Assembly (NCBI RefSeq): GCF_014697615.1
Contig: NZ_JACJSD010000015.1
Coordinates: forward strand, 62,001-126,000
DNA: 64,000 bases
Source: Nostoc sp. FACHB-280
Lineage (GTDB): Bacteria; Cyanobacteriota; Cyanobacteriia; Cyanobacteriales; Nostocaceae
Direction: 5' to 3'
The position numbers and the translations under genes were made by a program. Below are positions 1-64,000 of the stretch, piece by piece. Numbering within the stretch: the stretch's first letter is position 1; the number at the start of each line of letters is the position of its first letter. The notes beneath the pieces were generated by a model. It saw only the letters and a list, made by a program, of their open reading frames with translations, had not been told where the DNA came from and did no database searches.

Positions 1-93
1 TGGTATGTTTTAGCATGGTACGCCTTTGATAGTTTCATCAAACTGCATGGAGTTAAAAAACCAGAACCTATTACTGTGTCTGAAAAACATTAA
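1..93 (+). CDS. C-terminal end of an unidentified, probably membrane-associated protein (5' partial)
   Basis: An open frame enters from the left edge and stops at TAA 91-93, leaving 30 residues. The visible tail begins with aromatic and hydrophobic residues (WYVLAWYAFDSF) and then becomes charged, ending ITVSEKH. That pattern fits the end of a last transmembrane helix followed by a short cytoplasmic tail, but this is only inference from composition. The family cannot be recognised from so little sequence. A good hairpin terminator follows 18 bases downstream, which supports this being a real gene end. Confidence 0.5.
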   Translation, partial: WYVLAWYAFDSFIKLHGVKKPEPITVSEKH

Positions 94-111
94 CAATAAA
101 TATACTCATAT

Positions 112-137
112 CCCCGACTTCTTCAAAAAAGTCGGGG
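112..137 (+). terminator. Intrinsic hairpin terminator of the left-edge gene
   Basis: Nine bases (CCCCGACTT, 112-120) pair perfectly with AAGTCGGGG (129-137) around an 8-base A-rich loop. The hairpin lies just after the stop codon at 91-93. No long T run follows, so termination strength is uncertain. Confidence 0.55.
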
Positions 138-179
138 GTATTGTCAAATCTTTAAATATCCACTACTAACAGATAAATG

Positions 180-269
180 TATACAAACTATAGTACGCAC
201 TTCAAGGAGCGAGAGTGACTGCCTACGCAGACTATCTGAAAACCCGCGCAGGCGGGTTTAGTTTGTATA
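180..269. repeat. Small palindromic repeat element (copy A) with 11-bp terminal inverted repeats
   Basis: The 90-bp stretch is bounded by TATACAAACTA (180-190) and its perfect inverse TAGTTTGTATA (259-269). Near the right end is a strong hairpin, AACCCGC-GCAG-GCGGGTT (241-258). The right half, including GCGCAGGCGG and TTTGTATAGCC, recurs at 42904-42931, so this is a dispersed non-coding repeat. A third inverted pair follows (CAGACT/AGTCTG, 275-289). Confidence 0.6.
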
Positions 270-317
270 GCCCCAGACTGAAGTCTGAGGGCTATTTGCT
301 GAACGTAGATGTGGATA

Positions 318-1376
318 TTATCTATTCCTGCGTGCTGCTTGCAGAGCATTAATAGCTAAACTCACACCAGCTTTTTCATTGTTATAAAAATGGTTTTGTG
401 GGTTTTGTAAAATTTGCTGAACTGTTTGCAATTCATCTATGGCATTCAAGTCAGATGCAGTGAAAAAATTCGCCCTGGATTTTTCTTGAAGATTTGTAGT
501 TATTCTCACCACTGCTCTAGCGGCTTTGCTACGCACAGTCCAATCTGGATCTTGCAAACCTTGGATTAAATAAGGCAAAGTTGCACTAGTATCTGTACCA
601 ATACTACCAATAGTCTCCAAAGCTAAACCTCGCACTGATGGTTCGCCGTGTTTTAAGGCTTTCCCAAGATTTGGAAGAATGGGAGTAACTTCGGTACTGA
701 TGTTATTTAAGTTTTCCGCAGTTACAAGGCGAGTTTGGGGATCATTCGTATTGCTGAGATTGGAAATTAAGCGAGATACGATAAAAGCAGATTTAGTATT
801 TAACTTGACTAAAGATGTCGCTGCGCTAAAACGCACCGAAAAGTCGGAATCTTGCAGTGCATCAACTAGATAACTGGAAAACTTAGCAGCTTCAATCACC
901 GTATTTGCGCCATTGGTATCACCAGTATCTTCAGCAACAATGTTACCAATGGCTCTAGCTGCACTACTACGGACAAACCAATTTGGGTCTTGCAGAGTTT
1001 TGACTAAGGTTGGTAGAGCATCTTTAACTAATAAACCACCTTTTTGAGACAACACTAAAGCTGCACCACTGCGTACTCGCCAATCAGGGTTTACCAAAGC
1101 CAGCTTGAGTTTATCTAATGTTTCACTACTAAACTCTCTGTCGTTAACATTGCCTAAAGTTGTAACATTATTCAGTTGTTCTAATAAATCTTCGTTGCTC
1201 AAACCTTGGATTAACTGATCAACACTCTGTCCACTAGGAGTCTGTGCCAAAGTTTGAGAAGTTATACTACTGATAATTAAAGGTGATACAAAAGTCAACA
1301 CACTTACGGCTACGCGATGTGCTAACAACCAATTAGGAATTCTAGCCCAGAAGTTGAAGTAAATGTGTTTTGCCAT
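318..1376 (-). CDS. Secreted HEAT-repeat protein
   Basis: The 352-residue protein opens with a basic N-terminus and a hydrophobic stretch (about residues 16-40) ending near LAQTPSG, which reads as a signal peptide or anchor. The rest is alpha-helical HEAT/PBS-lyase-type repeats. The recurring core is L-x-D-P-x-W-x-V-R-x-x-A-A, for example near residues 98, 130 and 285. HEAT repeats normally form a curved solenoid for protein-protein contact, so a scaffold role outside the cytoplasmic membrane is likely, but no partner can be named. The start ATG (1374-1376) is the first in frame and gives the signal peptide. It is divergent from the downstream isomerase gene. Confidence 0.75.
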   Translation of the reverse strand: MAKHIYFNFWARIPNWLLAHRVAVSVLTFVSPLIISSITSQTLAQTPSGQSVDQLIQGLSNEDLLEQLNNVTTLGNVNDREFSSETLDKLKLALVNPDWRVRSGAALVLSQKGGLLVKDALPTLVKTLQDPNWFVRSSAARAIGNIVAEDTGDTNGANTVIEAAKFSSYLVDALQDSDFSVRFSAATSLVKLNTKSAFIVSRLISNLSNTNDPQTRLVTAENLNNISTEVTPILPNLGKALKHGEPSVRGLALETIGSIGTDTSATLPYLIQGLQDPDWTVRSKAARAVVRITTNLQEKSRANFFTASDLNAIDELQTVQQILQNPQNHFYNNEKAGVSLAINALQAARRNR

Positions 1377-1457
1377 AATGATCTACTTCTGTATACACTA
1401 ATGCCATTTTGTCTGCTCAGTGTTTTATATTACCATTCAAAATCTTGATTGGTAAAT

Positions 1458-1497
1458 GGGTGTAAGGGTTTAGGGGTGTGAGGGTGTATAGGTGTAC
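1458..1497. repeat. Short tandem G/T-rich heptamer-like repeat
   Basis: Degenerate units built on GGGTGTA/AGGGTGT are repeated about six times. They lie between the divergent HEAT and isomerase genes. Similar G/T-rich runs occur at 45393-45428. They resemble the short tandemly repeated repetitive sequences common in heterocystous cyanobacteria. Confidence 0.45.
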
Positions 1498-1623
1498 AGA
1501 ATCCAATACACCCTCCTCCAGTCCTCAACATTGATGAAAACTCACCTGTAACCTGTAACCTGCTCTAACCTTTTTATCTAAGCCATAAAATAGTGATGAC
1601 AACTGCTTTGAGTCATACTACCA

Positions 1624-2673
1624 GTGAAAGCCCCTACTAGCAATTTGGAACCAACTCAGTCGCGTAAGGCAGATCATATCCGTATCTGTTTGGAAGAAGA
1701 TGTTCAGTGCCGTGAAATAACCAATGGATTGGAAAGTTATCGTTTTAGCCATTGTTGCTTACCAGAAATCGATCGCAACGATATTGATATCAGCACCAAT
1801 TTTTTAGGCAAGTACCTAGTAGCACCATTACTCATTTCTTCAATGACTGGCGGAACTGAGGAAGCGGGAATCATTAACCGACGTTTAGCGGAAGTCTGTC
1901 AGCACTACAAGTTGGCGATGGGTGTCGGCTCCCAACGGGTAGCTGTAGAAAAACCCCAGGTGGTTGATACTTTTGCGATGCGTAAATATGCACCGGATGT
2001 TTTGTTGTTTGCTAATGTGGGTGCTGTGCAACTGAACTACAAGTATGGTTTAGATGAATGTCTGCGAATCATCGATATGCTAGAAGCGGATGCGTTGATT
2101 CTGCACATCAATCCTCTGCAAGAGTGCATTCAACCTAGAGGAGATGTGAATTTTCGCGGATTATTTGACAAAATCGCTAATTTATGTAGTAAGTTAAATG
2201 TACCGGTGATTGCGAAAGAAGTAGGCAATGGGATTTCCGGTGCAATGGCAGAAAAACTGATAGCGGCTGGGGTGAGGGCAATTGATGTTGCTGGCGCAGG
2301 GGGTACTTCTTGGGCAAAAGTTGAGGGTGAACGAGCAGAAAATGACTTGCAACGCAGGTTAGGCAGAACATTTGCAGATTGGGGCATACCAACCGCAGAA
2401 TGTATTACAAGTATACGCGCGATCGCACCGGATATTCCCTTAATTGCCTCTGGTGGCTTGCGTCATGGCTTAGATGTTGCCAAAGCGATCGCATTAGGTG
2501 CAGATATCGCAGGTTTAGCGATGCCTTTTCTGCAAGCGGCGGTAATTTCAGAAACAGCAATTTCAGAGTTAGTAGAAGTTTTAATGGCCGAAATTGTCAC
2601 AGTGCTATTTTGTACTGGGAATATTAACTTACAACAGTTAAAACATTCTGGCAGTTTACAACGCCTAAAATAA
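1624..2673 (+). CDS. fni: Type II isopentenyl-diphosphate delta-isomerase (FMN-dependent)
   Basis: The 349-residue protein interconverts isopentenyl diphosphate and dimethylallyl diphosphate, feeding carotenoid, phytol and quinone synthesis. Family hallmarks are visible: RKADHI near the N-terminus (residues 15-20), the glycine-rich SSMTGGT (72-78), the MGVGSQR segment (99-105), and C-terminal FMN phosphate-binding loops ([16 protein letters not shown]). Length matches the family (about 340-350). The best start is GTG at 1624; no in-frame ATG precedes it. It is a single gene, followed 164 bases later by sppA on the same strand. This is the usual cyanobacterial isomerase, replacing the unrelated type I enzyme. 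Confidence 0.95.
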
Positions 2674-2837
2674 AGTCAGGAGTTAAGAGTTAAAGGTAGG
2701 ATTTAATACGCAGCCCAATTCCCAAAAGAGTTTAGCTGTTGTAGTCAATCACTCACCATCAGTCACATAATTCCTGAACGCTAAAATTCTCCAGAAAACT
2801 CTGGAGAGACAATCTAAAATCTAAAATTGATAGACTA

Positions 2838-4673
2838 ATGACTAATTTTGTTAAACAAACTGCTGCCAGTGTTATTGGTAGTTTACTAGGGTTATTTATT
2901 TTCTTTGGGATTGGCACTACAGGATTATTTTTACTCCTATTTGCGATCGCCGCTACTCAAGATGTGAGTCCAGTAGTCAAAAATAAGTCTATGTTAGTGT
3001 TTGACTTATCTTTGAATATTACTGATCGAGAACCAACTGCGGGTGAAGAGTTACAAAGAACATTATCAGGGACTCCAGAAGACAGAATCACTATCCGCAA
3101 AGTTCTAGATGCGATTAACCAAGCAAAACAAGATCCAAAAATTGTTGGTATATATTTAGATGGCAGCAAGGGTTCAGGTGGAAATTTAGGCTTTGCTTCC
3201 CTGAAAGAAATTCGCAAAGCCTTAGAAGAATTTCGCGCCGCCGGGAAAAAAGTAGTTGCCTACGGTCAAGATTGGGGTAAAAAAGAATATTATCTCAGTT
3301 CTGTGGCTGATACCGTAGTTCTCAATCCCTTGGGTGCAATAGAAATCAATGGTTTGGGTAGCCAACCAATGTTCTTATCTGGAGCATTGCAAAAGTTTGG
3401 TATTGGTGTACAAGTTGTGCGAGTTGGCAAATTTAAAGGCGCTGTTGAACCGTTCATTCTTAACAAACTCAGTCCCGAAAACCGCGAACAAACTCAGAAA
3501 CTACTGGATGATGTGTGGAGTGAGTGGCGAACCACAGTAGGTACAAGTCGCAAAATTAACCCGCAAAAATTGCAAGCGATCGCCGATAATCAAGCCATAG
3601 TTGAAGCACCAGCAGCCAAAACCAATGGTTTAGTTGATCAAGTTGCATACCATGATCAAGTAGTTGCCGACTTGAAAAAACTCACCGATAGCGATCAAAA
3701 TGAGAAAAATTTCCGGCAAGTTGACATTCTAGAATACTCCCAAGTTATTAATAAATCCCTCAAAGCCGAACAATCATCAAAAAATCAAATTGCTGTAGTC
3801 TATGCCGAAGGGGAAATTGTCGATGGTAGCGGTGATAATGAACAAGTAGGTGGCGATCGCTTTGCTAAAATCTTCAACAAAATCCGCCAAGATAAAAATA
3901 TCAAAGCCGTCGTTTTAAGAATTAATAGTCCTGGTGGTAGCGCCACAGCCGCCGAAATCATGCAACGGGAAATCCGCTTAACCCATGAAGTGAAACCTGT
4001 AGTAGTATCTATGGGTGATGTCGCAGCTTCTGGTGGTTATTGGATTGCGAGTGACTCTAGCCGAATTTTTGCCGAACCAAATACCATCACTGGCTCCATT
4101 GGTGTATTTGGTATCTTATTCAACGGACAAAAACTAGCAAATGACAACGGTATCACCTGGGATGTAGTCAAAACAGCCCGCTACGCTGATGCTCAAACTG
4201 TCGCTCGTCCCAAATCACCTCAAGAAATAGCCCTGTATCAGCGCAGCGTCAACCGAATTTACAGTCTATTCCTCGATAAAGTTGCCAAAGGGCGCAAATT
4301 ACCAGAACAAAAAGTTGCCGAAATTGCCCAAGGAAGGGTTTGGTCTGGGGTAGCCGCTAAACAAATTGGTTTAGTAGACGAAATTGGTGGACTGAATGCG
4401 GCGGTGAAATACGCAGCTGAAAAAGCCAACTTAGGTAACAATTGGCAGTTAAAAGAATATCCCAAAGAAAACAGTTTAAACGAAATTGTATTTGGTAAAG
4501 CCGTGGAAGAAGCCAGCACAGCTTTAAAAATACCGGGACAACAACAAGTCAAAGCTACCAACCCCCTCACCGCCGAATTCCAAAAACTGCAACAAGAATT
4601 AGAGGTATTTCAAAGTATGAATGATCCTAATGGAATTTATGCTCGTTTACCGTTTAATTTAAAAATCGAGTAA
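2838..4673 (+). CDS. sppA: Signal peptide peptidase SppA (67 kDa long form)
   Basis: The 611-residue membrane-bound serine protease degrades cleaved signal peptides; in cyanobacteria the family is linked with thylakoid protein turnover. An N-terminal transmembrane segment (about residues 11-39) is followed by two ClpP-like domains, the long E. coli-type architecture. The catalytic Ser/Lys dyad is visible: Lys200 in RVGKFKGAVEPF and Ser398 in GDVAASGGYW. The C-terminal domain also has the oxyanion region INSPGGS. The ATG start gives the membrane anchor directly. A CATTGG/CCAATG hairpin (4715-4735) lies after the stop but lacks a T run. The 226 bases before the next gene hold nothing else I recognise. 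Confidence 0.93.
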   Translation: MTNFVKQTAASVIGSLLGLFIFFGIGTTGLFLLLFAIAATQDVSPVVKNKSMLVFDLSLNITDREPTAGEELQRTLSGTPEDRITIRKVLDAINQAKQDPKIVGIYLDGSKGSGGNLGFASLKEIRKALEEFRAAGKKVVAYGQDWGKKEYYLSSVADTVVLNPLGAIEINGLGSQPMFLSGALQKFGIGVQVVRVGKFKGAVEPFILNKLSPENREQTQKLLDDVWSEWRTTVGTSRKINPQKLQAIADNQAIVEAPAAKTNGLVDQVAYHDQVVADLKKLTDSDQNEKNFRQVDILEYSQVINKSLKAEQSSKNQIAVVYAEGEIVDGSGDNEQVGGDRFAKIFNKIRQDKNIKAVVLRINSPGGSATAAEIMQREIRLTHEVKPVVVSMGDVAASGGYWIASDSSRIFAEPNTITGSIGVFGILFNGQKLANDNGITWDVVKTARYADAQTVARPKSPQEIALYQRSVNRIYSLFLDKVAKGRKLPEQKVAEIAQGRVWSGVAAKQIGLVDEIGGLNAAVKYAAEKANLGNNWQLKEYPKENSLNEIVFGKAVEEASTALKIPGQQQVKATNPLTAEFQKLQQELEVFQSMNDPNGIYARLPFNLKIE

Positions 4674-4899
4674 TTACTATACTGATAAACCCAGTATCTT
4701 TGATGTTAAACTGCCATTGGTTGAAGATTCCAATGTCAACTAACATACAAAGTTTTTCATGTCTAGCCACAAGCCTTTCGGGTGAAATATGTGCGTCACT
4801 CTCAGCGAAGCCATACAGAAAGTTTCAGCATTCGCCTGGGGGTGACTCATCCTTTTGCAGCGCGGCTTTACAGCTACGCATCTACCCCAACTATACTCT

Positions 4900-5502
4900 A
4901 TGAAAAATCTAGCTTTACTATCTACTACAGTCTTGACTGTTTCGGGATTGGTTTTCGGAACCATGCAAGCTGTCTCTGCTGCCACTTTAAATTGGGAATG
5001 GAGTTATTTTGGTTCTGGTATAACAGCAAGCGGTAATTTCATTACTAATGACACTCCTGACAATTCTGGTTTTTACGAGATTTTGGAAATCAGTGGCACA
5101 CGTAATAATGAAAAAATTACTGGTTTGCAACCTGCAAGAACTCCCATACCTGGCAACGAACCTTTTAACGTGGACAATTTAATTAGTTTGAATAGTCAGC
5201 AGTTAACAGGTGACGGTTTTGGTTACTCCACATCATCAGGAAACTATGCTAGTCCGTTTTTTGCTAGTTTTTTGTCCACACCGGGTTATTTAGAGGTTTT
5301 TTCAGTACCGCCATTTGTGTTGGGGTCTTTGGGGACAGAAGATAGTGAATCAGCCGTGGTTTTTTCAGCCAGAATTATCTCTATTCCTGAACATACATCC
5401 ATTTTGAGCTTACTTGCTGTCGGCACTCTTGGTTTAGTATCAACACTTAAACGCCAGCAATTACTACAATTGACTCCACAGAAACGCGTAAAGGCTTCGT
5501 AA
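4900..5502 (+). CDS. PEP-CTERM-sorted exported protein
   Basis: The start chosen is ATG 4900, which gives a clean signal peptide (KNLALLSTTVLTVSGLVFGT...AVSA, about residues 2-29). A TTG-initiated form from 4855 would only add an unlikely leader. The body (about 200 residues) is Gly/Ser/Asn-rich with no recognised enzyme motif. The C-terminus has the tripartite PEP-CTERM layout: IPEHTS, a hydrophobic helix (LLAVGTLGLVSTL) and a basic KRQQ. The motif reads PEH rather than PEP, a variant. The hydrophilic tail after it (about 17 residues) is longer than usual. Such proteins are exported and processed by an exosortase; the function of this one is unknown. Confidence 0.7.
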   Translation: MKNLALLSTTVLTVSGLVFGTMQAVSAATLNWEWSYFGSGITASGNFITNDTPDNSGFYEILEISGTRNNEKITGLQPARTPIPGNEPFNVDNLISLNSQQLTGDGFGYSTSSGNYASPFFASFLSTPGYLEVFSVPPFVLGSLGTEDSESAVVFSARIISIPEHTSILSLLAVGTLGLVSTLKRQQLLQLTPQKRVKAS

Positions 5503-5591
5503 TATCGAAATAGAGACGTTGCCATACCACATCTCTTGAAAGATTGATGCTGATGGAAGCTAGTTCTTGCACCTATGAGGTTAGTAGCAAA

Positions 5592-5858
5592 ATGCCTTGG
5601 TTTGTCAAAATAGAGTCAGGTAAAGTCGATAAAACTATCTTTGACCAATATATACCTGCCCACAAAGCCTTTGTACAGGATTTAATTGCCAAAGGACATC
5701 AAGCTAAAACAGGCTATTGGGCAAAAATGGGAGGCGGGATGTTGCTGTTTAAAGCAGCTTCTCTGGATGAGGCTCAAGCTATTATTGCCCTAGACCCCTT
5801 GGTTAAAAACGGTTGTGTTGACTATCAGCTTTACGAGTGGAAAATTGTGGTTGAGTAA
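5592..5858 (+). CDS. YciI-like protein
   Basis: The 88-residue protein has the compact ferredoxin-like fold pattern of the YciI family, starting MPWFVKIE. The conserved His is in PAHKAFV and the Asp in ALDPLVKNG, the two residues usually proposed as a catalytic or ligand pair. The ATG at 5592 is preferred over the upstream in-frame start at 5544 because homologues begin with this strand and GAGG (5576-5579) lies upstream. Physiological substrates of YciI proteins are generally unknown. Its last codons (from about 5847) form the left end of a 193-bp segment that is duplicated downstream, at 6040. Confidence 0.8.
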   Translation: MPWFVKIESGKVDKTIFDQYIPAHKAFVQDLIAKGHQAKTGYWAKMGGGMLLFKAASLDEAQAIIALDPLVKNGCVDYQLYEWKIVVE

Positions 5859-6180
5859 GAAACACTGACGAACTTTTAGTGTTATTATTTTGGTGAGGCT
5901 CGGATCTATGCAACTAAAACGCCTAAATCTTGTCAGAACGTGAAAGTAGCAGCAATCAAGGATGCTTGTAGTAGGCGTAGTCTCCGGGCTGACCTGTTTT
6001 TAGGTCTGTGTCAGCTACCAACTTGACGAAGAAAAAAATGTGGTTGAGTAGGACACACTTACGAACTTTTAGTGTTATTATTTCATTAGACCTGGATCTA
6101 TGCGACTGCAACGCCTAAACCTTGTCAGAACCGGAAGGTAGCAGCAATATGGGATGCTTGTAGTAGGCGTAGTCTCCGGG
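5847..6180 (+). repeat. Tandem duplication (about 193 bp unit) carrying the YciI gene tail and the SRP RNA gene
   Basis: GTGGTTGAGTA at 5847 recurs at 6040, and CGAACTTTTAGTGTTATTATTT at about 5869 recurs at 6062, both with offset 193. The RNA ends (TCTCCGGG at 5981 and 6173) have offset 192. The repeat therefore includes the last codons and stop of the YciI gene, the presumed SRP RNA promoter and the whole RNA. The copies now differ at many positions, so the duplication is not recent. Confidence 0.8.
5892..5996 (+). ncRNA. ffs: Signal recognition particle RNA, upstream copy with altered apical loop
   Basis: The sequence has the bacterial small SRP RNA layout: a 5' arm GGTGAGGCTCGG pairing with the 3' arm CTCCGGGCTGACCT, and the conserved apical region CTTGTCAGAAC...AGTAGCAGCAA. 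The normally conserved CCGGAAGG apex reads CGTGAAAG here (about 5939-5946). The GGAA tetraloop becomes TGAA and its closing C-G pair becomes G/A. This apex is contacted by Ffh and FtsY in the SRP. The copy may be a decaying duplicate or a specialised variant. A TATTAT -10-like hexamer (5883-5888) precedes it and a short T run (5997-6001) follows. Confidence 0.75.
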
Positions 6181-6187
6181 TCGCCCT
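6086..6187 (+). ncRNA. ffs: Signal recognition particle RNA (4.5S-like), canonical copy
   Basis: This copy folds as a hairpin of about 100 nucleotides. The 5' arm TAGACCTGG pairs with the 3' arm CCGGGTCG, and the apex CAGAACCGGAAGGTAGCAGC contains the canonical GGAA tetraloop closed by C-G and the asymmetric internal loop. With the protein Ffh this RNA forms the particle that targets membrane and secreted proteins co-translationally. A T-rich end (6188-6193) follows. The same -10-like TATTAT (within 6076-6081) precedes it as in the upstream copy. The phasin-like gene starts 24 bases downstream. Confidence 0.9.
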
Positions 6188-6210
6188 ATTTTTAGGAGCG
6201 ATCAGCAGCA

Positions 6211-6597
6211 ATGCCCGGTTTTGGAGATATTGTACAAAAAGCTTTTTACCTCGGTGTTGGGTTAGCTTCTTACGCAGGTGAGAAAGCTGGAGGAAAAGTA
6301 GCCGAATTGCGATCGCAAGTCCAAAAACTGGCAGATGAAATGGTGGCGCGGGGCGAAATGAACACAGAAGAAGCCCGCCGCTTCGTTGAGGATATGATGA
6401 AGCAAGCGCAACAACCACAAACACCTTCTGCTGACACTACTGAAAAAACAACTCCTTCTGAACCTCGTCGCATCGAAATCCTAGAGGAAGATGAAGAGCC
6501 AACGGTAAAAGAGACCTCAACTGAAAATGTGGATGACTTGCGTAGCCAAGTGCTAAAACTGCAAGAAGAATTAAAAAGACTGCAACGCGATCAATAA
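6211..6597 (+). CDS. Phasin-like coiled-coil protein
   Basis: The 128-residue protein begins MPGFGDIVQKAFYLGVGLASYAGEKA. This is followed by a charged amphipathic helix (about residues 28-72) rich in E/R/K/Q, an acidic Pro/Thr linker, and a short C-terminal coiled coil (DLRSQVLKLQEELKRL, about 109-124). The N-terminal pattern resembles the cyanobacterial phasin-superfamily proteins annotated near SRP RNA. Whether it binds polyhydroxyalkanoate granules or is simply a coiled-coil protein cannot be told here. GGAG (6194-6197) could be the ribosome binding site. Confidence 0.65.
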   Translation: MPGFGDIVQKAFYLGVGLASYAGEKAGGKVAELRSQVQKLADEMVARGEMNTEEARRFVEDMMKQAQQPQTPSADTTEKTTPSEPRRIEILEEDEEPTVKETSTENVDDLRSQVLKLQEELKRLQRDQ

Positions 6598-6755
6598 ACG
6601 GCAGTTTTTACCTTCAGCATCAGCAGCAAATAGTACTACAACTCAAAGTATCACCCAGGAAGTTGACAACATACATTGCCTAGAATGTATTTATATACTT
6701 CAATTGGGGTGGTTATTAGCATCCTAATTTTACAGCCAGTAAGAGCGTCAATTTT

Positions 6756-7151
6756 ATGGAAGAGTGGCAAAAAGATTTAATGGGAATCGTAGAAACAGTG
6801 GCAGAGGAAGTTGAACGCTTCTTTCAAGGAATGAATGATATGGTTGATAGCTTTTTTGACCTCACAGAAGAATTGACAGAGCAAGTACAAAATAACATTG
6901 CCGCCGATGTAGAACAATATTTACAAGAAATATCTGCACCCTTCCTAGAAATTTATTGGGAACTAGAAGATGTAGTTGCAGATGCAGATCCGGGGTTTCC
7001 CTATTCAGTGGAAGCCACCCCAGAACAAAATCCGGCTTGTGTAGGTTGTAATAACTATCATGGTCAAGTTTATGGTGGTAACTTGTTAGTTTGTGCTATG
7101 CACCCCCACGGTTGGGATGATCAAACCTGTCCTGACTGGGAACAAGAGTAG
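6756..7151 (+). CDS. Conserved small acidic protein with a C-terminal Cys cluster
   Basis: The 131-residue protein is strongly acidic. The N-terminal 70 residues are amphipathic helix (EEWQKDLMGIVETVAEEVERF and following). The C-terminal part has a four-Cys pattern: C-x2-C (CVGC, about residues 94-97), then CAMHPHGW and CPDWE. This spacing with His suggests a metal or Fe-S site, an inference from the residues only. Proteins of this shape are common in cyanobacteria but I do not know a tested function. It stands alone, 158 bases after the phasin-like gene. Confidence 0.6.
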   Translation: MEEWQKDLMGIVETVAEEVERFFQGMNDMVDSFFDLTEELTEQVQNNIAADVEQYLQEISAPFLEIYWELEDVVADADPGFPYSVEATPEQNPACVGCNNYHGQVYGGNLLVCAMHPHGWDDQTCPDWEQE

Positions 7152-7159
7152 TACAACAA

Positions 7160-7197
7160 GGCAAAAGGCAAAAGTCAAAAGGTAAAAGGTAAAAGGG
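7160..7197. repeat. Short tandem heptamer repeat (GGCAAAA/GGTAAAA)
   Basis: Five degenerate copies of a 7-bp unit (GGCAAAA, GTCAAAA, GGTAAAA) lie head to tail upstream of queF, a typical cyanobacterial STRR tract. Confidence 0.6.
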
Positions 7198-7290
7198 GAA
7201 AGTAAACAGGAAAAGGTCAAAGAATTTTTGTCTTAATCAGCTTTTCGCCTATTATTGTTGAGGCGACAGATGACCAAGGACAATTGACCC

Positions 7291-7689
7291 ATGACTCAGG
7301 ACGCATCAGAAGTAAAGTATGGCGAACGCAACATTGCGGAAGGTAGTTTAATTACCTTTCCCAATCCGCGAGCAGGTAGACGATACGATATCAACATTAC
7401 TTTGCCGGAATTTACCTGTAAATGTCCGTTCTCTGGCTATCCAGACTTTGCCACAATTTATATTACATACATACCAGATGAACGGGTAGTAGAATTAAAA
7501 GCCCTCAAGCTTTACATTAACAGTTACCGCGATCGCTACATCTCCCATGAAGAATCTGCCAATCAAATTTTAGATGACATGGTTACAGCTTGTGATCCGC
7601 TAGAAATTACTGTTAAAGCCGATTTTGCCCCTAGAGGTAACGTGCATACAGTTATTGAAGTACGCCATCAAAAAGCATCAGCGAATTAA
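7291..7689 (+). CDS. queF: NADPH-dependent 7-cyano-7-deazaguanine reductase (preQ0 reductase)
   Basis: The 132-residue protein reduces preQ0 to preQ1 in queuosine synthesis. It is the short unimodular form. The nucleophile is Cys45 in FTCKCPFSG and the acid/base is Asp52 in YPDF. The QueF signature E-L-K-x-L-K-L-Y-x2-S-Y-R is present (about residues 69-80), and HEES (86-89) supplies the conserved substrate-binding Glu. The tunnel-fold ending (RGNVHTVIEVRH) is also conserved. No preQ1 riboswitch was recognised in the 139-base leader, which instead carries the heptamer repeat. A perfect palindrome overlaps the last codons. Confidence 0.95.
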   Translation: MTQDASEVKYGERNIAEGSLITFPNPRAGRRYDINITLPEFTCKCPFSGYPDFATIYITYIPDERVVELKALKLYINSYRDRYISHEESANQILDDMVTACDPLEITVKADFAPRGNVHTVIEVRHQKASAN

Positions 7690-7702
7690 TTCGCTGATGC
7701 TT
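7673..7702. terminator. Perfect 15-bp inverted repeat, probable bidirectional terminator
   Basis: AAGCATCAGCGAATT (7673-7687) is followed directly by its exact inverse (7688-7702). A-rich sequence flanks the left side and an A/T tract the right. The stop codon of queF lies inside the stem. It could end transcripts from queF, or block antisense read-through from the minus strand. Confidence 0.6.
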
Positions 7703-7838
7703 AAATAAAAAATTAGCACTTGCTTACCCAATTAGACGAAAATCGAGGTTTGGGGTAGGGTAAAGAGGTATCATTGTTCAAAATCTCTACACCCTTAAAC
7801 CCATTCTCTAAAGACAACTTTTATCCTTAAGTTCTGAA

Positions 7839-9326
7839 CTATGAACGACGACGGCGACGCAACTTCAGCATTCCCAATGCGCCTAAGCCCAAAATTGGGA
7901 GTGTCGCAGAAGGTTCTGGTACAGCCGAGGATTTGAGATTATTTTTACCAAAGTCAACAACAAAAAGTGTGTCGTTGTAATCTTTATCGCCACCATTGCG
8001 TAAGTCTTCAAAACTCATTATCAGATAATTGTCAATCTTCCAACCCATTAAGTGTTGTACTCCATCTGGGTTAAGAGTTGGGTCTGCACCATAAATATCG
8101 CCATTTTTTGGTGTTTTGCTATATCCATCAGCTTTGAGTAAGAAATTCAGCTGTGTACCAGCTTTAAAACTACCCAAATCTACAAAATCACCGATATCTA
8201 AAACACCATCTTTCTCGCCTCGTTCGCACTTATTTTTAGTGCTGTCGCAAGAGATATTTTCAAATATCATACCTTTATCGTATTTTTCGCCCCGAATGGA
8301 TTCATAGGCTAATTGGTTTTTATAGGTTGCGCCTTCATTCAGGAACCAAACACGTACATTGTGCTTTTGTGCCAAAAATAATTGAGAAAAGTCTACCTTT
8401 TGTGCTTTGACTTGATCTGCGGCGATCGCCACACCGTCTTTTTGTACTAAACTTTGAAACTGGGGCAGTATAGATAAGAAATTTTGGTCTTCTGACTTAT
8501 CTCTGATAGTGGGTCGCTTCATGGTACTCCAGTCACTAGCCTTTTTGGCAGCTTCTTGTGCGTCTACGGAATACTTAGCTGCATTGTCTGCATCTGATTT
8601 AGCTTGATTTCTGGCATCTTGAGCATCTTTAACTGACTTGTCAGCATTTGCAGTGACAGTTTGCAATTTTTGACTAGCTTGATTTCTAGCTTGTTCTGCT
8701 GTGGTGCGCTTACTTGTCGCATCATTCAACTTACCAGTTGCAATGTTACGTTTATTTGTTGCATCATTCCAATTAGTAGTTGCAGTACTAAACTGAGTCT
8801 TTGCATTATTCCAATTAGTAGTTGCAGTATTAAAGGCTGTAGTAGCGTTATTAACAGTTTGTTGTGCTGCACTTTTTTGAGCTTGAGTTTTAGCAGCTGC
8901 GAGGGCGGCTTTTGCATCAGTTAAAGCCTTATTAGCGGCATCATAAACCGCTTTTGTGTCAATTACAGCCTTATTAGCGGCATCATAGACCACTTTTGTG
9001 TCAATTACAGTCTTATTAGCCGCATCATACGCTGCTTTGGCTGCAATAAAATCTGCATCTGTTTTTTGAAATGTTAGTTCAGCAGAATTTAAAACATTAA
9101 TTGCATCTTGTTTAGCTTTTGTTGCGGCTTGTGTGGTTTGTGTCAGTGTAGCTTCAGCTTTGCTGAGGACATCTGCACTGTCTTTAGCCTTTTTGGCAGC
9201 TATTGGAGCTTCCTTAATGGCTTCTTGAATGGTAGTTGTTGCACCTGCTGAACCCATACCGGAAAGTGTGTAGGTTAAAGTAGCAGCAGCAATCAGTCCA
9301 AAGCGGATTCTGTTCATGTTTGCCAT
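7839..9326 (-). CDS. Exported protein with Ala-rich coiled coil, DUF4114 domain and PEP-CTERM tail
   Basis: The preferred start is ATG at 9326 (MANMNRIRFG), giving a signal peptide that ends near SAGA. A TTG start at 9386 is possible but adds 20 residues before the signal. Then comes a long Ala/Lys/Thr coiled-coil region containing three 14-residue tandem repeats (YDAANKxVIDTKxV). DUF4114 follows, with the metal-site-like D/N-rich segment NGGDKDYNDTLFVVDFG. The PEP-CTERM end is AVPEPSATLP, a hydrophobic helix, then RRRRRS. The architecture suggests a rod-like envelope or matrix protein displaying a calcium-type beta domain. The gene is isolated between two non-coding regions. Confidence 0.8.
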   Translation of the reverse strand: MANMNRIRFGLIAAATLTYTLSGMGSAGATTTIQEAIKEAPIAAKKAKDSADVLSKAEATLTQTTQAATKAKQDAINVLNSAELTFQKTDADFIAAKAAYDAANKTVIDTKVVYDAANKAVIDTKAVYDAANKALTDAKAALAAAKTQAQKSAAQQTVNNATTAFNTATTNWNNAKTQFSTATTNWNDATNKRNIATGKLNDATSKRTTAEQARNQASQKLQTVTANADKSVKDAQDARNQAKSDADNAAKYSVDAQEAAKKASDWSTMKRPTIRDKSEDQNFLSILPQFQSLVQKDGVAIAADQVKAQKVDFSQLFLAQKHNVRVWFLNEGATYKNQLAYESIRGEKYDKGMIFENISCDSTKNKCERGEKDGVLDIGDFVDLGSFKAGTQLNFLLKADGYSKTPKNGDIYGADPTLNPDGVQHLMGWKIDNYLIMSFEDLRNGGDKDYNDTLFVVDFGKNNLKSSAVPEPSATLPILGLGALGMLKLRRRRRS

Positions 9327-10044
9327 AAATATTGATACGCAATTAACTAAGTTTTGATTTCTTTTAATCAAGTAATGAAGTTTCAATCATTAACTTGTTC
9401 ACCGTTGGAAAAAACTGGTTGTATGGGAGCTACTTTTTTTCGGGTAACTACTTTGTATCCCATTAAGATTTTTAACGTCTATAGTTAAAAGTTGTTTTTG
9501 CCAAGTCTTTATAACGAAATACCACTTGAGCAAACAGATATGGTAATTTGTTGCTGATTTCTATCTAGCAACAAATTCTATTTATCTAAAACTGGTAAGA
9601 ATACAGATAATATGAAGCGATAGTTTTGAGGAAATTATCTGCATCTCAGTAGTAAAAAATCACTATATTATTTAATTTACTTCACAATAAATAAAACTCT
9701 ATAAATTTAATGACTCCAATACTGAATTTATAAAGTCAGCTTCAAATTCAGGTGTAAATTAGTTTCTTTAATAACGATTTTGACAGAGAGATTGGAGCTA
9801 AACGATAGAATAACTTGGCTGATAATACTAATTACAATAGATTTTGATTATATGAATGTCTGAAAAACACAGCATTATCTAGACTTCTCAGTAATTAATA
9901 TATTTCCATGTGCGATAAAAAAATATAAAAGCTGAATAATTACAGTGAAGATACAGAGAAAATCACTATATTTATTCAGCCTTCATAATTGATGTACGTG
10001 TTGATTTTAGTGGAGAGATAATGAAGAAGGTAAGGAGTTTAAAT
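9327..10044. other. AT-rich intergenic region
   Basis: About 720 bases without a convincing gene. It must hold the promoter of the DUF4114 gene (minus strand, right of 9326). The phrase AAAATCACTATATT occurs twice, near 9656 and 9958. No terminator, repeat element or RNA gene was recognised. Confidence 0.5.
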
Positions 10045-11430
10045 CTACCCTACTGCTGCTGTTGATTGTGAATTCAGTCCATTCAAAATCTCTAGCACTT
10101 CTTTTTCAAAAACAACTTGAGCGCGATTAGTTTTACCACCCACATACAAGCGATCGCCTTTTTGTAATGCCCAAATTTGCGAATGGGAGAAGTAACTCAT
10201 TACCACACCCGCCATCAAAATGGCAAAACCACCATAAACAATGGGGATACCAGGGTCAGATTTGATTTGTAAGCCAGTACTTCCAATCACTTCTATGATT
10301 TTGAGTTTCGTACCGTTGACTTCAGCCGCCATCCCAGACCGCACCGTTGTAATTAACTGACCTTTGCCGTCATAAATTAACATCATGCCTTGCAAGTCTT
10401 TGGCAATTAAAGATACGCCCTCACTCAAATCGGGTTTGGTAGGTATCCAAGTTCCCCACATCCTTCCCTGTTGCGGAGTGGTATTTAAAGCCGCCATTGG
10501 TAATTGAAACACCGGACTGTTATTGAATTGGAATCGGACACCAGAAATTCCCCAATCGGCTTGATAGAAAGTTACACCACGATAACGCAGAGGTTGGTTG
10601 ACGAAAATTGTCTTACGGTCAACTTCTTTCCCGTCATCATCTAACACAGACATATCAGAATAAAATTGGTCAATACTGCCAGAGGGCGTATATTCAATCC
10701 AAAACCGATTTACCCGTACAGACCAATCTTTTAAGTGTTTGGTATTTGCCCAAGGGCCAGCATTGAGGATGTTTTCTACCTGAAAGCGATCGCCACTGGG
10801 AATTTTTTCTTGGGCGGTAAATCCAGTCATTGAACCCCAAATACCACCAACGAGAATCGTCACAATCCCAATGTGTACAATAATCGGCCCGATACGTCCA
10901 ATTATGCCTTTACGGGCGTAGAGAATATTATCTTTGTCTTGAAAAATTTTATAACGACGGTTTTGCAATAAAGGGGCGAGAGAATTTAAAGAAGCAGTAT
11001 CTAATTCTGCACTTAAAGCTAATTTTTGGAATTGTCGGGGTTCTTCGTAATATTTCCAACGTTGGGCAGCTTTTAGGGCTGGTAATTGCCGCGTGAAAGT
11101 ACAAGCCGTTAAACTGCTACCAAACAAGATGAGTAACGCGTTAAACCACCAAGTATGATAAACACGATTTAATCCAACTGTTAATATGACTTTCCAAGTT
11201 AGGAAGCCAAACAAAGCTGGATGTTCTGGGTAGTTAGTGCGATAGAAACTGGCTGACTGGTCTTGTTCAATTACAGTACCGCTAACGCTGAATAAGGCAA
11301 TGATTAATAATAAGGCGATCGCTAATCTTAAGTCTGTCAGTACAGGTAAAATCTCCTGACGCACAAATCGCCAAGGTGCTAACCACCAACTTGATGTTGT
11401 GGATGTGGACGCTGAATTATCTAAAGTCAT
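10045..11430 (-). CDS. ccs1: Cytochrome c biogenesis protein Ccs1 (ResB family)
   Basis: The 461-residue membrane protein works with CcsA in System II haem delivery to apocytochromes c on the lumenal side of the thylakoid. Visible features are TM1 ([20 protein letters not shown], about residues 34-54), TM2 ([19 protein letters not shown]), and TM3 with a conserved His ([18 protein letters not shown]). A large lumenal ResB domain follows, then a last TM ([20 protein letters not shown]) near residue 410 with another His. Length is normal. It lies 3 bases downstream of ccdA on the same strand, so the two are co-transcribed and act in one pathway. Confidence 0.93.
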
Positions 11431-11433
11431 GGG

Positions 11434-12174
11434 TTACAAACTGCCAAAGGGAATGCGAGAAATCAAAGAAAAAACACCAAATCCTACCAATAGCGCCCCG
11501 CTAACTGGGTTAATCCAACCAGACCAACGACGCAACTCCAGCAGTTTTTTGATTGCAGCCGTAAAAGTACCTGCCAAAATTAAAGGTGCTACATAGCCTG
11601 CTGTATAAGACAGTAACAAAACAGCGCCTAAAATTAAGTCTTTTGTGCTGGCAACCCAAGTGAGTAAACTGGCTAAAACAGGGGTGCTACAAGGAGAAGC
11701 CACTAAACCAAAAGTTAAGCCAATCAAATAAGAACGCACACCCGGCGGTAAATCTTGAGAAATCCAATTTGTCTCGCCCAAAGAAGGAAATTGTAAGGGC
11801 AATGCTTCGAGCAAGTTCAGCCCCATAATAATGGCGATGATACTGACAATAATGGGTAAACCCACTCCAATTTGTCCGTAAACTTTGCCGACTAAACCAG
11901 CTATGATTCCCATTCCAGCCAGGGTAGTTGCCAGTCCTAATGCAAACCAAGTAGACTGGGCTGCTGCTTGTAGACGACTTTTCGCCTCATAGCCGCCGAT
12001 ATAGCCAATAGTAATCGGTAGCATCGACAACATGCAGGGAGTTAAACTGGTGAGTAAGCCAGCCAGAAAAATAATGCCTACACTCAACAAACTTAAGTGT
12101 GTGAGTTGGTTAGCAACTACATTGTTGGCAAATTGTTCGAGTTGATAAATTTGAGTTTGTAAAGTCTCCAGCAT
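11434..12174 (-). CDS. ccdA: Thiol-disulfide transporter CcdA (cytochrome c biogenesis)
   Basis: The 246-residue protein has six hydrophobic segments and the two conserved Cys-Pro contexts of the family: SLTPCMLSMLP (first repeat) and ASPCSTPVLAS (second repeat). These two cysteines carry electrons across the membrane to keep apocytochrome c haem-site cysteines reduced. The family is often called CcdA or the DsbD core domain. It is the first gene of the ccdA-ccs1 operon. The ATG start agrees with the family, a short periplasmic lead-in before TM1. Confidence 0.93.
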   Translation of the reverse strand: MLETLQTQIYQLEQFANNVVANQLTHLSLLSVGIIFLAGLLTSLTPCMLSMLPITIGYIGGYEAKSRLQAAAQSTWFALGLATTLAGMGIIAGLVGKVYGQIGVGLPIIVSIIAIIMGLNLLEALPLQFPSLGETNWISQDLPPGVRSYLIGLTFGLVASPCSTPVLASLLTWVASTKDLILGAVLLLSYTAGYVAPLILAGTFTAAIKKLLELRRWSGWINPVSGALLVGFGVFSLISRIPFGSL

Positions 12175-12348
12175 AAGAAATTTTTAATGTGGAAATGCTT
12201 GATATGCTTGAATTCTAGCTTATTTCCCTAGACGAGAGAGTAAGCAAATAACTGCGGTTCAGAAAATATAGTAGGAGGCAGGAGGTAAAAGTATTACTAT
12301 GAAACTACAAATCAATACTTCATCATTTCCTGATTTTCCCGAAAAGTT

Positions 12349-12376
12349 GTAGAGACGTTGTATACAACGTCTCTGC
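12349..12376. repeat. Dispersed GTAGAGACGTT palindrome, copy 1
   Basis: This is a 28-base near-perfect palindrome (GTAGAGACGTTGTA and its inverse with one mismatch). Related copies are at 21324-21353 and 39898-39923, and a decayed one is near 5511. It is non-coding and lies between ccdA and the sucD-like gene. Confidence 0.7.
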
Positions 12377-12442
12377 TTAGGTTGGAAGTAGGAATACTAT
12401 CTTTATTTTCTTTTGTGCCTTTGGGAAAAGAAATATATTTAT

Positions 12443-12543
12443 ATAGCAATCCTATTTGAATTGTGAAAAATATCGAACCGCCAAGTCGCCAAGAGCGCCA
12501 AGATAAGCGCCCAGAAATTTCACAATGATTTAGGACTGCTATA
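12443..12543. repeat. MITE-like element with about 25-bp imperfect terminal inverted repeats
   Basis: The left end ATAGCAATCCTATTTGAATT and the right end (ending GATTTAGGACTGCTAT) are imperfect inverses. The interior has CCGCCAAG-type GC-rich repeats (12478-12510). Isolated ends recur at 15115 (ATAGCAATCCTAAAT) and 40728 (GACTGCTATAGCAATTT). No protein is encoded. Confidence 0.6.
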
Positions 12544-12622
12544 GCAGTAGCCAAGTTGCTTAGGACATAGTTTTTCACCCTGTCACCTATTACCTGTCCC
12601 CTGCTATACTTTGGTGAATTTT

Positions 12623-13519
12623 TTAACCAACAGCCAGGATTTTCAACTCATTTCTGACCAATTCAGGAATCAGAGAAGGACGGTCAGCAACAGGAACTTC
12701 TGCTTCTTTTAAAGCTGTTAATTTACTTTGGGCTGTACCAAAATTAGGGTCACGGCCAATCACTGCGGCTAAAGTGCCAGTTTGTTGCCAATTTTTCACA
12801 GGGGATACTTGTCTACCTGCAATGTAGGCAATGACTGGTTTATCAATTGCTTCTGTAATATATCGGGCGGCGGCTTCTTCACTACCACCACCAGGTTGAC
12901 CCACTAGGACGATCGCTTCTGTATTTTCATCTTCATCGAGAATTTGCAGCCATTGTAAAAAGGATGAACCCACGATCGCATCACTGCCAATACTGACACT
13001 AATTGATTGTCCTAAACCAGCTTTGGTTAATTCCCTAGCAACTTCATAAGTTAAAGTACTGCTGCGGCTGACAATTCCCACAGGGCCGGGTGTATAAAAT
13101 TCACTTGGTTGTGTGCCTAAAAGAATTTTTCCAGGGACAATGATTCCGGGACTGTTCGGCCCGACAATCAAAGTTTCACAAGCTTCGGCTTTGCGGAGTA
13201 ATTGCACCATATCTAATGGTGGCATTCCCGCCGAGATAATAATAATTTGACGAATGTTAGAGGCGATCGCTTCTAAAGCTGCATCTAATACTTGATAAGG
13301 ATGAACACAGATAATTGTGGTGTCAATTGTGCCGAACTGTGCCACAACTTCTTCAACTAAATCAAAGACTGGCAAATTATATTGTTTTTGTCCGCCAAAA
13401 CCAGGATTTACGCCAGCAACTAAATTTGTACCATAAGCTTGCATCTGCACAATATTAGTTTCTGAGATAAATTCACTAAAACCTTGAATGATAACTTTAC
13501 TATCTGAAGTTAAGTTCAT
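12623..13519 (-). CDS. Succinyl-CoA synthetase alpha-like protein with replaced catalytic His
   Basis: The start ATG 13519 (MNLTSDSKVI) gives 298 residues, like SucD; the upstream in-frame start at 13561 adds a hydrophobic leader that homologues lack. CoA-ligase alpha features are present: a Rossmann-like N-terminal domain, PGFGGQ, GPNSPG, GIVSRSSTLTYE. However the phosphohistidine position (G-H-A-G in SucD) reads Q-Q-T-G, with Gln246 where His is expected. The Glu that stabilises it (GEIGG) reads GQPGG, Gln208. The CoA-loop motif GFTGxQGTFH is also lost (GFSEFISETN). It follows the beta-like gene by 103 bases, an apparent operon. Normal succinate-CoA ligase chemistry is therefore doubtful. 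Confidence 0.85.
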   Translation of the reverse strand: MNLTSDSKVIIQGFSEFISETNIVQMQAYGTNLVAGVNPGFGGQKQYNLPVFDLVEEVVAQFGTIDTTIICVHPYQVLDAALEAIASNIRQIIIISAGMPPLDMVQLLRKAEACETLIVGPNSPGIIVPGKILLGTQPSEFYTPGPVGIVSRSSTLTYEVARELTKAGLGQSISVSIGSDAIVGSSFLQWLQILDEDENTEAIVLVGQPGGGSEEAAARYITEAIDKPVIAYIAGRQVSPVKNWQQTGTLAAVIGRDPNFGTAQSKLTALKEAEVPVADRPSLIPELVRNELKILAVG

Positions 13520-13583
13520 AAGAAGTATGAAGTATGAAAGATAAATTGCCGCAATATACAAATTAAATACTTAACAGAATGAT

Positions 13584-13620
13584 CTCCCTTGCCCCCTTGT
13601 CTCCCTTGTCCCCCTTATCT
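13584..13620. repeat. C/T-rich heptamer tract (CCCTTGT type)
   Basis: Degenerate CTCCCTTG/CCCCTTGT units lie in the gap between the two CoA-ligase-like genes. Similar tracts occur at 15147-15173, 40674-40710 and 41548-41580. They belong to the STRR class. Confidence 0.5.
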
Positions 13621-13622
13621 CT

Positions 13623-14822
13623 TCACTTAACCTTGACACGTTGATAGGTGGCCGGTTTAGCCAGACGAACAGCTTGGGCTACGGCTTCATCTAAATCTTC
13701 GACTAATACAAGTTCGCTTTGATTTTCAACGCTGGCTAATAAATCTTGCGCTACATTCAACTCCGAACCAGCTAACCGGACAACCAAGTAGGGAATATGG
13801 GACTCCCGACGATTGTGATGATGATGATCTTGAATAAATTTGGCAATGACTTGGGCTGCGGCTTCGGCTTGGGGGATACTACCAAGCAGGTTAATCAGAA
13901 TTACTTGAATACTTTTGTCAGCTGTGAGGAGATTCAAACCTTTATTTAAGCGATCGCCAAAACTTGTTGGTGAAGTGTCGGTTAACAAACCATGTCGCAA
14001 ATTCAGAGGATGACTAGGTTTACCGCCAAGACTAGCGACTAAATCAAAGGTAGCCATAATCGAACCCGCGCCATTTCCCAAAATGCCGATTTTACCTACG
14101 GTATCGCCACCATTTAACTCTTTTAATTTGCTGTGATTTTTATGATTGCTGTGGCGGTGACTAATTTTTGCAGCTAATTCCGCCAGTTCTGGATGACGAC
14201 CAATAGCCCGTTCATTAATGCTGACTTTACCATTGAGTGCCATCACTTCATTAGCAGCATTAACAGCTAGGGGATTAATTTCTACTAAGTCTAAATCTTT
14301 TTGGATAAATAACTCATACATCTTTTCCACAACGTTGCTGACTGATTGCATCAGCGCACCTTGCAGTCCCATTTTTAAAGCTAGTCGCCGCGCATAAAAG
14401 GGCGAAAATTCTTGTTCTACTACGACATACTGTAATTTTTCGCCGGCTGATTCCCAATCAATATTTGCTTCTTTACAACCTAAAAGTACAGGTCGGCAAA
14501 CAGCCGTGTCTAAAACTACTGCTAAATAAAATTCTTGCTTGCTATCATATTTAGTCTCTGCCAATAAGACCTCTGGTAACTCGCCCCAGATTGGCAAATT
14601 AAAAATAGTTTGGGCGGCGGCGATCGCATCAATGGTTGTCTCCACAATTCTCACCCCACCAGCATGAATCCTTTCGCCTGCATATACTTGGGATTTAAGG
14701 ACAACTGGATAACGAATTTTTAACCGTTTGAGGTCAGTGGGATGATCTATTCTTTGAGAAGGCAAGACAGGAATACCTATGCTCCCAAACCATTCTTTAA
14801 CTTGATACTCTAATAAATCCAT
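13623..14822 (-). CDS. Succinyl-CoA synthetase beta-like (ATP-grasp) protein with altered metal and loop residues
   Basis: The 399-residue protein has the SucC layout: N-terminal ATP-grasp (MDLLEYQVKEWF; KSQVYAGERIHAGGV in place of the usual AGGRGKAGG) and a C-terminal ligase domain. The Mg ligand Asn is kept in VEINPLAV (Asn183), but the second ligand Asp of LDGK is Asn197 in LNGK. The GGGA loop after the central domain reads RHGL, and NIFGGI is NLLGSI. A run of His residues (about 329-333) is unusual. It is the first gene of the pair with the sucD-like gene, which shows parallel loss of catalytic residues. Either this is a diverged acyl-CoA ligase or a regulatory pseudo-enzyme. Confidence 0.85.
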   Translation of the reverse strand: MDLLEYQVKEWFGSIGIPVLPSQRIDHPTDLKRLKIRYPVVLKSQVYAGERIHAGGVRIVETTIDAIAAAQTIFNLPIWGELPEVLLAETKYDSKQEFYLAVVLDTAVCRPVLLGCKEANIDWESAGEKLQYVVVEQEFSPFYARRLALKMGLQGALMQSVSNVVEKMYELFIQKDLDLVEINPLAVNAANEVMALNGKVSINERAIGRHPELAELAAKISHRHSNHKNHSKLKELNGGDTVGKIGILGNGAGSIMATFDLVASLGGKPSHPLNLRHGLLTDTSPTSFGDRLNKGLNLLTADKSIQVILINLLGSIPQAEAAAQVIAKFIQDHHHHNRRESHIPYLVVRLAGSELNVAQDLLASVENQSELVLVEDLDEAVAQAVRLAKPATYQRVKVK

Positions 14823-15985
14823 TTTTATGCACCTTGTTTTGCCACTACCAACAGTATTTTTATGGTGCTGTTGTTTCTTTTTTACAGCACTATAATTACA
14901 GAATCAAGTCTAGTTCATCTTTATACATTAATTTTTTATGGTTCAATTCTATCGAATTCAGCAAATGCCGCAAATGATTTTCTAACATTAACCTATATAT
15001 AGAAATCCGGTTCTATTTCTGAATCTACTTGCGTAGACAGGGAGTAGAGAATAGGAAAGAAGGTATACTTCAGTGTAAGAATTTCTTTCATAAATCAGAT
15101 ATAAGTCCTAATATAGCAATCCTAAATTATTTATAAATATTTCTCCCTTCTTCTCCTTGTCTCCTTGGTTCACATATTAAATTAAGACTACTAGATAACT
15201 AAATTGCTTTACTGTCATCAATCTTCTCGGTGAAATTGACAGCATATAACAAAATTAGCTGTTGTGTCAAAAATTTTGGCTGAGTAGGTTTCCCAGAATA
15301 GAAATATTTTTGTAACGAATGCAACATTTAGACTTGACTCAGTAACTGACTGTAATCGTAGTGCGATCGCTGTTGTCATTTTTCATACTTGAGACTGTTA
15401 ACAAATCAGTTAAGATTGTGATAAACACAAGCAATATATTGTTTAATTTTGAGGTAAGTCTACAGAAGACCGAAGTCAGGAGTGTTCTCATTTGCATAAC
15501 TCGTAGTTTGAGACTATGAAAATATTTGTCTCGTAAAATCCTGATTTATTCATCATTCTGAATGCTGACTTCCGAGTCCTAAATTATTTTTCAAATTCAA
15601 TAGCAAAACTTCAGAGGAATTTGGGAATAATTAGAAAGAGATATCTATAGAGATAAATTATTAAATTAAGATTTGGTGAATTCAAAATATTAACATATCC
15701 AAACCAATCACTAATTAATTATGATCATTAAATTATGCCTATTGGACTTTTACAGTCCTCATAGTTAGTAAATTCGCGCAGGAAAAAATTAAAAATTCTA
15801 AAAATACGAATAATTACTGATATTAGATTTGGTCATAACAGTCAAAATTTATGTTAGAAAGTTGGTCTATTTTATTTTTGGCTATGGTTGGTTAAATTGT
15901 GCATCTGGATTCAAAGAACCCAAGCAATTCATTTACTTCCTTCAACGATAAAAAAACAATTATAGATAATCAGCAAGAACGCTCT
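14823..15985. other. Long AT-rich intergenic region
   Basis: About 1.15 kb with no convincing gene. It contains a half-copy of the ATAGCAATCCTA element (15115), a C/T heptamer-like tract (15147-15173) and one HIP1 octamer (15363-15370). It must carry promoters for the sucC-like gene (minus) and the membrane coiled-coil gene (plus). No RNA gene was recognised. Confidence 0.5.
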
Positions 15986-17773
15986 ATGACAGTGGCAGTC
16001 CAGCAGGAAGATTTACAGCTGTTAGCCAGAACTTTGCAAGAACAACTTCTGGCACAAGTTCCATCGGGTAAAGTCTTCCAAATTAGGTGTGCAGTCAACA
16101 AAGATGAGTTAATGATTCTGATTCAACATCCAGTTGGTCTTACGGTTGACACCGAACAAGTTTTTGCGGTTATTGAGGATGCACTTCAATCCTTACCAAC
16201 CTATAAAGAGCAACGGGTACAGTGTTTTATCAGAGTCACCAGTGAAAAGCTTCCCTATGCCAAGCGTGTAATAACTATCAAGCAAAGAGAAGAAAACTTA
16301 GGAATTTGGGAAAGTGGGGATGTTAACAGCTTTGGAGATTCGGCTGGATTTCCCGCCAGTGGTTCATTTTCAGAGGCGGTAAATACTGATTCAGCATTTA
16401 TCGCCGAAACTTTAGAAGATTCAGAACTCGAAACACCTTATGATCCTCTAGCGGATGCACCAGATTTAACTTCTAATCGCCGTAAACCTTTGTTAGTTTT
16501 CTCACCACTATTTTTAGGTGTAGGTTTGGTGGTGATTGTGGGTTTAGGAATTGGTGGTTATTTATTAAGTCAGCCTTGTGTGATGTCTGAGTGCAAGGAG
16601 TTAGAAGCGGCGATGCAACTCAAAACAGAATCTCGCCAGCTGATGAATCGTGCTAAGTCCGAAAATGAATTAACCAGGGTTAAACAACAACTGGAGACGA
16701 CCGGCGAGGCGTTGAATGTAATTCCGCAGTGGTCTCCCCGTCATCAACAAGCCCAGGAACTCAAAACTACCTTGGCTACACAGTCTGACAAAATTAATCA
16801 GGTGGTTACAGCTTTGCAAGCTGGTGCGACGGCTGAACAAAAAACCCAAACCCCCACCAATAGTTTAGAAGAATTACAAGCCAGACAACATTTATGGCGA
16901 CAAGCGATCGTTCCTTTAGAAGCAGTTAACCCCAATAGCGAACTTTATAATTTCATCCAGCCAAAATTGCTGAAGTATCGGATTAATTTACAAACTGTTA
17001 ATAAGCAGTTAGTTGCTCAAGAACAATGGTTGAAGAAATTAACCGCCGCTAAGGGGGTAGCTAGTGTAGCGATGAAGTGGCAAACTTCTGCTAAATCTTT
17101 AAAAGACTGGCAAAAGGTACAGTCTACTTGGCAAGTTGCTGTTAACGCTTTGAATGTCATTCCACCAACTAGTCCGGCTTATCCCCAAGCACAAAAGCTG
17201 CTAATAGAATATAAACCACAGTTAGCGCGATCGCGCGATCGCGCCACCTTAGAACAACTAGCAGCGAAAAGCTACCTCCAAGCACTGAACATTGCCAAAC
17301 AAGCCCAAGCCTACGAAAAACTCAATCAATGGCAAGCTGCGGCTGCATACTGGGAACAAGCTTTACAAACGGCTAAAAATATTGCTCAAGATAGCTTGTA
17401 CTACAACCAAGCCCAAAGTCTCATAGCACCTTATTCTGAAGGACTCAAACAAGCCCAAACCAAAGTCCAACAACTCAATGCTTGGCAAGAAGCCCGCGTT
17501 GAATTAGCTCAAACTTGTACCAGGGAAATTCGGATTTGTAACTTTACCTTAAATTACACCGGAATTATTGTCAGACTCACCCCTGAATATGAACAAGCTG
17601 TTCAAGGCGAATTGTCACCAGCTAATTCAGAAAATCCCAACCCCACAACTGAAAATAGTCATTGGCAAGCTTTACAAGAAGCACTCACAGTCATTAGTGA
17701 AAATTCTAATTTACCAATTGTCGTCTACAATTCTCAAGGACAAGAAATTTATGTCCGAACATCAGGTGGTTAA
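15986..17773 (+). CDS. Single-pass membrane protein with long periplasmic coiled coil
   Basis: The likely start is ATG 15986 (MTVAVQQEDLQ), giving 595 residues; an in-frame GTG at 15899 would add 29 polar residues. The N-terminal domain (about 1-85) is a compact alpha/beta unit (VPSGKVFQIRCAVNKDELMILIQHP). An acidic linker, one transmembrane helix (about 171-194, PLFLGVGLVVIVGLGIGGYLL) and a long Gln/Ala/Leu-rich helical region with TPR-like pieces follow. The C-terminus is a small domain ending in IYVRTSGG. Two Cys pairs lie after the TM (CVMSEC) and near 513-518 (CTREIRIC). The family is unknown to me; similar proteins seem restricted to cyanobacteria. Two overlapping HIP1 sites lie at 17225-17244. 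Confidence 0.65.
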   Translation: MTVAVQQEDLQLLARTLQEQLLAQVPSGKVFQIRCAVNKDELMILIQHPVGLTVDTEQVFAVIEDALQSLPTYKEQRVQCFIRVTSEKLPYAKRVITIKQREENLGIWESGDVNSFGDSAGFPASGSFSEAVNTDSAFIAETLEDSELETPYDPLADAPDLTSNRRKPLLVFSPLFLGVGLVVIVGLGIGGYLLSQPCVMSECKELEAAMQLKTESRQLMNRAKSENELTRVKQQLETTGEALNVIPQWSPRHQQAQELKTTLATQSDKINQVVTALQAGATAEQKTQTPTNSLEELQARQHLWRQAIVPLEAVNPNSELYNFIQPKLLKYRINLQTVNKQLVAQEQWLKKLTAAKGVASVAMKWQTSAKSLKDWQKVQSTWQVAVNALNVIPPTSPAYPQAQKLLIEYKPQLARSRDRATLEQLAAKSYLQALNIAKQAQAYEKLNQWQAAAAYWEQALQTAKNIAQDSLYYNQAQSLIAPYSEGLKQAQTKVQQLNAWQEARVELAQTCTREIRICNFTLNYTGIIVRLTPEYEQAVQGELSPANSENPNPTTENSHWQALQEALTVISENSNLPIVVYNSQGQEIYVRTSGG

Positions 17774-17935
17774 TTAATTTATTTTTGACAATTTTTTAAG
17801 TAAGAAAATCCTTCAAGGAAAGCGATTTTGTAAAGTCTGTTAATCTTTTACATACAGGCTTTATAGTAGCCACTGCTGCCTAACTTCCTTGCTCGGTCGT
17901 GGCTATCTCAATAGATTTGTATAAGATTCAAATTA

Positions 17936-18619
17936 ATGACCTTTAAACAAATAAATGAATCAAAGATGATAAATGTTGATTTATCAAAATCTTTCCAAAC
18001 AGGTCAAAGGCTCAATACACGATTTGGCGTTTTTATTCTTAATCCTTATAAAATTGGGGAATTAAACTTAACTTCAGGAAAATTAGTAGCTTGTGATCCC
18101 CTAGTTTTTCCTGGTACAGATCCCTTGAGTCCCAATTTTCAACCTGGTTCTTACCCAGTTTTTTTGAGCATTGCACGCAACCTCAATAACGAAGAACCAA
18201 TGGTTGCTTATGCTATGGTTCAGATTAGCGAAGTAAGTCCAGTACGGTGGGAATTAGCTACTAGAGTTGGCGAAAAATTAAGTGATTTAAAAGAAGGAGA
18301 GGGATTTTTTGGCTATGGAGTTGATTCTGGAATAGGGTGCTTTATGGATGCGGATACTGCACAAATTATTATTAATAATACTTGGGAAACAGAAATTTAT
18401 GAAGACACTTTAGCTTGCAAACTAGATAATTTACTCGAAGAAGAAAATAGACTTGGCGTAATGTTGGCTAATATGTGTGTCAATGAGTCCAATGGAGCAA
18501 ATGTTATTGCATTTGCAACAGCTTTGGGTGATGGTTTTTATTATAATTACTTTGGATACGATACTAATAATAATGTTGTTAACGTTATTACAGTGAGTTT
18601 ATCTGGAGATATCCAGTAA
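17936..18619 (+). CDS. DUF4241 domain protein
   Basis: The 227-residue protein contains the DUF4241 pattern: a lead strand, LVACDPLVFPG near residue 55, paired GSYPVFLSIARN, and the signature FGYGVDSGIGCFMDADTA (about 123-140). The C-terminal part (NVIAFATALGDGFYYNYFGYD) is also typical. DUF4241 members are often found near polymorphic toxin and immunity genes, but no toxin is adjacent here and I cannot assign a role. The gene is isolated, 162 bases after the coiled-coil gene, and locally AT-rich. Confidence 0.75.
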   Translation: MTFKQINESKMINVDLSKSFQTGQRLNTRFGVFILNPYKIGELNLTSGKLVACDPLVFPGTDPLSPNFQPGSYPVFLSIARNLNNEEPMVAYAMVQISEVSPVRWELATRVGEKLSDLKEGEGFFGYGVDSGIGCFMDADTAQIIINNTWETEIYEDTLACKLDNLLEEENRLGVMLANMCVNESNGANVIAFATALGDGFYYNYFGYDTNNNVVNVITVSLSGDIQ

Positions 18620-18937
18620 GAAGCAAGTATTCTTACTTTCTGATAATTTAGCCCGAAAGTCTAAAATATAGAGTTTTCAGCAGGCGTGATCGCACTTCCA
18701 AGCTACGACCGCATAATAGAGATGCACAATGCTGGCTCTCACAACCATTGATTTATCTGAGTGTTACCAGTGTTAGTAAAAAATTCATGGCGGAATTTGT
18801 TTACTTTTAGTGTATTGTAATTATCGCTGGACTGGGAGCGATCACACTCATCATATCAATTCCTTCTGAGAATCTCGACAAAGCTGTATATCTTGGTAGC
18901 ATTGACTCAAGTACCCGTCAGCAATAGAGCGAGAACG
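18620..18937. other. Intergenic region, nothing recognised
   Basis: About 320 bases between the DUF4241 and Uma2 genes. It holds a TTG in frame with Uma2 at 18893, giving a possible 15-residue extension. I see no terminator, repeat or RNA gene. Confidence 0.5.
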
Positions 18938-19561
18938 ATGTACGTCGCCATCACACAACCACTGACTTTTACAGAGTTTCTTGCCTGGGATGATGGTTCA
19001 GGCAGAGAATTTGAGCTATGGGATGGAATTCCTGTGCCGTTATCTGAACCAAATGCTAATCATGAAGATTTGATTCAACGACTATGCGCCTATTTAGAAA
19101 ATCATTGCCAAGAAAATAACCTCCCTTACGTATCTCGACAATCTAAACAGGTGCGGCTGAAGACAGCATCAGGAGAAAAGGAAAAAAGCCGCAAAGCTGA
19201 TATTGTCATTTTTGCAAAGGAAGAATGGCAACGGATGAAAACTAGTTCTAGTTCTGCGGCTGCATATATTCCACCACCAGGAATCATTGAAGTTGTTAGT
19301 AACAATTGGAAGGACGACTATCTCACAAAACTGGCTGAATATGAAGACTTGGGTGTTTTGGAGTACATAATTATAGACTATGCTGCTTTTGGTGGGATTC
19401 GGTTTATTGGTTCGCCTAAGCAACCGACGATCACAATATATCAACTAGAAGATGGAGAGTATTTACCCCCAAAGATATTTCGAGGACAGCAACAAATTGA
19501 TTCGCTATTGTTTCCGCACATTCCGCTAACGGCTGAACAGATTTTTGCTATGAGTCGCTGA
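18938..19561 (+). CDS. Uma2-family putative restriction-like nuclease
   Basis: The start ATG 18938 (MYVAITQPLTFTEFLAWDDG) matches the usual beginning of the family and leaves 207 residues. The PD-(D/E)xK core is seen as KADIVIF (acidic residue), PPGIIEVVSNNW (the Glu strand) and the following K (YLTKLAEYEDLGVLEYIIID). Uma2 proteins are very abundant in cyanobacteria. Their cellular role is unproven; a nuclease derived from a mobile element or stress-related is assumed. All catalytic positions look intact, unlike the second Uma2 at 52667-53263. Confidence 0.85.
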   Translation: MYVAITQPLTFTEFLAWDDGSGREFELWDGIPVPLSEPNANHEDLIQRLCAYLENHCQENNLPYVSRQSKQVRLKTASGEKEKSRKADIVIFAKEEWQRMKTSSSSAAAYIPPPGIIEVVSNNWKDDYLTKLAEYEDLGVLEYIIIDYAAFGGIRFIGSPKQPTITIYQLEDGEYLPPKIFRGQQQIDSLLFPHIPLTAEQIFAMSR

Positions 19562-19574
19562 TTAAAATTAGCAT

Positions 19575-21146
19575 TTATAACAGCAATGGTTCCATTTCAT
19601 GCTGATACCATTTTTGATCCACCCGTTCTGCTATTAAAGGTCGAACAATAAATTTAGGTGGAAAACCATCTTTAACATCAACTCGCACGCAAGAATAAGG
19701 TAAGCGTGTTTGCGAACCATAACCATAGCGACCCACATACAGCAGTGAGTCAGCGACTTTGCGAGTGGGGCTACCAGGAAGTCCGCTAAAAGTCTCTAAC
19801 AATTCGGTTCCTTCAACGCGCTGGCGGCGGGGACGGCGACCACTACCACCGGAGATAATACAAGGAATATGAGAATCGGCATATCCGGTATCGGCTGTGC
19901 GAAGATATTCTAAACAGTGAGCGTGACCGTTAAAGATTAAATCAACTATGGGACGGTTTTGTACTAATGAACCAAGATTTTCTTTGACTTGGTCTAATAC
20001 CCAACGCAAACGGTGACGCACCGCTAAAGTTTGGGCTTGACTCCACTTGGTGGCTTCGGTGACGTAGGGAGGATGGTGAAAAAAGAGAATCCTACCACGA
20101 ACTTCTGAGGTATGCCAAGATTCAATGAGTCTGTCACGCAACCATTCTAGTTGTTCAAAATCAATTGTTGCTGACTGCTGAGATGATAGTTGTTTTTCGA
20201 TGTCAATTTTGATTTCGTTAATTTGGTCTAATTTAGCACTGAGGTCGTCGAGTTGTTCCGCATCGGCTGGGTCATCAGGATTGAGGCGATCGCTCATTGC
20301 CAAAATTTGTTCTTCTTCTCTATCGATTTCCTGGCGGCGTTTTTGCAATTCCTGACGATAAATTTCACCTGCTTGAGTTGTTGGTAAAGGCGATGGCATA
20401 TTAAATGTATTAGAATCCAGCGCGAAAAAATCTATACCACCATACCGAAAACTGTAATAACGATTAGGTACACGGGTAAACTCTCCGGGTATGTAACGCA
20501 AACAACGACCAGTTTCAGTTTTGCCTGTATAATACTGGTCTAAATGGTGATTTAATTCTTCGGGAGCAGTAAAACTCGCTAAATAATCCAGAAAAGCGCG
20601 TGCATAGGCATCTCCTTGATTAGAACCATGCCAACCAATTTCAAAATCTTTGTAGCGCAGCATTCGCCGTAGTCTGAGTGTGCTACCTGTTAACCAGCGA
20701 TACACAAAAGGTACATCATAATAATCATGGTTGCCGAGAACTGGTAAAAACGGTAGGTTAAAAATCATGCGATCATAAGCAATATTCTTGGGGTTCTCGC
20801 CACCTACCAAAAACTCCCGGTAAGGTTCTATAAAGTTAGCTGGGTAATATTCATGGGAACCCACCACATAAATTACATCGCCGGTATGCAGCACAAAACG
20901 GCAATCATCTTGATGAGCCAACATTAATTCTGTTACTTCGCGTTGCGGGTGGTGTCCGTAATGAGATTTTGTCCCGCTATCCCCAATCACCAAAAATGAA
21001 AAGTCGGGAGTATCATCTTTGCGATCGTCAATTATCATGCTGGTTTGATCGATGCCGCGTTGGATAATACTGCTATGTCGCCACCTTACCCGCTCCTTCA
21101 TTTTTTGGATTTTTACCGGAATTGCTGGCTCAGAAATCAATCTCAT
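19575..21146 (-). CDS. Calcineurin-like metallophosphoesterase
   Basis: The 523-residue protein has the full set of metallophosphoesterase motifs: GDSG (about 54), GDVIYVVGSHEY, the GNHDYYD block, FFHHPPYVTEA and GHAHCLEYLR. Together these bind two metal ions. Between the third and fourth blocks is an inserted coiled coil (about 255-315, EIYRQELQKRRQEI...KIDIEKQL), not part of the usual fold. There is no signal peptide, so it is probably cytoplasmic. The substrate is unknown; phosphodiester or purple-acid-phosphatase-like activity is likely. It converges on the Uma2 gene with 13 bases between stops. Confidence 0.88.
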   Translation of the reverse strand: MRLISEPAIPVKIQKMKERVRWRHSSIIQRGIDQTSMIIDDRKDDTPDFSFLVIGDSGTKSHYGHHPQREVTELMLAHQDDCRFVLHTGDVIYVVGSHEYYPANFIEPYREFLVGGENPKNIAYDRMIFNLPFLPVLGNHDYYDVPFVYRWLTGSTLRLRRMLRYKDFEIGWHGSNQGDAYARAFLDYLASFTAPEELNHHLDQYYTGKTETGRCLRYIPGEFTRVPNRYYSFRYGGIDFFALDSNTFNMPSPLPTTQAGEIYRQELQKRRQEIDREEEQILAMSDRLNPDDPADAEQLDDLSAKLDQINEIKIDIEKQLSSQQSATIDFEQLEWLRDRLIESWHTSEVRGRILFFHHPPYVTEATKWSQAQTLAVRHRLRWVLDQVKENLGSLVQNRPIVDLIFNGHAHCLEYLRTADTGYADSHIPCIISGGSGRRPRRQRVEGTELLETFSGLPGSPTRKVADSLLYVGRYGYGSQTRLPYSCVRVDVKDGFPPKFIVRPLIAERVDQKWYQHEMEPLLL

Positions 21147-22068
21147 ATTTTCATCATACTTTCCTACCGCATCCCAATTGTAGCGATTTGTTTTAGTAAT
21201 TCATCGTTGCGAGGTATTCAGAATAATTCAAGATTATGAATAAAAATGAAATACAAATTCTTCTGTAACTATTAATTAAAGGGTGTTGAGATAAATGAGG
21301 TACAAGTGTCAAACCAAAAATCATGTAGAGACGTTACATGTAACTTCTCTACAGCATCTCGTGAATATGCAACCAACTGTAAGAATTTTATGCAATAAAT
21401 AAACAACTTTCATCTGGAGAATTGATGATGCTGCTTGATAGCGTTTTTATCCCTACCTTTAATTGGAAAAAGTAGAATTTTTACTTGGGTTTTAGCTACT
21501 TGGTTGGTGAGTTACTGGCAAAGTCAAGCCGGGGTTAAATGCCATCTAGTGACTGATTTTTTTGCCACTTATTCTCATTAGACTGAATATTTTGATGCTG
21601 TTGTGTTCTCCTATAAGTCTCTCTAGCAATTCATCTCCAGAATCTCTACCAAAATTGTCAGCATTCTAAGTTCAGAATTCTCAGCTTGCGTTAGTTATCT
21701 TTAATTGCCGTGAATGTAAATAAATTCAACTATTAACTTAACAAAAATTTAGGATTAGGACTTTACATATTTGTTACTAATCTTGAGCAGAAAAATATGT
21801 ACAAGCAAGTTGCAACTAGATTATAGTAGTTTTACGTAAAAACCAATGATAACAATCGGCTAAATAATATTAACCTTTCACCAATATAGTGATTACTGAT
21901 GAAATCGTAACAGGAGATACTTACTTACCTAATTGTGACAGCCTAGAAGTTTCACAGATAACCCTGGAAATTGTCAACAATAATAGATGAAATTTTGCAT
22001 AAATATGCGAAATGCAACTGATCTGTGTTGTATGAACATACCGTAAAGCCCAAGAGAAGGGATTGACT
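21147..22068. other. Long intergenic region
   Basis: About 920 bases without a supported gene, apart from the palindrome at 21324-21353. It must contain divergent promoters for the phosphoesterase (minus) and the DUF928 gene (plus). The short minus-strand frame overlapping 21921-22169 has no support. Confidence 0.5.
21324..21353. repeat. Dispersed TAGAGACGTT palindrome, copy 2
   Basis: TGTAGAGACGTTACA is followed directly by its inverse with one mismatch (TGTAACTTCTCTACA). It has the same outer 10 bases as copies 1 and 3 but a different centre (ACATGT here, GTATAC in the others). Confidence 0.7.
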
Positions 22069-23031
22069 ATGAAACCGTTTTTCCTGATAAGATGCGTCTG
22101 TGTTACCTTAATGCTTGGCTCTCTGTTACCTGTTAGCTTAGATAAAGTAGTAGCCGCGCCTGATAACATTGCTCAAGCTCAGTCAAACTATAACCAATAT
22201 ATGCAGTTGGGTTACAGTGCTACTCGTCAGCGCAATTACTCAGCCGCTTTAAATTATTTTAAACAAGCACTCCAGGAAAGACCAGGCGATCGCTACGCTA
22301 CCACAGCGATGAATAATATCCAAATTTATGTAGCTCGCGATCGCCGCAATGGTAACAGCAAGCGACAAACTTATGTTACCTACATTCCCCGAAACTTAGG
22401 CAAACCAGCACGGCAAATTCAGGGAGGAACTCGCGGTGTCCCACGTTTGAGCGAAAGCGGTGAGGTTTGTATACCAGGGAAAAAACGCTTAATGGCACTC
22501 ACACCAACCTTGGATGTGATGCAAAGAACTACATCTGCTTATCCGACGTTTTTCTTTTATGTACCGCAAACATCTGCACCAGTTATGGAACTGGTATTGT
22601 CAGATGAAGAAGATAATGTTGTGTATCAACAAACCTTGCCAACACCGGGCAAAGCTGGTATTGTCAGCCTGAGTTTACCAGAAAAACCCGATGTGCCGAG
22701 TTTAAAAGCTGGTAAAACTTATCACTGGGACTTTTCGGTGGTTTGCGATCGCAGCGATCGGCAGCAAGATTATGTAGTTTCTGGCTCAATTGAACGTATT
22801 AACCCTGATGCTGCCCTGATATCAGAAATCAGGCAAGTCAAACCAGAAGAACAAGCGGCAATTTATGCCCTGTCTGGTTTTTGGGAAGATTCTTTAGCAA
22901 TTCTGAGTGAATTGCGTAAATCTAGCCCTGATGACCAGACAATTAAAAATGATTGGGAAGATTTGTTACGCTCTGGAGGTTTAGAAGAAATTGCTCAAGA
23001 ACCTCTAGTACCTTGCTGCACAATCAATTAG
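22069..23031 (+). CDS. Secreted TPR-DUF928 protein
   Basis: The ATG at 22069 is preferred over TTG 22063 because AGAAGGG lies just upstream and it gives a good signal peptide (FFLIRCVCVTLMLGSLLPVS...AAP). A TPR unit follows (about 40-80, YMQLGYSATRQRNYSAALNYFKQAL), then the DUF928 domain. This has SGEVCIPGKKRLMALTPT, YPTFFFYVPQT, LVLSDEEDNVVYQ and GKTYHWDFSVVCDRSDR, a lumenal or periplasmic Ig-like fold with two conserved Cys. The C-terminus adds a helical region. DUF928 is nearly cyanobacterial and its function is not known. A second DUF928 protein sits at 61045-61794, beside a sensor kinase. Confidence 0.82.
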   Translation: MKPFFLIRCVCVTLMLGSLLPVSLDKVVAAPDNIAQAQSNYNQYMQLGYSATRQRNYSAALNYFKQALQERPGDRYATTAMNNIQIYVARDRRNGNSKRQTYVTYIPRNLGKPARQIQGGTRGVPRLSESGEVCIPGKKRLMALTPTLDVMQRTTSAYPTFFFYVPQTSAPVMELVLSDEEDNVVYQQTLPTPGKAGIVSLSLPEKPDVPSLKAGKTYHWDFSVVCDRSDRQQDYVVSGSIERINPDAALISEIRQVKPEEQAAIYALSGFWEDSLAILSELRKSSPDDQTIKNDWEDLLRSGGLEEIAQEPLVPCCTIN

Positions 23032-23390
23032 TCAGCTTAACTGATCACCCCTAGCAACAAACTTTACGGTGGTGAAACAATGATTAAGGAAAACTTTTAA
23101 TTTCTGACACACAAAACCCTATAACATCATACGTACGTATATTAGGAGTTGTCATAGTAAATAAACTTTACCAAGCACCACTGTCATCAATTTGTATAAT
23201 TACTACACTGTAAATCAACTTACCAGCAATCAAATATCAATTTGCTTGGGCAGCTAACTTCTTGTGTTCAAATCTGAACATCCAAGATAGGAATAGCTGA
23301 TAGTTTTTCTATGAACTTGTACTTCGTAGGCTAGGGAATTTTATCCACCATTACTGAGTAGAAATCTAACTTTATAGCAACTGCAAACTA
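23032..23390. other. Intergenic region with promoter of the FHA gene pair
   Basis: About 360 bases without a gene. A short palindrome, ATACGTACGTAT, lies near 23131. No defined operator or terminator was recognised. Confidence 0.45.
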
Positions 23391-26300
23391 ATGATTAGTC
23401 AAGTCTCAGAAAAAAAGATGCACATTGTCAGGTGGCTGCTGGCGATCGGCTGGCTGACATTAATCTTTTCTTTATTTTATGATCCCCTTTCAGTTTGGTT
23501 AACTGACCCCAGTAATACTGCCAGTCCCTTTCATCTCCATCCGGAGAAATATCTCGATCCTGATGATTGCGTCGCAGTCCAAGGTGTCTGCTTACCAGAA
23601 CAACCCTATCCTATGGGAGCGCGGATCTTCTGGGCGATGGTACTGCCCATCGGGATCATGATTTTGGTGTTATTTGGGCATGAACTCTGGCGGCGGATTT
23701 GTCCTTTATATTTCTTCTCCCAAATTCCTCGCGCCTTGGGGATTCAACGCAAGCGCAAAGTTGTCAATCCCGAAACAGGTAACGTTCGTTATGAACTAGC
23801 TGGGGTAGAAAAGGAATCTTGGTTAGGGCGGAACTACCTCTACCTGCAAATGTTCCTCTTTTACCTGGGCTTGAACATCCGTATTTTATTTGTGAATAGC
23901 GATCGCACCGCAATGGCTTTGTTTTTGCTATTCACCATCACCTCTTCCATTGGAGTGGGTTATTTATTCAAGGGCAGAAGTTGGTGTCAATACTTCTGCC
24001 CAATGGCTCCCGTGCAGATGTTTTATACAGGCCCCAGAGGCTTATTAGGTACTGATGCTCACCTCAAGCCGCCCCAAAGTATCACTCAATCCATGTGTCG
24101 GTCGGTAGATACCAGTGGTAACGAAAAAAGTGCCTGTGTTAGCTGTCAATCTCCTTGTATAGATATTGACTCCGAACGCTCTTATTGGGAAGGCATTACC
24201 AGACCAGACCAAAAATTAGTGTTCTACACCTATTTTGGCTTGATGTTTGGCTTCTACTTCTACTACTTCTTGTATGCAGGCAACTGGGACTACTACTACT
24301 CAGGAGCTTGGACACATGAAGAAGGACAATTAAGCACCCTATTCAACCCTGGTTTTTACATCTTTGGTCACACTATTCCCATCCCCAAAATTATTGCCGC
24401 CCCGATTACCATTGGGATCTGTGCTGCACTGAGCTACTTGATTTGTCAAACATTAGAAAATGTTTATCGCGCCTTCCTGAAACGCCAAGGTAGAAACGTT
24501 AGCGAAGAAGATATATTACACGTCTGCTTTGTATTGTGTACATTTATCTCCTTCAACGTCTTCTTTTCCTTTGGTGGTCGTCCCAACATCAGCTTGTTTC
24601 CCCAATGGGGGATTTTGGTACTGAACGCCTTTATAGTCCTCGTAAGCAGCTTGTGGTTACACAGAAGTTTAGCCCGGAGCAGAGATAATTATTCTCGTGA
24701 AAGCTTGGCTAGTAGCTTGCGTCGTCAGTTGAACAAACTCGCCGTAGACTGGAGCAAATTCCTGGAAGGGCGATCGCTCCAAGACCTCCTACCCAACGAA
24801 GTCTATGTTCTAGCCAAAGTCCTGCCTGGTTTTAGCCGAGCCGACAGACTGCGTGTCTATAAAGGCGTATTGCAAGAATCTCTCCAAGAAGGTAACGTCC
24901 AATCTGCCGACAGCTTAGAAGTTCTCAAAGATGTCCGTAAAGAATTGAACGTCAGCGATGAAGAGCATTACTCCGTCCTCGCTGAACTTGGTGTTGAAGA
25001 TCCATCACTTCTTGATCCTCAAAAACAACTCAGCCGGGAAAACCAACTGCGGATTGATAGTTATCGCCGCGCCCTCGAAATAGTCATCCAAGAACTCGTA
25101 GAAACAGGCACACCCTTAGCAGATGCCTTTGAGCGCAAACAAAAGCAAATTATGAGCTTGCGCCAAGAATATGCCATCTCATCTGCTGAACAAGAACAAG
25201 TCTTGGCAGAAATGTTTAACCAAGATGGCGCACTGCTGCGGACAGCAGAACAGCTACTCTCCCAACTACAAGACCTAGCTGTTCGTTATCAAGCCCTGCA
25301 AAACTTAGTTTCTAACCCCCATGCACCTGTTTACCTCTTGCTGCGACAAGCAGTCCAAGAAAAACAAAAACTGATTGTTACCCAGTTACTCAGCATCCTA
25401 GAAATATTAGGAGATACCCCCGAAGCCCTAGATATTGCTCGTTCCATTGGTGTACTAGCAGCTAACATCCTCGGAGAAATTCTGCGATCCAATGAAGAGC
25501 AGTCTAGATGGATGTCTCGTTTGAGCATGAGAGTCATCGCTTCCTTACGCCAAGCCAAAGACCTAGTAACTCAATCAGTTTCCGTAGCGACAGACTTTAA
25601 TAATGGCATCGCCGATACCCAAATCGACGTTCCGGGGAACAATAGTGCCAGTAGGAATGCCACTCCCACCACCGCCACTTGGAGTTCCATCGTCGCGCCT
25701 ACCCAAATTCCCGAACCTGCTTTACGTTCTGATGTGATTATTGATGTCTTAATGCAACTTTTACAAGACATCGATCCCTTAGTCCAAGCAGCCAGTTTGT
25801 ATGCACTACATCAAATTGACCCCAGTCTTGGTTTCCAACAAGCCCGTCAGCTGTTAGATACAAAGTCCATCAAAGACAATTTGGTCATTGAAACAGCCGA
25901 ACGCATTCTGGGTCAAGGACAGCCCCACGGCAAAACCACCGTTCCTACCATGATTGCTCAAGTCAAAATCATGGGACGTGTAGAACGACGAGTATTTCAA
26001 CAGCCTACAGTGCGCGTCGGAAGAGAAGTTGGCAACGACATCATCATTTCCGATAACCGTGTTTCTCGCCAACACGCCATCTTCTATGTAGATGAAAAAG
26101 GCGTGAGTGTGAAAGACTTGGGTAGTAGCAACGGTCTACGGATTGGCAAGACGCAAATCTTTGACCAGCAAACACAACTCCAACAAGGTGATGTTGTCCG
26201 CTTTAGCAGTGGTGACGATATCGTGATTCTGGTGCAGTGGGAAATGCAAGCCCAACAAGGAGATACCATCGCGGATGCTTTAGGAACCTTAGAAAAACTG

Positions 26301-26726
26301 TTGTGGCTGTATAAGAGTAGTTTCTTCTCTGGTTTAAAAGCCAACGTCTTAATTGATTTGGCGAAAAATAGCCATGTGCGCGTATATCGCCCCGAAGAAG
26401 AAATTTGCCGGATGGGTACACCTGCCCATGACTTGATTGTTTTAATTGATGGTGAGGCGAGAGTCAGCCAAAGTATGGGCAATCAAGATATGTCAGGGAT
26501 GATTTCACCTGGGCAAACGATTGGTGAATTGGAAGTATTAAACCACACCAATTATGCTTCAACCATCGTCGCATCTGGTACTAGAACCAAGACACTCAGA
26601 ATCAATGCCGAGAATTTTGAGGCAGTGCTGGCACAAGACACATTACTAGCCAGAAATATCTTGGAGCTTTTGAGTAATCGTCTGCAAGCAAGTATGGGAC
26701 AAGCTTGTTCAATAACGCAACTCTAA
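23391..26726 (+). CDS. NapH-like polytopic redox protein fused to FHA and cyclic-nucleotide-type domains
   Basis: This is a 1111-residue mosaic. About eight transmembrane helices fill residues 10-430. In them lie NapH/NosR-like cysteine motifs: RRICPLYFF, GRSWCQYFCPMAP (Cys199, Cys203) and a soluble cluster motif C-x2-C-x3-C (Cys249, 252, 256). The last has one Cys fewer than a classical [4Fe-4S] ferredoxin motif. A helical region (about 435-780) follows. Then come an FHA domain (about 855-950, VGREVGNDIIISDNRVSRQHAIF with Gly877/Arg878, and SSNGLRIG) and a CAP-ED/cNMP-binding-like domain (about 970-1105, with PGQTIGELEVLNHT). It probably passes electrons across or along a membrane under control of phosphothreonine binding. 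It precedes an FHA-flavoreductase gene by 167 bases. Confidence 0.85.
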   Translation: MISQVSEKKMHIVRWLLAIGWLTLIFSLFYDPLSVWLTDPSNTASPFHLHPEKYLDPDDCVAVQGVCLPEQPYPMGARIFWAMVLPIGIMILVLFGHELWRRICPLYFFSQIPRALGIQRKRKVVNPETGNVRYELAGVEKESWLGRNYLYLQMFLFYLGLNIRILFVNSDRTAMALFLLFTITSSIGVGYLFKGRSWCQYFCPMAPVQMFYTGPRGLLGTDAHLKPPQSITQSMCRSVDTSGNEKSACVSCQSPCIDIDSERSYWEGITRPDQKLVFYTYFGLMFGFYFYYFLYAGNWDYYYSGAWTHEEGQLSTLFNPGFYIFGHTIPIPKIIAAPITIGICAALSYLICQTLENVYRAFLKRQGRNVSEEDILHVCFVLCTFISFNVFFSFGGRPNISLFPQWGILVLNAFIVLVSSLWLHRSLARSRDNYSRESLASSLRRQLNKLAVDWSKFLEGRSLQDLLPNEVYVLAKVLPGFSRADRLRVYKGVLQESLQEGNVQSADSLEVLKDVRKELNVSDEEHYSVLAELGVEDPSLLDPQKQLSRENQLRIDSYRRALEIVIQELVETGTPLADAFERKQKQIMSLRQEYAISSAEQEQVLAEMFNQDGALLRTAEQLLSQLQDLAVRYQALQNLVSNPHAPVYLLLRQAVQEKQKLIVTQLLSILEILGDTPEALDIARSIGVLAANILGEILRSNEEQSRWMSRLSMRVIASLRQAKDLVTQSVSVATDFNNGIADTQIDVPGNNSASRNATPTTATWSSIVAPTQIPEPALRSDVIIDVLMQLLQDIDPLVQAASLYALHQIDPSLGFQQARQLLDTKSIKDNLVIETAERILGQGQPHGKTTVPTMIAQVKIMGRVERRVFQQPTVRVGREVGNDIIISDNRVSRQHAIFYVDEKGVSVKDLGSSNGLRIGKTQIFDQQTQLQQGDVVRFSSGDDIVILVQWEMQAQQGDTIADALGTLEKLLWLYKSSFFSGLKANVLIDLAKNSHVRVYRPEEEICRMGTPAHDLIVLIDGEARVSQSMGNQDMSGMISPGQTIGELEVLNHTNYASTIVASGTRTKTLRINAENFEAVLAQDTLLARNILELLSNRLQASMGQACSITQL

Positions 26727-26731
26727 GAGTT

Positions 26732-26760
26732 TAACTGGGATGGTAGTACCGTCCCAGTTA
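26732..26760. other. Strong hairpin between the two FHA genes
   Basis: TAACTGGGA (26732-26740) pairs with TCCCAGTTA (26752-26760), with an inner GGTA/TACC pairing. It lies right after the stop of the upstream FHA gene. It is followed by A's, not T's, on the plus strand, so it may stabilise or partly attenuate the transcript rather than end it. Confidence 0.5.
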
Positions 26761-26893
26761 AAAATATCAGCATGAGTTTTGTAGCACGCCTCATTACCTC
26801 GATTGAGTTTAGGTAATGATTACAACTAAAAGCAGAATTCGGCAGAAATTCCTGCGTATAAACACAGAAAAATTGACGTATTAGGTAATTAAT

Positions 26894-28648
26894 ATGCTTA
26901 AACTCAGAATCATTGATCCTCAGAAACCCAACGAACTCAAAGAACTAGACCTCAACCTAGATACCATGCTCAATCATGAGTGTCTAATTGGCCGCTATCC
27001 CAACTGTAATGTAGTGCTGGATAGTGCCGAAGTTAGTCGGATGCACGGTAAAATTTCTTTAAAAAATGGTAATTATTATTACACTGATTTAGCCAGTCGG
27101 GCTGGTTCACGGTTAAATGCTGACCAGATCCAAATCAATCAAGATTATCCTCTGAAATCTGGAGATATGATGCAGATTGGTCGGTTCTTTTTGATGGTAA
27201 TCAGCTTAGTTGCCAGCAATGAACCGACCATGATTGATTTGAATATTAACGTTAATACTAACGTTGTCACCACAAGCAATGGTCAGGCAATACAACAAGA
27301 AATAGCGATCGCACCTGTTGCACCCACACCAACCCCAGAACCCCTACCAACTCCTGCGCTTCCCACCAAAGACCCGCAAGAGTATATGCCCTTAGCAACG
27401 GTAGATCCCAGCCAAATTGAGCGGTGGATGAAAGGCGATTTAACCGTCCAATGTATCCAAGTTATCGATGAAACCCACGATGTTAAAACCTTCCGCTTCG
27501 TGGCTGACCCACCAACGCTCTTTACCTATAAACCAGGTCAGTTTATCACCCTCGACCTAGAAATTAACGGCGAACAGGTATTACGTTCCTATTCCATCTC
27601 ATCTACACCTTCTCGTCCCCACACCCTAGAAATTACTGTTAAGCGTGTGCCTGCACCAGCAGATGCGGGGCCAGATGTCCCCCGTGGTTTAGTTTCCAAC
27701 TGGTTGCACGACAACGTCAAAGCAGGTAGCGTCCTGAAAGTAAATGGCCCAACAGGTAAATTTACTTGTTTTGCCAACCCTTCACCCAAACTGTTGCTAA
27801 TTTCTGCTGGTAGTGGCATCACACCTATGATGTCTATGTCGCGCTGGGTATATGACACCGCCTCAGATGTGGATATCGTCTTTTTCCATTGCGCTCGTAG
27901 TCCCAGAGATATCATTTACCGCCAGGAACTCGACTGGTTAGCAGCCAACCATCCCAAGTTTAATCTCGCAATTAGCATTACCCGTCGTGAACCTGGTCAA
28001 AGTTGGATGAGTTTCACCGGCAGACTAGATGCAGCAATGTTAAAACTGATTGCGCCAGACTATAAAGAACGCACAGTTTATGTATGTGGGCCGAATCCAT
28101 TTATGGAATCGGTCAATGACTTACTCGAAAGCATCGACTTCCCGATGCAAAACTACTACGAAGAAAGCTTTGGCCCGCCTCGGAAAAAAGTCAAAAAAGC
28201 CCCAGCACCTGCTCCAGCAAAAGTAGAAGTTGCTGCGGCTTCCGCAGGCAAAGGGCTACGCGAAATGCTTGGGAAAATCTCTACCGAAGCAGCACCCGTC
28301 CAAGATGTCGGAGCGCGTGTGGCCACAACCCCAGTCGCAGCAGCATCAGTTCCCGTTTCTCCCGCCCCAGCCTCTTCTAGTCAAACCCTTATAGTTTTCT
28401 CTAAATCGGGTAAAGAAGTCGCTTGTGATGGCGAAGAAACAATCCTCGATATGGCAGACCAAGAAGGCGTAAAAATCCGTAGTAGTTGCCGTTCTGGGGT
28501 TTGTGGGACTTGCAAAAAACGGAAGTTAGAAGGCGATGTCAAAATGGAAGGCTATGATCCTGAAGCTTTAGAAGAAAGTGAAATTAAAGAAGGCTATGTT
28601 TTAACTTGTGTAGCTTATCCAGTTGGTAAGGTAGTGATTGATGCTTAG
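26894..28648 (+). CDS. FHA-flavoreductase-[2Fe-2S] ferredoxin fusion protein
   Basis: The 584-residue soluble protein has three parts. An FHA domain fills residues 1-105 (LIGRYPNCNVVLDSAEVSRMHGKISL). After a Pro-rich linker comes an FNR-type FAD/NAD(P)H module: RSYSISSTP (FAD), ISAGSGITPMMSM and VYVCGPNPFM (nucleotide). After another Ala/Pro linker comes a plant-type ferredoxin domain with Cys532-x4-Cys537-x2-Cys540 and Cys572. The reductase-ferredoxin part resembles NADH oxidoreductases that reduce hybrid-cluster proteins (Hcr type); the FHA addition is unusual. It would take electrons from NAD(P)H to a partner, plausibly the preceding NapH-like protein, which also carries FHA. The stop converges with a pentapeptide-repeat gene 18 bases away. 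Confidence 0.88.
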   Translation: MLKLRIIDPQKPNELKELDLNLDTMLNHECLIGRYPNCNVVLDSAEVSRMHGKISLKNGNYYYTDLASRAGSRLNADQIQINQDYPLKSGDMMQIGRFFLMVISLVASNEPTMIDLNINVNTNVVTTSNGQAIQQEIAIAPVAPTPTPEPLPTPALPTKDPQEYMPLATVDPSQIERWMKGDLTVQCIQVIDETHDVKTFRFVADPPTLFTYKPGQFITLDLEINGEQVLRSYSISSTPSRPHTLEITVKRVPAPADAGPDVPRGLVSNWLHDNVKAGSVLKVNGPTGKFTCFANPSPKLLLISAGSGITPMMSMSRWVYDTASDVDIVFFHCARSPRDIIYRQELDWLAANHPKFNLAISITRREPGQSWMSFTGRLDAAMLKLIAPDYKERTVYVCGPNPFMESVNDLLESIDFPMQNYYEESFGPPRKKVKKAPAPAPAKVEVAAASAGKGLREMLGKISTEAAPVQDVGARVATTPVAAASVPVSPAPASSSQTLIVFSKSGKEVACDGEETILDMADQEGVKIRSSCRSGVCGTCKKRKLEGDVKMEGYDPEALEESEIKEGYVLTCVAYPVGKVVIDA

Positions 28649-28666
28649 TTAGCCAATCTAGGAACT

Positions 28667-29653
28667 TTAAAAATCGTCAGAGAGTTGGGACTGCTGGATA
28701 TCAAATAAATTTTGGTCTTGGCCAGAGTTTTCTGGTTGGATGATTTCAAAGTTTTGATTGGTAGGAATTAACCCTAGCTGCATCCGCAAAGCCTCATCAT
28801 ATTTGGCTTGTTCCCAATTCCTGGCTAATTTAACTTGCTCTGGATTCAAGTTTTGAGCATCTCTGAGATCAGCATTTTGCAAATCAGCCCCCTGAAAATT
28901 GGCTTGGCCAAGATTAGTCGGGCTGAGGTCAGCACCTTGAAAATTAGCATATTTGAGATTAGCACCTTGGAGATTGGCATAACTTAAATCAGCTTCTTGC
29001 AGATTGGCATAACTTAAATCAGCACCTTGCAAATTGGCACTCCAGAGGTAGGCTAATTGAAAATTGGCATGACTTAAGTAAGCATTCTGAAAATTTGTAT
29101 AGCTGAGGTTAGTACTTTGTCCTTGAAGATTGGCATTTCTTAAATTTGCTCCCTCAAGGTTGGCATATCTTAAATCTGCTTGTTGCAGATTGGCATTGCG
29201 TAAATCAATTTCTTGCAAACAAGCATTTTTTAGGTTACTACCTTCAAGATTCGCATCTCGTAAATCTGCACCTTTTAAATTAATGCCAGCTAAATAAGCT
29301 TTCTCCGCAGTCAGTCCAGCCAAGCTAATACCATCATTTTTCAAGTCTTGTAAGGCTTGAATCCTACCCCCACTCGCTCGTTGTCCATAAGCTGAGTTAA
29401 TTACGCGCCATGCTTCGTAATGTTCTTGCTTTTTTCGAGAAGGAGTTTCTCGGAAATAAAGAATGACCGCCGCTAAAATACTCAAGTCTTGGAGAGTACT
29501 AATAAACTTAGAACTCATCAATAATTCCACAATACTTTTAAATGGAGGCTTATCTTCAACAAACCGAATTACTACTATTGACAACACAAATATCGCAGCA
29601 AAAATAATCCACTCTTGAAAGTCTTGTATCCATTTACGTAAGCGTTCACGCAT
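28667..29653 (-). CDS. Membrane-anchored pentapeptide-repeat protein
   Basis: The 328-residue protein has two transmembrane helices (WIIFAAIFVLSIVVIRF, about 14-30, and LQDLSILAAVILYF, about 54-67). About 28 tandem A(D/N)LxX pentapeptides follow (about 120-260), which form a right-handed quadrilateral beta helix. One stretch reads LRYANLEGANLRNANL. The C-terminal tail (60 residues) is polar. Such proteins are plentiful in cyanobacteria and mostly uncharacterised. The repeat helix probably faces the cytoplasm. It shares a divergent promoter region (71 bases) with the Cu/Zn superoxide dismutase gene. Confidence 0.88.
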   Translation of the reverse strand: MRERLRKWIQDFQEWIIFAAIFVLSIVVIRFVEDKPPFKSIVELLMSSKFISTLQDLSILAAVILYFRETPSRKKQEHYEAWRVINSAYGQRASGGRIQALQDLKNDGISLAGLTAEKAYLAGINLKGADLRDANLEGSNLKNACLQEIDLRNANLQQADLRYANLEGANLRNANLQGQSTNLSYTNFQNAYLSHANFQLAYLWSANLQGADLSYANLQEADLSYANLQGANLKYANFQGADLSPTNLGQANFQGADLQNADLRDAQNLNPEQVKLARNWEQAKYDEALRMQLGLIPTNQNFEIIQPENSGQDQNLFDIQQSQLSDDF

Positions 29654-29724
29654 TTTTACTTCCTCTTGTGGTCAAGATATTGAATAACAAAACCAGTGTT
29701 AATTGAGTTTTGAGAATCTGAATT

Positions 29725-30294
29725 ATGAAATTTATCTCTTACATCGTTATTGCTTGTCTAGTACTACTAACAGCTTGTGCTTCTCCTTCCAATGGTGCTG
29801 GGCCACAGCTAAAAGCTCAAGCCCAAATTAGTGGCCCTGGGATTACAGGGACGCTGAAAGCCGTGCAAAATAGTGAACTTCAGTCTGTTTGGGTGGCTGT
29901 AGAAATTAAAGGTGATCCCAAAATCTTGACTCCGGGATTACATGGTGTTCATATTCATGAAATAGGTGCTTGTGAAACAGGTACCGAAAAGCCTTTTAGT
30001 TCTGCTGGTGGACACTTCGACCCTGGCCCCTTTGGTTCATCCAAGCCGGTGGAAAAAAACCATCCTTATCATTTAGGTGATTTACCCAATATTAAAATTA
30101 ATCCCTTGGGTCAAGGTCGTTTAGAAGCATTTATTAGCAGTGTGAGTCTTACCGATAGTCCCATCAGCTTGTTTGATGGTGATGGTAGTGCTGTGATTAT
30201 CCATAAACTACAGGATCAAAAGAAGGCTGGTGGTACAGCCGATGAAGCTGGTGGTGGTCGTTTAGCTTGTGGTGCGATCGCCAAGGCAAGTTAG
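29725..30294 (+). CDS. sodC: Cu/Zn superoxide dismutase lipoprotein
   Basis: The 189-residue protein has a lipoprotein signal (LLTACAS, lipobox Cys18). SOD ligands are in order: HGVHIHEIGAC (two Cu His), SSAGGHFDPG (bridging His), NHPYHLGDLPN (Zn His), SLFDGDGSAVIIHK (Cu His) and the closing GGGRLACGAI with the second disulfide Cys. It would disproportionate superoxide in the periplasm. Cu/Zn SOD is less common in cyanobacteria than Fe or Mn forms. The start ATG has GAATC upstream and no strong ribosome site. A perfect hairpin terminator follows. Confidence 0.93.
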   Translation: MKFISYIVIACLVLLTACASPSNGAGPQLKAQAQISGPGITGTLKAVQNSELQSVWVAVEIKGDPKILTPGLHGVHIHEIGACETGTEKPFSSAGGHFDPGPFGSSKPVEKNHPYHLGDLPNIKINPLGQGRLEAFISSVSLTDSPISLFDGDGSAVIIHKLQDQKKAGGTADEAGGGRLACGAIAKAS

Positions 30295-30297
30295 TAT

Positions 30298-30344
30298 AAA
30301 TCTCCAGTAGGAGAGTCATCTGGAATTTCCCCTACTGGAGATTT
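30298..30344 (+). terminator. Intrinsic terminator of sodC
   Basis: AAATCTCCAGTAGG (30298-30311) pairs perfectly over 14 bases with CCTACTGGAGATTT (30331-30344). The loop of 19 bases contains a short inner repeat. It begins 4 bases after the stop codon, and the descending arm ends in TTT. Confidence 0.75.
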
Positions 30345-30493
30345 AATGATTTTTGTTCCAGTTCTGATACATAGTATCGAAAGTTTCAGTTATCAACCTA
30401 CAATTACTTTTAAATGTGTATGGTTACACTCACGCCAAAGTTGTGTACTTTAACGTAGTTGACCTACCATAAAGATCCAACTTTCGTAAGACT

Positions 30494-32620
30494 ATGTTTG
30501 CAGGGGCGAAAAAACTATTCACACAGCCAGTCATAGTTACTAGCGTGCTAGTTACACTAGTTTTGCTGGGGGTTCAAAGGCTGAGACTTCTAGAATACTT
30601 TGAATTAAAAGTCTTTGACCAAATGATGCAAAGGCGTGCAGATTTACCCCCTGACCCCCGCCTGTTGATTGTTGAATTTACAGAAGAGGATATCCAACAA
30701 CTCAAGCATGGCACCCCCACAGATGAAGAACTAAATAGGCTGTTAGGTAAATTAGAAAGTAACCAAGCCAGTGTTATTGCTTTAGACTTCTTTCGAGATG
30801 TACCTATAGATCCTGGCCATACCCAACTAATTAACCGTCTGCAAACAAGCAATAAAATTATTCCGATTTGCAGCACAACAACACCCCCGCCACCAGGACT
30901 AGATGCCAATAATGTTGGATTTGCCGATTTGCCAGAAGACCCTGATGCAGTTATTCGCCGCGCCTTACTATTTGTTAATCCTGAACCAAAAGCGCCTTGC
31001 CAAAGCCAACAGTCTCTAGCAGTATTAGCCGCACTCAAATATCTAGACGACACAGCCAAAATCCAACCAGAAATTACCCAAACAGGTGAGGGATTACAAT
31101 TAAAGCTGGGAAAAACCCTGTTTCATCGTTTACCAGCAGACGCAGGCGGTTATTTAGCCGCAGATAATGGCGGTTTTCAAATTTTGCTCAACTACCGTGC
31201 CTTTCATAATATTGCCCGGAAAGTTAGTTTTATAGAAGTACTCAACAATCAAGTTAATCCTGATTGGGTTAAGGGCAAAATCGTTTTAATTGGAGCCACA
31301 GCACCCAGTAAGCAGGATATTCGTAATACTCCTTATGCCACTGGTAGACAAGACAATACTGGCAAGATGCCTGGAATTGTGATTCATGCTCATATTGTCA
31401 GTGAAATTCTCAGTGCAGTTCTTGACCAAAGACGAATATTTTGGTACTTCCCGGAATGGGGAGAAGTAATTTGGCTGTGGGGTTGGACTGTCATCGGTGC
31501 ATTGATTGGATGGAAAATTAAACATCCAATACTTCTGGGATTATCTGGTGGCGGTGCTTTGGTTTGCTTGGTAGGTGGCGGCTTTATCATCTTTACTCAA
31601 GCTGGATGGGTACCAATAGCACAGCCTGTCTTGGGATTAATCGCAGCTGCTGGCAGTGTAGTTGTTTACACTGCATACTATGAAAAAATACAGCGAGATA
31701 AAATTGCCCATCAGATTCAAGAACAAGAAAAAACAATAGACCTCTTAAAATCTTTATTACGAGAAGGTAGTAATACTGCTAACGAAGCTAATCAACCTGT
31801 TGATAGTCAGCCCCAAAGGGATCAGTTGCTGAACCACCGTTACAAAGTGACAAATGTATTAGGTTCAGGGGGTTTTGGTTATACTTACTTAGCAGATGAT
31901 ACTAAGCGCCCTGGTTCGCCAAAATGTGTTGTCAAGCATTTACAACCTGCTCAGAAAGACCCCAGATTTTTAGAAGTTGCTAGACGTTTATTTAAGGCAG
32001 AGGCAGAAATCTTAGAGATTTTGGGACAGCACAAGCGCATTCCGCAACTATTGGCTTATTTTGAAGAAAATCAACAATTTTATCTAGTACAGGAATATGT
32101 CAAAGGACATTGTTTACAAGATGAATTGGTTGTTGGTAAGCGTCTTGAGGAAGCTGAGGTAATTAAAATTTTAAGGGATGTTTTGAAGGTACTAGTATTT
32201 GTCCATGATCACAATGTCATCCATCGAGATATTAAACCGAGCAATTTGATGCGACGGGAAACAGACGACAGAATAGTGTTGATTGACTTTGGTGCAGTTA
32301 AACAAATTCAGCCACAGCAAGAAGAGGAAAGTTTAACAGTAGCTGTGGGTACTCTGGGTTATGCAGCGCCTGAACAACTCATGGGTCAGCCCAGGTTAAA
32401 CAGTGATATTCATGCCTTGGGTATGATTGGAATTCAAGCTTTAACTGGAAAAGTTGCTAAAGAAATTGAACGTGACCCGCAGACAACTGTACTAACTTGG
32501 CGAGATAAGGCACAAGTTTCTGATGGGTTGGCGGTGATATTAGAAAAGATGACTTCTTTTGATTATCTCAGAAGATATCAAACTGCTAAAGAAGTTCTTG
32601 CGGATTTGGATAAGCTCTAG
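30494..32620 (+). CDS. CHASE2-domain serine/threonine protein kinase
   Basis: The 708-residue receptor has one N-terminal TM (about 13-31) and an extracytoplasmic CHASE2 sensor domain (about 35-290, with PDPRLLIVEFTEEDI, LDFFRDVPIDPGH and VLIGATAPSKQD). Three C-terminal TM helices (about 318-400) come next, then a coiled linker. The Hanks kinase runs from Arg449 to about 700: GSGGFGYTY loop, Lys481, catalytic Asp579 in HRDIKPSN, Asp598 in DFG, and APEQ. All catalytic residues are intact. The ligand is unknown. The kinase could supply phosphothreonine for FHA domains such as the two encoded just upstream, a functional guess only. A second CHASE2 receptor, with a histidine kinase, is at 59132-61015. 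Confidence 0.92.
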   Translation: MFAGAKKLFTQPVIVTSVLVTLVLLGVQRLRLLEYFELKVFDQMMQRRADLPPDPRLLIVEFTEEDIQQLKHGTPTDEELNRLLGKLESNQASVIALDFFRDVPIDPGHTQLINRLQTSNKIIPICSTTTPPPPGLDANNVGFADLPEDPDAVIRRALLFVNPEPKAPCQSQQSLAVLAALKYLDDTAKIQPEITQTGEGLQLKLGKTLFHRLPADAGGYLAADNGGFQILLNYRAFHNIARKVSFIEVLNNQVNPDWVKGKIVLIGATAPSKQDIRNTPYATGRQDNTGKMPGIVIHAHIVSEILSAVLDQRRIFWYFPEWGEVIWLWGWTVIGALIGWKIKHPILLGLSGGGALVCLVGGGFIIFTQAGWVPIAQPVLGLIAAAGSVVVYTAYYEKIQRDKIAHQIQEQEKTIDLLKSLLREGSNTANEANQPVDSQPQRDQLLNHRYKVTNVLGSGGFGYTYLADDTKRPGSPKCVVKHLQPAQKDPRFLEVARRLFKAEAEILEILGQHKRIPQLLAYFEENQQFYLVQEYVKGHCLQDELVVGKRLEEAEVIKILRDVLKVLVFVHDHNVIHRDIKPSNLMRRETDDRIVLIDFGAVKQIQPQQEEESLTVAVGTLGYAAPEQLMGQPRLNSDIHALGMIGIQALTGKVAKEIERDPQTTVLTWRDKAQVSDGLAVILEKMTSFDYLRRYQTAKEVLADLDKL

Positions 32621-33552
32621 AGCCGGATGAGATGATATAGCAGAAGGCAGAAGGAAAAATCTTACTATCCCTTGCATTCAAACTTTTAAGCTGTCCTAAC
32701 ATATCTGACTACCGTGATATCGTGTCCGGTAAAAGACTTATTATCAAGACCGCAGGAGGAGGAAGAGTTTTGTCTTTCTGCACAGATATGCTGAGTCATA
32801 ACTGATTTGCCAGACATGATGTGATAGGTGACAGAGCCAAAAGTTAGCTGATGTCGGAAACTCTGTTGCTATTGCGAGGGAAAGAGTTTTGGGAATTTGT
32901 AGAAATTTTTACTATGAATCTTGCTGCGCCTGCATTATTGTATTAGCAATTTACCAGCTCAAATTTCTAGAAATTTCACATTCTGCTGGAGTTGGAAGTT
33001 AGAAACTATAAAGTAATTTCATATTTGGTTGTATAACTTGTCTTGTGCTTCATATAAACGAAAACTACTTTATCTAATATTTGCGATTTAGCAAAAAATC
33101 TTTCTATCCTACTGACTCTTCTACTTAATATTGACTTTATGAATAGGCTCTTAGTGAGAGAACCAAATTTTTTCTTAATTATGTAAATAGCGATCGCCAC
33201 AGGTATCTGCTGTATTATATATACCTTAATAATGTAAAATTTAGTCAGATATATTACTGTACTACCTAAAGTATGATTGTATGCAAACAGATGATATCTG
33301 CTGCAAAATAGATACTTTTATCGATCATGATTGCTACTATACCCGGTAAGTACTAACACAGAAGTCAAGAACAAATAACTTTGGGAGAATTAGAAGCAAT
33401 CAAAAGTTCCTAATTCCCAACCCTGGATAAGATATCAAATTCATCTGGCTGACGATGTTTATAGCAAAGTCAATCAATTCTTATTTAGTTAATGACTTGC
33501 ATCAATCAAAGTTTGGCTGTACACCCTCCTTAAGTCAAATCGAGCTAATTTT
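32621..33552. other. Long intergenic region
   Basis: About 930 bases without a supported gene. It contains one MITE-like element (32717-32823). The short minus-strand frame at 33006-33200 shows no family features. Confidence 0.5.
32717..32823. repeat. MITE-like element, copy A (ATATCATGTCCGG family)
   Basis: Starting ATATCGTGTCCGGTAAAAGA and ending CCAGACATGATGT, it matches the element at 34593-34712 nearly throughout. Shared blocks are GTCCGGTAAAAGACTTAT, AGAGTTTTGTCTT, TGCACAGAT and CATAACTGATTTG. The ends are inverted repeats. It lies upstream of the TPR gene, the other copy downstream. Confidence 0.7.
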
Positions 33553-34239
33553 ATGAAGCACAGACTCCTCACGGCTACAGCACTAATGACAATAACATGG
33601 TTCACGCCTTTAGGTAACATTAAACCTGCAATGGCTGAACAAGGTTATACCAGCAGCCTAAATCAACTATCTGAACTGAGTTCCAGCCCTAATCAAAATC
33701 GCATTGGACAGCAATTATCTGTGATGCTGGTAATTGCTGGTGGTGGAGTATTTGGTTGGCTGGCACTGAAAAATAAAAAGTCCGTTTTCAGTAAATTGCA
33801 TTTTCAGAAAATAAATTCTGTCTCCACAGAAAACTCTATTTCCCAAGACAGAACAGAAATACAAAATACTACAGAAACTACAGATATTGCTACATATATT
33901 AAACAAGCTTATAGTTATTTCAAACAAGGGGATAGCCAAAGAGCAATTGAAGAATTTAATCAGGCGATTGGTGTAAATCCCCAGAATGCTTATTTGTATG
34001 GTGAAAGGGCAAATTTCCGGCGTAAGAATCTGGGAGACAAACAAGGCGCGATTGATGACTATAGTAAAGCCATTGGGATTCATCCGCAAAACGCTTTGTT
34101 CTATCTTTGGCGTAGTCAGGCTTACAATGACCTAGGGGAGCAGAAAAAAGCTATGGAAGACTATAATATGGCGCTGCGCCTCGCTCCTGAAAATACGATG
34201 TATCACTCTTTTCAGAATGCTGCCAACTTCCGTGAATAA
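33553..34239 (+). CDS. Exported or membrane-anchored TPR protein
   Basis: The 228-residue protein has an N-terminal signal-like segment (about 5-28, ending AMAEQG) and a second hydrophobic helix (about 54-70, VMLVIAGGGVFGWLAL). Three TPR units follow (about 115-220, e.g. AYSYFKQGDSQRAIEEFNQAI and AYNDLGEQKKAMEDYNMAL). TPRs bind partner proteins; none can be named. The gene is isolated, with MITE copies on each side 730 bases upstream and 354 bases downstream. Confidence 0.78.
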   Translation: MKHRLLTATALMTITWFTPLGNIKPAMAEQGYTSSLNQLSELSSSPNQNRIGQQLSVMLVIAGGGVFGWLALKNKKSVFSKLHFQKINSVSTENSISQDRTEIQNTTETTDIATYIKQAYSYFKQGDSQRAIEEFNQAIGVNPQNAYLYGERANFRRKNLGDKQGAIDDYSKAIGIHPQNALFYLWRSQAYNDLGEQKKAMEDYNMALRLAPENTMYHSFQNAANFRE

Positions 34240-35074
34240 TTAGATTGATAATTGCTGAATAAAAGTGCGATCGCTTGATAAGTAAAATCTTATTATTTAT
34301 TAATCTTCTAAAATTGTTACCACTAAGACAGATAGTGCAAATACTGATGTTTTGTGGCTTTAAATTTTAAATAACTGTAGTATAAATTACTGGCTGCTTT
34401 ACGGGTGAAAGGTTACAGGTGATTGGAGAGAAAGGACAAGCTTTTTGAAGAGCTTCTAGAAATTAAATTATTTCATTTGGAGAGCGAAGACCCTGTAATG
34501 TTTTGTTTCTTCCCTTTGCTCCCCTATATTTTTCGACTATGCCATAGCTCATTTTGGCTGCTAACCTACAGCGCAGCATGATTCCCCAGTTTATATCATG
34601 TCCGGTAAAAGACTTATCATACAAATCGCAGGGGGCAGGGAGCAGGGGGAGAAAGAGTTTTGTCTTGCTGCACAGATGTGTTTAATCATAACTGATTTGT
34701 CGGATATGATATTATTCAGTTTTTTTAAATACTTAAAAAACTTTGGTTGCAAAAATTTTATCCTGTAATTTTAGCCAAATTACCCCAATTTTTCAAGGTA
34801 AGTAATCTATTGGCGCATCAAGAAAATTAATAAAATAGAAAGATTACCTACGCAAATATACTGGTAAAATTAGTAGGCAAATTCATCTGGAATAATTTTT
34901 AGGTGTTAATTAGTCAGCAAAAAACAGTGAAAAACTTAAATATTTCTCAACGATAGATATTGATATGGCGCAATTGTGGAGATGACTGCTACTAGCTGGA
35001 CATAACAAAGGCAAAGTCATAAAACCGATGCTCCCACAAAAATATACAACATATCCTATCTACATCTACCTACC
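34240..35074. other. Long intergenic region
   Basis: About 830 bases without a gene, containing MITE copy B (34593-34712). The promoter of the TpsB-like gene should lie in the right-hand part. Nothing else was recognised. Confidence 0.5.
34593..34712. repeat. MITE-like element, copy B (ATATCATGTCCGG family)
   Basis: The 120-bp element runs from ATATCATGTCCGGTAAAAGA to TTGTCGGATATGATAT. The terminal inverted repeats are about 26 bp with some mismatches. It contains a G-rich tract (GGGGGCAGGGAGCAGGGGG) absent from copy A, where it is shorter. Confidence 0.7.
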
Positions 35075-36871
35075 ATGTCTGCTGAATATTTTTTGAGTCT
35101 GAAAGATTATAGGCGATCGCTCAATCGACTGATCTTCCTAGCTTTGTTTCTTGGCAATTTATCTCCCAGTCTTGTGCAAGCACAGACGGGAAATACTCAT
35201 TTAGTAGCTCAAGCCAGACCAGATTTACCACCACCAGAAAATTTACCAAGACCACAACTACCGCAACCAACTCCACCTGAAACTCCCACCTTACCATCGC
35301 CAGAAGATTTATTTCGCACTCCCAACGAAACCACTCCACCACCAGAAACAATCCCCAGTGGGATACAAGATACAATTCGCGTTGACCGTTTTGAAGTAAT
35401 TGGTAGTACTGTATTTAGCAGTGCAGAACTGGCAAAAGCCACACAGGAATTTACTGGTAAACCCATCACCTTTGCAGAATTGCTCAGAGCCAGTGATGCT
35501 ATTACCAAACTCTATACAGAAAAAGGTTACATTTCTTCAGGAGCATTTATCCCAGCTGATCAAACCTTCAAGACTAGAGGCGGTATCGTCAAAATTCAAG
35601 TGATTGAAGGTAGTGTAGAAAGTATAGAAGTTAGAGGACTCAAACGACTCAACCCGGATTATGTGCGGAGTCGCATCGCTGTAGCGACAGGTAAACCCTT
35701 AAACGTCAACAAATTACTTCAAGCACTGCAACTATTACAACTAAACCCTTTAATTAAAAATATTTCGGCGGAGTTGGCAGCTGGTTCTCGTCCTGGGACT
35801 AGTGTAATTGATATTAGGGTATCTGAAAATAAAACATTCAGCGCCCAGGTGAATTTAAATAACAATCGAGTTCCAAGTATTGGCAGTTTTCAAAGACAAA
35901 TTCAATTTAACCAAGCCAATTTATTGGGATTAGGTGATGGACTTTCTGTTGCTTATGCCAACACCGATGGCAGTAATGATGTTGATGTTAGCTACACATT
36001 ACCAGTTAATCCCTACAATGGGACTGTGCAGTTTCAATATAACTACACTTCTAGCAATGTTGTGGAAAAACCTTTTGATATTTTAGATATTGAAGGTAGA
36101 TCCCAAGACTTTGCCATTACCTTTCGCCAACCACTGTTGCAAACCCCTACCACAGAATTTGCCTTGGGAATTACAGCCAATCGCCGCAACAGTGATATTG
36201 GCTATTTAGAAGCTTTGGCTGGAGAACGTGTTCCCTTTCCTTCGCCGGGATCTGTGGATGGCCAAACTCGGCTTTCGGTGCTGCGATTTTTTCAAGATTG
36301 GACACAACGCAATAGTAGAGAAGTATTTGCAGCGCGATCGCAATTTAGTTTTGGAATCGATGCCTTTGATGTTACCAACAGTGGCGCACCACCAGATAGT
36401 AGATTTTTCTCTTGGCGGGGACAAGCCCAATGGGTACGCCTGTTAGCACCGGAAACCTTACTTGTGTTACGAGCTGATGCTCAATTAGCCGACAGAGCAT
36501 TAGTACCCCTAGAACAGTTTGGTTTGGGTGGTCAAGCAACAGTGCGGGGCTATCGCCAAGATTTACTTTTGACAGATAATGCTGTTTTTGTGTCGGCTGA
36601 GTTACGTTATCCGATTCTCCGCGCCCCGCAATTAGGAGGTGTACTACAGCTAACGCCATTTATTGATTATGGTACTGCTTACAACAGTTCCAATCGTGCT
36701 GATCCTGATCCTAATAGCCTTGCTTCTGTTGGGTTGGGATTACTATGGCAAAGCGATCGCATTAATGCCCGATTTGATTGGGGTATCCCTTTAATTGATG
36801 CCAATTCTCAGAATAATACTTTGCAGGAAAATGGTTTGTATTTTTCTTTAGTTTATACTCAACCTTTTTAA
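35075..36871 (+). CDS. TpsB/FhaC-type outer-membrane translocator (ShlB family)
   Basis: The 598-residue protein has a signal peptide ending near LVQA (about 35), then a Pro-rich segment. POTRA_2 follows (about 92-170, DRFEVIGSTVFSSAEL...YISSGAF), then a second POTRA (IQVIEGSVESIEVRGL). A 16-strand-type beta barrel continues to the terminal Phe (VYTQPF). The barrel signature motif VRGYRQD (about 490) is intact. It secretes a partner exoprotein (TpsA) in two-partner systems. No TpsA gene lies in the window; the next gene is a CHAT-domain protein 181 bases downstream, same strand. Confidence 0.9.
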   Translation: MSAEYFLSLKDYRRSLNRLIFLALFLGNLSPSLVQAQTGNTHLVAQARPDLPPPENLPRPQLPQPTPPETPTLPSPEDLFRTPNETTPPPETIPSGIQDTIRVDRFEVIGSTVFSSAELAKATQEFTGKPITFAELLRASDAITKLYTEKGYISSGAFIPADQTFKTRGGIVKIQVIEGSVESIEVRGLKRLNPDYVRSRIAVATGKPLNVNKLLQALQLLQLNPLIKNISAELAAGSRPGTSVIDIRVSENKTFSAQVNLNNNRVPSIGSFQRQIQFNQANLLGLGDGLSVAYANTDGSNDVDVSYTLPVNPYNGTVQFQYNYTSSNVVEKPFDILDIEGRSQDFAITFRQPLLQTPTTEFALGITANRRNSDIGYLEALAGERVPFPSPGSVDGQTRLSVLRFFQDWTQRNSREVFAARSQFSFGIDAFDVTNSGAPPDSRFFSWRGQAQWVRLLAPETLLVLRADAQLADRALVPLEQFGLGGQATVRGYRQDLLLTDNAVFVSAELRYPILRAPQLGGVLQLTPFIDYGTAYNSSNRADPDPNSLASVGLGLLWQSDRINARFDWGIPLIDANSQNNTLQENGLYFSLVYTQPF

Positions 36872-37052
36872 TAAGTCTGAAGTTGTAATCATAAAAAGAC
36901 TTTGGAAATCAAAAAATAAACCACTTTTACCTACTCACACAGAATTAATTACATACATTCTTTTCTTGTTCCCTATATCTACAAATGAATCTAATTTTGT
37001 GCAACTACTGATCAAATCTTTTTTGTCTGGTTAAATTAAGAATCTAAAAATT

Positions 37053-39866
37053 ATGTCTGCACTAATTTTTTTAGCGACAATATCACAAATTACTCAGCCA
37101 GTTGCCTTGATTCCCAACTCTTACCAAGTGGCGATGCAAAATGTCACTGCACCTATCACAGAAAATCTGCTATCAGCAAATCCGCAACAAACTTTAGAAC
37201 AGGGAATACAACTTTACCGAACGGAAAAGTTTACCGAAGCTGCTAAATTGCTTCAGCAAGCGGCGGGAGGCTTTCAAGCACAAGCAGATCATCTCAATCA
37301 AGTCTTAGCATTAAATTATCTGGCATTGGCAGAACAGCAAATTGGAGAATTACCCCAAGCGCAAAAAGCGATCGCGGATAGTTTGGCATTATTAAAAATA
37401 GCGGCGCAAAGAAATTCCTACGACTATTTATCAATCCTAGCACAAGCTTGGAACACTCAAGGACAAATACAATTAGCATCAGGACATTCCCAAGAAGCAT
37501 TAACAAGTTGGGAACAAGCAACGGCTATTTATACTAAATTGGGTGATGATGCGGGGAAAATTGGTAGCCAACTGAATCAAACTCAAGCATTACAAGCATT
37601 AGGACTATATCGTCGCGCAAGAATTACCTTAATTCAGGTAAATGAATTACTCGAAAAACAACCAACTTCTCCCCTAAAAGTGGCGGGACTGTTGAATTTA
37701 GGTAATACATTGCGGTTGATGGGTGATTTAACTCAAAAAAATACTCAGGGAAAAGCAATCGAACAACTTGGTTCTTTGCAAGTATTAGAGAAAAGTTTGT
37801 CTCTAGCCACACAAGTATATCCACAATTAATTCCTGAAATTCAGTTGAGTTTAGGAAACACTGCTCAAGCTTTGAGTGTAGGGCAGAATCCTGAAGAAAA
37901 AAGCCAAAAACTTGCCGATGCTTTAGATTATTACACTAAAGCTGCTCTAGCTAAATCACCATTAACTCGGTTACAGGCAAAACTGAATCAAATGCGCTTA
38001 TTAATGGATCAGCAAAAATGGCAGCAAGTCCAAGGCTTATTACCAGAAATTCAGCAACAACTCGATGCTGTACCAGCAAACCGAAAAACTATATATGCGC
38101 GGATTCACTTTGCTCAGAGTTTGACTTGTTTCAAACAACTAACTGAACCTGTAATGGCGGGAATTAATGCTAATTGTCCTAAAAATGAAATATTCGCTGA
38201 TGGGAGTTTCAGTAATGTCAAAAACCTCGAAACTGTGCAATTAACTGGGGCAAATGTGGAATGGAAAGCGATCGCCCAAATGATTGCCAGTGCAGTTGAC
38301 CAAGCTAAAATCCTCAAAGATAGGCGTGCAGAAGCTTATGCTTTAGGCACATTAGGTAATTTATACGAACAAACTCACCAGTGGCAAGAAGCCCAACAAT
38401 TGACTCAGCAGGCTTTAAAATTGGCTGAAGGAATTGGTGCTGCTGATATTGCTTATCGTTGGCATTGGCAATTGGGTAGAATTCTCAAGGCGCAAGATAA
38501 TCCGCGACGTAATGAACAAGGGGCGATCGCAGCTTACACCAAAGCGGTGAATATTCTCAAATTATTGCGGAGTGATTTAGTAGCGATTAACCGCGAAGTC
38601 CAATTCTCCTTTCAAGAAGGAGTCGAACCGGTTTATCGGGAACTTGTGAGTTTATTGCTGCAAAATTCGCCCTATCAAGAAGATTCCGCAGCTAATCAAC
38701 AAAATCTCAAAACTGCCAGGGATGTGATTGAATCACTGCAATTAGCTGAATTAGATAACTTTTTTCGCACAGCTTGTTTAGATGCTAAACCTGTGCAGAT
38801 TGACGAAATTGATCCTAAAGCCGCAGTCATTTATCCGATTATTTTACGCGATCGCTTAGAGGTGATTGTTTCTTTACCTAACAAAGCCCAAAACCAAAAA
38901 CAAAACTTATTATTACGCTCCAAACCTATTCCAGTTTCCCAAACAGAAGTAGAAAAGACTATTCAAGAACTACGAGCCAAATTAGTCACACGTTCAACGC
39001 GAGAATTTTTGCCAATTTCCCAAAAAGTTTATAACTGGTTAATTAAAGATATCGAACCTCAATTACAAGCACACAAAGTAGAAAACCTAGTGTTTGTTTT
39101 AGATGGCGCATTGCGGAGTGTACCAATGGCCGCACTTCATGATGGGAAAGAATATCTGATTCAGAAAGGTTATAATATTGCACTCACACCAGGGTTGCAC
39201 CTACTACCAACTCGTTCCTCAAGTAGAGATAAACCACGCACCATTGCAGCCGGAATCACAGAAGCCATCGGAAACTTTGAAGGATTACCCAGTGTTGAAC
39301 AAGAAATTAACTCTATTAAACAACAAGTACCAGCGCGAGTCTTGCTAGATAGTCAATTTACTAAAATTGCCTTAGAAAAAATAATCAAATCCTTTAATGC
39401 ACCAGTGGTTCATCTTGCAACTCACGGTCAATTTGCTTCTAACGCCGAAGATACCTTTATTTTGACTTGGAAAGATTCGCAAATTAAAGACCTAACCTTA
39501 GTCGGCGATCGCGTTAATGTTAACGAATTAAGTTCATTATTGCAAACCAGAGAGACTAGCCAAAGAAATGCGATCGAGCTATTAGTTTTGAGTGCTTGTC
39601 AAACTGCTACTGGCGATAAACGAGCTGGCTTAGGAATTGCTGGATTTGCATTACGTTCTGGGGCGAGGAGTACATTAGCAACATTATGGAGTGTTGATGA
39701 TCAAGGCACTGCCATGATTATGGGAGAGTTTTATAAACAGTTTGCTAATACCAAAGAGACTAAAGCAGAAGCTTTAAGACGCGCTCAACTTCTACTTTTA
39801 GCAGACCCTAATTATAGGCATCCTTTTTATTGGTCTCCTTATGTTCTAGTAGGTAATTGGTTATAA
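37053..39866 (+). CDS. TPR-CHAT (caspase-like) protein
   Basis: The 937-residue protein has many TPR-like helices (about 50-560, e.g. AEAYALGTLGNLYEQTHQWQ), then a CHAT peptidase domain (about 670-937). The predicted catalytic dyad is intact: His791 in LATHGQF and Cys849 in LSACQTATGD, in clan CD (caspase/separase-like). ALRSGARSTLATLWSVDD and PYYW-like FYWSPYVLVGNWL close the domain. The N-terminus has a short hydrophobic start, possibly a signal. CHAT proteins act in processing or cell-death-like pathways in bacteria. It probably shares a transcript with the TpsB gene upstream. Confidence 0.92.
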   Translation: MSALIFLATISQITQPVALIPNSYQVAMQNVTAPITENLLSANPQQTLEQGIQLYRTEKFTEAAKLLQQAAGGFQAQADHLNQVLALNYLALAEQQIGELPQAQKAIADSLALLKIAAQRNSYDYLSILAQAWNTQGQIQLASGHSQEALTSWEQATAIYTKLGDDAGKIGSQLNQTQALQALGLYRRARITLIQVNELLEKQPTSPLKVAGLLNLGNTLRLMGDLTQKNTQGKAIEQLGSLQVLEKSLSLATQVYPQLIPEIQLSLGNTAQALSVGQNPEEKSQKLADALDYYTKAALAKSPLTRLQAKLNQMRLLMDQQKWQQVQGLLPEIQQQLDAVPANRKTIYARIHFAQSLTCFKQLTEPVMAGINANCPKNEIFADGSFSNVKNLETVQLTGANVEWKAIAQMIASAVDQAKILKDRRAEAYALGTLGNLYEQTHQWQEAQQLTQQALKLAEGIGAADIAYRWHWQLGRILKAQDNPRRNEQGAIAAYTKAVNILKLLRSDLVAINREVQFSFQEGVEPVYRELVSLLLQNSPYQEDSAANQQNLKTARDVIESLQLAELDNFFRTACLDAKPVQIDEIDPKAAVIYPIILRDRLEVIVSLPNKAQNQKQNLLLRSKPIPVSQTEVEKTIQELRAKLVTRSTREFLPISQKVYNWLIKDIEPQLQAHKVENLVFVLDGALRSVPMAALHDGKEYLIQKGYNIALTPGLHLLPTRSSSRDKPRTIAAGITEAIGNFEGLPSVEQEINSIKQQVPARVLLDSQFTKIALEKIIKSFNAPVVHLATHGQFASNAEDTFILTWKDSQIKDLTLVGDRVNVNELSSLLQTRETSQRNAIELLVLSACQTATGDKRAGLGIAGFALRSGARSTLATLWSVDDQGTAMIMGEFYKQFANTKETKAEALRRAQLLLLADPNYRHPFYWSPYVLVGNWL

Positions 39867-39897
39867 ATCAATACAGTTAAGCTAATATTTTCATCTG

Positions 39898-39923
39898 TAG
39901 AGACGTTGTATACAATATCTCTA
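39898..39923. repeat. Dispersed TAGAGACGTT palindrome, copy 3
   Basis: TAGAGACGTTGTA is followed by TACAATATCTCTA, the inverse with two mismatches. It lies 31 bases after the CHAT gene, where it may act as a hairpin at the transcript end (followed by ATTTTTCC). Confidence 0.65.
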
Positions 39924-40086
39924 ATTTTTCCTTAATTTTAATTATGAGGATTTTCCTATTTCCTTTGAATTCTGACTCCTGAATTATTCTCTTTGGCTGG
40001 GCTACATCTGTCTTGAGTAGGGTTAAACCAGAAATAGGTGTTTGATAAGGTGACTAATGGCAACATAAATCACAAGTAAATTCGTT

Positions 40087-40578
40087 ATGACCTATACTCA
40101 AACTAGTGACCCCACCATTCGTAAATATGTTGAATCTTGGCGGAAATTAGATGTAGATGAACAACTAGGTTTGTTCTGGTTTATCTATAAAGAAATGGGT
40201 AATTCTGTTACTCCGGCGGCTCCTGCTGCTAGTACTGTTTCTCCAGAAATTGCCGAAGGTTTATTTAATCAAGTGAAAGAATTAAGTCACGAAGAACAAC
40301 TACAAGTTCAGCGAGACTTAATTAATAAAGCAGATACTCAAATTGGCAGAGAATATGGTTCTTTAGGAGATACTACCAAATTACTATTTTGGTATCGTCT
40401 CTCTCAAGGGATGGATAGTAATGTAATTATTCCTGTACCTGCTGGTTATCGTCTTTCTTCAGAAGCAGAAAATTTGTTGCAGCAAGTTAAAGAATTAGCT
40501 TTTGAACAGCAAATTAATCTTTTCCGCGACTATGTTTCTCCAATGGGTGCTGAACCTAAAGCTGGCGCTGAAATTTAA
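40087..40578 (+). CDS. Helical carotenoid protein (OCP N-terminal domain homologue)
   Basis: The 163-residue all-helical protein matches the N-terminal carotenoid-binding domain of the orange carotenoid protein and lacks the C-terminal NTF2-like domain. Aromatic residues expected to hold the carotenoid are in place: Trp31 and Tyr34 in FWFIYKEMG, and Trp102 in LLFWYRLSQGMD. HCPs quench singlet oxygen, and some quench phycobilisomes. Nostocales usually have several paralogues; which subtype this is cannot be told by eye. It is monocistronic, with a strong terminator at 40756-40789. Confidence 0.92.
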   Translation: MTYTQTSDPTIRKYVESWRKLDVDEQLGLFWFIYKEMGNSVTPAAPAASTVSPEIAEGLFNQVKELSHEEQLQVQRDLINKADTQIGREYGSLGDTTKLLFWYRLSQGMDSNVIIPVPAGYRLSSEAENLLQQVKELAFEQQINLFRDYVSPMGAEPKAGAEI

Positions 40579-40755
40579 TTGTTAAGATATTGAGCTACAG
40601 TGAGTAAGGCTGTAGCTTAATATTCAATAATCATTTTGTGACTAAGCTTATTTGATTTATCAACATTTCTTTCTTGTCTACGTGTCTTTATTGTCCCCTT
40701 GTCTTTTTTATCCACACCTCAAATAAGACTGCTATAGCAATTTTTAGTCATAGAT

Positions 40756-40789
40756 AAACACAGAGTAAATATAATTTTACTCTGTGTTT
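40756..40789 (+). terminator. Intrinsic terminator downstream of the helical carotenoid protein gene
   Basis: AAACACAGAGTAAA (40756-40769) pairs over 14 perfect bases with TTTACTCTGTGTTT (40776-40789), with a 6-base loop (TATAAT) and a T-rich tail (TTTGTT). It is nearly symmetric, so it could also act on minus-strand transcripts. Confidence 0.75.
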
Positions 40790-40952
40790 TTGTTGGTTGC
40801 TCATTAGGATAGTTGCACCCTAAATTCGTAACGCCCTTGGCTTTATATTTATAAATATAAATGGTATTTCCCTCAGTTACATCTATCTGACGAGTGGTTG
40901 AAAAATTTTGAATTATGCACATCAGTTTATCCATAATTGCAATTACAACAAA

Positions 40953-41010
40953 AAAGTAAAACCCTAGGGCTGGGAATCCCTAGGGCTGATAACCTGACCA
41001 CCTTTACTTT
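40953..41010. other. Structured element: nested inverted repeats around CCCTAGGG
   Basis: The outer arms AAAGTAAA (40953-40960) and TTTACTTT (41003-41010) are exact inverses. They enclose two CCCTAGGG octamers (40962-40969, 40978-40985), each self-complementary and able to pair with the other. It could be an RNA fold, a terminator of an antisense transcript, or a small repeat. No gene is attached. Confidence 0.45.
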
Positions 41011-41347
41011 ATTTATAATTGATGCAAAATTAAAGTGAATGTTTACAATAGACTTAAATATTTGGCTTATGTCTGGCAAAATTTTATAAAAAATATTATT
41101 GATATGATATTATTACTCAATAAAAATGATGATATACGTATTTTGTAGATAATAAAGCTAATAATATTAGCCAAAATTATATTCTTTCTGCTTTAATGAC
41201 CGTTAAGAATGAAAATTTAAAGATAAAACTTCTGAATATATGTCTAGATATATAGCTTAAAAAGCTTGATTTTTAATGATAAATCAGGAAAAATAAAAGC
41301 ATCATGATACATGATTGTAGCCAATTACAGTGACAGAAAGCCTAACC

Positions 41348-41379
41348 AAAGTCCGCAAGTGCGGACTTTTTATTTTTTA
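41348..41379 (+). terminator. Free-standing intrinsic terminator
   Basis: AAAGTCCGC (41348-41356) pairs with GCGGACTTT (41361-41369) around the loop AAGT, followed by a T-rich tail (TTATTTTTT). It has textbook form, but the nearest upstream gene ends 770 bases away, at 40578, and already has its own terminator. It may end a small RNA. Confidence 0.75.
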
Positions 41380-41624
41380 TTTAGTATGTTTAGTAACGCA
41401 CCAAAAACTTTGCGGTAGATGCCGTACTCTCGCCGATAAAACATCCTACTTAATTACTTTAATTAACCGCAGATGGACATAGATAAATCTGTACATCAGC
41501 AGGTTAAGAAAGGCTTGAGCAATTCTAAATGATTGACAAACATCTCACTCCCTTGTCTACCGTGTCTCCCTTGTCTCTTTTGTCAGTATGATAAAAAGCT
41601 ATTAGCGATTTGCAAGTAATTTTT

Positions 41625-42809
41625 ATGACAAATTTTCTCCAGCCGCCAAGATTGCGTATTGGTGAGGAAGATAGTGAAGAAGAAAGACGCGCCACTTGGC
41701 TGGAACTGTTTTATGATTTGGTATTTGTGGTTGCAGTGTCGCAGGTAGCACATAATCTTAAGGAAGATATTTCGCTGTCGGGGTTCCTGGGATTTGTGGT
41801 TTTGTTTATCCCGATTTGGTGGTCATGGATTGGGACGACGTTTTATGCTAACCGCTTTGATAGCGATGATGTGATTCATCGGTTGTTGGTTGGGGTACAA
41901 ATGTTAACGGCGGCGGGGATGGCTGTGAATATTCATCATGGCTTGGGAGAAAGTTCGCCGGGTTTTGCTTTAGCTTATGCACTTGGTCGGGCTGTGTTGG
42001 TGGCGGAGTATGTGCGGGCGGGGATACATATTCCGTCGGCGCGTCCGTTAACAACTCGCTACGCCATTGGTTTTGCGATCGCATCTTTGATTTGGTTAAG
42101 TTCGGCTTTTGTTCCTGTTCCTTGGCGATTTGCACTTTGGGGCGTGGGAATTGCGATTGATTTTGGTACACCAATAACCGCACGCAAACATCAAGTTGGC
42201 TTGCTACCTCACGCTTCTCATTTACCAGAACGTTTTGGATTGTTCACAATTATTGTGTTGGGAGAAGCGATTATTGCGGTGGTGGAAGGTGTCTCACAAC
42301 AAAAATGGCAGGTGTTGACGGTAATTTCTGCCATTTTTGGGCTGATGATTGCTTTTAGTTGGTGGTGGGTTTATTTTGACAATTTAGGTGGGACACCCAT
42401 TGAAACTGCACGCACTCAAGGAAAAGTTGGGACTGTTAACATTTGGCTTTACACCCATTTACCATTAGTAATTGGGATTGCGGCTACTGGTGTTGGTGTC
42501 GAAAAAATCTTGGTAAGTCCACCAACTTTAGCGTTACCAGATGCCCAAAGATGGTTGATTTGTGGTGCAGTAGCATTATGCTCGTTAGCTGTGGGTATTC
42601 TGCACCGCTATGGCGTGATTCGATATTGTAAGATTCGTTCGTTGTATCGCTTGGTTGGTGCAGTTGTGCTACTAGCGATCGCATTTTTTGGCAAAGGTTT
42701 ATTACCAATCTTCGTCATCGCCTTAGTAGCTGTAGTTTCTGCTGTCCAAGTTATTCAAGATATTTCTCAAAGTCGTCCAAATACTCGCTTGGCTGATCCT
42801 GAAATTTAA
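41625..42809 (+). CDS. Low-temperature requirement protein A (LtrA) family membrane protein
   Basis: The start ATG 41625 (MTNFLQPPRLR) gives 394 residues; a TTG 15 bases earlier is less likely. The protein is strongly hydrophobic with about ten predicted transmembrane segments. The LtrA signature is present: the N-terminal cytoplasmic EERRATWLELFYDLVFVVAVSQVAHNL, then LPERFGLFTIIVLGEAIIAVVEG, and FSWWWVYFDN. LtrA was first linked with growth at low temperature in Listeria, but the transported or sensed substrate remains unknown. The gene stands alone with a dispersed repeat after it. Confidence 0.88.
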   Translation: MTNFLQPPRLRIGEEDSEEERRATWLELFYDLVFVVAVSQVAHNLKEDISLSGFLGFVVLFIPIWWSWIGTTFYANRFDSDDVIHRLLVGVQMLTAAGMAVNIHHGLGESSPGFALAYALGRAVLVAEYVRAGIHIPSARPLTTRYAIGFAIASLIWLSSAFVPVPWRFALWGVGIAIDFGTPITARKHQVGLLPHASHLPERFGLFTIIVLGEAIIAVVEGVSQQKWQVLTVISAIFGLMIAFSWWWVYFDNLGGTPIETARTQGKVGTVNIWLYTHLPLVIGIAATGVGVEKILVSPPTLALPDAQRWLICGAVALCSLAVGILHRYGVIRYCKIRSLYRLVGAVVLLAIAFFGKGLLPIFVIALVAVVSAVQVIQDISQSRPNTRLADPEI

Positions 42810-42855
42810 GTTTCTGAATACATATCTTGCACCAGGCGACTGGAAGTCGCGGCTA

Positions 42856-42958
42856 CACAGGCCAAATCCGCCTACGCGGGTTAAGAACCTTGATTGTCTA
42901 TTAGTCCGCGCAGGCGGACTTTGTTTGTATAGCCGCGATTTCTAATCGCTAGGGCTAG
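42856..42958. repeat. Small palindromic repeat element (copy B)
   Basis: It contains GTCCGCGCAGGCGGAC (42904-42919), a hairpin with the same loop as copy A at 241-258, followed by the same TTTGTATAGCC. Flanking inverted pieces occur (CCGCCTACGCGGGTT, 42888-42902; GCGATTTCTAATCGC, 42934-42948). It lies in the gap between the convergent LtrA and secreted-protein genes. Confidence 0.55.
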
Positions 42959-43021
42959 GTGCAAGCTATATATATATGGGCTTCTTAATTAATTTCAAAC
43001 TTAACACTTCACATTTGTTTC

Positions 43022-43513
43022 TTAATCTGCGATCGCCCAACGCACATAAGGACGAAACGCGGCTACAGTTTTGTAAGTAATTAGCTGTCCTGGTGCGTTG
43101 ATTTTTCGCAAATCTACACGGAAATATGCCTTTTTATTTTTAAACTGCACATTATAAAAAGGATATTCCTGTCCTTGAGTTTGACCAACACAATTAGCAT
43201 AATTACTGCGTAAAGGCGAAACAAACTCAACAAACAGCTTATTATTAGATGCGACTAATTGAGTTGTATCGGCAAAATCTCTAGTCTCTGCAATTACAGT
43301 ATGTTCTGCACCACCTTCATAAGGTAATATTAACCACCACAAACCAACTGTCTGCGGGCAAGTTCCGCTAGTACGTTGCACTTTTAATTGTACATTGGGT
43401 TCAGATAGTGGACTCTGTGAAGGTTGTGCTTGCGCTGTAGAGGCGATCGCTCCTACTGTAACTAAAGGGCATAAAATACCAGCTAAAATTGTCAACTTTG
43501 CCAACTTATTCAT
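43022..43513 (-). CDS. Conserved secreted protein of unknown function
   Basis: The 163-residue protein has a clear signal peptide (LAKLTILAGILCPLVTVGAIAST-AQA, about 3-29). The mature part is a likely beta-rich domain with two Cys (TCPQTVG, ANCVGQ) that could form a disulfide. Other strands include FVEFVSPLRSNY and YFRVDLRK. I do not recognise a named family. It converges with LtrA across a 212-base gap containing a dispersed repeat. It is divergent from the next channel-like gene. Confidence 0.65.
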   Translation of the reverse strand: MNKLAKLTILAGILCPLVTVGAIASTAQAQPSQSPLSEPNVQLKVQRTSGTCPQTVGLWWLILPYEGGAEHTVIAETRDFADTTQLVASNNKLFVEFVSPLRSNYANCVGQTQGQEYPFYNVQFKNKKAYFRVDLRKINAPGQLITYKTVAAFRPYVRWAIAD

Positions 43514-43695
43514 AACTCAAAATGTTCATTATACTAACTATTCTTCATAAATTGACTCGGTAAATGTCGCAAAAGTGCCTAATTAATTTTATTTATCGCT
43601 AACGTGTTTTCAGTTACAGTTACATCCTCAAAAACAACGTCACAATATGGTTAATTACGAATTACAAATTACGCAATCATACTACCTGCTGTCTC

Positions 43696-45384
43696 ATGAA
43701 ACCTCGAATCATTGTTTGTGGCTTAGGGCGTACAGGATATAAAATTTTTCGTCTGCTGAGACAGCAGGGCGCATTAGTTGTTGGTATTCATCACAAACCA
43801 ATTGCCGGCGAATGTTCACAAGATATTATTATTGGTAATTTACACGCGGCGACAACTTTGACGGCGGCGGGAATTCAGCAAGCACATACTTTGGTAATTA
43901 CAGCGTCGGAAGACACCTTAAATTTATCAATTATGATGCAAGCGCGAGTGTTAAATCCGCGCATTCGTATTATTAACCGCTTTTATAATACAAACTTAGG
44001 TGAAAGGTTAGATCAAACTCTGCCAGAACATTTAAGTATGAGTGTTGTAGGATTAGCCGCACCATTATTTACCTTTGCAGCTTTAGGAAATCAAGCCATA
44101 GGGCAAATCAAATTATTTGACCAAACTTGGCCTGTTCAAGAAGAATACATTGATGAAAATCATCCTTGGTTGGGGCGGAATTTAAGTGATTTGTGGGAAG
44201 AACCCACAAGAATATTAATTTATTATCTACCCGTACAGGGGGAAATGAATTTAATTGATGGGGTGCTATCTGGACAAGAATTACAAGTAGGCGATCGCAT
44301 AATTGTCGCAACTCAACCGCGCATTCGTTCTACCCGCAGATCGTTAATTAAAAAAGTCTTGAAAGTTTGTACCAGTTTGCGTCAGTTTCAGCAACATGGT
44401 CAATCGGTAGTCGTGGGTGCGCTAGTCTTAATAGCAATTATAGCGATCGCCACACTCACATATATGTCTACAGAACTAAGTTTATCTGTAGTCGATGCTC
44501 TGTATTTTTCTGTGGGGATGATTACTGGCGCAGGCGGTAATGATAAAGTTGTCGAAAATGCCCCCAACAGCATTAAATTATTCACGATTGTGATTATGCT
44601 GATTGGTGCAGTGGTGATTGGTATTTGGTATGCGATGTTAACCGACTTTGTGTTAGGTAGCCGCTTTAAACAATTTTGGGACGCAGCTAGAATTCCCCAA
44701 CGCCATCATTATATTATTTGTGGTTTAAATGGCATTGGCAGCAAAATTGTCCAGCAACTTCATACAAGTGGCTATGAAGTCATTGTGATTGAAACTGACT
44801 CAAATAATAAATACGTTAACTCGGTGCGACGTTTAGGAATTCCAGTCATTCAAGGTGATGCTAGTTTCCGCACGATTTTGCAAACCAGTAACGTAACTAC
44901 GGCGGCGGCGGTATTAGCTGTCACTAACAACGATGCAACTAACCTAGAAATTGCCCTCAAAACCAAAGGTTTAGCCCCAAAAATACCCGTAATTGTTCAT
45001 TATGCTGACCCTGACTTTGCTAGGATGGCACAACAAGTATTTGATTTTGAAGCCGTCCTCAGTCCCGCAGAACTAGCCGCGCCAGCCTTCGCCGCCGCCG
45101 CTTTAGGGGGACGCATCCTCGGTAATGGTATTACCGCCGATAAACTATGGGTAGCCTTTGCCACATTAATTACAGCATCACATCCCTTTTGCGGTCAATT
45201 GGTAAAAGAAATCGCCATATCTGCTGACTTTGTACCGTTATATGTCGAAAGCAACAGCCAACGTGTTCAAGGTTGGGAACTACTTACAACACAATTAGAC
45301 GAGGGAGATATTCTATATTTAACAATGCCAGCAAATCGTTTATATCAACTGTGGCGGGAAGATAAAATATCACAGAAGAGTTAG
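43696..45384 (+). CDS. Potassium-channel-like protein with two NAD-binding (RCK/TrkA-N) domains and abnormal filter
   Basis: The 562-residue protein has an N-terminal Rossmann RCK domain (GLGRTG, residues 9-14) and a central two-helix pore (TM1 about 237-258, pore loop about 265-284, TM2 about 290-313). A second RCK domain (Arg336 onward, GLNGIG 343-348) follows. The pore is recognisable from SVVDALYFSVGMITGAGGND. The selectivity filter expected as T-x-GYGD reads TGAGGND (277-283), so the tyrosine is missing and the motif is shifted. Either the pore is non-selective or inactive, or it conducts another ion. The gene is isolated, followed by HIP1-rich tandem repeats. Confidence 0.85.
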   Translation: MKPRIIVCGLGRTGYKIFRLLRQQGALVVGIHHKPIAGECSQDIIIGNLHAATTLTAAGIQQAHTLVITASEDTLNLSIMMQARVLNPRIRIINRFYNTNLGERLDQTLPEHLSMSVVGLAAPLFTFAALGNQAIGQIKLFDQTWPVQEEYIDENHPWLGRNLSDLWEEPTRILIYYLPVQGEMNLIDGVLSGQELQVGDRIIVATQPRIRSTRRSLIKKVLKVCTSLRQFQQHGQSVVVGALVLIAIIAIATLTYMSTELSLSVVDALYFSVGMITGAGGNDKVVENAPNSIKLFTIVIMLIGAVVIGIWYAMLTDFVLGSRFKQFWDAARIPQRHHYIICGLNGIGSKIVQQLHTSGYEVIVIETDSNNKYVNSVRRLGIPVIQGDASFRTILQTSNVTTAAAVLAVTNNDATNLEIALKTKGLAPKIPVIVHYADPDFARMAQQVFDFEAVLSPAELAAPAFAAAALGGRILGNGITADKLWVAFATLITASHPFCGQLVKEIAISADFVPLYVESNSQRVQGWELLTTQLDEGDILYLTMPANRLYQLWREDKISQKS

Positions 45385-45439
45385 TAGAAGAAAGGGTGTA
45401 TGGGGTGTGAGGATGTGAGGGTGTAAAAGTTAAAGAATT

Positions 45440-45637
45440 GCGATCGCTCACATTGCAATTGTGACGGTTGAAAGATGAAATGCGATCGCTCTCATTTTGA
45501 TTGTGATGGTTGAAAGATGAAATGCGATCGCTCTCATTTTGATTGTGATGGTTGAAAGATGAAATGCGATCGCTCTCATTTTGATTGTGATGGTTAAAAG
45601 ATGAAATGCGATCGCTCTCGTTGTGATTGTGGCTGTG
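45440..45637. repeat. 42-bp HIP1-containing tandem repeat (about 4.7 copies)
   Basis: Units start at 45440, 45482, 45524, 45566 and 45608 (partial). Each begins with GCGATCGCTC; units 2 and 3 are identical and the others differ by a few bases. Each full unit begins with the HIP1 octamer and contains GATTGTGATGGTT. The repeats lie between the channel gene and two small genes. Confidence 0.9.
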
Positions 45638-45699
45638 AAAATATAAATTGTAGTTGCATTTGATATGCTACTGAAGAAAGAACAAATTCAAAATTACTT

Positions 45700-46032
45700 G
45701 TGATTGTAGATAAAATACCAGACGAAGCAATAGTTATTCGGGGTGGACGTAATCGACCAGAAGATATTGAGCGTGGTTTTGGGACTCATCCTATTGGAGT
45801 AACTGGAATATCTGTAGAGAGTGCGATAGGATTATCGATAGAACAGTTGGCTGCAACAATACCTCACGGACAAATTGGAGTAACATCAGTAGGCGCAGTT
45901 AGAGCTTTAGGAGGAGATGTAATTCGTACTTCTGGTAGAAGTCCCTCTCATGCAACATTAACAGGCTTAACTCCACAGCAAATTAGCAGCTTGCTTACTC
46001 CTACAATTGCTAATCCAGCTAAAGCAAACTAG
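45700..46032 (+). CDS. Small protein of unknown function
   Basis: A 110-residue protein starting with GTG at 45700 (TTG at 45699 is out of frame). It is rich in Gly, Ile and Thr, with IVIRGGRNRPEDIERGFGTHPIG and SGRSPSHATLTGLTPQQ as the most distinctive parts. No signal peptide, transmembrane helix or known motif is seen. The upstream tandem repeat ends 62 bases before. The next small gene begins 24 bases after the stop, suggesting a bicistronic unit. The pair could be a toxin-immunity or toxin-antitoxin type, but nothing in the sequence proves it. Confidence 0.6.
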   Translation: MIVDKIPDEAIVIRGGRNRPEDIERGFGTHPIGVTGISVESAIGLSIEQLAATIPHGQIGVTSVGAVRALGGDVIRTSGRSPSHATLTGLTPQQISSLLTPTIANPAKAN

Positions 46033-46056
46033 AAATTTTCTCACCATTTAAACGCT

Positions 46057-46323
46057 ATGGATAAACCAAGAGTCTTTGCCGATTTTCATAATGCTGATTC
46101 TCAAGGTCGCTTGCGACTTAATTGTACTGGTACTATTGAAGATTTAGCTCGTCAAAAAATTTGGTTGCAAGATAATTTAAATTTGGTGTTGTATAGCGAA
46201 GATTTAGAAGTTGATGGGATTGTTCAATATTCTCATGAAGAAAATGTTTGGGTTGCGGTAATTGATTGGGATAATATCAGAGAGCAAGATAATATTTCAA
46301 TCCCAGATATTAATTTTATATAG
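46057..46323 (+). CDS. Small acidic protein of unknown function
   Basis: An 88-residue acidic protein with strong beta patterning (RVFADFHNADSQGRLRLN, GIVQYSHEENVWVAVID). No known family was recognised. It follows a 110-residue gene by 24 bases and is ended by a hairpin terminator, so the two look like one operon. Its size and acidity would suit an immunity or antitoxin partner, an inference only. Confidence 0.6.
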   Translation: MDKPRVFADFHNADSQGRLRLNCTGTIEDLARQKIWLQDNLNLVLYSEDLEVDGIVQYSHEENVWVAVIDWDNIREQDNISIPDINFI

Positions 46324-46357
46324 CAATAGTTTACTGTTCAGCAAATTGCAACAAAAA

Positions 46358-46374
46358 ACCGGGATGAACCCGGT
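46358..46374 (+). terminator. Hairpin terminator after the small-gene pair
   Basis: ACCGGG (46358-46363) pairs with CCCGGT (46369-46374) around ATGAA, with the tail ATAGTTTTAT. It starts 35 bases after the stop codon. Confidence 0.6.
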
Positions 46375-46422
46375 ATAGTTTTATATTAGGATCTGCGGGT
46401 TAATAGTGTCCCAAGCAGCCGG

Positions 46423-46497
46423 GTTTCGACACTTCGACAAGCTCAGTGCATCGCTTCGCTCAACCCTCAAAGATCGAGAGTTGAGCGGAGTCGAAAC
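46423..46497. repeat. Dispersed inverted-repeat element (GTTTCGAC family)
   Basis: GTTTCGACACTTCGACAAGC at the left and GGAGTCGAAAC at the right form inverted ends, with GCTTCGCTCAAC and GTTGAGCGG as an inner inverted pair. Such GTTTCGAC/GTCGAAAC pieces are common non-coding elements in Nostocales genomes (recalled, not searched). Confidence 0.55.
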
Positions 46498-46532
46498 TCG
46501 GTTTACTGGTACTTTATTTTCATGCAATTCCC

Positions 46533-49040
46533 TTACGTTTGCAATCGCAGTGTTATAGACACGGTAGCTGTGAGCGTTTGAGGGATACGCCAAGAGATGA
46601 GCGATCGCCTGATAATATCAATTACAGTCTGTTCCTTAAAAGTAGAAGCCTGCTCATCTAACAACACCTGTCTGACTCGTCCTTTATTTATCTGCAACTC
46701 AAACACTAAATCGCCGCTAAAACCTATAGGTAATTGGATAGATTCTAAATACTGAGTCAGAAGCGCAACCATCTGTTCATTCAATCCTGTCACACTCACC
46801 ACCTTTAAATGCACGACAGGAGCAATTTCAGGATCAAAGGTTTCTGCTTCTAACAATAACCGTAAATCCTCCAAATCTTCATTCAAATCACTGTCAGCTT
46901 CCGGTGGCGGGGGTGGTTCCATAAAAAAGTCATACAACTCACCGAATGATAATTCATTGAATTCTTCAAGACGAAAGGATGAGAATTCAGTTTCCGCTTC
47001 CTCACTTAGTTCCCTGAATAAAGGTAGTTCAGAAAAACCACTTTCCGCTTCTGGTGCGCTTGGAGATGCTAGGCTTCGCTTACGTTGCAAAAACTCAGGT
47101 GCAGGAGATAGCATATTTGCCATCATGGGAGGAGGCGCAACACCACTAACAGCACTCCCGAAAATACCTTGATAGCTGATACCTTCAGCCATTTCTACAG
47201 GTACTTGCACCGCAACTGAACCCTGACGCGAATCAACTCGCACATCATCACTCACCGCGACAAAAGCTGTATATTGCGACAACAGTTGATAAGTCAAAGC
47301 CGTATCCGTCACTGCTTCCACACCCAACTTAGTTTCACCACTCACCATAAGATTCATTAATTCCTTAATGCGGGAACGTCCCCAAAGTTGAGCAATGGCG
47401 GAGTTTCCTGCTTCCTCAAAGTCCAAGTTAATTGTATTTTGATAGCGTGTACCACCCGCAACAATTCCCGTAATGTGCAGTTTTCCCCCACGCGCATCAG
47501 GCTTTTTACCAAATAAAACTAACGGCTGTTCCGCAAACAAATCTGGTGGCGTAGCAGGATAGATAATTGGAGCATCACCATCGCCTTCCCATTGCAAATT
47601 AATGTTAGCCAAAACTGGATTATTAATTTGACGGTAGAATTTATCGACTACCTCATCCGTTGGTTCATCGTGGCGAATAATGTGAGATATACCCCTTCCT
47701 AATTCTGCAATGCGGTTGAGTAGAAACCGATTTATCGAACTACCAGCACCAAAACTATAGAGGCGGTTTCCTGGTTGCAGATGTTGTTTCACCTCTGCAA
47801 GAATTTGGTTTTCATTGCCGATATAACCATCCGTCAACAATACAATACTCCGTAAGCGTCCGGGATCTGTAATAGGGAAATTCAACACAGCACGAATTCC
47901 GCGTAACATCTCCGTCCCGCCATTAGCCGTCAATCGATTAATATAATTGATGGCTCTAGTGCGATTTTGAGAATTATTAGCCAGGGGAACAGGTGATAAT
48001 TGCCGAGTCGTATCAGAGAAATCAATAATACTAAAAGTGTCATCAGGGTTAAGTCCATTAATAAAGTGGCGCATCAACTCCTGACATTGCATCAATGGCG
48101 CACCCATTTGTGAACCAGAAGTATCAATGAGAAACACCACATCTTTAGAAACAACCTGATCCTGACGGTATTGGAGTGCAGGAATTAAATATAGTGCAAA
48201 ATGTCCACCCCGTTCATCAGCTTGGCTGAGTACAGTAGCTTGAGTAGATTCGCCAGCTACTTGATAGCGTAAAATCAAATCTTTATTCGGAATAGTATCC
48301 CCACCCGCCAACTTCACTAACACCCGCTTTTCTGCATAACTTATCTGAATTTGGTGAGAAGGAGATTGCACATTTTGAATCTCAACTCCTGCATCAATTT
48401 CTACCGTGACATTAATATCGTGAGGGGAACGAGTACCTGATGGTAAGATAGGTGCATTCAACCGTGAACCATCGGGAACTAAATCCGTATCTTGATTTTG
48501 CGTCATTGGTGCAGTCGCCGAACCTACACCACCTGCATTTCCCTCAATTGGTATCCCTGGAATGTAACGCGGAGCAACCACCATCGGGAAAGCAAACTCA
48601 TAATTACCCGCAGTAAATTTCAAGCTTTCAGAGTAGCGAATAATCACATCAATTTGCTCACCTGGTTGAATATTGGCAAGGGATTGAGTAAAAATATTGT
48701 CCCGTTCTTGTTCCAACAATCCGGCGGTGCGTCCTTGCTGCTTCGCTTGCTCGTAGATTTGCTGTGCTTCTTGGCGTTTTTTAATACTACCTTTAATAGT
48801 CTTGTCACCAATCCGAATCAGCATATCATCAACAGCCGCCTCGTCCGGTAAAGGGAAAATATAGACAGCTTCGAGTGTAGTTGTGAAGGGATTTTCAAAA
48901 CTTTGGGTAACTTCCACCCGTGAAATATTCCCCGCAATTTTGGCTTCTACCTCAGTGTGCTTCAGGGGGAAAGCAATTTGCTGTTGTTCAGGAGTTTGAA
49001 CATATAAGCCACCAACTTGGCGTTCTAGAGTTTGAGTCAT
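46533..49040 (-). CDS. VIT-VWA protein with a TonB-like C-terminal domain
   Basis: The 835-residue protein has an N-terminal VIT domain (about 10-140, LKHTEVEAKIAGNISRVEVTQSF...AVYIFPLP). A von Willebrand A domain follows, with metal site Asp306-Thr-Ser-Gly-Ser in FLIDTSGSQMG. An acidic Pro-rich linker comes next, and a final TonB/AgmX-like domain (ELQINKGRVRQVLLDEQAS...IIRRSLISWRIP). There is no signal peptide in the first residues (MTQTLERQVGG), so location is uncertain. VIT-VWA proteins are relatives of inter-alpha-trypsin inhibitor heavy chains. The TonB-like tail is an unusual addition. Confidence 0.85.
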   Translation of the reverse strand: MTQTLERQVGGLYVQTPEQQQIAFPLKHTEVEAKIAGNISRVEVTQSFENPFTTTLEAVYIFPLPDEAAVDDMLIRIGDKTIKGSIKKRQEAQQIYEQAKQQGRTAGLLEQERDNIFTQSLANIQPGEQIDVIIRYSESLKFTAGNYEFAFPMVVAPRYIPGIPIEGNAGGVGSATAPMTQNQDTDLVPDGSRLNAPILPSGTRSPHDINVTVEIDAGVEIQNVQSPSHQIQISYAEKRVLVKLAGGDTIPNKDLILRYQVAGESTQATVLSQADERGGHFALYLIPALQYRQDQVVSKDVVFLIDTSGSQMGAPLMQCQELMRHFINGLNPDDTFSIIDFSDTTRQLSPVPLANNSQNRTRAINYINRLTANGGTEMLRGIRAVLNFPITDPGRLRSIVLLTDGYIGNENQILAEVKQHLQPGNRLYSFGAGSSINRFLLNRIAELGRGISHIIRHDEPTDEVVDKFYRQINNPVLANINLQWEGDGDAPIIYPATPPDLFAEQPLVLFGKKPDARGGKLHITGIVAGGTRYQNTINLDFEEAGNSAIAQLWGRSRIKELMNLMVSGETKLGVEAVTDTALTYQLLSQYTAFVAVSDDVRVDSRQGSVAVQVPVEMAEGISYQGIFGSAVSGVAPPPMMANMLSPAPEFLQRKRSLASPSAPEAESGFSELPLFRELSEEAETEFSSFRLEEFNELSFGELYDFFMEPPPPPEADSDLNEDLEDLRLLLEAETFDPEIAPVVHLKVVSVTGLNEQMVALLTQYLESIQLPIGFSGDLVFELQINKGRVRQVLLDEQASTFKEQTVIDIIRRSLISWRIPQTLTATVSITLRLQT

Positions 49041-49218
49041 ATAAGTTACCTCACGCTTTGATGTTATGTCTCTAGCGTAGGCGTGTTTACTTGGCAGATA
49101 TGCTCAGTTTTGTGTTCAGTCGATGCTCAGTGATTGGTTCAGTATGAAGTAAAAATTCTCTTATCTTAGAAATCAGCTAAATTTGTTAATTTAGCTGTTC
49201 ATATGGACATAATTTTAG

Positions 49219-50514
49219 ATGATATTAAGAATCTTAGCTAACAGATCAAAAATAAAACCGATTAATTATATGTTCGCCAATATTTTACGTAGATTTTCGG
49301 ATAACCTTGACACTTTGCGGGACTTTGTGGATCTTGTAAATCCAATCCTAGACAAAGCCAGAGAAGAAGCAATAACAGCTAATCCTAACGCATTAATACC
49401 CTTAGTGCTTGGTATGAATGCAATTGCACCAGAGAAGTTCTGTCTTGACACATCTTTTGTAGAGCATTTACAGTCTCAATTTGATGGAAAATTAGATATT
49501 CAGGTAGAAGAAGAAGGTAATAAATCAGCAAAATTAAGTTTTAATAATTCTGGTGGAGATGCTTTTCATAGCACTATGGCAAAACTTTCTAAAAGATCTG
49601 CTCAGAAAGGCTTACTATACCAAAATGCTTTAATTTCTTTGGTCAGTGCCGTTGAATGGTTTTTATCTCAACTTCTTCATAAATATTTTGAGTTATATCC
49701 AGATGCTGCTGGAATTCGTGAGCGTAGTTTGACACTTAGCGAATTGCAATTAATAGGAACTATTGACGAGGCTAAAAATTATTTAATTGGCATACGCATT
49801 GAGGAAATTTTGAGAGGTAGTTTTAGCGATTGGATTACTTTTATGAAAGGTAATTTGAAACTATCAATGGGTTATCTAGAAGATGATGAGAAATATCTTA
49901 TTGAAATTTGTCAACGTAGAAATCTTTTTGTACATAATGGTGGTATAGTCAATAAAATTTACTTAAATAAAAGTGGATTTACAAATATAGGAATTGGAGA
50001 ACAAATAAATGTTTCACAAGAATATCTAGACGAAGCAATAGCTAGATTTGAAAGATTCTTCTTTTTAGTTTCTCTAGAATTATGGAAAAAACTTGCTCCT
50101 GATGATAAAGAAAGGGCGAATATTGTTAGCGATATCACCTACAAAAATCTATGTAATGAGAGATGGAAAATTGCTGAAAGTTTAAGTTTTTTTCTCATGA
50201 ATGATAAACAACTTCCAGAAATGAATCGTCTCATTTCTCAAATCAACTATTGGCAATCACTTAAGTGGCAAGATAGATTTACTGAAGTAAGGAAAGACGT
50301 TGAGAGAATAGACTTTTCAGCAAAAAATGAAATATTTTCACTTGCTCAGTCTGTTTTATTGGATGATGAGCAGCGATTTTTTCAGTTATTACCTATCCTC
50401 TTAAAAGCAGAAAAGCTCAGTGAAAAAGATTTACATGAGTGGCCTCTATTTCGGAAAATAAGAAACACAGATACGTTTAAAACTATTTATAATCCAAAGT
50501 TAGTATCTGAATAA
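49219..50514 (+). CDS. HEPN-like protein (putative RNase or nucleotide-binding)
   Basis: The 431-residue all-helical protein contains the HEPN signature R-x4-H: Arg234 in RRNLFVHNG with His239. It also has EWFLSQLLHKYF and an N-terminal helical region. HEPN domains are often metal-independent RNases in defence or toxin systems. The two key residues are both present, so activity is plausible. The start is either ATG 49219 or ATG 49270. A UPF0175 antitoxin-like gene converges 12 bases downstream, and an orphan gene pair lies nearby. No other catalytic motif is seen. Confidence 0.6.
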   Translation: MILRILANRSKIKPINYMFANILRRFSDNLDTLRDFVDLVNPILDKAREEAITANPNALIPLVLGMNAIAPEKFCLDTSFVEHLQSQFDGKLDIQVEEEGNKSAKLSFNNSGGDAFHSTMAKLSKRSAQKGLLYQNALISLVSAVEWFLSQLLHKYFELYPDAAGIRERSLTLSELQLIGTIDEAKNYLIGIRIEEILRGSFSDWITFMKGNLKLSMGYLEDDEKYLIEICQRRNLFVHNGGIVNKIYLNKSGFTNIGIGEQINVSQEYLDEAIARFERFFFLVSLELWKKLAPDDKERANIVSDITYKNLCNERWKIAESLSFFLMNDKQLPEMNRLISQINYWQSLKWQDRFTEVRKDVERIDFSAKNEIFSLAQSVLLDDEQRFFQLLPILLKAEKLSEKDLHEWPLFRKIRNTDTFKTIYNPKLVSE

Positions 50515-50526
50515 CCAAGCCATTAA

Positions 50527-50772
50527 TCACAACCTACCCATCTCCTGTAAATTTTTGATGTCTTGTTCAAAATCATCCACACCATAGTGAACCGGAATTT
50601 GACGACTGGCAAGCAAATGCTGAAATGCAATGCGGTTCATCCCTGCCAAACGACTGGCTTGAGCAAGGGTAAGTTTATCTTTCTGAAACAGCATTACTGC
50701 AATTTCTTGTTTCAGTTCAGCATCAGTCATGCGAGTTGCAGCTAAAATTTCATCAGGAATAACGATGCTCAT
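50527..50772 (-). CDS. UPF0175-family antitoxin-like protein
   Basis: The 81-residue protein has the UPF0175 layout: MSIVIPDEILAAT, DAELKQEIAVMLFQKDKLTLAQASRLAGMN, then a helix ending in VHYGVDDFEQDI. It is a ribbon-helix/HTH-type DNA-binding antitoxin. UPF0175 genes usually precede a DUF3368 PIN-like toxin, but here the next gene on that side is a convergent HEPN-like gene on the opposite strand. So this is an orphan antitoxin, or its toxin is different. Confidence 0.85.
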   Translation of the reverse strand: MSIVIPDEILAATRMTDAELKQEIAVMLFQKDKLTLAQASRLAGMNRIAFQHLLASRQIPVHYGVDDFEQDIKNLQEMGRL

Positions 50773-50892
50773 GGCTGGATTTATCTCTACATAACTATTT
50801 TATTGATTTATATGACTAGCAAACACTGTTAGCACTTCAGATTTTTGTATTTTTATTAGAATGAATTTATCAACTTTAGTCAAACTCACTAT

Positions 50893-51189
50893 ATGACTTT
50901 GCAAGAACTCAAAGAACAGATTGATAAATTATCAACAAGCGATCGCCTCACTCTCCTCTCTCTAATTATTGAATCACTCCAGCGTGAACACAGCGATAAT
51001 TTAGAACCAAAGCAATTTGATATTTCTGATATTCATCTTCAAAAATACTTAGATATAGACAGAGTAAATGTAATTAATCAAATGCGTGGATTTCTCAAAA
51101 CAGATCAACCTGCTCTCACAGATAGTGAAGTGAAAACCATGTTACAACAGCGTCTAGTAGAAAAATATCAAGACGATCTGCTCAGTTAA
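50893..51189 (+). CDS. Small helical protein upstream of an NB-ARC gene
   Basis: The 98-residue acidic helical protein begins MTLQELKEQIDKLSTSDRLTLLSLIIESLQ and ends LTDSEVKTMLQQRLVEKYQ. Similar small proteins are frequent in cyanobacteria, often next to toxin or ATPase genes, with no tested function. It ends 7 bases before the NB-ARC gene, so the pair is co-transcribed. It could be a regulator or antitoxin-like partner. Confidence 0.65.
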   Translation: MTLQELKEQIDKLSTSDRLTLLSLIIESLQREHSDNLEPKQFDISDIHLQKYLDIDRVNVINQMRGFLKTDQPALTDSEVKTMLQQRLVEKYQDDLLS

Positions 51190-51196
51190 CCGATAT

Positions 51197-52675
51197 ATGT
51201 CAAACTCGCTCAAAGCATCAACAACTGGACTGGTAATTGTAGACAAGGCGCGAAAACGTCTTGGCTGGACGAAAACTAGTACGGCGCGTTGGTGGCAAGA
51301 TGCTCACACTTCTAGAGCTACTTTACGGCGATTTTGGCAGGGCGATCGCATTCAACAAGAAATTTTCATCGCTATCTGTCAGGCTGTTGGCATTAATGAT
51401 TGGGAAAGTATTGCAGACATCCCTCATGCAGACTTCGAGGAACTCTCTACACAATACCTCGACTGGGATGAAGCACCTGATGTTGACAGCTTTTATGGAC
51501 GCAATCAAGAATTAACTCAGTTAGAAGAATGGATTGTAGGCGATCGCTGTAAACTAATTATCATCACAGGGATTGCTGGCATTGGTAAAACTGCTCTGGC
51601 TCTAGCTTTAGCTGATTTGCTTCAGTTAAAATTTGATGGTTTAATCTGGAAAACCCTTCATTCTGCACCATCCCTAGTTTCCCTGTTAGATGAACTTCTC
51701 CACACCTTTCAGCAAACTCCGGTTGATGATATTTCTAAAGATACAGCAAAACTCATTTACCATCTGCAACAGCATCGGTGTTTGTTGATTTTGGATGGGT
51801 TGGATGAATTAGAGAAACACTATCATCAGTTTATTCAGCAATTAAGCCGCGCTCATCACCAAAGTTGCATTATCCTCACCAGTCGAGAACAAACAAATAT
51901 TATTGAATCGAATACAAAAACGGTTCGCAGTCTCACGTTACAAGGATTACCAAAAGCTGATGCTGTGGAACTATTACAAGCCAGAGGATTTACAGGTAAG
52001 GAAATCGGATTATCACCTTTAATTCAACTTTATCGCGGCAATCCTTTGGCACTCAAACTAGTTACGCCATTAATTCAGTCGGTGTTTGGTGGGAATATTG
52101 CGGCTTTTCTAAGTCAAAATACGATAGTGATTGGCGATCGCTTGCGTGGTATCCTCAAGCAACAGTTTGAGCAACTGTGTGATTTAGAACAAAATATTCT
52201 CTATTGGTTAGCAATTTGGCAACAACCAATCTCTTTTACCCGCTTGCAAACTCATTTACTCATTTCTCTCGACCCAGCTACAATTTTAGATGCTATTGTC
52301 AGCTTGGAGCGGCGATCGCTTTTAGAAAAATGGATTTGTAGTGATGCACCAGCTTTTACCTTGCAACCACTGGTGATGAAAATTGTCACCGATGAATTAG
52401 TAGAACGTGGGACTCAAGAGATAATTCTGGTGATGCAGAGTCAAGATATCGCTGATTTTAAAGTTCTGCGAACCCATTGGTTATTGCGTCCTGGTAGTGA
52501 TGATATTGTCGGCGATCGCATTTTACATCAACTACAAGAAAAACTCTGGCAGATTTATGGGGCAAATCTCGTACAGAATCTCCAACAAATTCTATTACTT
52601 TTAAATGATAAATCACCTTTAGCAATTGGTTATATTGCTTGCAATATCACAACAATTATTAACCGATTAGGATAA
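51197..52675 (+). CDS. NB-ARC STAND NTPase lacking its repeat domain
   Basis: The 492-residue protein has an N-terminal HTH-like domain (about 1-80, RKRLGWTKTSTARWWQDA...DAICQAVGI-type). NB-ARC follows: P-loop GIAGIGKTAL (Lys131), Walker B LLILDGLDEL, TSRE sensor and GNPLALKL. A winged-helix region ends at about 490. In the family this is normally followed by WD40, TPR or pentapeptide repeats that sense the signal. Here it stops at IACNITTIINRLG. The end therefore looks truncated, possibly by a stop or deletion. It converges with a Uma2 gene, overlapping 9 bases. Confidence 0.85.
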   Translation: MSNSLKASTTGLVIVDKARKRLGWTKTSTARWWQDAHTSRATLRRFWQGDRIQQEIFIAICQAVGINDWESIADIPHADFEELSTQYLDWDEAPDVDSFYGRNQELTQLEEWIVGDRCKLIIITGIAGIGKTALALALADLLQLKFDGLIWKTLHSAPSLVSLLDELLHTFQQTPVDDISKDTAKLIYHLQQHRCLLILDGLDELEKHYHQFIQQLSRAHHQSCIILTSREQTNIIESNTKTVRSLTLQGLPKADAVELLQARGFTGKEIGLSPLIQLYRGNPLALKLVTPLIQSVFGGNIAAFLSQNTIVIGDRLRGILKQQFEQLCDLEQNILYWLAIWQQPISFTRLQTHLLISLDPATILDAIVSLERRSLLEKWICSDAPAFTLQPLVMKIVTDELVERGTQEIILVMQSQDIADFKVLRTHWLLRPGSDDIVGDRILHQLQEKLWQIYGANLVQNLQQILLLLNDKSPLAIGYIACNITTIINRLG

Positions 52676-53263
52676 TGACCAAATACTAGAAGTATTTAAA
52701 ACAAATCCTGCTAAAACTGGATCTGCGCTTACTGTCGCAGGATTTTCTAAACATTCTTGTGGTTTATCAGGATAATAAATATATACTTGGCGATGCTGAA
52801 GGTCAATTAACCAACCTAATTTTATCTCTGCTTCCTGCATATATTCTGCCATTTTTTCTTGAATTAATTGCAGGTTTTGGTTAAGGAATCTAATTTCAAC
52901 TACAAAATCAGGACAAGTAGGAAGAAACCATTCTTTTGGTGCTGACGAAAGTGTATTCCACCGTTCTAGTTTCATCCAAGCAGCATAAGGTAATCTATTT
53001 GCACCTGTTGATAACTTAAATCTTGTATTTGCATCAAAGCTTACACCTGCATTATGTTGTTGCGACCAATGACGCAATTGCTCAAAGATACTTCCACTAA
53101 GATTCCTTATCTTCTCATCAATAGCCGACATAATGGATAGGTGTCCAAATCTATCTTTTTCAATGCGTAAATGAGAATTTACTTGACAGAAATCAAATAA
53201 TTGTTCGTTTGTCATTGGCATCGATGACGGAATTTGTAGAATTAAAGGTGATGGCAGCATCAT
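52667..53263 (-). CDS. Uma2-family protein with a replaced catalytic residue
   Basis: The 198-residue protein fits Uma2 in layout: N-terminal MTNEQLFDFCQVN..., then RLPYAAWMKLERW, PDFVVEIRFLNQ, EKMAEYMQEAE and LGWLIDLQHRQVYIYY. In intact relatives the first motif reads S-P-D-A-A-W; here the Asp is Tyr (LPYAAW). The Glu and Lys of the second motif remain. Nuclease activity is doubtful. The gene overlaps the NB-ARC gene end by 9 bases on the opposite strand and has a MM start. Confidence 0.82.
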   Translation of the reverse strand: MMLPSPLILQIPSSMPMTNEQLFDFCQVNSHLRIEKDRFGHLSIMSAIDEKIRNLSGSIFEQLRHWSQQHNAGVSFDANTRFKLSTGANRLPYAAWMKLERWNTLSSAPKEWFLPTCPDFVVEIRFLNQNLQLIQEKMAEYMQEAEIKLGWLIDLQHRQVYIYYPDKPQECLENPATVSADPVLAGFVLNTSSIWSLS

Positions 53264-53371
53264 ATTTTAAAAGCTGGCTTAATTTTCCATTTTCATCTAA
53301 ATACAAAAGAACGCAAAGATAAACTGTTCTTTGCGTCTTGTACACAAACTGAATTAAAAATTTATCTCCTG

Positions 53372-53408
53372 AGTGCTGAGGGAGAATCACTACTCAGTAC
53401 TCAGCACT
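53372..53408 (-). terminator. Hairpin terminator of the peroxiredoxin gene
   Basis: On the minus strand, AGTGCTGAG (53408-53400) pairs with CTCAGCACT (53380-53372) just after the stop of the peroxiredoxin gene. A/T-rich sequence with a TTTTT run follows within 20 bases. Confidence 0.55.
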
Positions 53409-53410
53409 TA

Positions 53411-54049
53411 TTACTTGTTAGGTTGAGGAGTTAACCGCAGATAGGGTTTGACTACTTCGTAACCTTTGGGGAATTTTTCTTTTAAGACTTCGGGGTCTTT
53501 AAGGGAGGGGACGATAACAACCTTATCGCCATCTTTCCAGTCTGCTGGGGTGGCTACGCTGTAGTTATCGGTGAGTTGCAAGGAATCAATTACCCGCAAC
53601 AGTTCATCAAAGTTACGTCCGGTGCTGGGGGGGTAGGTAAAGGTCAGACGCAATTTTTTGCTGGGATCAATTACAAATACGGAACGCACTGTTACTGCTG
53701 CGTTAGCGTTGGGATGAATCATATCGTAAAGGTCAGAAACTTTACGATCTGCGTCTGCCAAAATGGGGTAATTAAGGGTGGTGCTTTGAGTTTCTTCGAT
53801 GTCGCCTACCCAGCCTTTGTGAGATTCTACATCATCAACACTGAGAGCGATCGCTTTGACGTTGCGCTTGTCAAATTCTGGCTTGAGTTTCGCAACTGTA
53901 CCTAATTCAGTTGTACAAACAGGTGTGAAGTCAGCAGGGTGAGAAAACAGCACCACCCAGCTATCACCAGCCCATTCGTAAAAATCTATGTCGCCATGTG
54001 TAGAAGCTTGTGTAAAGTTTGGTACTGTATCACCAAGACGGAGAGCCAT
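53411..54049 (-). CDS. 1-Cys peroxiredoxin (Prx6 type)
   Basis: The 212-residue protein reduces peroxides through Cys45 in HPADFTPVCTTELG. It is the only Cys in the protein, so it works as a 1-Cys enzyme. Prx6-type C-terminal features (TYPPSTGRNFDELLRVIDSLQ, and the tail PYLRLTPQPNK) are present, and the length fits. It needs an external reductant such as glutathione or thioredoxin. The gene is monocistronic with a hairpin after it. Confidence 0.95.
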   Translation of the reverse strand: MALRLGDTVPNFTQASTHGDIDFYEWAGDSWVVLFSHPADFTPVCTTELGTVAKLKPEFDKRNVKAIALSVDDVESHKGWVGDIEETQSTTLNYPILADADRKVSDLYDMIHPNANAAVTVRSVFVIDPSKKLRLTFTYPPSTGRNFDELLRVIDSLQLTDNYSVATPADWKDGDKVVIVPSLKDPEVLKEKFPKGYEVVKPYLRLTPQPNK

Positions 54050-54343
54050 AAGAGATTCCCTGTAGATAAAGAGGCAGATGTAGTCTATTTTGCCATCATC
54101 CCATAAAACATCGGTTTCCCTATCGACTTTTAGCTATTTGTTACAAAATTTTAATTTTTTAGCACAGAGGCAGGGAGAGATGCAGTGTAACTAGATGAGG
54201 CTTGATTATTATACAGATATAATGTTTATTTTTTACACTGAATCGATTTAACTGAAAATTAACTTTCTGCTCGCACAATAGAAGCAGAATTTATCACTTG
54301 ATTGCAGAGATTACTAGATTACTCATGATTCTGGGAGAAGTGC

Positions 54344-56056
54344 ATGGTTTTTCAAAGGTCGCGGTTTGCCACTCATCTTGTAGTAATCTCTGCTTTAGTG
54401 TTCCTGACGGGGTGTAACACTAACTCAACTGGCGATAATAATTTTTCCGGGTTAACAGTCAAGTTACTAGTTGGTAGTGCTTTGGGCGACTTTTGCAACC
54501 AAGCGACAAAAAACTTTAATGCTACCCAACCAAAGTTAGATAACGGTACAGCTTTTCAAGTGAAATGCGAATCTTTGGGTAGTGGTGATGTCGTAACTGA
54601 GGTAGTGGCTTTAGCCAATCAATTGCAAAAGGGGACAGTACAAGCCGACGCACCAGATTTTCCCCCAATTATTTCTCTGGATGGGGATATATATCACAGT
54701 CAGTTAATTTACCGGATGAACCAGCTGTTTCCGGGGAAAAATTACATCCCAGAAATCACAGAGTCGCCACTGGTTGCAAACACGCCAATGGTGTTTATGG
54801 CGCAAGCTGATGTAGCAAGTGGTTTGCGGAAAGTTGCAGATCCTTATAAAGCTTTGGTGACGGCTAAAACTCACCGCGATATCGACCCAACTTCGCCACC
54901 TTTAACAGTTCATTATGTACATTCTGCCCCGACTCGTTCAAATTCTGGACTGCAAACACTGGTAGCCCAATACGCCAGTGTATCGGGTAAGCGTCCTGAA
55001 GAAATCACAGTGGCGGATGTGCAGCAGTTTCAACCCCAAATTCAGCAAATTCAAAGCAAAATTACTCGTTATGGGGTTTCGACTAATTCTCTCGCCCAAA
55101 CGATGGTAAAGAATGGGCCATTTTGGGCTTCTATTGGTTCAGTGTATGAATCGAGTGTAATTGTAGCCAATTCTGGTTTAGCAACGGGACAGCAGCGTTA
55201 TCAGGCAGTTTATCCCAAAGCCACGTTTACTTCTAATATGCGGGCAATTGTACCGAATGCACCTTGGGTAAGCACGGATGAAAAGGCAGCTGCGGAGAAG
55301 TTTATCACTTATTGGCGATCGCCAGAAACACAAAAAATTGCCACCGATTTGGGTTTACGTCCCGGAACCCCAGGAGTCGCTTTAGGTGCTAAGTTCAGTC
55401 CCGAATTTGGTGTAGAAGCCCAAGCCAAATATGATTCCTTGCGTCCACCAAAGCCGGAAGTTGTCGATGCAATGTTGAAATCATGGCAAGAATTGGCGAA
55501 AAAACCTTCTTTAGTGGTGGTGGTTGTCGATTCTTCTGGTTCCATGTCGGGGGATAAATTACCAGCCGTCCAAAATACTTTACAAAACTATATTAAGAAC
55601 TTGGGGCCGAAAGAACAAATTGCCTTGATTGATTTTGATTCGGTAATTCGTCCGCCTGTATTAGTCGATGGTACACCCCAAGGACGCGATCGCGGTTGGC
55701 AATTTATCAATGGACTGCAAGCTGATGGTGGCACAAAATTATACGACGCAGCCTTAGAAGCGAGAAATTGGCTACAACAAAATTTGCGGAAAGATGCAAT
55801 TAACGCTGTGTTGATATTAACTGATGGTGAAGATGCCGGTTCAAAAATTAAGCTGGATGGGTTAGAACAAGAATTGAAAAAAAGTGGTTTTGCAACTGAT
55901 CAAAGAATTGGCTTTTTTACAATTGGCTATGGTAAGGAAGGAGAATTTAAACCTGATGTTTTAAAAGAAATTGCTGAGTTAAATGGAGGGTATTATTCTC
56001 AAGGTAATCCTGAGACGATTTCGCAAGTAATGTCAAACTTACAGGTGGAATTTTAA
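54344..56056 (+). CDS. Solute-binding/VWA lipoprotein (first gene of a four-gene operon)
   Basis: The 570-residue protein has a lipobox (FLTGCNTN, Cys24) and a solute-binding domain (about 40-360, with NTPMVFMAQADVA and the loop TRSNSGLQTL typical of sulfate/molybdate-type binding proteins). A VWA domain follows (about 388-565) with metal site Asp396-Ser-Ser-Gly-Ser in VVDSSGSMSG, and GGTKLYDA and LTDGEDAG. The fusion sits outside the membrane. It is followed 8 bases later by a membrane coiled-coil gene, then by a second binding protein. No permease or ATPase is nearby, so transport is unlikely; sensing or scaffold work is more likely. Confidence 0.85.
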   Translation: MVFQRSRFATHLVVISALVFLTGCNTNSTGDNNFSGLTVKLLVGSALGDFCNQATKNFNATQPKLDNGTAFQVKCESLGSGDVVTEVVALANQLQKGTVQADAPDFPPIISLDGDIYHSQLIYRMNQLFPGKNYIPEITESPLVANTPMVFMAQADVASGLRKVADPYKALVTAKTHRDIDPTSPPLTVHYVHSAPTRSNSGLQTLVAQYASVSGKRPEEITVADVQQFQPQIQQIQSKITRYGVSTNSLAQTMVKNGPFWASIGSVYESSVIVANSGLATGQQRYQAVYPKATFTSNMRAIVPNAPWVSTDEKAAAEKFITYWRSPETQKIATDLGLRPGTPGVALGAKFSPEFGVEAQAKYDSLRPPKPEVVDAMLKSWQELAKKPSLVVVVVDSSGSMSGDKLPAVQNTLQNYIKNLGPKEQIALIDFDSVIRPPVLVDGTPQGRDRGWQFINGLQADGGTKLYDAALEARNWLQQNLRKDAINAVLILTDGEDAGSKIKLDGLEQELKKSGFATDQRIGFFTIGYGKEGEFKPDVLKEIAELNGGYYSQGNPETISQVMSNLQVEF

Positions 56057-56064
56057 ACTAATTT

Positions 56065-56787
56065 ATGAAAATTGTTAATCCTCTTTATTATCCATTGGCA
56101 GTGTTAGCTGGGGGTATGTCTCTATTTTTTGGCGTGCGTTTATTACAATTGCCCAGCTTAGTTATGTTACCAGTTGCTTCGGGTATTACTCTCATCAGTG
56201 CAAGTTTTATTAAATCTCGTGAACCCCAAACTTTTGAATTAGCAAATCCCGAATTAGAAAGAGAAATAAATGCAGTCAAACTATCTGCTTTAGAATTAGT
56301 AAATCAATCCTCTAGCTTATGTTTGGCAGCCAAAAAACTACTCAATGATTCATTTCAAATTGAACTTTTAACAGCATTGCAAATAAATGGCGATCGCATT
56401 TCCACCTTACCTAATAAAATCGACACATTAGCCGGGAACTTATTCAGCAATAATTCTATACTTTCAGTCAGTGCTTTACAGCAGCAATTAGCAGAAGTCC
56501 AAAAAAAGTTAAGTGCGAGTTCTGGTGTCGCCAAAGAACATCTCAATCAATTAGCTGCCAGCCTGAAACGCAATCTTAAATTAGCCCAAGATGGTGAAGA
56601 TACGCGGTTAGCCAGAATTATTAATATTTCCACATTAATTCAAGATTGTACAGGCATATTGCAACAATTACAAACTAAATTGCAAAACTCAGACTTAAGT
56701 GATGCTCAAAACATTCAGGAGATGCAATCACTCAGCAATGAACTGACTAGCTTAGTAGAAAATATCGATTTATTAGTGCAGAAATAA
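56065..56787 (+). CDS. Two-TM coiled-coil protein between solute-binding genes
   Basis: The 240-residue protein has two N-terminal transmembrane helices (about 5-22, LYYPLAVLAGGMSLFFG, and 31-49, MLPVASGITLISASFI). A cytoplasmic or periplasmic coiled coil follows (about 65-240, rich in Leu, Gln, Ser). No enzyme motif is seen. It is the second gene of the operon, 8 bases after the VWA lipoprotein gene and 8 bases before the second binding protein gene. By context it could link the two extracytoplasmic binding proteins to the cell interior. The family is not recognised. Confidence 0.7.
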   Translation: MKIVNPLYYPLAVLAGGMSLFFGVRLLQLPSLVMLPVASGITLISASFIKSREPQTFELANPELEREINAVKLSALELVNQSSSLCLAAKKLLNDSFQIELLTALQINGDRISTLPNKIDTLAGNLFSNNSILSVSALQQQLAEVQKKLSASSGVAKEHLNQLAASLKRNLKLAQDGEDTRLARIINISTLIQDCTGILQQLQTKLQNSDLSDAQNIQEMQSLSNELTSLVENIDLLVQK

Positions 56788-56795
56788 CTAAAATT

Positions 56796-57926
56796 ATGCC
56801 ACCAGGATTAAAAATTCATAAAACAAAATCGCAATCTGTAAAAGTTATTACTTCGGTGGCAATTATAATTGCTGCTTTAGGTTTAACTTATGTTCCTCTT
56901 CCTGGCTTAAAAAAAACTGTCATTATTGTTAGTGGTACAGAACTACAAGAACCACTGCAAATACTAGAAACCAAATTTGAGCAAGAAAACCCCAATATAA
57001 AGTTAGAACTCAAATTTCAGGGTTCGCAAGATATGGTGAACAATTATGTTGACCAGAAAAATGATTTTAAACCGACCATCTTAATTCCTGCCAATGGAGA
57101 AATTTTACCAGAATTAAGCGATCGCCTCCGCACCACCACCCAAACTGAACCCTTTTATGACACTCCCCAACCACTGGCTAAAACTTTATTAGTGGGTATC
57201 GCTTGGCCAGAACGGGGTAAAGTCCTTTTTCCCAATGGACGCTTTCAATGGTCAAAACTAGAACAAGCAATGCAAGCTGGTAACTGGGGAAAAATTGGCG
57301 GTTCAAGCAATTGGGGTAGTTTTGATTTTGTGACTACAGACCCCACGCGGTCTAATAGTGGTCAGTTGACTTTGAACCTGTGGACACAATCAAAATTAGG
57401 CGGTGCTATTAATGCAGATAGTTTTAATAATTCATCTATACAAACGCTATTTAGTTTAATTAAAAAATCAGTTTATCAACCGCCGCGTTCTACAGATATT
57501 CTTTTGCAAGAATTTATTGTAAGAGGTGCTAATGATGCTGATGTCGCTACTGTCTATGAAAGTGTAGCTTTATATCGTTGGCAACAATCAGCCGCCAGTA
57601 AAGGCAGACCCTACCAAGTTTATTATTTAGACCCATCCATTGAAACTACCGCCACTGCCGCTATTGTCCGACGAGACGTAGAAGCAGCAACAGCAAAAGC
57701 CGCCAAACAATTTTTAGACTTTCTCACCCAACCAGAACAACAAGCAGTATTTGTGCGGTATGGTTTTCGTCCGGTCAATAATAATATTGATTTAAAAACT
57801 GTACCTAATAGTCCGTGGAGTCAAAATATTCCTGGTGCAGAAATTAAGCCGAGTGTGAAAATTCTTCCACCACCAGATAGTAAAACAATTACAGAAATTC
57901 AACGCCAATGGGAAAGGACGAATTAA
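56796..57926 (+). CDS. Membrane-anchored solute-binding-like protein
   Basis: The 376-residue protein has a single N-terminal anchor (about 20-35, VITSVAIIIAALGLTY) and a periplasmic binding-protein fold: VIIVSGTELQEPLQIL, then PTILIPANGEI. A second lobe carries DPTRSNSGQLTL, the same T-R-S-N-S-G motif as the VWA lipoprotein upstream. It lacks the lipobox. The two genes therefore look like distant paralogues joined in one operon. No permease is present. The C-terminus is short and Pro-rich (ILPPPDSKT). Confidence 0.8.
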   Translation: MPPGLKIHKTKSQSVKVITSVAIIIAALGLTYVPLPGLKKTVIIVSGTELQEPLQILETKFEQENPNIKLELKFQGSQDMVNNYVDQKNDFKPTILIPANGEILPELSDRLRTTTQTEPFYDTPQPLAKTLLVGIAWPERGKVLFPNGRFQWSKLEQAMQAGNWGKIGGSSNWGSFDFVTTDPTRSNSGQLTLNLWTQSKLGGAINADSFNNSSIQTLFSLIKKSVYQPPRSTDILLQEFIVRGANDADVATVYESVALYRWQQSAASKGRPYQVYYLDPSIETTATAAIVRRDVEAATAKAAKQFLDFLTQPEQQAVFVRYGFRPVNNNIDLKTVPNSPWSQNIPGAEIKPSVKILPPPDSKTITEIQRQWERTN

Positions 57927-57929
57927 AAA

Positions 57930-58277
57930 ATGAAATTAGTTAAGGGATTGATATTATTTTTCGTAATATTCGTTTTACCTGTAGGGATTTCCATCTGTTT
58001 CTCAGAAAGTGAGTTTATCTTCTATCCTTTAATTGATACTCAATTACCTCCAGGTTTTACAATGCAGAAGTTTTACAGTATTAAACCAGGAATGACCAAA
58101 GCTGAAGTATCGAAAATTTTACCAGTACCGAAGTATTTATCAGAGGATGACAGTTCTTGGCATTATGGCCAAGATGGTGCAGCACCCTTTGGTGATTTTG
58201 CGTGGTTTGAGTTTACAATACACTTTGATACAGAAGGGAAAGTACTGAAAACAGAACGGCAAAAATATAATGACTAA
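57930..58277 (+). CDS. Small SmpA/BamE-like protein
   Basis: The 115-residue protein has an N-terminal hydrophobic segment (about 7-24, LILFFVIFVLPVGISICF, with no clear lipobox). A BamE/SmpA-type domain follows: FYSIKPGMTKAEVSKIL, then WHYGQDG and a closing strand FEFTIHFDTEGKVLKTE. BamE proteins help outer-membrane assembly, but many small relatives have other roles. It begins 3 bases after the solute-binding-like gene, so it is the last gene of the operon. Confidence 0.7.
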   Translation: MKLVKGLILFFVIFVLPVGISICFSESEFIFYPLIDTQLPPGFTMQKFYSIKPGMTKAEVSKILPVPKYLSEDDSSWHYGQDGAAPFGDFAWFEFTIHFDTEGKVLKTERQKYND

Positions 58278-58442
58278 GTTTTCCCAATCAATTGCTGAAC
58301 AGTTGGAATCATTTGGCGATCGCATCCCGACTAAATTTTCTCAAGTATACTTAGTAAAAGTTCTTAGATTTTGAGAGCCTATTTACCTTAAAATAACTGA
58401 CTATAGAGGAATACGGGTAAGGCTGTCACTAATCAATTAACG

Positions 58443-59111
58443 ATGAATCCATACTTACCAAGGTCACTGCCACTGACAATTTTAGTTATTGATGACCATC
58501 AGTTAATTTTAAGCGCAACTTTTAACATCCTACAACAACAATACCCAGATGCTGAGATTGTGAAGGCAAACACAGCAGAAGAAGGACTTGCCCAACTTGC
58601 TAATTCTGAGTTTGACTTGATCGTCATGGATTTGTCCATCCCAGAAAAATCAGGAATGATTGCACAGATAGATACAGGTATCAACTTAATTAAAGACTTA
58701 CTCAAGCAGTATCCACAACAAAGTTTCTTAGTACAAAGTAGCTATGCCAGAGCTTTAATTAGGATAAAACATGAGATTGATGAGCATCAAGGTGGCTTTG
58801 CGATCGCAGATAAAGGTTTATCTGAATCTGAAATGCTAATCCGTGCCAATCTATCACTACAAGGTGTAACTCATACCAAAGATATTAACGCATCATTGGA
58901 ACTAAAACCGGAATGGTTAGAAGTTTTAAAATTAGCCTTTGAACAAGGATTAACCGATAAACAGATTTCTTTACAAATGTACAGATCAGAACGTGCTGTA
59001 CGTACATACTGGACAAAAATTCAAGACTTACTTGGTGTTTATCCAGAAGAAGGTAAAAACATGCGAATTCAAACCGAAATTCGCGCTCGTCAAGCAGGAT
59101 TAATTGATTAG
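58443..59111 (+). CDS. NarL-type response regulator
   Basis: The 222-residue protein has a receiver domain (about 11-135): acidic pocket IDDHQ, phospho-acceptor Asp63 in VMDLSIPE, and Lys in IADKGLSE. A C-terminal helix-turn-helix (about 155-205, EQGLTDKQISLQMYRSERAVRTYW) resembles LuxR/NarL output. Its gene ends 20 bases before the CHASE2-histidine-kinase gene, so the two are a cognate pair. The target genes probably include the DUF928 gene downstream. Confidence 0.9.
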   Translation: MNPYLPRSLPLTILVIDDHQLILSATFNILQQQYPDAEIVKANTAEEGLAQLANSEFDLIVMDLSIPEKSGMIAQIDTGINLIKDLLKQYPQQSFLVQSSYARALIRIKHEIDEHQGGFAIADKGLSESEMLIRANLSLQGVTHTKDINASLELKPEWLEVLKLAFEQGLTDKQISLQMYRSERAVRTYWTKIQDLLGVYPEEGKNMRIQTEIRARQAGLID

Positions 59112-59131
59112 TTAATAGTCAATAATTATTT

Positions 59132-61015
59132 ATGGAGTTGATCAGCAAACAACAAATTAAACAAATAATTGCCATTTGGCAACCAGCAGCAATTCCTGGG
59201 ATTGCTGTTTTAATCATCATTATAATTGCTCGTTTAACTGGATTATTACAAAGTCTAGAATTAATCACTCTGGATATATTTTTACGTCTTAGACCAGATG
59301 AAACAACCGACAAACAAGTGGTAATTATTGGAGTTACAGAACAAGATATAGATAGCATCAAGAGCTATCCAATTCCAGATCAAGAACTTGCCTTATTAAT
59401 CCAAAAAATTCAATCTTATAAACCTACAGTTCTTGGAATTGATATTGTTAGAGATATGCCTGTGGAACCAGGTCATCAGGAAATTATTAAAGTATTTCAG
59501 ACATATAAAAACTTGGTTGCGATTGAAAAATTATTACCTCCTGAAGAAATTTCACCGCCACCAAAACTACCAACAAAACAAATAGGATTTTCTGATGTCA
59601 TAGCAGATCAAGATGGCAAATATCGCCGACATTTACTTTGGACAGTAAATCCTAAAAACATCGATGAAGATAAATATTCTTTAGCTTTGCAATTAGCAAA
59701 AATTTATTTATCTACTCAAGGCATAAATATAGAAACAGGTAAACAAGACCCTGATACTATACGCTTTGGCAATACAGAAATGCCACGAATTTCATATAAT
59801 TCTGGAGGTTATGTAAACGTCAATGATAGCGGGATAAAAATACTAGTCAATTTTCGTAGTGGTCAACAACCATTCAAATTTCTTTCTTTAGCTGATATTA
59901 AAAACAATAATTTTCAGCCTCAATGGTTAGAGAATAAAGTAGTTATCATTGGGATTACTGCTTCTAGTGTTACTGATTTTTTTAATACTTCAGCCACAAA
60001 CCACTCAAAAATTGACGGACACATTTATGGAGTAGAACTGCACGCTCATGTGACTTCTCAAATAATTAATGCCGTTCTCAACGGTAGACCAATGTTAAAG
60101 TCTTGGTCTGAAGCAGGGGAATATTTATGGATAATATTCTGGGGAATAATCCTAGTAATGATTGTGAGGGTAACGCCAAACATTTGGCAAAATTTAACAT
60201 TTGTTGTTGTTGCTAGTTGTTGTTTAATTGGCATAGCTTACCTATTAATCTTATTTGGGTGGTGGATTCCTGTAGTACCCAGTTTAATAATTAATGCTTT
60301 CGGATTAACTGCATTTACTTTTTATAAATATGAACAAGAACAAAAATCTAAAATTAATGAACGACAACAAGCAATTGAACATACATTTACTCTTATTCAC
60401 AATGGCCCTTTGCAAAGTTTAGCTAACATATTAGTTCAAGTACGTACAGGAAATTTAGGTAACGAACAGTTAGTACTATACCTAGAAAAGTTGAATCAAG
60501 AAATCCGGGCTATAGGTGAATATGTAAGAATAGAGGCTTTAATTTATAATGAAAGCTTGCGTCTAGGCAGTGGCTTAAAGCTAGATTTAAAAAGACCTAT
60601 TCATGAACTTTTTTATGAAGTATATACAAGTACTCTTGAGAGAAGAGATTTAGAATACTTTGATAAAATAAATGTTAAAGTTCGTACCTTTGAACCAATA
60701 GAAGAACAATACTTAACTTTAGAGAATAAGCAGGATCTTTGTCTATTTCTAGAAGAAGCTCTATGCAACATTGGTAAACACGCTCAAAGTGCCAAACGTA
60801 TTGAAGCAATTGGCAAGAGAGAAGAAAATTTATATACTCTAATGATTAAAGATAATGGTTGTGGACTTACTTCATCATTGGAAAATAAAGGAACAAAACA
60901 ACTCAAAAATATTGCTCATAACTTAGGTGGAAACTTTAAGAGAGAATCATTATTTCCCAAAGGGACAGTATGTGAAATTACATGGAAGTTGTCAAAAAAA
61001 ATAAGCAAAAAATAA
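59132..61015 (+). CDS. CHASE2-domain sensor histidine kinase
   Basis: The 627-residue receptor has an N-terminal TM (about 20-40) and an extracytoplasmic CHASE2 domain (about 45-295, with DKQVVIIGVTEQDID and LGIDIVRDMPVEPGH). Three TM helices follow (about 330-410). Then come a NarX/DegS-type phospho-acceptor helix (His423 in LIHNGPLQSLANIL) and HATPase_c (Asn546 in EEALCNIGKHAQS, IKDNGCGL). The response regulator gene lies just upstream. Its CHASE2 domain is a paralogue of the one in the Ser/Thr kinase at 30494-32620. The signal is unknown. Confidence 0.92.
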   Translation: MELISKQQIKQIIAIWQPAAIPGIAVLIIIIIARLTGLLQSLELITLDIFLRLRPDETTDKQVVIIGVTEQDIDSIKSYPIPDQELALLIQKIQSYKPTVLGIDIVRDMPVEPGHQEIIKVFQTYKNLVAIEKLLPPEEISPPPKLPTKQIGFSDVIADQDGKYRRHLLWTVNPKNIDEDKYSLALQLAKIYLSTQGINIETGKQDPDTIRFGNTEMPRISYNSGGYVNVNDSGIKILVNFRSGQQPFKFLSLADIKNNNFQPQWLENKVVIIGITASSVTDFFNTSATNHSKIDGHIYGVELHAHVTSQIINAVLNGRPMLKSWSEAGEYLWIIFWGIILVMIVRVTPNIWQNLTFVVVASCCLIGIAYLLILFGWWIPVVPSLIINAFGLTAFTFYKYEQEQKSKINERQQAIEHTFTLIHNGPLQSLANILVQVRTGNLGNEQLVLYLEKLNQEIRAIGEYVRIEALIYNESLRLGSGLKLDLKRPIHELFYEVYTSTLERRDLEYFDKINVKVRTFEPIEEQYLTLENKQDLCLFLEEALCNIGKHAQSAKRIEAIGKREENLYTLMIKDNGCGLTSSLENKGTKQLKNIAHNLGGNFKRESLFPKGTVCEITWKLSKKISKK

Positions 61016-61044
61016 AGCTAATATTTGATACTAGGATATTACTT

Positions 61045-61794
61045 ATGATCTCAGCGAGGTACATTCACTTGAGTTTATATATAAGTCGTCTAACTATTGC
61101 TAGTCTGAGCTTTTTGCTATGTTTTATGCCAGTTGCAATTGCAGGTTTTACACCAACTAATCGTAAGCCTGCAAGTGACTATAGCAGAAGTGCAGGTAAG
61201 CGAGGATGTCCAAATGAATCAACCCAAGATATACCTTTGACATTACTAGCACCTCAAAGCACTGTTGGGTATACTACTTCATTACGTCCTACCTTTGTAG
61301 GTTTTATATCTAGTCCTCAAAAAGTAGAGTTTAGAATTTTTGAATTTAGTTTAGACAACACAGTAACTCAAATTGGTGATGCAATTATTAAAGATATACA
61401 ACCAGGAGTTTTTCAAATATCCCTTCCAGAACAATATCCAAATTTAATTGTAGGTAAAAAATATCTTTGGCAGTTAGCTATTAGTTGTTCTGGAGTCCAA
61501 AAAGTTGAGGCTGCTGAATTTATGATTGTTGAAATATCTTCTAAAATCAAAACAGAATTATCTACTATCAGTGATGCTTTTAAAAAATCCAATATTTATG
61601 CTGAAGAAGGTTTGTGGTATGAAGCATTAACTGAAGCTTTAAAGTTAGCAAATTATAAAAAACTCGGTAATTTAGGTTCAAATTTAATCCAAGATTTGGC
61701 TAAATATGAATCGCCAAGAGCTAGAGATAAAGAAGAGTTATTCAAGAAAAGGATAAAATATTTACAAACAATAGCAATCCAAGAGCAGTTATGA
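61045..61794 (+). CDS. Secreted DUF928 protein downstream of the CHASE2 kinase
   Basis: The start ATG 61045 gives 249 residues with a signal peptide (about 10-34, ISRLTIASLSFLLCFMPVAIAG). An ATG at 60982 would overlap the kinase by 34 bases and add a charged leader. The DUF928 core is visible: AGKRGCPNES, LTLLAPQSTVGYTTSLRPTF, VEFRIFEFS, and GKKYLWQLAISCSGVQK with the second Cys. A helical C-terminal region follows. The 29-base gap after the kinase suggests co-transcription. It is a paralogue of the DUF928 protein at 22069-23031, which has an extra TPR. The role is unknown. Confidence 0.8.
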   Translation: MISARYIHLSLYISRLTIASLSFLLCFMPVAIAGFTPTNRKPASDYSRSAGKRGCPNESTQDIPLTLLAPQSTVGYTTSLRPTFVGFISSPQKVEFRIFEFSLDNTVTQIGDAIIKDIQPGVFQISLPEQYPNLIVGKKYLWQLAISCSGVQKVEAAEFMIVEISSKIKTELSTISDAFKKSNIYAEEGLWYEALTEALKLANYKKLGNLGSNLIQDLAKYESPRARDKEELFKKRIKYLQTIAIQEQL

Positions 61795-61858
61795 ATTAAT
61801 TATTAACTTAGTCGGCTGTTTGAATTAGCAGAGTATTCATATATTAAATACCCATAGA

Positions 61859-64000
61859 TTACAACCAATTTCCAATCATAATAAACGCTGACCAATAATA
61901 TGGATGATCATATCTGTCATCAATTTCTGTTATTTTCTTGGCGTTAATCAATTCTATTTGTGCTGCTTGTAAAGCTTGTGCTTTACTCATTCTAGGATGA
62001 CGTAATTTATTGTAAAACTCGGCAATTAGATAGGCTGTAGATTCATCGTCTACAGACCATAGTGAAGCTAATGCACTTTTTGTACCTGCTTGCAGTGCTA
62101 CACCTGCTAAACCTAATGTTGCACGGTCGTTACCTGTTGCAGTTTCACAGGCTGTTAATGTTAAAAGCTCGACAAAATTAGAAACATTACCAGATTTTCG
62201 CAACATCATTTCTAGTTTGTCAATCGTGATTTTTTGATTATTACCAGCGACTAAAAATGTATCTTCTGGTAGAATACCAAACTGTGCATGAGTCAATATA
62301 TGAATAATCGGATAAACTTGGTTTTGAATTTCCTGTTGGACATTTTCTGGTAAAAACTGTTCATTTTCTAATTTTTTGCTTTTAGGGAATGTTGTCTTAA
62401 TAGCCTCAAATTCCACAGAAGAATAGGCTAGTTTATCAAAGTTTATACCGTCAATTTCGCTTTCTTGAGTTAAAGCTAAAACTAAAGCGCGATCGCTTGA
62501 AAAATTGCTCTTTTTCAAATTAGTCAATTGTAAACTAGAAGTTGTAGCAATAGCATATTTTTCAATTAAATATTTACTTGCTTTTTGGTCATACAGTGCC
62601 GCCATTGGTATATCACGCAAAAAACCATCTTGGACGAACACTAATGTTGTAATCTTCTGAGTTACTAAATCTTTCTCCAAGGGTCTAATGATTAAATCAT
62701 AAAGATTTTCTGCATCAGATGTATCATAGTTAATTGTTTGCTGTTGTAATAATCCATTGCGAAAATTAGCGATTTCTGCTTGAAAAACTTCTCGATTTTT
62801 ATCTATCCAATATAAATGTTCTTCTTGATTAGGCAAACTTAGTAAAATACCTGTTTTCTCTTTCAGAATAATGGAACTAATTACGGCTGTATCCTTTTCT
62901 AATACTTGATTTGTATTATTTTGATTAAAAGCTTGCAAAATACAATCATTGCCAAAGTAATTTTGGATTTCTGCTAAACGTAAAGAATTGATAGTAGCCA
63001 AAGCCCTACTTAATTGCTGTTTACGTGTTTTATTATCTTTCGTGCTAGATATAGCCAAATCTAGCTGAACTTGCGCTAGTTCTCGATAAACAGGTTCAAC
63101 AATATCCCGAAAATCAAATTGAAAGTCACGATTAGTAATTAAGATATTGTTGCGTAATTCTTCTAAAGTATTGTAGGCTCTTTGATAAGCAAGTAGAGCT
63201 TCATTAATTTTTCCTTGTTTCAGTAAAATTCTGCCTGCTTGCCATTCCCATAAATACAGGCTATCTTTTGCTTGCAAATTTTGCTCAGCTAACCAAATTG
63301 CTTTATTCGTTAATTCTAAGGCTAATGAATTGTCTTTTTGACTCTGACACTCATAAAAATGTCCCAACACTCCTAAAGCATAAGATTCAGCACGTTGATT
63401 TTGCAGAGTTTTGGCAACTTTAATAGCTTGGTTAAAAAGTTGTTTTACTTCTATTTCTGGTAGTCTTCGCTGTTCAAAGCACTGAGTTAAAGGTGAAGTT
63501 AATTCAACATCAACAGTAGGTAGATTAGCCAAATCAATCGCTGCATATACTTTATCTATAGAATCAGGTAATTTCTTAAGAATTTCGATAGAGTTGTAGA
63601 TGTTTGTTTCAACTTGATTAGGATTAAATAAATTTGTATCTATAGAACGGTAAGCAAGCTGAATTAAATTTAAATGACTCCGCAATTCACCGAGGTAATT
63701 ATTTTGTTGGTTTGCTAACTCAATACTAGATTGAACATATTTCTTTGCTAATTGATAATCATTAATGGCTTGTGTTTGAAACAAATCAGCTTTAAAAAAC
63801 CTTTGTTGTTCAGCAGATTTAGCCTGTAGATTACGAAGTTGAGCGCGGCTGGCATGAGCATTCCCTAAACTATTGAATATGGCAAAATTGTAGGTTTGAT
63901 TTTGACTATTTTTAGCAGCTTCTAGATATTTAATTGCTAGATCATAATTACCTTGTAGACGATAAGCTTCTCCCAAACTCCCTAAAGCTGCAATTTCTCC
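61859..64000 (-). CDS. TPR-CHAT (caspase-like) protein, 5' end beyond the window
   Basis: The frame is open to the right edge (the codons before the visible TTG at 63976 continue it), so the start lies beyond 64000. The visible 713 residues hold several TPR units (DLAIKYLEAAKNSQNQTYNFAIF...) and a CHAT domain. The expected catalytic His is in ILTHAQFG (codon 62288-62290) and Cys in TACETATGN (codon 62147-62149), both intact. The ending PYYWSAFIMIGNWL is shared with the first CHAT protein (37053-39866). It converges with the DUF928 gene (64 bases between stops). Confidence 0.9.
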   Translation of the reverse strand, partial: GEIAALGSLGEAYRLQGNYDLAIKYLEAAKNSQNQTYNFAIFNSLGNAHASRAQLRNLQAKSAEQQRFFKADLFQTQAINDYQLAKKYVQSSIELANQQNNYLGELRSHLNLIQLAYRSIDTNLFNPNQVETNIYNSIEILKKLPDSIDKVYAAIDLANLPTVDVELTSPLTQCFEQRRLPEIEVKQLFNQAIKVAKTLQNQRAESYALGVLGHFYECQSQKDNSLALELTNKAIWLAEQNLQAKDSLYLWEWQAGRILLKQGKINEALLAYQRAYNTLEELRNNILITNRDFQFDFRDIVEPVYRELAQVQLDLAISSTKDNKTRKQQLSRALATINSLRLAEIQNYFGNDCILQAFNQNNTNQVLEKDTAVISSIILKEKTGILLSLPNQEEHLYWIDKNREVFQAEIANFRNGLLQQQTINYDTSDAENLYDLIIRPLEKDLVTQKITTLVFVQDGFLRDIPMAALYDQKASKYLIEKYAIATTSSLQLTNLKKSNFSSDRALVLALTQESEIDGINFDKLAYSSVEFEAIKTTFPKSKKLENEQFLPENVQQEIQNQVYPIIHILTHAQFGILPEDTFLVAGNNQKITIDKLEMMLRKSGNVSNFVELLTLTACETATGNDRATLGLAGVALQAGTKSALASLWSVDDESTAYLIAEFYNKLRHPRMSKAQALQAAQIELINAKKITEIDDRYDHPYYWSAFIMIGNWL

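Follow-up and report, generated by a model that had tools for sequence, protein, structure and literature searches.

A conserved cyanobacterial pair of FHA-containing redox genes and its candidate role in kinase-controlled electron transfer

Introduction

The NADPH oxidases (NOX) are defined by a haem-binding ferric-reductase transmembrane domain, are regulated by phosphorylation and docking, and have superoxide dismutase (SOD) and peroxidase as partners. In NqrF, the ferredoxin domain comes first and a membrane anchor is present, and in the OdhI/GarA systems a Ser/Thr kinase combined with an FHA domain controls an enzyme.

Cyanobacteria and other phytoplankton make extracellular superoxide, which a review and a 2025 survey ascribe for the most part to flavoenzymes, NADPH oxidases among them (PMC6247811, PMC12684733); the relevant passages of these two papers name no cyanobacterial superoxide-producing enzyme, and they describe one Synechococcus strain as insensitive to a flavoenzyme inhibitor. 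The route by which photosynthetic microbes export electrons is given in the abstract of PMC5016757 as still to be determined. CHASE2, WD40 and ANF kinases of cyanobacteria are catalogued in PMC2176072, the main text of which does not contain the word ferredoxin. Here we analyze a pair of neighbouring genes, NAP and RED, of which we found no description in the literature searched.

Results

Layout of the locus

The window, a 64,000-nucleotide stretch of a Nostoc sp. FACHB-280 contig, contains both genes on the same strand (23391-26726 and 26894-28648), each with an ATG start and with 167 nt between them. The sequence-only reading had called two FHA-containing redox genes of 1111 and 584 codons here, and the open reading frames, Pfam domains and homologues bear this out, as Pfam does for the CHASE2 type of the kinase at 30494. 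The features are as follows:

22063..23031, + strand: DUF928/TPR protein preceding NAP; adjoins the unit chiefly at loci of Nostocaceae, Tolypothrix and Scytonema type
23391..26726, + strand: NAP (gene 1), predicted Fe-S membrane protein of 1111 aa with an 8 TM core, a helical region (weak HEAT match), an FHA domain and a cNMP-type domain
23391..24680, + strand: membrane core of NAP, residues 1-430, from a model, loop charge balance and conservation
26010..26204, + strand: FHA domain of NAP, residues 874-938 (Pfam), with R878, S892, H895 and N914 present
26379..26639, + strand: cNMP-type domain of NAP, residues 997-1083 (Pfam), lacking the canonical phosphate-cassette Arg
26894..28648, + strand: RED (gene 2), fusion of 584 aa in the order FHA, FAD/NAD(P)H reductase, [2Fe-2S] ferredoxin
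26984..27181, + strand: FHA domain of RED, residues 31-96, with Arg34, Ser48 and His51 kept and Asn replaced by Ala70
27461..28117, + strand: FAD- and NAD(P)-binding domains of RED, residues 190-408 (Pfam)
28406..28621, + strand: plant-type [2Fe-2S] ferredoxin at the RED C-terminus, with ligands C532, C537, C540 and C572
29725..30294, + strand: Cu/Zn superoxide dismutase, with a lipoprotein-like start as judged by eye; the only PF00080 match of the genome
30494..32620, + strand: CHASE2-Ser/Thr kinase (Pfam CHASE2 and Pkinase), directly after RED in the relatives L036, L037 and L038

Homologues 52-98% identical over near-full length occur in related genomes, and relatives are encoded in 431 genome stretches; the observation is therefore not due to chance.

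The pair is conserved across cyanobacteria

In a phylum sample of 386 cyanobacterial genomes, the membrane core of NAP was found in 50 and RED in 15, all 15 of them among the 50 (hypergeometric p = 6e-15, relatedness of genomes ignored), and no genome of the sample carried RED without the core. The expectation that the two genes would recur as neighbours held at most RED loci: the core lies directly upstream of RED on the same strand in 101/130 (median gap 86 nt), 26/130 have no same-strand core nearby (some cut by contig ends, others truly unlinked), and both genes are present but apart in 5/15 RED genomes of the phylum sample. NAP and RED thus form a conserved two-gene unit in many cyanobacteria. 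The core presumably also works without RED, since 35 of the 50 core genomes have no RED at the search threshold used.

These counts are of loci, not of events, and the loci are not independent. We hand-picked 120 loci among 160 listed places (6 others were already included and 34 were left out), and the core tree holds 115 of 170 cores after removal of near-copies more than 88% identical with the same label. By ‘solo’ locus we mean one with no intact FHA-reductase reading frame in the fetched stretch; several of these stop at contig edges (e.g. L059, L066, L078 and L083), and the 42 solo named loci include L080, whose reductase is split.

Membrane core and cysteines of NAP

The core is predicted to have 8 transmembrane helices with the N-terminus inside (structural model; positive-inside loop charge balance over 53 homologues). 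This topology would place C104/C199/C203 and C236/C249/C252/C256 on the cytoplasmic side and the pair C60/C67 outside. The soluble cluster had been described as three-cysteine (CVSCQSPC); it has four cysteines instead, with C236, C252 and C256 kept in 28/28 and C249 in 27/28 rows of a 28-homologue alignment and all four invariant across a 53-row core alignment (L100, left out of the latter, and L042, the sole 28-row member with Tyr at C249, are one and the same place). The resulting C-x12-C-x2-C-x3-C pattern offers enough ligands for a [4Fe-4S] cluster, judging by sequence. C104, C199, C203 and the extracytoplasmic C60 and C67 are each kept in 28/28 homologues, and C60 is nearly invariant in the 53 rows. 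Histidines of the core are conserved in these alignments too.

The label ‘NapH-like’ survives in a loose sense. A CxxxCP motif is present, and Fer4_5 matched all 53 homologous cores at E≤1 (best 3.4e-8), but the NAP of the window scores 17.8 bits against a cut-off of 22. The NCBIfam library includes a NapH model, but no NapH-, NosR- or CcoG-type model is among the 8 NCBIfam matches of NAP (E≤1e-3). Only 31 columns around the CxxxCP motif align with Escherichia coli NapH (hhalign, probability 28%), no solved structure matched the core, and no napA, napG or napC neighbour was recognised when the neighbour clusters were looked over by eye.

RED as a candidate electron donor

All four Pfam matches of RED exceed their curated cut-offs (FHA 31-96, FAD_binding_6 190-290, NAD_binding_1 302-408, Fer2 505-576). 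Eleven of 12 inspected FAD/NAD positions are kept in 119-130 of 130 rows and the twelfth, P400, in 96; the ferredoxin cysteines are kept in 120-123. Among the 25 NCBIfam models listed, RED falls below the curated cut-off of every one. The best is GbcB (NF058606; 391.7 bits, cut-off 500), and in one locus, L039, a gene that looks Rieske-like by eye adjoins RED in convergent orientation. Both observations would fit RED as an ordinary oxygenase reductase of the GbcB/Hcr type that neighbours an unrelated membrane protein by chance; however, the core co-occurs in every RED genome of the phylum sample and adjoins RED at most loci, and we regard this already disfavoured explanation as highly improbable.

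RED reaches 91.6 bits against the NqrF model (cut-off 295), and its FAD domain is close to that of NqrF, the donor to a quinone reductase. NapH-type proteins are quinol-linked, and 7 of the 9 conserved NAP cysteines lie on the predicted cytoplasmic side. These points speak for an NAD(P)H:plastoquinone reductase, in which electrons would pass from RED through NAP to quinone within the membrane and so join respiratory or cyclic flow by a side route under kinase control, with no export. Such a route would leave the Cu/Zn-SOD, the peroxidases (see below) and the conserved outer cysteine pair unexplained, and we consider it somewhat unlikely.

FHA and cNMP-type domains

Pfam places FHA at 874-938 (E 2.5e-15) and cNMP_binding at 997-1083 (2.1e-13) in NAP, both above their curated cut-offs, the two FHA domains of the pair score 57.1 and 53.4 bits (cut-off 20.7) and so belong to the FHA family, and the RED model shows beta-strands over residues 1-100 at pLDDT ~88. 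The phosphothreonine contacts, which we take from Rad53 FHA1 to be Arg, Ser and Asn, had been proposed as a point on which homologues should agree, and they do so in part. Arg and Ser are each kept in 118/124 RED rows and His in 121/124, and in NAP the counts are Arg 45/50, Ser 39/50 and His 50/50; the Asn position, kept in 33/50 NAP rows, is mostly changed in RED (N in 38/124, S in 29, D in 26, and Ala in the window). We also considered an intramolecular phosphothreonine latch in RED, a motif resembling [DE]-x-T-[IV]-[IV]-[DE] downstream of the FHA domain that looked conserved in Nostocaceae (41 rows), and rejected it, the T being present in only 15/130 rows of the wide alignment.

The cNMP-type domain of NAP is degenerate. 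The phosphate-cassette Arg, canonical in domains that bind cNMP, is Tyr in the window and R in 13 of ~67 rows at the best-aligned position, and because it is missing in most homologues, cyclic-nucleotide binding is doubtful.

So many regulatory domains could point instead to a redox sensor or signalling hub, in which the Fe-S core would signal redox state to the kinase as well as to the FHA and cNMP-type domains, with RED setting the state of the sensor; some solo cores carrying the cNMP-type domain alone, and a ParA-like ATPase in 10 named loci, are consistent with this. However, RED holds a full catalytic chain, beyond the need of a sensor, and in most Leptolyngbya-like pairs NAP, at ~560-650 aa, leaves no room for FHA and cNMP domains, which makes a sensor quite unlikely in our judgement.

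Kinases beside the unit

A Ser/Thr kinase gene lies directly upstream of the unit on the same strand in 31/98 loci and directly downstream in 9/125, ‘directly’ disregarding reading frames shorter than 110 aa; for comparison, kinase genes number 20-65 per genome in 21 genomes. Two kinase genes overlap NAP by 4 nt (gap -4; 4821/4818 in L097). At least three sensor architectures (WD40, ligand-binding and CHASE2) flank the unit, the core tree puts them in separate clades, and this attachment of differing kinases in different clades strengthens the earlier guess of a Ser/Thr kinase partner. No kinase was found within 7 reading frames in 62/130 RED loci with a search model built from BLAST matches of the window kinase, which misses divergent kinases. 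Genome context gives good support to a kinase-controlled NAP-RED unit; the electron flow and its gating are inferences.

Kinases also exceed expectation in opposite-strand slots 3-7 reading frames upstream (17/246).

SOD, peroxidase and bicarbonate-transporter neighbours

In 11/11 genomes tested, the single PF00080 (Cu/Zn-SOD) match of the genome lies within the NAP-RED cluster. Elsewhere, a haloperoxidase-like gene stands directly upstream of NAP in L165, L180 and L208, and a haem peroxidase (An_peroxidase) does so in L162 and L203. Pfam identifies the haem peroxidase of L162, and the genome place of L203 is a PF03098 match; Pfam likewise identifies L165 as haloperoxidase-like, and the genome places of L180, L193, L194, L208 and L210 are DUF6851 matches. 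An initial peroxidase cluster of 19 loci had been inflated by RTX repeats, which Pfam confirms only in L162 and L165, and after checking, 2 An_peroxidase and 6 haloperoxidase-like loci hold. In the core tree, a single clade of 25 rows holds all of the peroxidase-linked loci, and these linkages may therefore represent few events. In 60 genomes hand-picked from those with RED, only 2 of 68 An_peroxidase matches lie near RED; the corresponding DUF6851 ratio, 8/21, is inflated, as eight genomes with a peroxidase beside RED were chosen on purpose. Poisson estimates for the peroxidases are set aside on this ground, and they also used a rough chance rate of 0.0022 per gene and 62 An_peroxidase genes in place of the 68 matches.

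Bicarbonate transporters adjoin in two ways: CmpABCD beside the core in 6/42 solo named loci, and BicA immediately following RED at L259, L273 and L276. A nitrate-type reading of the ABC operon (from an ntrCD match) was dropped in favour of the bicarbonate type, CmpA outscoring NrtA in the two loci tested. Peroxide chemistry does not directly explain these neighbours. They would suit a cell-surface export of electrons to metals or in general, in which NAP would reduce acceptors outside the cell, Fe(III) and Cu(II) among them, as a reductant valve under carbon limitation. However, CmpABCD accompanies the solo core and not the pair, and no metal-uptake gene was recognised when the neighbour clusters were inspected by eye; we think this function unlikely.

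Discussion

Proposed mechanism

We reasoned that NAP and RED may act as one kinase-switched electron-transfer module that moves electrons into or across the membrane, with an outer acceptor favoured and SOD or peroxidase handling the products, a proposal drawn from sequence and context to which we give an even chance. Within it, the form that we favour is a transmembrane NAD(P)H dehydrogenase under kinase gating, which would send electrons outward, possibly to O2. By family chemistry, cytoplasmic RED would accept a hydride from NAD(P)H at its FAD and feed electrons one at a time into the [2Fe-2S] ferredoxin domain that it carries. From there they would move on to the Fe-S clusters on the cytoplasmic face of the 8-helix core, and the core would carry them into or across the membrane; we favour an extracytoplasmic acceptor, with the exit close to the conserved outer C60/C67 loop. 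Neighbouring kinases (CHASE2 in the window, WD40 or ligand-binding elsewhere) would phosphorylate a partner, and binding of that phosphothreonine by the FHA domains could dock RED on NAP or release it, such that flow is switched by signal. Were O2 the acceptor, the Cu/Zn-SOD of the cluster would deal with superoxide in the Nostoc version, and H2O2 would be the substrate of a haloperoxidase or haem peroxidase in the other clade.

Taken to its full extent, the pair would be an undescribed, haem-free counterpart of the NADPH oxidases, gated by a Ser/Thr kinase and passing electrons from NAD(P)H through flavin, ferredoxin and Fe-S centres to O2 across the membrane. It would be at once a valve for excess photosynthetic reductant and a peroxide source for haloperoxidases and haem peroxidases, and Nostoc-type cyanobacteria would have a Cu/Zn-SOD dedicated to it; we advance this only tentatively, as an outcome that we would not expect. 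It is the bicarbonate-transporter neighbours that suggest the safety-valve role.

The unit may help to explain electron export or the production of oxygen radicals outside the cell in cyanobacteria, and as a small unit of two genes with a kinase, open to deletion, it brings the questions of export and superoxide within reach of experiment. Besides, it would be a clear example of a redox enzyme in which domains that read phosphopeptides are joined to the electron donor and, in certain lineages, to the acceptor in the membrane as well.

Comparison with known systems

The likeness to the NADPH oxidases (NOX/DUOX and the bacterial SpNOX) is a functional analogy, in that an FNR-type FAD/NAD(P)H domain would feed a membrane electron conduit. 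No Pfam match to the ferric-reductase haem domain was found in NAP or RED (E≤1e-3); NAP-RED has predicted Fe-S clusters in place of haem, encodes conduit and flavoprotein by separate genes, and adds a ferredoxin and FHA domains. With the membrane ferredoxins NapH, NosR and CcoG (Fer4_5), NAP shares a membrane-embedded motif of the CxxxCP type, but it differs in its 8 predicted transmembrane helices, the single C104 in the first motif, the outer cysteine pair and the appended FHA and cNMP-type domains. RED follows the FAD-NAD-[2Fe-2S] order of the GbcB/Hcr/PaaE reductases (FNR with a C-terminal ferredoxin), from which its N-terminal FHA domain, long linkers and putative membrane Fe-S partner set it apart. 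NqrF of Na+-NQR is, like RED, a flavin and [2Fe-2S] protein, and it feeds a membrane complex as RED is proposed to do, although RED has neither its domain order nor its anchor. Finally, NAP-RED would share with OdhI and GarA the control of an enzyme by a Ser/Thr kinase and an FHA domain (NCBIfam gave weak FHA matches); unlike in those systems, the FHA domain is fused to the redox enzyme itself, and the proposed intramolecular Thr latch did not hold up.

Conservation of the NAP-RED unit

Both ORFs of the putative electron-transfer unit were confirmed, with coordinates and domains as the sequence-only reading gave them:

23391-26726 (+), NAP, an 1111-aa Fe-S membrane protein whose membrane part (residues 1-430) is called the core
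26894-28648 (+), RED, a 584-aa fusion of an FHA domain, an FAD/NAD(P)H reductase and a [2Fe-2S] ferredoxin

The source genome is that of a Nostoc-like cyanobacterium (nearest named relatives include Nostoc sp. TH1S01 and Nostoc spongiaeforme FACHB-130; core 98% in each), and full-length NAP was found in 10/11 genomes of the genus, G003 being the one without it (G-numbers denote sampled genomes, L-numbers loci with core and/or RED). Among 386 cyanobacterial genomes, 50 carried the core and 15 carried RED (E≤1e-140; the next genome's match, at 3e-41, lies beyond a wide gap), and all 15 were among the 50 (P=6e-15, which ignores relatedness). Core and RED were adjacent in 10 genomes (G000, G009, G031, G049, G139, G170, G237, G320, where the core is a fragment, G346 and G399) and both present, unlinked, in five (G152, G189, G322, G338, G386). 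Searches for RED alone found it in 66/388 genomes of an order sample and 76/388 of a class sample, the two overlapping. The expectation that the genes are conserved neighbours was borne out: across 130 annotated RED loci (120 fetched out of 160 listed places, the window and nine relatives), a same-strand core lay upstream within six ORFs in 104 and directly so in 101, with a median NAP-RED gap of 86 nt. NAP and RED are a conserved unit. Mapped on a 115-core tree, the 'pair' label (core with RED) needs 11 changes, of which well-supported branches force at least eight, so pairing was gained or lost repeatedly. The reductase is split into separate ORFs (FHA part; FNR/ferredoxin part) in L080, L190 and L197, where decay or assembly error is possible.

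Anatomy of NAP and RED

For the core (~430 aa), a structure model (mean pLDDT 79) predicts eight transmembrane helices, and loop charges over 53 homologues (mean K+R 9.6, 8.2 and 4.6 inner; 2.6, 0, 0.8 and 1.5 outer) predict an N-in, C-in topology that would place C104, C199, C203 and C236/C249/C252/C256 inside and C60/C67 outside. Eight of the nine cysteines and H11, H97 and H377 are kept in 28/28 homologues (C249 in 27/28); the soluble cluster, earlier read as having three cysteines, has a fourth conserved one in C236. The NapH-like label holds loosely: the core's likeness to E. coli NapH is confined to the CxxxCP stretch, and its tie to the Fer4_5 family is weak (53/53 rows match at E≤1, the window protein under the cut-off). 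After the core, NAP continues with about 130 aa of conserved helical sequence, then a stretch weakly matching HEAT_2, and then the FHA and cNMP-type domains.

RED comprises, in order, the Pfam domains FHA, FAD_binding_6, NAD_binding_1 and Fer2, and its model (pLDDT 73, low-confidence linkers) retrieved phthalate dioxygenase reductase, self-sufficient P450 fusions, b5 reductases and NqrF in a fold search. Catalytic residues are intact: over 130 proteins, eleven of twelve FAD/NAD positions keep the window residue in 119-130 (P400 in 96), and the four ferredoxin cysteines are kept in 120-123. Electrons would pass from RED to NAP and leave NAP outward, with O2 as the putative acceptor.

Phosphothreonine binding by the FHA domains is plausible, not certain, from their residues, with a weaker case for RED. 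The phosphate contacts Arg and Ser (each 118/124) and the His (121/124) are largely retained in RED, but the Asn position varies (N 38, S 29, D 26) and is Ala in the window protein; NAP has Arg 45/50, Ser 39/50, His 50/50 and Asn 33/50. NAP is only ~560-650 aa in many Leptolyngbya-like pairs, leaving no room for an FHA domain, so that of RED is the general element.

Kinase neighbours

Of 98 loci with a visible upstream gene, 31 carried a same-strand Ser/Thr kinase immediately before NAP, and of 125 loci nine carried one immediately after RED, versus 12 among 506 genes in farther same-strand slots (Fisher P=1e-17); farther opposite-strand upstream slots held 17 in 246. A kinase occurred within seven ORFs in 68/130 RED loci, and each of the 21 genomes counted carries 20-65 kinase genes. 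Seven neighbour kinases were scanned. Three are WD40-kinases, upstream in L217 and L223 and downstream in L201; the other four have a periplasmic-binding/ANF-receptor domain and lie directly downstream in L175, downstream past a 206-aa ORF in L185, and on the opposite strand in L196 and L211. The CHASE2 kinase is the Nostoc/Scytonema type. These architectures occupy different clades of the core tree; this convergence is what speaks most strongly for control by phosphorylation, in which FHA would dock on phosphothreonine made by the neighbouring kinase. In the window, an opposite-strand pentapeptide gene and SOD intervene between RED and the CHASE2 kinase first suggested as the possible regulator, but in L036, L037 and L038 that kinase directly follows RED.

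29725-30294 (+), SOD, Cu/Zn superoxide dismutase
30494-32620 (+), CHASE2-Ser/Thr kinase
35075-39866, ShlB/FhaC-type outer-membrane transporter, then TPR-CHAT protein (L036 and L037 have related genes close to the unit)
46533-49040, VIT-VWA protein
54344-56056, extracellular solute-binding domain fused to VWA

Putative histidine kinases of one protein cluster accompany 31/130 RED loci, mostly on the opposite strand and most often 3-4 ORFs upstream; the L171 protein, the only one scanned, combines RsbRD_N, HisKA and HATPase_c domains.

Oxygen and carbon neighbours

In the Nostoc/Tolypothrix form, the cluster's Cu/Zn-SOD was the genome's only PF00080 match in 11/11 genomes tested (the window's own, nine core-carrying ones of its genus and one Tolypothrix-type). 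At five loci of another clade the gene immediately preceding NAP, and co-oriented with it, encodes a haem peroxidase (L162, L203) or a vanadium-haloperoxidase-like protein (L165, L180, L208); haloperoxidase-like genes also lie downstream of RED, 131 nt away in L210 and ~1.5 kb away in L193 and L194. RTX repeats in both peroxidases scanned with Pfam (L162, L165) suggest that these are secreted. Within 60 hand-picked RED genomes, which include every one with a peroxidase link already seen and so inflate the ratio, 8/21 DUF6851 haloperoxidase places lay <5 kb from RED, with four of these in a single genus, and 2/68 An_peroxidase matches lay near RED. Peroxidase-linked cores, themselves or as near-copies, all fall within one 25-row clade of the core tree, which argues for few independent events.

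CmpABCD-type bicarbonate transporter genes adjoin the core in 6/42 solo named loci (core without an intact FHA-reductase ORF in the fetched stretch), with CmpA scoring 611-614 bits vs 439-443 for NrtA at the two loci tested. BicA directly follows RED in L259, L273 and L276, all of one family (f37); the L273 protein exceeds the BicA cut-off and the others are 81-82% identical to it. Low inorganic carbon leaves cells with more reductant, and a reductant valve would therefore unite the oxygen and carbon neighbours.

Several arrangements were seen around cores. A CmpABCD-type operon stands beside a core-plus-cNMP protein without reductase in L113, L089, L087, L119, L120 and L128 and in L040, L041 and L043. 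ParA/MinD-like ATPases stand beside nine solo cores (L092, L093, L095, L116, L117, L118, L121, L125, L130), with a tenth homologue farther from its core (L085); that of L117 best matches the NUBPL iron-transfer NTPase in Pfam. Short core paralogues lack FHA/cNMP domains (G000:C47:56917-58182, L031; L032; L034); a 429-aa one (47% identical) adjoins a putative cation/proton antiporter, judged by eye, and a second genome (L032) is alike. In L202 and L083 a small gene for a ferredoxin-like protein (132 aa), a possible alternative electron donor, precedes the core, directly so in L202. The L086 core, on a contig labelled Candidatus Gracilibacteria, is probably cyanobacterial contamination of a MAG.

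Comparison with known systems

Literature searches found no published description of the NAP-RED unit, and by sequence comparison it is not a member of the known systems tested: NAP matched no NapH-type model in an NCBIfam scan, and RED scores below the GbcB cut-off. With the proposed electron flow, NAP-RED would resemble an NADPH oxidase or trans-plasma-membrane reductase, differing from NADPH oxidase in that Pfam found no haem domain in NAP or RED.
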